IMG/VR virus record: IMGVR_UViG_3300032893_001286
Span: 1 to 24,975 of that record
DNA from: a virus
Strand: one strand, 5' to 3'
Length of the DNA: 24,975 nt
The translations under genes and the position numbers were made by a program. Positions within the stretch are counted from its first letter, which is position 1. Each line of letters starts with the position of its first letter. The notes beneath the pieces were generated by a model. That model was not told where the DNA came from and searched no databases. It saw nothing but the letters and a program-made list of their open reading frames with translations. Shown here one piece after another: positions 1 through 24,975 of the stretch.

Positions 1-1
1 T

Positions 2-238
2 CTTGAGAATAATATATATGTTATTGAGTATACTTATACTGAAAGAGATGAGATTACTATTTATGCTCCATCTGAAAAAGAAGCAAGAGAACGTTTTGAC
101 GAAGAATATGGATATGACTATGAACTAGATACTATTACTGAAACAAAACGAGAAAAAATGTTAGAAGACTGGCAAGAAAATTTAAGTAGGTCTGTTCGAG
201 AACAAAGAGAAAGGCAAATGGGAGATCCAATTATATGA
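2..238 (+). CDS. Hypothetical protein, 5' end outside window
   Basis: An open frame runs from the window edge to a TGA at 236-238 and has no start inside the window, so only the C-terminal 78 residues are seen. They are very hydrophilic and rich in Glu, Arg and Tyr, with a charged, probably helical end and no recognisable motif. The stop overlaps the ATG of the next gene (ATGA), which suggests translational coupling and supports this being a real gene. The family is not recognised. Confidence 0.6.
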   Translation, partial: LENNIYVIEYTYTERDEITIYAPSEKEARERFDEEYGYDYELDTITETKREKMLEDWQENLSRSVREQRERQMGDPII

Positions 239-639
239 AAACAGTTTCACTTGAATTAGCAAAAGCATTAAAAGAAGCAGGATTTTCACAAGAATCTGAT
301 ATATATTGGGTATGGTCAACTGATGAAGAGAGATATGTTCAACGAATAAAAAATGCTATGCTTTATTATGCTTCAAAAGATTTAGGATTAAATATTGCAG
401 CACCAACAGCAGATGAAATATTAAATTTATTACCAATGGAGATAGTGGGAGAAGATGGAAATATATATATTTTGGTGATAGAGAAAATTGACACATTAAG
501 ATGGGGGATAAAATATATAACTGATTTTCCTGAAAGAACAGAAAATAAGCGATTAAACACAGAATGGGATATGGATATTACTAATGCAGCAGCTAAGATG
601 TGGTTATATCTTAAAAAAGAATCACTTTTAGAACTATGA
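235..639 (+). CDS. Hypothetical phage protein (134 aa)
   Basis: A 134-residue soluble protein of unknown function. The N-terminus (about residues 1-60) reads like a short helical phage module (ELAKALKEAGFSQ, then WVW, then a region ending in a PTADEIL stretch). This pattern recurs in small accessory phage proteins in which a helix is followed by 'PTADELL...LP', but I cannot assign a named family with certainty. There is no signal peptide or membrane segment. Its ATG overlaps the stop of the upstream gene, and its TGA overlaps the ATG of a 39-residue gene, so it sits in a translationally coupled chain. The last codons coincide with the first copy of a 16-bp direct repeat (619-634). Confidence 0.75.
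   Translation: MKTVSLELAKALKEAGFSQESDIYWVWSTDEERYVQRIKNAMLYYASKDLGLNIAAPTADEILNLLPMEIVGEDGNIYILVIEKIDTLRWGIKYITDFPERTENKRLNTEWDMDITNAAAKMWLYLKKESLLEL
619..634 (+). repeat. 16-bp direct repeat, copy 1
   Basis: GAATCACTTTTAGAAC occurs here, at the end of the 134-aa gene, and again at 848-863. Both copies lie directly before an ATGAC start (ATG at 636 and 864). The unit between the copies (229 bp period) carries the 39-aa membrane protein and the foldable RNA. Confidence 0.7.
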
Positions 640-755
640 CCATAGAAGATTTTACTAAAGGAATTGAACATGATTTTGATAAAGATTTTTTTGGATCAAT
701 TTTATGGATAATTTGTTTTATTATATTTATTTTAGCGATAATAATAATTATATGA
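636..755 (+). CDS. Small single-pass membrane protein (39 aa)
   Basis: The ATG at 636 overlaps the TGA of the preceding gene (ATGA). The product has about 20 polar, acidic residues (MTIEDFTKGIEHDFDKDFFG) followed by a strongly hydrophobic segment of about 19 residues, rich in Ile with one Trp and one Cys, that runs to the C-terminus. This is a typical tail-anchored or single-pass mini membrane protein. There is no Shine-Dalgarno sequence, so translation probably depends on the upstream gene. It lies between the two copies of the 16-bp direct repeat, together with the foldable RNA at 764-843. Function unknown. Confidence 0.5.
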   Translation: MTIEDFTKGIEHDFDKDFFGSILWIICFIIFILAIIIII

Positions 756-763
756 ATCAGCAT

Positions 764-843
764 TCGGAGTAAAGATTGATATTGGTCGGGGAAAAACCGC
801 TTGAGACAACAAGTGCCCCGCCCATTGTGAGTTTTTAGTCCGA
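764..843 (+). ncRNA. Putative structured RNA, class unknown
   Basis: The segment can fold into one long compound structure. Bases 764-774 pair with 833-843: five pairs, a G-G mismatch, then four Watson-Crick pairs and a final G-U. Bases 784-791 pair with 816-823, seven of eight with one U-C mismatch. Bases 798-803 pair with 810-815 (six pairs including one G-U) around a six-base loop (AGACAA). An A-rich bulge (792-797) interrupts the left side. It is clearly richer in G and C than its surroundings and contains no sensible reading frame. I found no tRNA T-loop or known ribozyme core. The strand is assigned from the flanking genes and G-U pairing; an element on DNA level cannot be excluded. Confidence 0.45.
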
Positions 844-847
844 GGGA

Positions 848-863
848 GAATCACTTTTAGAAC
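848..863 (+). repeat. 16-bp direct repeat, copy 2
   Basis: Second exact copy of GAATCACTTTTAGAAC, immediately before the ATG at 864 and five bases after the foldable RNA ends. A weaker version (GATTTTAGGACT followed by ATGAC) stands before the start at 1508. The sequence may be a recombination joint or a leader that was copied along with small genes. Confidence 0.7.
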
Positions 864-1052
864 ATGACAACAGCAGAAAAAATAGTAAAAATAGAATTAG
901 AAGAACTTTCCAATAACACAAGAGCTATCGAAGCATTAGCTAAAGAAGTGTGTAAAGAATATCGAAATAATTACCCATTATCGCTTAACGGAGAAAAAGT
1001 TATCACTGAATCGTTGGTTAAAAATGTAAAAAAAGAAATATATCGTGATTAA
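864..1052 (+). CDS. Hypothetical small helical protein (62 aa)
   Basis: A 62-residue, charged, probably all-helical protein (Lys/Glu-rich; helix about residues 4-34, a short Pro-containing turn NNYPLSLNG, then a second helix to the end). No motif links it to a known family. The ATG follows directly after the second 16-bp repeat. A GAGGGAG stretch lies about 15 bases upstream, which is too far for a normal ribosome binding site. Function unknown. Confidence 0.6.
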   Translation: MTTAEKIVKIELEELSNNTRAIEALAKEVCKEYRNNYPLSLNGEKVITESLVKNVKKEIYRD

Positions 1053-1072
1053 GCGCAAAAATAAGTGATTTT

Positions 1073-1213
1073 ATGAGCATTGCAGCATTATTATTTATCG
1101 TATCAGTATGGGTTCCAGATAAAATCAATATCTGGTATTGGTTAGGGGTGTGGTCACATAAAGTAAAATGGTTTGATCCAGTTTATAAAAAACTGTTCAA
1201 TTATGAAAAGTGA
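1073..1213 (+). CDS. Small hydrophobic/aromatic protein (46 aa)
   Basis: An open frame from the ATG at 1073 to a TGA at 1211-1213. The first 13 residues are hydrophobic, followed by a Trp-rich stretch (WYWLGVWSHKVKWFDP) and a basic C-terminus, so membrane association is plausible. Its end overlaps the next small frame, which starts at 1203, by 11 bases in a different frame. No clear Shine-Dalgarno sequence is present. Support comes from its place in a run of overlapping small frames; no family is recognised. Confidence 0.4.
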   Translation: MSIAALLFIVSVWVPDKINIWYWLGVWSHKVKWFDPVYKKLFNYEK

Positions 1214-1304
1214 AAAATATTGTGCTATTTTTGGATGTTTTAGTCATGTTTACCGAGGGGGATTATGTGAGGCTCATTATTTTGAGGCATTAAAGGGAAT
1301 ATGA
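1203..1304 (+). CDS. Mini zinc-finger-like protein (33 aa)
   Basis: A 33-residue product with the pattern C-x3-C-x(n)-GLC-x2-HY (CAIFGC, then GLCEAHYFEAL). This resembles the small Cys/His zinc-binding unit (CxxxxCxxxxxxGLCxxHY) seen in many phage and HNH-associated proteins. The likely metal ligands are Cys7, Cys11, Cys22 and His25. The start overlaps the end of the 46-aa gene, and the TGA overlaps the ATG of the following 30-aa gene (ATGA). Probably a DNA- or protein-binding accessory factor; the exact role is unknown. Confidence 0.5.
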   Translation: MKSEKYCAIFGCFSHVYRGGLCEAHYFEALKGI

Positions 1305-1393
1305 AAAAGCTTATCTGTCTTATTATTGGGCATAAAAAGCATAAGGAATATAATTGTGGGTATTGTCATAGATGTGGATGCAGTGTTCGGTGA
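1301..1393 (+). CDS. Mini zinc-ribbon protein, DUF1660-like (30 aa)
   Basis: A 30-residue product that begins MKKLICLIIGHKKHKEY and ends in CGYCHRCGCSVR. The layout (short hydrophobic start, GHK, then a CxxCxxC knuckle) resembles the very small prophage family DUF1660. The ATG overlaps the upstream TGA, and AAAGGG lies just before it. The assignment rests on pattern memory alone and the protein is short, so the family is tentative, although a real gene seems likely. Confidence 0.45.
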   Translation: MKKLICLIIGHKKHKEYNCGYCHRCGCSVR

Positions 1394-1432
1394 GCTATTT
1401 TAGCCATGATATATTGCATCCACAAAACTAAA

Positions 1433-1484
1433 AGTACTTTATAGCAATTAGCGAGATGGCAATGAGTACTTTATAAAAAGCGAG
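1433..1484. repeat. Imperfect direct repeat in intergenic spacer
   Basis: AGTACTTTATA occurs at 1433-1443 and 1465-1475. Each copy is followed a few bases later by GCGAG (1451-1455 and 1480-1484). The spacer 1394-1507 otherwise holds no convincing gene. The repeat may be a protein-binding site or a small duplication. Confidence 0.4.
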
Positions 1485-1507
1485 TAAAATTAGAAGATTT
1501 TAGGACT

Positions 1508-1615
1508 ATGACAGATAAGATAAAAGATTTTGTTGATACTAAAAAGAAACTAGAACAGAAGTATTGGAGGATTTATAGCTCAAATTGGATTTCTTCTTAT
1601 AAAATCACAAAATAA
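1508..1615 (+). CDS. Small hypothetical protein (35 aa)
   Basis: An open frame of 35 residues from the ATG at 1508, basic with a helical N-terminal half (MTDKIKDFVDTKKKLEQKYW). Its start context (TTTTAGGACTATGAC) matches the repeat-linked starts at 636 and 864, which is the main argument that it is translated. Last plus-strand gene before the convergent terminator. Function unknown. Confidence 0.35.
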   Translation: MTDKIKDFVDTKKKLEQKYWRIYSSNWISSYKITK

Positions 1616-1630
1616 AGCTCGCTTAGTAAG

Positions 1631-1673
1631 AACAAAAAATAAAGAGGCAACCTAAGCAGGAAGATTGCCTCTT
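1631..1673 (-). terminator. Rho-independent terminator of the minus-strand unit
   Basis: A perfect 9-bp stem AAGAGGCAA / TTGCCTCTT (1642-1650 with 1665-1673) has a 14-base loop. On the minus strand the stem is followed by TTATTTTTTG, so it terminates the long minus-strand transcript whose last gene ends at 1710. On the plus strand the stem is not followed by a T-tract. It may still act as a weak barrier between the convergent units. Confidence 0.8.
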
Positions 1674-1709
1674 ACTCATTACATGAGCGATTTAATTAAG
1701 TATATCAAA

Positions 1710-1907
1710 CTATGAATGAGTGTGTCCACTAGCATTCAGAGTTCCCATTGTTAAACCACCTAAACCTGAGTTCCACGTTGTCCAAGAAGTTGAGTTTGTT
1801 CCCCACTCTCGATTACAATTCGTGCAATAGGTTTTATCACAATACGAACAATATCTTACATTGCTGTGATCGCAATAGTAAGAATGATTATGATGTTGAT
1901 GCAGCAT
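1710..1907 (-). CDS. Cys/His-rich mini-protein, probable zinc binder (65 aa)
   Basis: A 65-residue protein. The first half has many potential metal ligands (MLHQHHNHSYYCDHSNVRYC, then CxxC, CxxC), in a pattern like YCSYCDKTYCTNCNREW. The second half is Ser/Thr/Gly/Trp-rich and ends HTHS. A strong AGGAGGTG lies eight bases before the ATG, inside the end of the VWA gene, so the two genes are probably made together. Last gene of the minus-strand unit, directly before its terminator. No enzyme motif is seen; it may be a metal-binding partner of the VWA protein. Confidence 0.65.
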   Translation of the reverse strand: MLHQHHNHSYYCDHSNVRYCSYCDKTYCTNCNREWGTNSTSWTTWNSGLGGLTMGTLNASGHTHS

Positions 1908-1909
1908 GA

Positions 1910-2617
1910 TTATTTCACCTCCTGCTCAATTTTGCTCTTTAGTGCTTTACTAAAGAAAGCATCGGTTTTATATCCTGCTCCACCTCCACCACCAGTATTC
2001 ATTACATTTGCTGAATATGCCATTGTTCCCATTGCCATTCCAACAAATGCTGCTCTACTACCTTTATCGCTATAACCCCAATTAACAGTATTTCCCTTTG
2101 AAATACCATAATTAGTTGCATTAGCATAAGAATCCTGATTTGCTCCCATATAAATAAATGTCCAGTTATATTCTTTTTGGAGCTTTTTAATCAAGTCTCT
2201 CATACACTTTTGGTCATGCTTCTGTGAACTATTCTCTTGTCCATCAGTCATAATAACAACGACCACAGATGGTCGTGTCTTTTTATTCTTAACTGTTTCA
2301 AAGAGCATTTCTACAGAATCAACTACTGCATCATACAAAGGTGTACCAGCATTAGGAATATAATTCTCCATGCTGAGCTTGCTTACCTGTCTAAGAGGAG
2401 TATTGATATAACGCTTCTCAATTGATTCAGTATCGAACAATGTTAAATTAAACTTAATGTTTTGTTCTTTACTCTTTAGCGTTCCTAAATACTCATTGAA
2501 GCCACTAATAGTAGCCTGACGAATGAAATCCATACTTCCTGATTTATCAAGAATAACAGAAACAATCACTTCAGGATTACTCTCTTTAGCAAATCTACCA
2601 AGTTTATCTCGTTTCAT
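1910..2617 (-). CDS. VWA-domain protein
   Basis: A 235-residue protein with a von Willebrand factor A fold. The metal-ion-dependent adhesion site is complete: DKSGSM (Asp24, Ser26, Ser28), Thr92 in GTPLYDA, and Asp125 in MTDGQEN. The core extends to about residue 170, followed by GANQDSYANA and a Gly-rich stretch (GGGGGAGY) near residue 210. No signal peptide or membrane helix is present, so it is probably cytoplasmic or part of the virion. VWA domains generally bind protein partners through a divalent metal; the partner is not known here. GAGGTG lies upstream of the ATG. It is followed immediately by the Cys/His-rich mini-protein, whose ribosome binding site it contains. Confidence 0.85.
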   Translation of the reverse strand: MKRDKLGRFAKESNPEVIVSVILDKSGSMDFIRQATISGFNEYLGTLKSKEQNIKFNLTLFDTESIEKRYINTPLRQVSKLSMENYIPNAGTPLYDAVVDSVEMLFETVKNKKTRPSVVVVIMTDGQENSSQKHDQKCMRDLIKKLQKEYNWTFIYMGANQDSYANATNYGISKGNTVNWGYSDKGSRAAFVGMAMGTMAYSANVMNTGGGGGAGYKTDAFFSKALKSKIEQEVK

Positions 2618-2654
2618 ACTTCATTATCACCTCGCTTTCATCATTATTTTCTTA

Positions 2655-2810
2655 TTAGATAAGACTTATCTTTGCTGCTGCAAAAATGATAAGTACAACT
2701 CCAATAATGAATCTTACCCAATCAGCACTAAAGGGTCCACGATAAGGAAGACTTAAAGCACTAACTGCAAAATAAATACCTAAAAAGTATTCTATCTGAA
2801 TCCCATTCAT
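2655..2810 (-). CDS. Small membrane protein (51 aa)
   Basis: Starting at the ATG at 2810 (MNGIQIEYFLGIYF) the product has 51 residues and two hydrophobic segments (about residues 7-20 and 32-50) separated by a short polar loop (PYRGPFSADW). This looks like a two-helix hairpin inserted in the membrane. A longer frame extends into the end of the HNH gene, but this ATG has a GGAAGGCGGTGA sequence upstream and begins just after the HNH stop. It could be a holin-like or unknown accessory protein; size alone does not decide that. The last codons hold an AGATAAG/CTTATCT inverted repeat. Confidence 0.6.
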   Translation of the reverse strand: MNGIQIEYFLGIYFAVSALSLPYRGPFSADWVRFIIGVVLIIFAAAKISLI

Positions 2811-2812
2811 CT

Positions 2813-3424
2813 TCAAATCACCGCCTTCCAACCCCAGTTGGGTGTTCCCTGATGACAATTTCTACAAAGCGTTCTTCCATTATCAGCATCCCAAAGCTCA
2901 TTACAATTTAATGCCTGCTCAAATGTTAAAATATTATTTTCTCTTAAAATTAATGAAAACGCTTTTTTATGATCTGCTTCCAAATTTCCTCCTTTATTAT
3001 CTCCACATATTGTACAAGTATAATTATCTCTTTTATAAACAGTTAACCTCCATATCTTATATTCCATACATGATCTAATCTGAGCATACAAAGGTGTTAT
3101 TCCACCTTTCCACAAATTACTTCTTTCTCCACTATTACTTTCTGCTATTTTTCTCTTTACTTCTTCGGTATGTCTTAACCCTAACGCTCTTTTATTTCCA
3201 AGAGCTTTTAGTCTCATTTTTTCTTTGGTTTCTTTGGAATGTTTTTTACCTAACATTGTAGGATAACCAATTTTACCTTTATTTGCTTTACTTATCTTCT
3301 CTTTGGTTTCTTTAGAATGTTTTCTGCCAAAAAAGGGATTATAACTTCTTACCTGTAACCCTTTATGAGATTCACTAGATTTTTTCTTACTCTCTTCAGT
3401 TCTTATATACTTACCACGTTTCAT
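2813..3424 (-). CDS. HNH homing endonuclease with NUMOD3 repeats (HNH-A)
   Basis: A 203-residue free-standing HNH endonuclease. Residues about 1-105 hold several NUMOD3-type DNA-binding repeats (GRKHSKETKEKISKANKG, GKKHSKETKEKMRLKALGN, GLRHTEEVKRKIAESNSG). A WKGGITP linker and the C-terminal HNH domain follow: RDNYTCTICG, LEADH, NGRTLCRNCH. The CxxC/CxxCH pairs should hold structural zinc, and the catalytic His lies in LEADH. The HNH part closely resembles that of the gene at 4706-5329, so the two are paralogues. TATAAT lies 8 bases before the ATG, overlapping the stop of the GT4 gene. The neighbours are not interrupted. Confidence 0.9.
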   Translation of the reverse strand: MKRGKYIRTEESKKKSSESHKGLQVRSYNPFFGRKHSKETKEKISKANKGKIGYPTMLGKKHSKETKEKMRLKALGNKRALGLRHTEEVKRKIAESNSGERSNLWKGGITPLYAQIRSCMEYKIWRLTVYKRDNYTCTICGDNKGGNLEADHKKAFSLILRENNILTFEQALNCNELWDADNGRTLCRNCHQGTPNWGWKAVI

Positions 3425-3433
3425 CTATAATTA

Positions 3434-4702
3434 TTATATATTATTATTTATAATCGAAATAAGATCAGATGCTTTATCTATCCACTTCCAACTGCGGGCT
3501 ACACGCTCGGCAGCGTGCTTGCCCATTGCTTTTGCTTTCTTACGATTTTCATACACAAAACGCATCTTAGCACGTAAGTCCTCATAGCTAGGCTGTGCCC
3601 AATCTCCTGCACTCTCGCCTTGTTCATAGAACTCTTTATAAATCATATCAAATTCTGTTGAATGAACCATTTTGTAATCAAGCAATAAAGTATCTTCTTT
3701 ATCAGCATAATCTACCATACCAGACCAGCCAGTAGTAATAAGAGGCATACCTGTAGCCATACATTCTAATCCAGGAAGTAAGAAGCCTTCACCAGAAGAA
3801 GGATAAACAGCACAATCTGCATTAAACAAGAAGTCTTTCATTTCATCTTGCGTCATTGTCTGAGCAATACACTCTATATTAGCTCTATCTCTTACACTAG
3901 GACTAATAGGAAAAATAGGAAAGATATTCTTAAGAATCAACTTAACATCCTTTGTTTTACCAAATTCATCGGCAAAGGCTTTTGCTAATAATCCTGTTCC
4001 TTTACGCTCAGATAATTGACAATAATGAATAAAGGTAAACATTTCACGTTCAGGACGCTCCATATAATAATAAATCTCAGGATCAATACCATGTTGATAC
4101 ACGTCAATTGGTCGGGTAACACCTTGCTCTTTCCATGAATCAATTAACCATGTTGAGGGTACAAGAATATGATCCATCTGATTCAGTATCTTTATCCAGC
4201 TACGAGGTGTATGAGTAGTTTCATACATTGAGTATGCCCAACGCTTTTCAATAATATTATGCTTAAAAGCTGGTGGCTGTTGATGTTGAATCTCTAAGCA
4301 ATCAGGATAGGGATCTTTTTCAACTGCTTCTTTTACAATATCGTCAACAAATTCAGAACCACTTAATGGATTACCACTTAATCCTCCCCATGTGCCAACA
4401 TTTACTCCTAACTGCATCAGAGCCTTAAAGGTATTATAAGCAACATTACCATAGCCATTAGCTAAGCTAACATTGCCTCCCCATATCATTCTTCTTTCTT
4501 TCTTCCAGCTATCAGGATTAAAGGGAACAAGTTTATTCTCGTAAACGAAATCAGTAGCACCATCTTTTCTACTTAATCTATAAGCTAACCATTCGGGGAC
4601 TTGTGCTTCTCTATTCTGAAATTGTACTTCAGTATCCTTATACCAAAGCAGCCGATTAGTGTATCGGTTGTCAAATAACTTATAATCCATCTTACTATCC
4701 AT
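3434..4702 (-). CDS. Glycosyltransferase family 4 (GT-B fold)
   Basis: A 422-residue retaining-type GT-B glycosyltransferase. The N-terminal half carries NVSLANGYGNVAYN (about 77-90), typical of acceptor-side domains. The C-terminal half has HYCQLSERKGTGLLAKAF (about 226-243) and the nucleotide-sugar binding EX7E motif in SGEGFLLPGLECMATGMP (Glu305 and Glu313). No signal or membrane segment, so it is a cytoplasmic or peripheral enzyme. It probably transfers a sugar from an activated donor onto a glycan or a virion protein; donor and acceptor are unknown. A second ATG four codons in (4690) is possible. HNH genes lie on both sides (2813-3424 and 4706-5329). Confidence 0.9.
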   Translation of the reverse strand: MDSKMDYKLFDNRYTNRLLWYKDTEVQFQNREAQVPEWLAYRLSRKDGATDFVYENKLVPFNPDSWKKERRMIWGGNVSLANGYGNVAYNTFKALMQLGVNVGTWGGLSGNPLSGSEFVDDIVKEAVEKDPYPDCLEIQHQQPPAFKHNIIEKRWAYSMYETTHTPRSWIKILNQMDHILVPSTWLIDSWKEQGVTRPIDVYQHGIDPEIYYYMERPEREMFTFIHYCQLSERKGTGLLAKAFADEFGKTKDVKLILKNIFPIFPISPSVRDRANIECIAQTMTQDEMKDFLFNADCAVYPSSGEGFLLPGLECMATGMPLITTGWSGMVDYADKEDTLLLDYKMVHSTEFDMIYKEFYEQGESAGDWAQPSYEDLRAKMRFVYENRKKAKAMGKHAAERVARSWKWIDKASDLISIINNNI

Positions 4703-4705
4703 AAT

Positions 4706-5329
4706 TTATATACTTACAAATCTTCCGTTGGAATCTCTATTAGATATTCTCCATCCAATTTCTTTATGACACTTTTTACAAAGTGTCCTCCCATTACTAA
4801 CAACAAATCTTAATTCAATATATAAAGAAAATGGTTTTATATGATCTGCTTCTAGATAACCTCCACGCTTCTTACAATTTTGACAAGTATAATTATCTCT
4901 CTCAAAAACAGCCTCTCGCCATATTCTATATTCAAGAGAATGTCTTATGTCTTTATTTATTTTAGAAATTCCTCCTCGCCAGAATGGTGAGTTCTTTCCT
5001 TTCCTTATCTCACTAAATTTCTTACGAACTTCTATACTTCTCTTTTGACCTATTAACTTTTGAACTCTCTTCGAAATAGTTTCAGGAGACTGCTTTTTAC
5101 CTCTCATTGGAGATCGACCTGTTTTTATACCAATTAATTTTTTACTTATCTTCTTTTTAGTTTCTTCATCTCTTGGTAAACCTTTATTCCAAGGGATATA
5201 TTCTTTTCTCTTTATATTATGACAACTCCAAGAACAATATTTACCTTCTCCTCTTTCAAGTTTCCATTTAGGAACATAAAATTCTTTATTACAAACAGTG
5301 CAATGCCTATTTACACCTGTCTTTTTCAT
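4706..5329 (-). CDS. HNH homing endonuclease with NUMOD3 repeats (HNH-B)
   Basis: A 207-residue free-standing HNH enzyme. It starts with a small zinc ribbon (CTVCNKEF, then CSWSCHN, about residues 10-37) and continues with NUMOD3-type repeats (WNKGLPRDEETKKKISKK, GKKQSPETISKR). After WRGGISK comes the HNH domain: RDNYTCQNCKKRGG, LEADHIKPF, NGRTLCKKCH. The end DSNGRFVSI resembles tails common in HNH/AP2 proteins. It lies between two glycosyltransferase genes without disrupting either. TATAAT is exactly 6 bases before the ATG. It is more Lys/Ile-rich and A/T-rich than the flanking enzymes, as expected for a recently acquired mobile gene. Confidence 0.9.
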   Translation of the reverse strand: MKKTGVNRHCTVCNKEFYVPKWKLERGEGKYCSWSCHNIKRKEYIPWNKGLPRDEETKKKISKKLIGIKTGRSPMRGKKQSPETISKRVQKLIGQKRSIEVRKKFSEIRKGKNSPFWRGGISKINKDIRHSLEYRIWREAVFERDNYTCQNCKKRGGYLEADHIKPFSLYIELRFVVSNGRTLCKKCHKEIGWRISNRDSNGRFVSI

Positions 5330-5350
5330 GAGTTAATTATACCCTATTTT

Positions 5351-6133
5351 TTACCAAGAATCTAAACCTTTATTGGGATCATTAAAAGGTGTTTTGAAGT
5401 AGAGTGCTCGCATATCATCAACCTCACCAACATTCATTGTTCCCCACTTTCTTACAAAGTAAGCAGCATTCTCATTGAAGAACTTTGGCATTTCTTCCTT
5501 AAAGTCTTCATCAACATTAATTGTTCTGCTACCAAAATGAAACATGCGTGAGCCACCATAAATGACTGCCTTCTTATTAGCTAATGCTAATCGTGCATGC
5601 ATGTCTGAATCTTCAAAGTATGCTGGAAAGATATTCTCATCAAACTTACCCACATGCGTAAAGAAATCATTACGCACCATATAAGCACTAAAGCAAGGAT
5701 GCTCACTCCAATTCTCATCTAAAGGCTCATTCTCCATATTGAAAGGATCAGGTAATGTACCCATTGTCCACATAACAAAATCAGGATGTGCTTCAGCAAA
5801 GGCTACCAGCTTATCAACTGCATCTCTACGCATAAGAATGTCATTATTAATAACAATTATGTAATCTGCTCCTACTTCAATTGCTTTATCAATACCATCA
5901 TTCCATGCTTTTGCAACTGATTGTGGTTGTCTACCTTCTAAGATATAGGTTTCATCAGGATGTTGAACAAAACTATAATGGGCTTCTAGGGGTCTGTACT
6001 GCTCTGCAACGTGGTTATGTACTGCAATCCATATAAAGTGGTGGCTCATGGAAATAGACTGCGTAGTACGCTGTGTAAAGTCAAGATGATTATTATTGTT
6101 GATATACATGGGACAAACAATAGCTATTCTCAT
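5351..6133 (-). CDS. Glycosyltransferase family 2
   Basis: A GT-A type glycosyltransferase of 260 residues, taking the ATG at 6133 (MRIAIVCPMY). This ATG overlaps the TGA of the HNH gene (ATGA) and has GAGGTGGC about seven bases upstream; another ATG lies three codons earlier. Features: nucleotide-binding start IAIVCPMYINN, VAKAWNDGIDKAIE, then YIIVINNDILMRRDA (the DXD-like metal site is NND) and a later PAYFEDSDMHARLA acceptor/catalytic loop. The overall pattern fits GT2 rhamnosyl- or N-acetylhexosaminyl-transferases, but the donor cannot be read from sequence. A ten-codon frame beginning MEKKKVAVVI at 6713-6681 may be a remnant of its original start. Confidence 0.88.
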   Translation of the reverse strand: MRIAIVCPMYINNNNHLDFTQRTTQSISMSHHFIWIAVHNHVAEQYRPLEAHYSFVQHPDETYILEGRQPQSVAKAWNDGIDKAIEVGADYIIVINNDILMRRDAVDKLVAFAEAHPDFVMWTMGTLPDPFNMENEPLDENWSEHPCFSAYMVRNDFFTHVGKFDENIFPAYFEDSDMHARLALANKKAVIYGGSRMFHFGSRTINVDEDFKEEMPKFFNENAAYFVRKWGTMNVGEVDDMRALYFKTPFNDPNKGLDSW

Positions 6134-6636
6134 TTTTGCCACCTCTTCATCATAACACTTCTTCCAACAAATATCATTTCATTCATAGTAAGAATATTTC
6201 CTTTTACTCCATTACACCATTCACAAGCTAATGCAATATTACTTTCAATATAAGGCAAATTATTATCTAAACGATCAACTTCTAATCTTTTTGACTTTTG
6301 AATATAAATCATGGTTTCAGGAATTTTACAGTAAAAACAGATTTTATCTTGTTTTTTATACCAATTAAGAAATTCTTCTTGTGATAATATTTCTATATAT
6401 TTTCTTCTCTTACTATTTTGTTTAATTATCTTATAAATAGATTTTGGGCTATATCTATATTTTTCAAATGTTTTTTTTCTTTCTAATTTATACTCCTCAG
6501 TATCTTTTCTTTTTAGATAAGACTTTCTTGCTGACTCATAAGCCTTTTCTTTATGAGTTCTATAGTATTTCTTTGCTGCCTCCTTAAATTTCTCTTTATT
6601 CTTTAGATAATACTCTCTATTATACAAACTAGTCAT
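6130..6636 (-). CDS. HNH endonuclease (HNH-C)
   Basis: A 168-residue protein. The first 65 residues are a long Lys/Tyr/Glu-rich helix (NREYYLKNKEKFKEAAKKYY repeats), a DNA-binding feature of many small phage HNH enzymes. The nuclease half has CFYCKI, LEVDRLDNNLPYIESNIALA and CEWCNGVKGN. This is the CxxC - VDR - NxxxAC - CxxCN layout of a His-Me/HNH nuclease in which VDRLDN replaces the usual DHxxP. The catalytic residue in this subtype is less certain. The gene overlaps the downstream glycosyltransferase by 4 bases. Upstream are TTGACA and TATAAT with the latter 6 bases before the ATG. Confidence 0.82.
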   Translation of the reverse strand: MTSLYNREYYLKNKEKFKEAAKKYYRTHKEKAYESARKSYLKRKDTEEYKLERKKTFEKYRYSPKSIYKIIKQNSKRRKYIEILSQEEFLNWYKKQDKICFYCKIPETMIYIQKSKRLEVDRLDNNLPYIESNIALACEWCNGVKGNILTMNEMIFVGRSVMMKRWQK

Positions 6637-6642
6637 AGACTA

Positions 6643-6668
6643 ATTATAGTATATATAAATATTGTCAA
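6643..6668 (-). promoter_or_regulatory. Promoter-like TTGACA / TATAAT before HNH-C
   Basis: On the minus strand TTGACA (6668-6663) is followed after 14 bases by TATAAT (6648-6643), with the ATG six bases further on. The same arrangement and a nearly identical TATACTATAATYAGTY block stand before the portal gene. The 14-base spacing is short for a standard sigma-70 promoter. Transcription would start at or next to the ATG. Confidence 0.45.
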
Positions 6669-6680
6669 ATGGTACTACTT

Positions 6681-6713
6681 TTATATAACGACTGCCACTT
6701 TCTTCTTTTCCAT
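6681..6713 (-). pseudogene. Ten-codon start remnant, possibly of the GT2 gene
   Basis: Just after the 79-aa gene stop (TAATATG) a short frame reads MEKKKVAVVI and then TAA. It looks like the first beta strand of a Rossmann or GT-A enzyme and compares with the start of the GT2 gene now located beyond HNH-C (MRIAIVCPMY). One explanation is that HNH-C inserted after about ten codons of the GT2 gene and supplied a new start. The match is short, so this is only a hypothesis. Confidence 0.3.
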
Positions 6714-6714
6714 A

Positions 6715-6954
6715 TTATTTCTCTACCTTTTCTTTTAAGAACTCCAATAGTAACTCTGGTTCAATGCCCATACTTCGAAAGATATCAGCTAAGGGTATTT
6801 CAATTGCATTGCCATCGAGACCACAGACAATATGTAAGTTTCCGTCAGGTTGCTCATCACAATCTACTGTTTCCCAAGAGCACTCATCAAATACTTCTTG
6901 TGTTGTATACTTCTTCTTTTCTCTTGGTCGAGCATCTTGAGCTGCATTTTCCAT
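6715..6954 (-). CDS. Hypothetical small acidic protein (79 aa)
   Basis: Starting at the ATG at 6954 (MENAAQDARPREKKKY), which directly follows the TAA of the HAD-like gene, the product has 79 residues. An AGGA 11 bases upstream lies in the end of the previous gene; an ATG four codons earlier (6966) is possible. The N-terminus is charged and probably disordered. The middle (CSWETVDCDEQPDGNLHIVCGLDGNAIEIPLADIF) looks like a small beta domain with three Cys, and the end is helical. No family recognised. It sits in the glycan cassette between the HAD-like protein and HNH-C. Confidence 0.6.
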   Translation of the reverse strand: MENAAQDARPREKKKYTTQEVFDECSWETVDCDEQPDGNLHIVCGLDGNAIEIPLADIFRSMGIEPELLLEFLKEKVEK

Positions 6955-6956
6955 AT

Positions 6957-7325
6957 TTAATCCCATCCTGTTGGTTTTATTTGCCAACAAACTGTTCGTA
7001 CTGAAATATCATTTACCGTCTTGATAGCCTTCTCACTGCCATCGAAAAGCATATCAACACCTTCATCTCTACAGAACTGAGCTTTCTTTAAGTCAATACC
7101 ATCTTGCATTATATCCTCAAGTATTATCAATTGTCTATAATGTTCATTAGGGTATAAACCTTTCATGCGTAACTGCTGTTCTAACTTATTCTCCGTTAAG
7201 TTCTTATACAATGAATCTGCAAATATGAAGATATGATTATTTGCCTTAAAAAGCTCATAGAGCAAATTACCCACCTTTTTAGGCGATTCAGTAATTGTCT
7301 TATCATATGCACATGCTATTCTCAT
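6957..7325 (-). CDS. HAD-like protein with altered active site (122 aa)
   Basis: A 122-residue protein that begins MRIACAYDKTIT. This aligns with the HAD phosphatase motif I (hhhDxDGT), but the nucleophilic Asp is Ala here; only the second Asp remains. Later, KAQFCRDEGVDMLFDGSEKAI matches HAD motif IV/late loop (helix, then hDhhhDDs) and the end VRTVCWQIKP fits the final strand. The cap and the central part are short. The likely role is a binding or regulatory remnant of a HAD enzyme, or an enzyme with different chemistry. It overlaps the acetyltransferase stop by one base (TAATG), so it belongs to the glycan operon. Confidence 0.55.
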   Translation of the reverse strand: MRIACAYDKTITESPKKVGNLLYELFKANNHIFIFADSLYKNLTENKLEQQLRMKGLYPNEHYRQLIILEDIMQDGIDLKKAQFCRDEGVDMLFDGSEKAIKTVNDISVRTVCWQIKPTGWD

Positions 7326-7810
7326 TAATCAAATTCTCCCCAATCTTTTTGCATTGAAATAATACCATTAGCTTTATCTTTCTCAACAAAACCAAGTTTG
7401 ATATATAAGTTCTTTGCTACAAAGTTTGTTTCTAACACTTCTAAAAATACTGATCTGCTTTTATATTTATTATTCTCTATACTTGCTTCTTTTGTTAGAT
7501 ACTCAAATAACTGTTTCCCTAAGCCTTTACCTCGATATTTTTCTAATAAGCCTCCTGTTAATAATGGTCTACCATATTCAATACGAATCATACCATAAGC
7601 AACAGGTTTATCCTCGTAATAACCTAGATATGCTGTTACTATACCTTCTCGCTTCTTTGGAAGATAGGTTCGCATAAACCAGTTTACTTGTTGTGTAATA
7701 CCTATCTTTCTTTTATCTCTTGTCATGAACTCTCGGCATTCATTTCGTATTGTTCTAATTGCTAAGGCTTCTCGAACATTCTCAACTGGTTTAATTGTTA
7801 AAACTTCCAT
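7325..7810 (-). CDS. GNAT-family N-acetyltransferase
   Basis: A 161-residue GNAT acetyltransferase. The acetyl-CoA pyrophosphate loop is RGKGLGKQL (about residues 96-104), preceded by the strand PLLTGGLLEKY and followed by VFLEVLETNFVAKNLYIKLGF, the typical beta5-helix 'NxxAxxxYxkxGF' end. The N-terminus (IRTIRNECREFMTRD, QQVNWFM) resembles acetyltransferases in surface-sugar clusters that acetylate an amino group made by a DegT aminotransferase. It starts inside the last codons of the GT2 gene (13-base overlap) and ends one base into the HAD-like gene. The substrate is inferred from context only. Confidence 0.85.
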   Translation of the reverse strand: MEVLTIKPVENVREALAIRTIRNECREFMTRDKRKIGITQQVNWFMRTYLPKKREGIVTAYLGYYEDKPVAYGMIRIEYGRPLLTGGLLEKYRGKGLGKQLFEYLTKEASIENNKYKSRSVFLEVLETNFVAKNLYIKLGFVEKDKANGIISMQKDWGEFD

Positions 7811-8634
7811 AACTTATATGCAGTATCTATTCTACAAGGAATAAGACCTTTTTGATCTCTATACTCTGTTAATAGTCTACGTTCTCCTTCATGATAGAGA
7901 GCAAGATCACCACTTCCTTGCTCTAAAGGTAAACCATGCTCTTCGCACCAGCGTTTTGCATCTTCCTGATAGGGTCCCTTAGTTGAGGTTGTGCCTCCCA
8001 TATGATCTATCTCAATACCCAACATAGCTACATGATGAAAGGTTTCAAGCATACGCATACACCAAATCTTATCGTAGAAATGGCAGGGAGTAATTTCATT
8101 ATCTATTCGTAATGAAGGTACAGCACTAGCTCGAAATGCCATAAATAAACTATCAAGAAAGACACAAGGAACTAGAGCATCAATTTTTGGTCCAGCAATT
8201 CCACCACGTTCTCCACGAAAATTACAAATAGTTCCTCGACCTCGACCACCATAATAATCTGCTTCAGGACTACCACAAAATCCAACTAAGCCTAATTGTG
8301 GATCAGCAGCAAAAACATGTCGTACTCTATTATCCCAAGCCTTTTCATAGAAATAGATATCATTATGGCAAAGTGCCAGAATATCACTTGTACCATACGT
8401 CTGATACATCCAGAGAAGTGGTAAATAAAATCCTTGATTTACTTCGTAGCGTTTTACTGTTAACTTAAAAGGAAAGTTATAATCCTTTTCATCATAAGGT
8501 TCTTCTTTTGAACCATTATCAATTAAGATAACGTGTAGTTCTCCAGGATTAGCTACTGTATCAACAATTGATTGAAGAAACTCTTTTGTGAGTTCTTTAC
8601 CTTCTAGAACTGGTACTCCAAGTGTAATCTGCAT
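7798..8634 (-). CDS. Glycosyltransferase family 2
   Basis: A 278-residue GT-A enzyme. The start TLGVPVLEGKELTKEFLQSI and the strand HVILIDNGSKEE are the usual nucleotide-binding elements. LALCHNDIYFYEKAW (about residues 106-120) carries the metal site (HND in place of DXD). FLDSLFMAFR and a downstream Cys/His-rich acceptor region follow. The end RRWCEEHGLPLEQGSGDLALYHEGERRL is not diagnostic. It lies directly after the aminotransferase gene and overlaps the next gene. It probably adds one sugar during assembly of the glycan whose synthesis the surrounding genes encode; donor and acceptor are unknown. Confidence 0.87.
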   Translation of the reverse strand: MQITLGVPVLEGKELTKEFLQSIVDTVANPGELHVILIDNGSKEEPYDEKDYNFPFKLTVKRYEVNQGFYLPLLWMYQTYGTSDILALCHNDIYFYEKAWDNRVRHVFAADPQLGLVGFCGSPEADYYGGRGRGTICNFRGERGGIAGPKIDALVPCVFLDSLFMAFRASAVPSLRIDNEITPCHFYDKIWCMRMLETFHHVAMLGIEIDHMGGTTSTKGPYQEDAKRWCEEHGLPLEQGSGDLALYHEGERRLLTEYRDQKGLIPCRIDTAYKLWKF

Positions 8635-8636
8635 AC

Positions 8637-9749
8637 TTAGTGAAATTTTTTAATTGCATCTACAATCTCAGTAAATTCATCATCTGTCATATCGGGATAA
8701 AGAGGTAAGGTTACTAATGTTTTCCAAACTCGATCAGTAACAGGTAGTTTTGTTGCTGGAAATAACTGTGTATATGTATTTAGTGGTTTATAGTGAACAC
8801 CAGCAGAAATACCATGAGCTAAGAGATAGTCAATAAACACATCTCGCTTATCAGCAGCTATTCTTACGGTAAACATATGCCATGAGGAATCTTTATCATA
8901 CTCAGGAAGCGTTAACCATTTCAATCCATTTAGTTCATAAAGATACTGTAGCACTCGAAGTTTACGTTTGTTATTTAGATCATCTAAGCGTTCTAACTGA
9001 GCCAGTCCAAGAGCAGCAGTAATATCATTCATGTGATACTTATATCCTACGCCACTAATTGAATAATCCCAGCCATATTTCTTTTGTGAACGCTCCCATG
9101 TACTTTTATCAATACCACACCATCGTAACGAAAGTAATTGCTTATACATTCTATCGTCATTGGTTGTTATCATTCCACCATCACCTGTAGCAAGGTTCTT
9201 AACGGCATGAAATGACCAACAAGCCATGTTATACTTTGCAACAGTACGATTGCCTGCTGCATGAGCTGCATCCTCTATAATGGGCACTTCAGCTTGGCTA
9301 ACACCCATTGCATCTTCTGATACAGTAACAACTTCTGGTTGTGCTGATTTTCCTCCATAATGCACAGGAATAATTGCTTTAGTTTGTCTGCTTGCTTTCT
9401 TATTAACATCTGCCCAATCTATACAAAGCGTTTTTTCATCAATATCAGCAAAAACTACTTCACACTCATTATACAAAGCAGCTAAACCATCTGAAACAAA
9501 TGTAAGAGCAGGAATAATTACTTGTGGCTTACCTTGTATTGCTCTCCCAATATGATGTACTTTTAAGGAGAGATCGAGAGCAGCAGTAGCACTATTAAGA
9601 GCAACAGCATATTTTGCTCCAACGTATTCAGCAAATTTCTTTTCAAATTCCTGTGTTTTGGGTCCCATTCCCCACCAACCACTTTTGAGGACGTTTGTAA
9701 CGCTATCTATTTCAAGTTGTGAAACTGAAGGCTTAAATAAAGGAATCAT
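8637..9749 (-). CDS. DegT/DnrJ/EryC1-type sugar aminotransferase
   Basis: A 370-residue PLP enzyme of the DegT/DnrJ/EryC1/StrS family, full length for the family. Motifs: SGWWGMGPKTQEFEKKFAEY (about 23-42); the cofactor-phosphate loop NSATAALDL (about 52-60); Asp160 in IEDAAHAAG, which contacts the pyridine nitrogen; and the Schiff-base Lys184 in SFHAVKNLATGDGGM. The C-terminal KYHMNDITAALGLAQL and the HYKPLN region are also typical. It should transfer an amino group from glutamate to a keto-sugar nucleotide. A second, diverged copy lies at 13963-15105 in the same operon. The neighbouring GNAT enzyme is a logical next step (N-acetylation). Confidence 0.93.
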   Translation of the reverse strand: MIPLFKPSVSQLEIDSVTNVLKSGWWGMGPKTQEFEKKFAEYVGAKYAVALNSATAALDLSLKVHHIGRAIQGKPQVIIPALTFVSDGLAALYNECEVVFADIDEKTLCIDWADVNKKASRQTKAIIPVHYGGKSAQPEVVTVSEDAMGVSQAEVPIIEDAAHAAGNRTVAKYNMACWSFHAVKNLATGDGGMITTNDDRMYKQLLSLRWCGIDKSTWERSQKKYGWDYSISGVGYKYHMNDITAALGLAQLERLDDLNNKRKLRVLQYLYELNGLKWLTLPEYDKDSSWHMFTVRIAADKRDVFIDYLLAHGISAGVHYKPLNTYTQLFPATKLPVTDRVWKTLVTLPLYPDMTDDEFTEIVDAIKKFH

Positions 9750-9752
9750 ACA

Positions 9753-10250
9753 TTATTCGATCATACCATTTATTCCTAGTAATTCGTTATGTCGTTTTCG
9801 TTCTTTTGCCATGTCTATTTTCATATAAACATAGCCTTTTTCCTCATACCAGAACTTAAAACCAAGATTCTTGTAGAGTTTAGTCGCTTTTTCATTATTT
9901 TTCAAGACACATAAATAATACTCAGTAAATCCAAAAGAAGCCATGAGATAAATTAAAGCAGTGGTAATAATACCTTTACCTCCTTTACTTTTATCTCCAA
10001 GCATTACTCGTTCTATCGAAGCAGTGCCAGATTGTAAATTTAATCCCACTACTCCTACGGGTACATTGTCATAATAAACAACAAAACTGTAATCATGAAT
10101 ATCAAATAAGTATCCTCTAAACCAGTTTTCATGTTGTTTTACATTAACATATTGCGAGTTCTTAAAATATTTTCTATTCTCATTTCTCCATTTACGAAGT
10201 AGTTTATAATTTGACTCAGTTAATTTTTCTAAACTAACTCTACTTATCAT
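9753..10250 (-). CDS. GNAT-family N-acetyltransferase (PseH/RimJ-like)
   Basis: A 165-residue acetyltransferase. It begins LEKLTESNYKLLRKWRNE, as in RimJ/PseH-type enzymes (LR.WRN). VGVVGL and the acetyl-CoA loop GDKSKGGKGIITTALIYL follow (about 86-103), then NNEKATKLYKNLGFKF. These are the standard GNAT motifs A and B, although the loop is GGKGI rather than the canonical RGxGxG. AAGGAG lies nine bases before the ATG. It sits directly before the aminotransferase gene, so it probably acetylates the amino sugar made there. The exact substrate is inferred. Confidence 0.85.
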   Translation of the reverse strand: MISRVSLEKLTESNYKLLRKWRNENRKYFKNSQYVNVKQHENWFRGYLFDIHDYSFVVYYDNVPVGVVGLNLQSGTASIERVMLGDKSKGGKGIITTALIYLMASFGFTEYYLCVLKNNEKATKLYKNLGFKFWYEEKGYVYMKIDMAKERKRHNELLGINGMIE

Positions 10251-10252
10251 AA

Positions 10253-10939
10253 CTATTCTCCTTTAATAAAGGTTGATTTCTTTGTTCGTCTATGCGTAAG
10301 TAATGTTACTGGTATTGGATCAATGTTCATAATTGAAGTCAGCTTATTTAGAAAACGACCATCACAACTTGCTGCTGAATCATAATCTGTTGGAAATAAT
10401 GGCTGTTGAATCTTCTCTAAAACATGACTTCTAAATGCTACCTGTCCACCATCAACAACACAATTCAAATCTGATCCTTTTAACTTAATATCATTTGCAA
10501 GAATCGTTCCATGATCGGTATTTTTATCGTCAGTAGAATGCATAGCAAAGTAACAAGCCCAACTATCAGGATGTGTTTCAAAGAACTCGGCTACTCGTGC
10601 AAAGCAATCAGGAGCAAAGATATCATCATCAGAGATATACATAATAACATCTGCACTTCGAGCCATAGCAGGAAAGTACTGATTTAATAATACAGCAGTA
10701 GGATATTCTTTTGCTCTATCTTCATCACTAATATTCTTCTCAATATAGACAACCTTACCTTTAGCCTTATCACTGGCAAGCATACTCAACACTTCTTTTC
10801 TTGTTAAGCCATCGTTGCTGTTTTCAATAATCCAATACACAAAGTTATAGTATGTTTGATTAAGCACACTACTAATTGCATCTTTTACATACTCAGGTTT
10901 ATTAAATGATGGAGTAACGCAAGCTATTTTGACTGGCAT
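10253..10939 (-). CDS. Glycosyltransferase family 2
   Basis: A 228-residue GT2 enzyme with an N-terminal catalytic GT-A domain. IACVTPSFNKPEYVKDAISS with SVLNQTYYNF is the classic GT2 start, followed by WIIENSNDG. The DXD motif is present as MYISDDDIFAPDC (about 94-106). The later DGGQVAFRSHVLEKI and DYDSAASCDGRF match the acceptor-side loop (usually ED/D-rich). It starts four bases after the methyltransferase stop. No membrane segment is present, so it acts in the cytoplasm. Which sugar it moves cannot be told. Confidence 0.9.
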   Translation of the reverse strand: MPVKIACVTPSFNKPEYVKDAISSVLNQTYYNFVYWIIENSNDGLTRKEVLSMLASDKAKGKVVYIEKNISDEDRAKEYPTAVLLNQYFPAMARSADVIMYISDDDIFAPDCFARVAEFFETHPDSWACYFAMHSTDDKNTDHGTILANDIKLKGSDLNCVVDGGQVAFRSHVLEKIQQPLFPTDYDSAASCDGRFLNKLTSIMNIDPIPVTLLTHRRTKKSTFIKGE

Positions 10940-10943
10940 ATTA

Positions 10944-11489
10944 TTATTTTATCAGTAAAAATCTATTTTCTTTTACTTCATTATGCAAAGGCACTTCTAG
11001 TTCTTGCTTAATACATTTGAATCCTGCTCTCGTAAATAATGCTCTCCATGCTAAAGCAGTAAATACTGAATAATGATTACTATAATTAACCATCTCTTTT
11101 GTACAAGTAGGTACAACTACAAGAGCATATTTCTTTGTTACTCGTGCCATTTCACAAAGCATAATAAGAGGCATCAATGAATGCTCAAGAGCATGACGAG
11201 CAATAACTAAATCCCATGTATTATCATAAACCATAGGAAGGGTATTCATATCTGCTTTTAGTGTTCCTGCTTCTCCTCCTAATGAAACTCCAACTTTATT
11301 AGTAAAAGGAAATAAACTTAAAAGAGGACTTGTACCAGCACCCAATTCAAGAACACCTTTTATAGGTAAATCCTTTAGCCATTTATCGTACACATCCTGA
11401 CAAGCTGGCAATTCATTATGTATCGGAGGCTGCTCCTGTATCTCACGAGCAAATCTATCAACATATTTTTTAACTACATCGTAATCCAT
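10944..11489 (-). CDS. Class I SAM-dependent methyltransferase
   Basis: A 181-residue methyltransferase with a single Rossmann domain. Motif I is VLELGAGTSPLL (about residues 46-57), the acidic loop is KADMNTLPM (about 78-86), and motif IV is WDLVIARHALEHSL (about 92-105), close to Methyltransf_11 enzymes. It overlaps the GT2 gene upstream by one base (TAATG). In this setting it may methylate a sugar nucleotide or the growing glycan; protein or nucleic acid targets are not excluded. Shorter than many relatives, but all core motifs are present. Confidence 0.85.
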   Translation of the reverse strand: MDYDVVKKYVDRFAREIQEQPPIHNELPACQDVYDKWLKDLPIKGVLELGAGTSPLLSLFPFTNKVGVSLGGEAGTLKADMNTLPMVYDNTWDLVIARHALEHSLMPLIMLCEMARVTKKYALVVVPTCTKEMVNYSNHYSVFTALAWRALFTRAGFKCIKQELEVPLHNEVKENRFLLIK

Positions 11490-12142
11490 TAAAGTGTTCC
11501 TTTCGCTTTTGCATAATCTAGAAACTGCGTACCATAATTAGGAAACCATTCGGCAGTACCACCAGTCTTCATATGATACTTATATAAAGGTTTATCTCCT
11601 TTATAAACAACTGCTCCTGCTTTATATGCTCTAATCCAAAACTCCCAATCATAATAGGCATCATGCGGTATCTTTTCATCAAAGCCTCCCAGACTTTCCC
11701 AGAGCGTTCTTTTCATAACTGAACCCATCAGCATAGTATTACCAAACAACATATCTCTGCTCATTCCATCAGCAATCCAAAGACCATCAGCTCCACCAAA
11801 CTTTCTATATACTGGCAAGTAAACATCATATCCTGGATTTTCTTCGAGAATCTTTTCAGCTTCTTCAATATACGTTGGCTCAAGTAGATCGTCACATCCC
11901 ATATCAAGAAAATACTTACCTTTTGCAAAACGAAAACCAAAATTAATAAGAACAGGTTGTGATTGAGAATGCTTAACAACAATTTTGACACTATCATCAA
12001 ACATCTTTCGAATTGCAGGAGTTCTACCATCTGTAGCAATAATAATCTCTACTGGTACAGTTTGCTTTAGTAAGCTATCAATACAGGCAGGTAGATACTG
12101 AGCATAGCCACCATAACAAGGAACAATTATTGAAGTTTTCAT
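11489..12142 (-). CDS. Glycosyltransferase family 2
   Basis: A 217-residue GT2 enzyme. TSIIVPCYGGYAQYLPACID with SLLKQTVPVEIIIATDG is the canonical GT2 start. KYFLDMGCDDLLEPTYIEEA supplies the DXD-type metal site (CDD, about 78-80). SVMKRTLWESLGGFDEKIP and YYDWEFWIRAYKAGA are the signature acceptor loop, with the (E/D)W-containing motif near residues 160-170. The ATG overlaps the stop of the Gfo/Idh gene (ATGA), and the end overlaps the methyltransferase start. It belongs to the same glycan operon; its substrates are not known. Confidence 0.92.
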   Translation of the reverse strand: MKTSIIVPCYGGYAQYLPACIDSLLKQTVPVEIIIATDGRTPAIRKMFDDSVKIVVKHSQSQPVLINFGFRFAKGKYFLDMGCDDLLEPTYIEEAEKILEENPGYDVYLPVYRKFGGADGLWIADGMSRDMLFGNTMLMGSVMKRTLWESLGGFDEKIPHDAYYDWEFWIRAYKAGAVVYKGDKPLYKYHMKTGGTAEWFPNYGTQFLDYAKAKGTL

Positions 12143-12924
12143 AGAGTTATTTTTTTCTCCTGTTTCATTGAATCTTCTATTGCTTCAAGCACTTTTACTA
12201 CTTCTTTACCAAATCCAAGACCAGAACGTGTTTTACCTGTTTTAATAAAATCTATAAATGCTTGCAACTCATTTTCAAGTGCTGTGGGATTTTTTGTAAG
12301 AGAGGTATCAAGCTGAATGTCTACTTCAGTATTAGTTACCTTAAAGTTTCTTACTCTAGTATTAGAAATCCACCCAAATGATACACAACCCTCAACCTTT
12401 TTGCAACGAATAAGAGCATATGCATTTTGCTCTTTACCAACCGTATATGTATCAACCTCACTTATGCCTCCAAACAAATCAATTACCATAGCTATCATAT
12501 GAGGTGCAAGCTCCCAAAGTGGTGTTGATTTACTTCCATATGATTCAGGATTAATAATTTCAAAAGAGAAATACTTTACTTTTGGCTGCATTGCCTTAAC
12601 CTTATTTCTAAACTTCTGATAGGCATTGTCATAAAGATAGGTATGCCCAATCATGATCTTCTTATTCGTTATCTTATATGCATCGTTGTATGAAGTAGTA
12701 AGTGGTTTTTCAACTAAAAGATACTTATCAGGAAATGCTTTAATGATCTCTGCATGAGTATCAACTGGAGTGGCTATAATAATGCCATCAATATCTTTTG
12801 CTTTTAATAAATCCTTGTAGTCTCTTGTCTTAACATACTTTATTTGACAATCTTTAATATGCTTGACTACCTCAAGATACTTACTTCCCCATCTACCTTT
12901 ACCAATTAGTGCTAGTGTTGTCAT
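12139..12924 (-). CDS. Gfo/Idh/MocA-family oxidoreductase
   Basis: A 261-residue NAD(P)-dependent enzyme, shorter than most relatives (about 330-380 residues). The nucleotide-binding start is LALIGKGRWGSKYL (residues 4-17). DGIIIATPVDTHAEII and LLVEKPLTTS (Glu-Lys-Pro, about residues 72-74, the family's key Lys) are typical. GHTYLYDNAYQKFR (about 93-106) fits the C-terminal catalytic domain, and PLWELAPHMI supplies the conserved His. It should oxidise or reduce a sugar or sugar nucleotide at a ring carbon, which would supply the keto-sugar for the nearby aminotransferases. It is overlapped at both ends by neighbours through ATGA junctions. Confidence 0.88.
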   Translation of the reverse strand: MTTLALIGKGRWGSKYLEVVKHIKDCQIKYVKTRDYKDLLKAKDIDGIIIATPVDTHAEIIKAFPDKYLLVEKPLTTSYNDAYKITNKKIMIGHTYLYDNAYQKFRNKVKAMQPKVKYFSFEIINPESYGSKSTPLWELAPHMIAMVIDLFGGISEVDTYTVGKEQNAYALIRCKKVEGCVSFGWISNTRVRNFKVTNTEVDIQLDTSLTKNPTALENELQAFIDFIKTGKTRSGLGFGKEVVKVLEAIEDSMKQEKKITL

Positions 12925-13961
12925 ACAATATTCAAATTCTTTGCTTCTGGATTGTTGAGCTTTTCAATAATATCATAAACATTGTCGAGCTTTGAACCTA
13001 AGACAATATCAAACCCCTTAAAGCCATAATCTTTTTTATATAGAATAGGTCGTGCATCAGTAGCATCATTATTTGGAAGTATTGTCTTTACTTCTCTTAC
13101 TTCTCCCATAAGTTTACTATCAATCAAAGAAGGTATATATTGCGAGGCATCAGTTATCATCTGTGTATATGTGCTATAAGGATCAGGGGTATATCTAACA
13201 TGATGTAGTGTATGCCCATGTGTATCAGGATAAGGAATGATAGCAAAATAATCACCATCCATAACTGTTATTCCTAACGAGGCTAGTTCTTTTGGAACTT
13301 TAATAAGAGGCATTACTGCAATTTCATTTAATAAATTAAGTTCTGGTAATGAAGACTCAGAAAGAATAGTATTTATTCCTGAATAAGCACAACAGATGAT
13401 TTTTTTACTTGCCACTGGACTAGACCCTTCAATATCAACAAATCCTTCTGTTACTGATCTTACTCTCTTATCTAAGAAAACATCAACTTTTGCATTCTTT
13501 AATCTTCTCTCTAAGAATCCTCTCAAAATATTAGCAGAGAAAACATTTTCTTCTACAATAAAAACACTTTCTATTAGGTGAGGATTAAAGAAGCTTTGTA
13601 ATGTTTTTGATGCAGGAATGAGGGGTATCTCAGCTATATTACAAATATTTACAAACTTATCAACAGGTGTCTTAGAATTTCTAGCAATAGCATAAAGCAT
13701 TAAACTATAATCATCTATTGCTTCTTCGAACTCTTTACAAAACTTTTTGTAATTTGCATGAGAGCGAGTAAGTGTCGAGAAATCACGAGGATAGTGATAG
13801 CCATTATGGATTCTTGCTTGATTTGAAGCAGAAGCTCTTTTAAGAATATCTCTTTCTTTATCAAGAAGTAGAACTTTTTCACCTTGCTCTGCAAAATTAA
13901 GAGCAATCATGCAACCATAAAACCCAGCACCAATAACAATTACACCATATTCATTATTCAT
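12921..13961 (-). CDS. FAD-dependent oxidoreductase, DAO-like
   Basis: A 346-residue FAD enzyme, taken from the ATG at 13961 that follows the aminotransferase TAA. A TTG seven codons earlier would overlap that gene and is less likely. The dinucleotide-binding fold is VIVIGAGFYGCMIALNFAEQG with the acidic LLLDKE after the second strand. SNQARIHNGYHYPRD (about 45-60) is a motif seen in FAD oxidases of surface-polysaccharide clusters. IICCAYSGIN and the C-terminal GFDIVLGSKLDN fit a DAO fold. It would oxidise an amine or hydroxyl on a small substrate, probably a sugar-linked one. Unusual in a phage. Confidence 0.85.
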   Translation of the reverse strand: MNNEYGVIVIGAGFYGCMIALNFAEQGEKVLLLDKERDILKRASASNQARIHNGYHYPRDFSTLTRSHANYKKFCKEFEEAIDDYSLMLYAIARNSKTPVDKFVNICNIAEIPLIPASKTLQSFFNPHLIESVFIVEENVFSANILRGFLERRLKNAKVDVFLDKRVRSVTEGFVDIEGSSPVASKKIICCAYSGINTILSESSLPELNLLNEIAVMPLIKVPKELASLGITVMDGDYFAIIPYPDTHGHTLHHVRYTPDPYSTYTQMITDASQYIPSLIDSKLMGEVREVKTILPNNDATDARPILYKKDYGFKGFDIVLGSKLDNVYDIIEKLNNPEAKNLNIV

Positions 13962-13962
13962 C

Positions 13963-15105
13963 TTACACTTGAGAAGGATCAACTACATAGCGATTTGTAG
14001 CAGCAAATTCATTACATAATGCTACTATCTTTTCTCTTTGTTCTTTTGTTACTGCCCAATGAACAGGAATAGAAACTTGTCTATTAGCAAACCACTCAGC
14101 ATTAGGAAGATCAGTTTTGAAAGGCTTAAACACAGTATGCACATCATTACGAGCATGAACCTGACTTACTGCTACTCCATTGTCTTTCATATACTGCATA
14201 AAGCGTGCTCTTGCTTCAATTGAAGGTAATACAATAGTATACAGCCAATAAGCACTCTTTTGAGGATAAGACGTTAATCGTGCTCGAATATAATACTCAG
14301 ACAAGTTCTTATTGTAATATTCTGCATTACTTCGATGTTTCTCTACTATCTCCATTGCATGAGGTAACTGAGCTAAACCAATAACAGCAGTAACATCATT
14401 CATGTGATACTTCATTGAACCATCAACAATATCTTGCTCAATTCTATTATCACCACCAGCAGGAGCAGCTTCACGATCTATACCATACCAACGTAACAAT
14501 TTAGCTTTCTTATAATCTTCTTCATTCTTACAGACCAACAAGCCACCATCAACAGTAGTAAAGTGTTTTATTGCTTGAAAACTAAAGATAGTAAAATCTG
14601 CTAGTGTGCCTACTTTACGATCTTTATATTCAGCTCCAAAAGCATGAGCAGCATCTTCTATTACTTTAATACCATGCTTATGAGCAACTTGTACAAGTTC
14701 GTCAAGATCACAAGGAGTACCACCCCAATCAACACAAGTAATGGATTTTGTATTTTTAGTGATTTTCTTTTTTACGTCTTGTGGATCTATAAGCCCAGTG
14801 TGAGGATTAACGTCTGCCCATATGATATTGCCTCCATTAGCAAGAATAGGAAGATTACTAGCAGTACAAGTAATGCTAGTAGTGATGCTATCCGTACCTT
14901 GTGAAACACCAGCCAATCTATAAGCCAGATACAAAGCGGAAGTACCAGAGTTAGTAGTAACCACATAAGGAGTACCAAAAAAATCGCTGAGAGCTTTTTC
15001 AAACTCCTCAACCTTTGGACCTTGTCCAATCCAACCAGAATGTAAAACCTCTAACAAAGGTTTATCTACGTCTTTAGATACAAAGACTTTGAAAAGTGGA
15101 ATCAT
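13963..15105 (-). CDS. DegT/DnrJ/EryC1-type sugar aminotransferase (second)
   Basis: A second PLP-dependent sugar aminotransferase. The ATG at 15105 (MIPLFKVFVS) is preferred because AAGGA lies five bases upstream; another ATG four codons earlier (15117) is possible. Motifs in the longer numbering: SGWIGQGPKVEEFEKAL (about 27-43), NSGTSALYLAYRLAG, IEDAAHAFGAE (Asp155) and the Schiff-base Lys184 in SFQAIKHFTTVDGG. The C-terminal KYHMNDVTAVIGLAQL is conserved. It is clearly diverged from the copy at 8637-9749, so the two probably act on different keto-sugars. First gene of the glycan cassette after the head genes. Confidence 0.93.
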   Translation of the reverse strand: MIPLFKVFVSKDVDKPLLEVLHSGWIGQGPKVEEFEKALSDFFGTPYVVTTNSGTSALYLAYRLAGVSQGTDSITTSITCTASNLPILANGGNIIWADVNPHTGLIDPQDVKKKITKNTKSITCVDWGGTPCDLDELVQVAHKHGIKVIEDAAHAFGAEYKDRKVGTLADFTIFSFQAIKHFTTVDGGLLVCKNEEDYKKAKLLRWYGIDREAAPAGGDNRIEQDIVDGSMKYHMNDVTAVIGLAQLPHAMEIVEKHRSNAEYYNKNLSEYYIRARLTSYPQKSAYWLYTIVLPSIEARARFMQYMKDNGVAVSQVHARNDVHTVFKPFKTDLPNAEWFANRQVSIPVHWAVTKEQREKIVALCNEFAATNRYVVDPSQV

Positions 15106-15128
15106 TTCATCCTTCATACTTATTACTC

Positions 15129-15557
15129 TTATTCTTTTTCTGGTTCTTCTGTTGTTTCTTCAGTTGATTCAGAAGATTCTTCTGTAGCAGGTTCTGTTTC
15201 TTCAACAGGTGCTTCAGTTTCCTCTACTGGCTCTTCTGATTGTACCTCTTCTGCTGGTTCTTCTGCAACTGGTTCTTCAGCTACCTCCTCAACAGGAGTT
15301 TCAGCTTCTTCTGTTGGTTCTTCAACAGGTTGTGCTTCAGCAACTGGTTCAGCAGCAGATTCTGCAACTTGAAAACCATCAACTGGATCATTGTCTGTAT
15401 GAAGTCCAACATTAAAGTCAGAAATCTTACGGAAATAATCAACATAACGATCTGGTACTGAAACTGCTTCTTGATTAAAGAATTTTACAACATAACCATC
15501 AGACATTGTTACTTCTCTATTAAAATGTGTTAAGTCTTTAATTTTATATGACATCAT
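15129..15557 (-). CDS. Head-region protein with Glu/Pro-rich acidic tail
   Basis: A 143-residue protein from the ATG pair at 15557/15554, with AAAGGAGGTG 5-8 bases upstream inside the end of the preceding gene. Residues about 1-57 form a small domain (IKDLTHFNREVTMSDGYVVK, then FFNQEAVSVPDRYVDYFRK). This reads like the short beta/helix modules found next to capsid genes. The rest is a low-complexity EPV/EET repeat region (VEEPTEEAETPVEEV and similar), strongly acidic and certainly disordered. Such tails occur in head decoration or adaptor proteins; the exact role here is not shown. Confidence 0.7.
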   Translation of the reverse strand: MMSYKIKDLTHFNREVTMSDGYVVKFFNQEAVSVPDRYVDYFRKISDFNVGLHTDNDPVDGFQVAESAAEPVAEAQPVEEPTEEAETPVEEVAEEPVAEEPAEEVQSEEPVEETEAPVEETEPATEESSESTEETTEEPEKE

Positions 15558-15825
15558 TACCACCTCCTTTAGGAGTATACCGAGCATTTTGCTCAGAATA
15601 CAATTTACGCTTAATTGTTCTTAAATTCTCATAGAAAAACTTTGATGGCTGGCTTAAACCTCCAAAGAAATACTGTTGGGATAATTCTTTACAATGCTCA
15701 ACATCTTCAAAGATAAAGTATGCTCGATTATTCTTCCATTGTAGATCAGTCATCACACAACCACTTGTAAGCAATGCTGTTGCCTCGCCAAGATCCCTTG
15801 TGCTATACGTGCTTAAATCATTCAT
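15544..15825 (-). CDS. DUF5659-like phage protein (93 aa)
   Basis: A 93-residue protein with the pattern YSTRDLGEATALLTSGC, AYFIFED, LSQQYFFGG and SKFFYENLRTIKRKLY. This resembles the small phage family DUF5659 (ysTkDL..aa.Ll..G, F.F, yfnG, ...f...lr.lK..iy). The family's function is not known. The gene lies between the split Cys-containing gene and the acidic protein, and it contains the ribosome binding site of the latter. No Shine-Dalgarno sequence is seen before its own ATG. The family name is from pattern recall only. Confidence 0.65.
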   Translation of the reverse strand: MNDLSTYSTRDLGEATALLTSGCVMTDLQWKNNRAYFIFEDVEHCKELSQQYFFGGLSQPSKFFYENLRTIKRKLYSEQNARYTPKGGGNDVI

Positions 15826-15836
15826 ATATTAAATTA

Positions 15837-16079
15837 TTATTCTTTATTTGGTATTTCTGATGAATTGTTATATGTTTTCCAGTTCTTTACTACTACTGGT
15901 AAGGTTCGCAAAAAATTGTTAATAACATCAATAAGTCGAATATTTTGAGCCATAGCAGCTTTCTGTAAATCATTTACAGTAATATTTCTTTGATCTCCAT
16001 GAGTATCGGTAGGATTATTACATCCGCAGGTGAGGCAAATACTAAAGCACCATCCTTTCTTGTGTTTGCAAATAACTAA
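15837..16079 (-). pseudogene. 3' part of a small Cys-containing gene split by HNH-D
   Basis: An 80-codon open frame on the minus strand has no start codon of its own at its beginning (TGA at 16082-16080, then LVICKHKKGWCFSIC) and ends at TAA 15839-15837. It overlaps the end of the HNH gene in another frame. The content is protein-like: LTCGCNNPTDTHGDQRN, then VNDLQKAAMAQNIRLIDVI, with a CxxxxxxxC / CxxCxC arrangement suggesting zinc. An internal ATG at 15953 could give a 38-residue product. The matching 5' part is at 16504-16623. Confidence 0.55.
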
Positions 16080-16494
16080 TCATATTTTTTAATAAATCTA
16101 CTCTATCTTCTACTCTTCCTAAAACTGTATTACATCTACTACAAAGTAACCCTCTTACTCTACCTGTTTTATGATCGTGATCTACTGCTAAATTCTTACC
16201 ACGCTCTTCCTCCTTACATATTGCACAAACCCCCTTTTGTTTTAACAATAACATTTCGTATTCGTTTATTGTTACTCCAAAATTTCTTAAAATTCTTCTT
16301 AGTGCAACATCACGATTTTGCTTCTTAAACTTTACAGGAAAATTTACTTTTAATTTCTTTCTATAATCTTTAACGTCTTCTTTATGACATTTTCTACATC
16401 TTTCTCTAAATCCTCTCTTCTTACTTTTATTTACCACCCAATTTTCTTCTGTAAGAGGACTAAGACATTTTGTACAAACAGGCTCTTTCATCAT
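16042..16494 (-). CDS. Endonuclease VII-type HNH nuclease (HNH-D)
   Basis: A 150-residue nuclease of the recombination endonuclease VII family. CTKCLSPLTEENWVV and CRKCHKED form an N-terminal zinc ribbon. CAICKEEERGKNLAVDHDHK and GRVRGLLCSRCNTVLG form the catalytic part (His in VDHDH, zinc pairs CxxC/CxxC). It ends after KNMISYLQ with seven extra residues (TQERMVL) that overlap the frame of the split neighbour, as if the insertion ended there. TATAAT is 3 bases before the first ATG and 6 before the second (16491). Family members serve as homing enzymes or resolvases; here insertion inside a gene favours a mobile element. Confidence 0.88.
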   Translation of the reverse strand: MMKEPVCTKCLSPLTEENWVVNKSKKRGFRERCRKCHKEDVKDYRKKLKVNFPVKFKKQNRDVALRRILRNFGVTINEYEMLLLKQKGVCAICKEEERGKNLAVDHDHKTGRVRGLLCSRCNTVLGRVEDRVDLLKNMISYLQTQERMVL

Positions 16495-16503
16495 TACATT
16501 ATA

Positions 16504-16623
16504 CTATAACAAATTATAGCTATCCCCACATCTAGGCTGCTGATGTTGGAGGATAATTTCTGTCCAGCCATTAGGACTCTGAGTAATAGAGTAGTCCGAA
16601 CTCCTAGCTTCCCAATACCTCAC
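16504..16623 (-). pseudogene. 5' part of a small Cys-containing gene split by HNH-D
   Basis: A frame from the GTG at 16623, two bases after the capsid gene stop, runs 39 codons to TAG 16506-16504. It reads RYWEARSSDYSITQ, then PNGWTEIILQHQQPRCGDSYN, which is a normal protein-like composition rather than spacer. Joined with the frame at 15837-16079 it gives one protein of about 115-120 residues with five or more Cys. The gene would follow the capsid gene in the head operon. There is no clear Shine-Dalgarno sequence, but the close stop/start junction suggests coupling. Confidence 0.5.
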
Positions 16624-16625
16624 GT

Positions 16626-17663
16626 TTAAGCGTAAGGATCGTTGACGTTCTGTAAGAAACCATTCCAAGGTTCAGCTTTAACAGCCAAAACAGTATATTC
16701 ACTTACGTAAAATCTAACTGTATCAGCAATCTTAGCTAACTCTGTACGACCGATAGGCATAAGATCTGCCATTTCGAGTTCAGGAACCTGAAGAAGGTAA
16801 ACATTACTTGATGCTGCACCTTCAGAACCTGATGATCCTGCTGTATTGTATGGATATGGGATAGCTGGGTTAATGAAGAAATCACCAACAACAGGTAAGA
16901 CACCTGCTGGAGACTGGTAATTTACTGCATGGATACCTGCTGTAACCGTAGTTCCATCAGCAACGACATATCGGGCTTGAGGTGAAACAATCTGTGCAAT
17001 CTGTGATTGCATACCGAACGAACAGAAGAAATGGGTTGGCTGACCTCCTTGTAGACGAACAAGTTTAACAAGACGATCAAGCTGCTTAATAGAATTACCA
17101 ACACCTGTCAATGAACCTCCTGCGAGGTTAATAACATTAGTTGTCAACTGAACACTAAGACCACTGAAACCAGTAGCACCTGTAGAGTTACTTACTGCTG
17201 AATTTCCATTAAAGATACACCATTCCTCTGCCTGAACAACTTCACGAAGTTTTGCTTCCGCAACTTCAGCTTCGATGTCCATGAACGAACGACCAGATGC
17301 AATCATAGGACCAGTGATAACACCAGTAACACCAAGATAAGCATATGCAGCCGTTTGTTGTACGTAAATAGGATCAGATTGGGTTGGTAATGCACCATCA
17401 GCGTAGAAAACTTCTAGTGGTGAATTGTTTGTAGGCAATGAACCAAGTTGTTTTCTTTGATTCCACAAATGAGCACGACCTTCTCCTCTAATTCTAGGCA
17501 TAATGTCACGCAACGGAGTGTTTCGGTTGGTCAATTTAACAACCTCAGACTCTAAATCTTGACGAGCAAGCAAAGAGTTAGGGATTGGACCAGCAAAACC
17601 TGATACGTTAACATTTTTAGCAAACAGATTTAAGATTCCTTCTGGATCAAGATAACCATTCAT
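16626..17663 (-). CDS. Major capsid protein, HK97-like
   Basis: A 345-residue protein matching the HK97-fold major capsid group that includes the SU10-type proteins. LTNRNTPLRDIMPRIRGEGRA (about 45-65), then GVTGVITGPMIASGRSFMDIEAE and EWCIFNG (about 148-154) are the spine helix and P-domain region. PTHFFCSFGMQSQIAQIV and MADLMPIGRTELAKIADTVRFYV are the C-terminal strands that usually end this fold. The N-terminus carries AGPIPNSLLARQDL (residues 24-37), which is nearly repeated in the protease gene. A strong AGAGGAGGTGA precedes the ATG, as expected for the most abundant virion protein. It is preceded by the protease and followed by small head genes, the standard order. Confidence 0.9.
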   Translation of the reverse strand: MNGYLDPEGILNLFAKNVNVSGFAGPIPNSLLARQDLESEVVKLTNRNTPLRDIMPRIRGEGRAHLWNQRKQLGSLPTNNSPLEVFYADGALPTQSDPIYVQQTAAYAYLGVTGVITGPMIASGRSFMDIEAEVAEAKLREVVQAEEWCIFNGNSAVSNSTGATGFSGLSVQLTTNVINLAGGSLTGVGNSIKQLDRLVKLVRLQGGQPTHFFCSFGMQSQIAQIVSPQARYVVADGTTVTAGIHAVNYQSPAGVLPVVGDFFINPAIPYPYNTAGSSGSEGAASSNVYLLQVPELEMADLMPIGRTELAKIADTVRFYVSEYTVLAVKAEPWNGFLQNVNDPYA

Positions 17664-17784
17664 AATTTATTTCTCACCTCCTCTTTTTTATAGATTTACG
17701 TTTTTCTCAGAACGTATTAACTGCTCAGCCCTGTGTCGGTTACGGTATCTGGCTAAAAACTTGTAACTGTAACCAAGTCAAAAG
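17664..17784 (-). promoter_or_regulatory. Leader of the capsid gene
   Basis: The 121-base spacer before the capsid gene has AGGAGGTGA about 11 bases before the ATG, a 6-bp inverted repeat GGTTAC/GTAACC (17738-17743 and 17769-17774), and a TTGACT near its upstream end without a good -10. It probably sets a high translation level; a separate capsid promoter cannot be shown. Confidence 0.35.
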
Positions 17785-20010
17785 TTAGTTTGAAACAGCC
17801 ACTTTCATTTTCTGGTATTTCTTTGGAAGAACACCATAGTCACGATATTTGTGGTACTCTGCAAAACTTACTTCTGGATCATTATGGAATTTCTCCAATA
17901 GATCTTCGTTTCCTTGATCTTCAGTACCCATAACGGTATCTGACTGACCAAAGTTTTTTTCAAGAGCAAAGCCCTTACGAGTTGTTTTTTCAGAAACTAA
18001 TCTTTCGATTGTGTCATCTCGTTTTTCAAGACTCTTCTGCATCTCTTTCATCAAACTGAGAGCAGTGTTAAGAGCTTTGAATGTTGAAGTTGTTCCACTT
18101 CCCTCGCTATTGGGTGAAGACGTGTAATCTGATGCAGATTCACTGTCTTGCTCTTTAAGATTTGGTTTAGCACCTTTTGGTGAAACTTCTCCTCCATTTG
18201 CTGATTTATCAATTTCAGCAGCTTTACTGGTAGAACTTGCAGCACTAGATTCGATTGGACCAATCGTGTTATCACTTGATGTGTAACTTGATTTTGGTTC
18301 TCGATTCTGTTCTTTAAGATTTGGTTGTGAACCAATCTTTTTATCTTTAATTTTTTTAGCAAGTTCTTTCATGGTGTCAGCAGCTTTAACTAATTGAGCA
18401 AGAGCATCATCTGTCTCATCAACCTCTTCTGCTTTACTTGTAGAAGATTTTGAGCTTCCGCTTGAACTTCCACTTGTGCTGCTTCCTGAGCTTGAATCGC
18501 TAGAATCACTACTACTTGATCCGCTACTACTATCTGAACTACTTGAAGCAATACTACTGTTAATTGATTCCAGTGTGCTTTCCAATTCAGAAAGTAATGA
18601 GCTAATTTCACTACTTACATCACTTGATGTTGAGCCTTTGCTTGTGCTTGATTTATCAGAACCGCTTGATGTACTTGACCCACTAGAAGTAGAGCTGTCA
18701 GAACCGCTTGAGCTATCTGAACCACTTGAACTACTAGAGTCACTTCCACCTAATGTTGGGAAAGAAGATACACTGCCTGATCCTGAGTCGGTTGAAGTTG
18801 AATCTGAAGATGATGAACCTTTTTCGACTACTTTTGTATCTTCTTTTACAACATCACCTTCTCTTTTCTCAACAGTTTTTCCATATCCTTCGATAAAGTG
18901 TTTAACATCATCTGGAACTGTTTTTGCAACAAGATTGTGATTTGCCATATCATCATTCACCTCCTTTTCTGTTAAAGATTTATCCTCGTCTTTTACTACT
19001 TTTTCAGACTGAGGATCATACGTATATTTATCGCCTGTCATTTTATTAAGTTTGGCAGCAAGTTTACCTCCCATATCTGCCCATTTATGATCGTCATAAC
19101 CACCTGCTGCTCGCTGTCCTGAATGATTAAAGTACCGTAAAGCTGGCATTATATGCTTCTCATCTGCTGGGTACTTATAATTCTCTGAATCAAGAAAATC
19201 ATTTCGATCAACATTTTCGTATTCTTTTGGCTGCTCTTTATTAGCATTTACTACATTACCTTTTTCTGTCTCACTATCACTAGTTGCCTGCTTCTTTTTA
19301 CCTGCTAAGTCTTGTCTTGCTAATCCTGAATTTGGTACTGGACCTGCTGCGGTAATGTCCATCTTACCCATACATTTATTGCAGACATTATCACAATCCT
19401 TAGCCATACATTTCTGATGCTCACAAAAGTCTTCATGGCTGCACTGCAACTGTTTGATATATCCCATTGGATCATATTCATCTAGATTAAGACTCTTTGC
19501 TACTGCTTCAGCAAACGTATCTAAGTTAGCAGGATGATCGGTAACACTCACTTCTGTTGCTGAAACATCTCGATAGGTAGGAATATATTTACCAGCACTT
19601 GAAACCAATTCTTTTACAAGACCTCCTGGATTAATCTTTCCTGCAACACTCAATCCCATTCGTGTTGTGCCATCTTTAAGCAATTCAAATAAGTCTCGTG
19701 CTTTACTCTGCCAATCATAGAGTCTTGCTTTAATCCATAATGCAGGAGCACCAGCTTTATCAACAACATCTGCTTCAACTATCTCTCCTAATTTATCGTG
19801 CCATCCTTTTTGGTGTTCATCTCGTAGGGGTTTACCAATGAGGTCTTTTGCCATCTGAATAAGCACTTCAGGACTCATTCTCTCACCAGTTAAGTCAACA
19901 TTTGTAGTAGCAGCTATTCCCTCAATGAAGCGTTGTCCATTCGTATCGGTATACGATTTGGTAATAGTAAAAGCTGGAGCAGAAAAATCAAACGTATGTA
20001 CTTTTTCCAT
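17785..20010 (-). CDS. Prohead protease with scaffold-like tail
   Basis: A 741-residue protein from the ATG at 20010. A TTG 12 codons earlier lies in a TTGACA and is unlikely. The protease domain is residues about 1-165: EGIAATTNVDLTGERMSPEVL, His66 in RDEHQKGWH, Ser121 in GLSVAGKI, and ATEVSVTDHPAN, fitting the XkdF/herpesvirus-type phage proteases. A Cys-rich patch follows (six Cys plus His, about 190-213), then AGPVPNSGLARQDL (222-235), nearly identical to the capsid N-terminus. A DUF6582-like part (KYPADEKHIMPALRYFNHSG, about 278-345), a Ser-rich stretch (about 398-526) and two PNLKEQ repeats complete it. The length and disorder suggest fused scaffold function. Confidence 0.85.
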   Translation of the reverse strand: MEKVHTFDFSAPAFTITKSYTDTNGQRFIEGIAATTNVDLTGERMSPEVLIQMAKDLIGKPLRDEHQKGWHDKLGEIVEADVVDKAGAPALWIKARLYDWQSKARDLFELLKDGTTRMGLSVAGKINPGGLVKELVSSAGKYIPTYRDVSATEVSVTDHPANLDTFAEAVAKSLNLDEYDPMGYIKQLQCSHEDFCEHQKCMAKDCDNVCNKCMGKMDITAAGPVPNSGLARQDLAGKKKQATSDSETEKGNVVNANKEQPKEYENVDRNDFLDSENYKYPADEKHIMPALRYFNHSGQRAAGGYDDHKWADMGGKLAAKLNKMTGDKYTYDPQSEKVVKDEDKSLTEKEVNDDMANHNLVAKTVPDDVKHFIEGYGKTVEKREGDVVKEDTKVVEKGSSSSDSTSTDSGSGSVSSFPTLGGSDSSSSSGSDSSSGSDSSTSSGSSTSSGSDKSSTSKGSTSSDVSSEISSLLSELESTLESINSSIASSSSDSSSGSSSSDSSDSSSGSSTSGSSSGSSKSSTSKAEEVDETDDALAQLVKAADTMKELAKKIKDKKIGSQPNLKEQNREPKSSYTSSDNTIGPIESSAASSTSKAAEIDKSANGGEVSPKGAKPNLKEQDSESASDYTSSPNSEGSGTTSTFKALNTALSLMKEMQKSLEKRDDTIERLVSEKTTRKGFALEKNFGQSDTVMGTEDQGNEDLLEKFHNDPEVSFAEYHKYRDYGVLPKKYQKMKVAVSN

Positions 20011-20087
20011 AAGTATGCTATCTTCATAATAATTTATATTTGTCAAATGTGTGTAAACGAGGCTAATTTGCGGTTGTATTTTGAGGC

Positions 20088-20124
20088 TTTACTAATTATA
20101 ATTAGTTAATTATAATTAACTAAT
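20088..20124 (+). promoter_or_regulatory. Promoter overlapped by two palindromes (operator)
   Basis: TTTACT (20088-20093), 17 bases, then TATAAT (20111-20116) make a plausible promoter for the plus-strand nuclease gene, whose ATG is 14 bases further on. A perfect 16-bp palindrome, 20091-20106 (ACTAATTATAATTAGT), overlaps a perfect 24-bp palindrome, 20101-20124. Both have a TTATAA centre that includes a TATAAT. The second palindrome covers the -10 site. The layout fits autoregulation by the ribbon-helix-helix domain of the encoded protein. The A/T content makes some palindromy expected, but not two of this length. Confidence 0.55.
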
Positions 20125-20130
20125 ATTATT

Positions 20131-20766
20131 ATGGTTACTAGGAAGAGCAGATATGGTATTGCAAGAAAAGGAGAGAATCTTGTTCATTCTCTTTTACCTA
20201 ACTCAAAATTAATGGTAGATATTGATCCACACTTACCTTGGGACATAGAATGGGAAGGAATAAAGATAGACGTTAAAACTTCTCAGTATAACGTAAATTC
20301 TACTGGATTCACCTTTAACATAGCTCATCCCTATAGCAATAAAGCAATTTACGTCTTAGTTGGTTTAGCAGAGGGAAAAACCTATTTTTGGGTAATAAAA
20401 CGGATTGATGCTTCTTCTTATCTAGCTAAACACAAAGATGCAATAATAGCAGAAGAATTACCCGAAGCAATCAAAATTTGTTCTCAGGCTGAAGAACCTC
20501 CATTACCAGAATTTATGCATGCTAAACATAGAATAAATATCACTCTTGACGAGAAACATATAGCAGCTTTAAGCTCTTACTCAAAACGTACAGGTAAAGA
20601 TAGATCACGTATATTTGGTGAATGGATAGCTGAAAAATTATTACCAAACCTAGAACTAACAGAAATATCTGTTGTTTCAGATGATCCAAATACTACTCCA
20701 GGAGTTTATCCTTTTGAAAAAGTTACACCAGTCATTACCGATGCCCTTCCAACTCCGCAACGCTAA
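20131..20766 (+). CDS. PD-(D/E)XK-type nuclease fused to a ribbon-helix-helix domain
   Basis: A 211-residue protein, the only plus-strand gene in the head region. Residues about 5-125 look like a PD-(D/E)XK nuclease core: RKGENLVHSLL (Glu15), PWDIEW (Asp38) and IKIDVKTSQYN (Asp47, Lys49), i.e. E...D...DxK, then strands YVLVGLAEGKTYFWVI. Residues about 133-172 form a ribbon-helix-helix module (HRINITLDEKHIAALSSY, then GKDRSRIFGEWIAEKL). The tail is short and disordered. A DNA-cutting enzyme guided or autoregulated by its RHH part is the most direct reading. Its stop overlaps that of the ParB-fold gene by four bases (convergent). No Shine-Dalgarno sequence, so the mRNA may be nearly leaderless. 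Confidence 0.72.
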   Translation: MVTRKSRYGIARKGENLVHSLLPNSKLMVDIDPHLPWDIEWEGIKIDVKTSQYNVNSTGFTFNIAHPYSNKAIYVLVGLAEGKTYFWVIKRIDASSYLAKHKDAIIAEELPEAIKICSQAEEPPLPEFMHAKHRINITLDEKHIAALSSYSKRTGKDRSRIFGEWIAEKLLPNLELTEISVVSDDPNTTPGVYPFEKVTPVITDALPTPQR

Positions 20767-21263
20767 AAGCGTTTTAATGCTTCATTATCTGCTTCTGTAG
20801 CTCTATCATATTGTTTATTTTCCTCCTCACCCATTTTTTCATTCTCTATTGTTGGAACCATCTTGTGTCCTAATTGTCTGTAAGCTTCTGCTCTATGTTT
20901 ACCATCCAAAACTCCCCACTTACCATCAGCTTCTTTTGTTACTCGTATTGGTGCTGTTTCGTGTCCACTTTGTATTAATCGTTTATATTGAGCAACTCGC
21001 ATCATATCTGTACCTTCATGAGATTTAAGATTCTCTATATTCTTAAAACCTGATCCTGATACTTTACCACCACCTGAACTGCCTCCACCACCATGATGTC
21101 CACGACCTCCTCCACCAGATTCATCATTGAAATACATATGCCTACCACCAATTGTTACCCAGCCTTTTTCTACCCAATTTGCTTCTTGAGATAAAAATGC
21201 AGGATGCCATTCAGGAAGTTTCTTTTCTTTTTCAAATGCAGGATGCCATGAGGGTAATTTCAT
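20763..21263 (-). CDS. ParB-fold domain protein of the head module
   Basis: A 166-residue protein from the ATG at 21263, directly after the portal-fusion stop (TAATATG). The start has a duplicated KLPSWHPAF / KLPEWHPAF motif (residues 2-10 and 15-23). A VEKGWVTIGGRHMYF block (about 31-45), common in phage minor head proteins, follows, then a Gly-rich linker (about 50-72). Residues about 75-140 are a ParB/sulfiredoxin-type fold (PIRVTKEADGKWGVLDGKHR, AEAYRQLG), with GKHRAEA as the signature. Such domains may act as a nuclease or nucleotide-binding unit. The gene context (portal, protease) suggests a virion or assembly role. The 3' end overlaps the convergent nuclease gene. Confidence 0.75.
   Translation of the reverse strand: MKLPSWHPAFEKEKKLPEWHPAFLSQEANWVEKGWVTIGGRHMYFNDESGGGGRGHHGGGGSSGGGKVSGSGFKNIENLKSHEGTDMMRVAQYKRLIQSGHETAPIRVTKEADGKWGVLDGKHRAEAYRQLGHKMVPTIENEKMGEEENKQYDRATEADNEALKRF
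21195..21249. repeat. In-frame duplication in the ParB-fold gene
   Basis: AAATGCAGGATGCCAT occurs at 21195-21210 and 21234-21249. The 39-base period equals 13 codons, which explains the KLP(S/E)WHPAF duplication in the protein. The DNA identity suggests a fairly recent duplication. Confidence 0.7.
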
Positions 21264-21264
21264 A

Positions 21265-24200
21265 TTACTGTCCCATTCTATCAGCAATCATGTTGCTAAC
21301 CTTAGAAGAACCAAACTGTGCATAGTCTCCTACCAGAACACATCTACAATTAGGATGAATAGGAACAAGATCGCCAGCTTCACCAACTTGATATGGATTA
21401 CCACTAGCTACATCCTGACACAATAAACAAGCACTTGAAGCAGGAGATACATTAACTTGTCGAATACCTGCTTGCTGATATTGCTGTCTCATACCTTCAC
21501 TAATTGCCCAGACTGATTCAGTTCTTGCAATACGCTCTGCTCTCCATTTTGGAGTCATAGGATTATTTGGATCAATTCCTAATGCATTCTGAATCATATC
21601 TGCTATCTCAGCATAACCTCTACCCTGATCGAGACCTCGAACAATAGCATCGTGTACATTTTCCATCATAGTATTATAAATACTATCAGTAACTAAGTTA
21701 GCTCGTTCATTAAACATAGGAGCATACATTTCAGGATTACTTAACTTTACATCAGGCACATTATATTCATTAATCTTTGGTTCAATTAATAATCGTGCAT
21801 CAGCAGCTCCTAAATTAAATGCTGCCGAGTAACTTGTTGCTCCTAAAACAATATCATTTTTACTTGGTCGTTTGTTTGCTGGTAAAACAGTCATTGGATA
21901 TTTTACTCCACCCTGATAAACATACTTACCATCAGTAACATAATCCTGTTTTGGATCAAAATTCTTTGCCTTCTGAACTATCACTGGCTTAGCCATCTGT
22001 GCTACCTGTACTGTTTTTGCATAGAAATTAGCTATACCTCTCTGTAATTCAATAGCAAACTTCTTTTCAACATCTTCTTGTCCAGCCATTCTTTCCCAAT
22101 CATCAGGTCTATGAGCAAGAAATGCTTTCTCAGTAAACTGCATCATGTCGTTTGCTCCAAATTCTTTTGCTGCTTTTTCTACTTCTTCATCAAAGAGCTT
22201 CTTTAATGCTGGATGAATAAGAAGAAGTGTCTTAGGTAGATAACCATTTGTTTTCTCCCATGAATGCTGATCTTTGAAGAACTGATAATCAACACCAAAT
22301 CCATTACCCTGACGAGTAATGATGTAGTGTCCTGGCTTTCGATCTCCAAGATAATACAAACGTTCAGCAATCCATATCTTTGCTAAGTCTCGTACTGCAT
22401 TACCATAGGCTTCTGGTGCTGCTCTCATTTGTTCTTGTAGTTGCTTATCACCTAGATCTGTACCAGTAATGAAACCAGTAACAATGTAGTAGTTTGATTT
22501 TCGTGAATCATTATTCCATCGTCTTCTCCAATCCATAGAATCAAATGGTGGCTTTAACTGTAGCCAATTTGTCCAATAAGAATACATATTGGTAGGCAGA
22601 AGCTGTAATACTTGTTGCTCATTCATGATTTGTACTTCAGGAGTATTTGCTTTCATGCCTCGTAGAATATTAGCTACTTCTGCTTCTGGTGGATCTTGAT
22701 CTTTTCGATCATCAAGCATACTTGACTTAATTGTAAATCCAACTGTCTTTTCTCTATCAGTAACAAAAAGTGGTTGGGTAACACCTCTATCATCCATCCA
22801 ACAGACTGCATTAAAGTTATTGTTAAGTGGTACAATTTCTCCTTCGCCAAAGCTAAAGACTTTAGCAACATCTGAATCCTGACTAAATGAAAGGGTTACT
22901 TTCTGTCCATGCTGATTAGAGAAACTTAATTCATTAAATGTTATCTTTGTGCCTCTAAATCGAGTATCACCATCATATTTCTTTCCCATGCCTTTTTTAA
23001 GATAAGCAATCGTTACATGAGGACTGTAGTGAGGAAATGTTGCTCCTGGAGCACCAATCTGATTAATAATCTTTTCATATAATCTATGAAGTCCTGCACT
23101 CTCAACATTGATCTTTAATACATCATAATCATTTTGTTCAAACATCGAAACAACACCAAGCGTTACTTCGATAGGAGCTTCTTGATTAGTAAATGTACCT
23201 AAAGCTGCTGGAGATAAATAAGTATCTAAACCATACACAACAGTAATATGAGTTTCTGGTTCTCTACCACCCTGAGCATTATTTAATTCACTAGCAGGAA
23301 TTGTATTAGCAAATGCTTTTACTTTAGTAGCAATATCATCAGGAAGATCAAGTTGTGTTGATTGCCATTCATAGTTCTTTTGTCCTTTTGGTAATACCTT
23401 TTCAACAGTCAAGCTCTTGCCTACTGGAAGCAAATCACCATCACCATTATCCATCATTTCAGTAGCATCAACTTTTACCAGTGTTGATCCAAGAGTAATT
23501 GTTGGTTGCATACCTCCTACAATAGGATCAAGACCATCACGCTGTCGAATATCATTAATACTTTTAACTCCTGTTTGTAGATATACCTTATCTACATTAG
23601 CCTGATCTACAGGATCAACAACATCAGTATCTACCCAATCAAACTGCAAGTTAGTTGCATACTTATCGAGAGCAACATCATGTAAGACTTCACTATCAAG
23701 ATACTGCTTAATAACATTCTTAAGTGAATTAATTGCTTTGTTCTTTGATAATTGTAATTGTGTTTCTCCTTCAACTTTATATTGATCTAAGGTAAACCCA
23801 ATATCTTGAGGACTCATACGATACAATGCTACTTTCCAACGCATCTGCCATTCAACATACTTCTCCCATGCCATATCATTTGGTTTTGCAAGCAAGTTCT
23901 CTACCTTAAATCCTTCATTAAACGAAGCAATAACAGGAGCATGAAAACCTTGTAATCCTTGCATTTCAGCAGCTAAGAAGGATCGAAACTTATCTATTTC
24001 TGCTGGTGGTACTTCTTTACCCATGTTAATAATCATTGGAGGAATTGTGTTGTTCTTAAAGAACATGAGGTTATATGCTTCTGCATGAAGAAATGCTGTT
24101 CCTACTGCTAATCCTGATTCAACTGGAGATTGTCCAAAGCCAAAGTTATCAATTGAACCTTGTGGATTCCACATAATGTAAACAAGATCTTCATTGTTCC

Positions 24201-24786
24201 ATTCTGCTACTGGTTTATCTAAATTACGATTTGGAAGATACTGTTGATAGGCTGGTTCACCAATCATACCATGCTCATCATAACAAGGTTTAATTGTTGC
24301 TCCATCTACATGATATAGCTCAGTAATAAGACCACTACTGTCTCGAACTTTTTCAAATGTGCCAGCATCAACTACTAAAATGTCTTCAATGATCTTATCA
24401 ATAAATGTTCGCCAGTTTTCATTATTCTTATTTGGTCTACGAAGCAACTCCATGATATATTCTTGAAACTTCTTATCATAATAGCTTTTAGGATCAACAG
24501 GAGTAATATCCCAAGGAACAGAACCAGAAATTTCGTCACGTAAGGTATTAATACACGTTCTATCTACCCAATTAGAAGCAGCCATTCGTCTAAGAGTAGA
24601 GAAGGTAATTTGGTTTGGTTTACGTAGTCCATACTGCTGATTCATTGCCTGATATGCAGCAGCAAGAGGATTATATGCAATACCCTCACGATCAGCCTTT
24701 TCTACGGTATCTGGTTGCTGTACAACAGGAGTAGGCTTTGGCACGTAACCAAAATTACCCATTACTCGATCTAGGAAAGAAGCCAT
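21265..24786 (-). CDS. Portal - 2H phosphoesterase - Mu gpF-like head protein fusion
   Basis: A 1173-residue fusion. Residues about 1-440 are a phage portal protein (RPNKNNENWRTFIDKIIEDI, WNPQGSIDNFGFGQSPVESG, MSPQDIGFTLDQYKVEGETQ). Residues about 474-636 form a 2H phosphoesterase domain with both HxT motifs (HITV at 513-516, HVTI at 590-593). Residues about 700-870 are an unassigned segment (WRRRWNNDSRKSNYYIVTGF, GHYIITRQGNG). The C-terminus (about 1080-1150) is the Mu gpF/SPP1 gp7 head-morphogenesis module: RAERIARTES, CLLCQDV and HPNCRCV, with Cys1120, Cys1123, Cys1147 and Cys1149. Portal and gpF-like genes are normally separate neighbours, so the fusion and the 2H insert are unusual. Confidence 0.88.
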   Translation of the reverse strand: MASFLDRVMGNFGYVPKPTPVVQQPDTVEKADREGIAYNPLAAAYQAMNQQYGLRKPNQITFSTLRRMAASNWVDRTCINTLRDEISGSVPWDITPVDPKSYYDKKFQEYIMELLRRPNKNNENWRTFIDKIIEDILVVDAGTFEKVRDSSGLITELYHVDGATIKPCYDEHGMIGEPAYQQYLPNRNLDKPVAEWNNEDLVYIMWNPQGSIDNFGFGQSPVESGLAVGTAFLHAEAYNLMFFKNNTIPPMIINMGKEVPPAEIDKFRSFLAAEMQGLQGFHAPVIASFNEGFKVENLLAKPNDMAWEKYVEWQMRWKVALYRMSPQDIGFTLDQYKVEGETQLQLSKNKAINSLKNVIKQYLDSEVLHDVALDKYATNLQFDWVDTDVVDPVDQANVDKVYLQTGVKSINDIRQRDGLDPIVGGMQPTITLGSTLVKVDATEMMDNGDGDLLPVGKSLTVEKVLPKGQKNYEWQSTQLDLPDDIATKVKAFANTIPASELNNAQGGREPETHITVVYGLDTYLSPAALGTFTNQEAPIEVTLGVVSMFEQNDYDVLKINVESAGLHRLYEKIINQIGAPGATFPHYSPHVTIAYLKKGMGKKYDGDTRFRGTKITFNELSFSNQHGQKVTLSFSQDSDVAKVFSFGEGEIVPLNNNFNAVCWMDDRGVTQPLFVTDREKTVGFTIKSSMLDDRKDQDPPEAEVANILRGMKANTPEVQIMNEQQVLQLLPTNMYSYWTNWLQLKPPFDSMDWRRRWNNDSRKSNYYIVTGFITGTDLGDKQLQEQMRAAPEAYGNAVRDLAKIWIAERLYYLGDRKPGHYIITRQGNGFGVDYQFFKDQHSWEKTNGYLPKTLLLIHPALKKLFDEEVEKAAKEFGANDMMQFTEKAFLAHRPDDWERMAGQEDVEKKFAIELQRGIANFYAKTVQVAQMAKPVIVQKAKNFDPKQDYVTDGKYVYQGGVKYPMTVLPANKRPSKNDIVLGATSYSAAFNLGAADARLLIEPKINEYNVPDVKLSNPEMYAPMFNERANLVTDSIYNTMMENVHDAIVRGLDQGRGYAEIADMIQNALGIDPNNPMTPKWRAERIARTESVWAISEGMRQQYQQAGIRQVNVSPASSACLLCQDVASGNPYQVGEAGDLVPIHPNCRCVLVGDYAQFGSSKVSNMIADRMGQ

Positions 24787-24791
24787 AACTG

Positions 24792-24817
24792 ATTATAGTA
24801 TAGGTTACAAATGTCAA
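24792..24817 (-). promoter_or_regulatory. Promoter-like TTGACA / TATAAT before the portal gene
   Basis: On the minus strand TTGACA (24817-24812), 14 bases, TATAAT (24797-24792), then only five bases to the ATG. The same spacing is found before HNH-C, and the TATACTATAATYAGTY block is shared. An inverted repeat ATAGGTT/AACCTAT (24800-24806 and 24819-24825) brackets the -35 box and may be an operator or a short hairpin. Confidence 0.45.
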
Positions 24818-24821
24818 AAAC

Positions 24822-24975
24822 CTATGGTGTTCTTCTATTTTGCTCTACTTTAAGTCTAACAGTTTTTAAGATATCTTTCACTTCCTGTTCTGGAATACCC
24901 ATGATTTCTCCAATAACAGCATAGGTTAATCCATCAGCACGTAATACTAAACAAACTCGCTCTGTTCCTGGATCA
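24822..24975 (-). CDS. HTH protein end, sigma region 4-like or terminase small subunit
   Basis: The last 50 codons of a gene whose 5' part lies beyond the window, ending at TAG 24824-24822. The visible sequence ERVCLVLRADGLTYAVIGEI, then MGIPEQEVKDILKTVRLKV, fits a helix-turn-helix close to sigma-70 region 4 (LR..GLTY.EIa..mgi....Vk..l...r.kl). Directly upstream of a portal gene a terminase small subunit is also possible, since these carry similar HTH units. The fragment cannot decide between them. Confidence 0.5.
   Translation of the reverse strand, partial: DPGTERVCLVLRADGLTYAVIGEIMGIPEQEVKDILKTVRLKVEQNRRTP

Follow-up and report, generated by a model that had tools for sequence, protein, structure and literature searches.

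The gene at positions 20131-20766 of an uncultured virus contig encodes a protein in which a PD-(D/E)XK nuclease core is joined by a flexible linker to a ribbon-helix-helix (RHH)-like segment, and it is preceded by its own promoter-like site. From sequence and modelling, we propose that it represents an independently expressed nuclease cassette. Taken as a whole, the gene is best read as that of a free-standing, self-limiting nuclease, most likely of the homing type, in which an RHH dimer would repress its own promoter; a probability of about 0.42 is given to this reading. Among its parts, autorepression by the RHH-like tail appears reasonably probable, while the homing role is put forward more tentatively.

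Genomic context of the nuclease gene

The window, meaning the whole stretch of 24,975 bases that was analysed, is the source record of the contig and may be a fragment. In the list of open reading frames, the nuclease gene spans 20131-20766 on the plus strand, stop codon included, and encodes 211 aa from an ATG start codon. It is the sole plus-strand reading frame of annotated gene size across 1910-24786, all the others lying on the minus strand, which bears out the original prediction that no other gene reads against the head operon. On one side it adjoins the gene of a small ParB-like protein (20763-21287, minus strand), next to which lies a portal-MuF fusion gene (21265-24786, minus strand). 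Its other neighbour encodes a large low-complexity head-region protein (17785 to 20010 or 20046, minus strand), beyond which the SU10-type major capsid protein is encoded (16626-17663, minus strand).

The phage has no close relative in the collections searched, and its capsid and portal proteins share only 22-27% identity with known phages. Exact-peptide scans of viral contigs revealed no close relatives of the nuclease, portal or capsid proteins, and the same type of scan in genome contigs gave none for the nuclease. A tblastn search with the whole protein against 50,697 phage records and 72,556 plasmids returned zero matches at E 1. The collections thus offered for comparison no allele lacking the gene and retaining the conserved flanks.

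Elsewhere in the window, a long run of glycosyltransferase-, aminotransferase- and acetyltransferase-like genes with HNH genes in between occupies 3434-15117 on the minus strand. The portal-MuF protein (21265-24786, minus strand) displays an internal 2H-phosphoesterase domain at residues 482-609 (PF13563, E 1.1e-7), and the same segment matches the anti-CBASS protein Acb1 (PF23474) with an E of 2e-5, just under the cut-off.

The PD-(D/E)XK nuclease core

No model of the family libraries matched the protein above its own cut-off. Relatives were fetched with degenerate DNA patterns built on D38...DVK, which gave about 190 sequences, nearly all of them small proteins of phages that share this signature. 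Conservation of D38, G43, D47, V48, K49 and T50 is not independent evidence, since the search pattern partly fixes these residues. In an alignment set of which half of the sequences had not been chosen by the pattern, E15, P23, D38, D47 and K49 were nevertheless invariant. The acidic residue Glu15 (20173-20175, plus strand) of the first core helix lies outside the search pattern and is conserved in at least 90% of the sequences. Asp38 (20242-20244, plus strand) corresponds to the metal-binding Asp of the core, and Asp47-Val48-Lys49 (20269-20277, plus strand) to the (D/E)xK signature. The PD-(D/E)XK-like pattern of Glu15, Asp38, Asp47 and Lys49 noticed in the original prediction is thus present and conserved across the relatives.

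The nuclease domain was defined from the relatives, the predicted structure and the fold comparison as residues 1-117 (20131-20481, plus strand), its end being placed near residue 117 because the nearest relative is a single-domain protein of only 126 aa. Structure prediction with AF2 from the single sequence gave a pLDDT of 34, whereas the model built with a 67-row alignment reached mostly 80-93 for residues 4-60, with the helix-strand order expected for the core. The alpha-beta-beta-beta-(alpha)-beta topology was recovered in this model, and VIA-align scored it at Z 9.2-9.5 to solved members. The top fold matches were tied, namely NhoI (Z 9.5), I-Ssp6803I (Z 9.4) and Eco15I (Z 9.2), and the archaeal Hjc came lower (Z 7.5). 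Foldseek alone gave a weaker result (E 0.06). Weak matches were also obtained with the PADLOC REase_II model (E 0.007) and between the profile of the relatives and Eco15I (E 0.054). On the evidence of sequence and model, the core is assigned to the PD-(D/E)XK fold and is of an ordinary kind, widespread among phages, which corrects the original prediction.

Two further phage contigs (L017 and L113) carry a core of the same group inside 296-aa proteins. Among the alignment members scanned, one of these two proteins matches the recombination mediator NinB in its C-terminal half.

The C-terminal RHH-like segment

The core is followed by a predicted disordered linker at residues about 118-130 (20482-20520, plus strand), with pLDDT below 50 at residues 101-134. 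The RHH-like segment was delimited from HMM matches and the AF2 model as residues 131-173 (20521-20649, plus strand), comprising the strand RINIT and helices at 141-154 and 158-170. The remaining C-terminal tail (20650-20763, plus strand) was modelled mostly with low confidence. The RHH_1 model gave a single match in the window, at 20530-20628, with an E of 1.9e-4 when the window alone was searched. Searched with the fragment against all Pfam, RHH_1 reached an E of 0.007, and DUF6364, RHH_3 and HicB-like models matched the same segment, as did the BrnA model (E 0.004). All matches to RHH families were weak and below the curated cut-offs, and they were consistent in place. Since the RHH_1 score (16.8-17.1 bits) is below the curated value of 20.5, the segment is called RHH-like and not a confirmed member.

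In the AF2 monomer, two helices with pLDDT of about 72-80 follow the linker, and the strand RINIT was not formed; its absence may reflect a ribbon that is made only by the dimer. ParG and NikR were among the weak structure matches in the PDB. Sequence and model together suggest that the C-terminal segment is likely an RHH. The RHH assignment made earlier is supported by the two helices and by the weak agreement with several RHH families, but the scores stay under the curated cut-offs and the strand is missing from the model.

Palindromes and promoter-like site upstream of the nuclease gene

A palindrome scan revealed a perfect 16-bp palindrome, ACTAATTATAATTAGT, at 20091-20106, and a perfect 24-bp palindrome, ATTAGTTAATTATAATTAACTAAT, at 20101-20124, which overlaps the former. 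They are the two longest palindromes of the window and can be broken down into two copies of one 12-bp palindrome, TAATTATAATTA, at 20093-20104 and 20107-20118, the second following the first at 14 bp; the window contains no other exact copy of this 12-mer, and both copies are putative operators. By chance, 0-0.005 palindromes of at least 24 bp and about 0.5 of 16 bp are expected per window, and the two jointly were obtained in 0 of 20,000 simulations of local intergenic sequence. The 24-mer exceeds what chance would give.

A promoter scan placed the region's best sigma-70-like site, TTTACT-17-TATAAT, at 20088-20116 on the plus strand, with its -10 element at 20111-20116. The copies of TAATTATAATTA cover the spacer and -10 element of this site, the latter lying inside the 24-mer. 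Taken together, promoter-like sites are no more frequent in the region than chance predicts. The overlapping perfect palindromes and the -10 box within the longer one were all found as originally described. The gene is near-leaderless, with no Shine-Dalgarno sequence ahead of its ATG. A third, imperfect copy of the core, TAATATTATTA, was seen by eye at 20121-20131, with the same 14-bp spacing and running into the start codon. Control of translation by an RNA hairpin, known from T4, was considered but not retained here because an upstream plus-strand transcript is not apparent.

Considering 27 genes of the window, an above-chance dyad near the start was found for the nuclease gene alone. The dyads before other nuclease genes (TATAATAATTATA and CTATAATTTGTTATAG) are suggestive by eye and were rejected as not above chance. 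Viral contigs other than the window's own record gave no match to the tandem operator pattern. The two identical 12-bp palindromes are consistent, as a single case, with operator sites that the RHH-like tail would bind.

TATAAT elements of the other nuclease genes

Four further nuclease genes are present in the window, two of the NUMOD3-HNH homing type and two that are HNH/endonuclease VII-like. They are located at 2813-3424, 4706-5329, 6130-6636 and 16042-16494, all on the minus strand and each with TATAAT ahead of it; the last is an endonuclease VII-like gene. NUMOD3 is a DNA-binding motif of homing endonucleases. All five nuclease genes of the window, and one of 22 others, the portal gene, have a TATAAT no more than 30 nt from the start codon (Fisher p 7e-5). 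In these six genes the element lies 9-20 nt ahead of the ATG, a position in which it occurs in none of the 21 other genes counted, and most of the six are missing a clear Shine-Dalgarno sequence. At the nuclease genes this arrangement may mark near-leaderless units, and it agrees with cassettes of a mobile type that are each expressed separately. Homing genes of phages are known to gather in the neighbourhood of capsid genes and other essential genes (PMC10448857).

The motif extends beyond the hexamer. TATAATTAGTC and TATAATTAACT, i.e. TATAATTA followed by GTC or ACT, are located 12 nt ahead of two HNH genes, and TATAATCAGTT, containing TATAATCAGT, 11 nt ahead of the portal gene. Two HNH genes devoid of RHH therefore have the half-site TATAATTARY ahead of them as a simple promoter-like element. 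Because TATAAT also precedes the ATG of the four other nuclease genes and of the portal gene, each palindrome may owe one half to the promoter consensus. The portal gene (24797, minus strand) and one HNH gene (6648, minus strand) have in common TTGACA-14 nt-TATAAT, with an unusually short spacer and TATAC directly before the -10 element.

Relatives of the nuclease

The nearest relative, from an uncultured virus of IMG/VR (L222:296-673), shows 36% identity over the nuclease domain (tblastn against the fetched loci, E 2e-11). Its 126 aa stop where the RHH-like segment would start, and its gene has no above-chance dyad; it is placed ahead of an ArdC-like anti-restriction gene. A second group is formed by one further fetched locus (L043) and proteins of Vibrio, Streptococcus and Fusobacterium phages (phrog_13389 and phrog_28936), three of its sequences having been found by similarity and not by pattern. 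These proteins belong to the same nuclease clade, with the GExLFxxLVPxA helix and D-x8-DxK in common, but they display an N-terminal HTH-like segment (weak HTH_28 and HTH_8 matches) instead of a C-terminal RHH, and no above-chance dyad. The nearest relatives are found in early, accessory or recombination regions and not in obvious homing loci; that of Streptococcus phage Javan316 is flanked by RecT and terminase genes.

Homologues with the same two-domain order were looked for, and no RHH-like tail was seen among the reading frames of about 190 relatives. An RHH_1 search in the records of five relatives gave no match, and phmmer with the RHH segment against the open reading frames of about 200 loci found nothing. 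Palindromes ahead of the start codons of homologues were above chance in none of the 19 tested, all of which lack the RHH-like tail, so that this comparison bears on the fusion with a sample of one. The top match in BFVD, A0A516LWE3 (292 aa, 246 alignment columns), may be another two-domain protein. A literature search for phage PD-(D/E)XK-RHH fusions, with coverage mostly of non-subscription papers, identified no paper. Within the collections searched, the RHH fusion with tandem putative operators looks like a new combination, the parts and the logic of which are already known.

Comparison with known systems

The closest functional analogue is I-TevI, as a homing endonuclease with a DNA-binding domain that also autorepresses. 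This T4 enzyme uses its DNA-binding domain to repress the late promoter of its own gene (PMC3943268, PMC2988022). Like the protein described here, it consists of a nuclease domain, a linker and a DNA-binding domain, and its operator overlaps its own promoter, as the putative operator does here (PMC2988022, PMC3943268). It differs by its GIY-YIG nuclease fold, its other type of DNA-binding domain and its location in an intron, whereas the present gene has palindromic putative operators and no evidence of an intron.

The PD-(D/E)XK homing endonuclease I-Ssp6803I (PDB 2ost) shares the nuclease fold (Z 9.4, 101 residues, 3.3 A) with 9% identity. It is encoded in an intron of a cyanobacterium, and we know of no RHH tail in it. 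The bacterial BisI-family enzymes NhoI and Eco15I likewise have the same fold (Z 9.2-9.5) with 14-18% identity, NhoI being at 18%. Enzymes of the BisI type are restriction enzymes that depend on modification by methylation (PMC11347163). RHH repressors and antitoxins of the CopG, Arc and BrnA type resemble the present protein in its RHH-like segment and in the palindromic site over its own promoter, but such regulators are small or act as antitoxins alongside a toxin, while here the segment is fused to a nuclease and there is no partner gene. A type II toxin-antitoxin pair was considered and rejected: the products of the two flanking genes, which lie on the opposite strand, are a ParB-like protein and a large low-complexity head-region protein.

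Proposed mechanism and alternative explanations

In the proposed self-limiting nuclease, dimerisation of the RHH segment would bring two nuclease domains together. RHH dimers would occupy both copies of TAATTATAATTA at the -10 box, so that with enough protein the promoter would be shut off and a dangerous nuclease would limit its own dose. The same DNA-binding module may help to position the nuclease on its target. Extended to a homing-type endonuclease in which one RHH module is both the reader of the target and the autorepressor acting through the tandem palindromic operators, within a family that swaps HTH-like and RHH-like modules, the proposal is rather doubtful. The self-regulation suggested originally is still plausible, with the dyad found only before the RHH-bearing gene among 27 genes and with I-TevI as a precedent, but its half-site serves as a promoter-like element elsewhere. 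Also against the favoured reading are the occurrence of the fusion in no relative, the RHH scores under cut-off and the location of the relatives outside obvious homing loci.

The palindromes themselves might be paired bidirectional copies of the phage's own -10 element, with TATAATTARY on both strands, from which the nuclease and the head gene would be transcribed divergently; the RHH-like tail would then have another purpose. This explanation, which we regard as unlikely, concerns the palindromes only and is compatible with any role of the nuclease. It draws on TATAATTA and TATAATCAGT ahead of HNH and portal genes that all lack RHH, and on the palindromes also giving TATAATTA when read on the minus strand. 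However, the other genes with the motif have no above-chance dyad, the exact 24-bp symmetry and the exact 14-bp repeat exceed a promoter consensus, and the minus-strand copies are 90-104 nt from the next start codon, compared with 9-20 nt elsewhere. A transcription regulator with a dead nuclease, which kept its old core only for dimerisation, would suit the operator-like array and the RHH-like tail. With all catalytic positions intact and conserved across relatives that lack the RHH, it is very improbable.

Regarding the role of the nuclease, it could be a competitor-exclusion or restriction-like moron that cuts the DNA, perhaps modified, of rival phages or the host and is held in check by RHH autorepression. 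NhoI and Eco15I among the tied top folds, the weak REase_II match and the weak match of the relatives' profile to Eco15I, the ArdC-like gene next to the nearest relative and the modification dependence of BisI enzymes (PMC11347163) all point in this direction. Yet I-Ssp6803I shares the tie and NhoI is only 18% identical, the site lies among late head genes, and no DNA methyltransferase that could protect was present among the flanking genes scanned, a subset of the genes of a record that is possibly a fragment. On balance, exclusion is an improbable role. A recombination or packaging nuclease resembling Holliday-junction resolvases, in which the RHH-like tail would bind DNA or dimerise in a generic way, appears less probable still. 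It is suggested by the similarity to Hjc and by the setting of the Javan316 relative, but the window already has an endonuclease VII-like gene, and an antisense position with a self-contained promoter-like site is odd for an essential nuclease.

Implications

If the favoured reading of a self-limiting, homing-type nuclease is true, the gene would be a one-gene system in which DNA-binding module, operator and cutting domain are separable for testing. It would extend the logic of I-TevI to another fold and to a DNA-binding domain of the repressor type, and would offer a compact natural case in which a nuclease is linked to a module of the transcription-factor type. The analysis also marks as nucleases the small PD-(D/E)XK proteins of phages, which form a large group lacking annotation.
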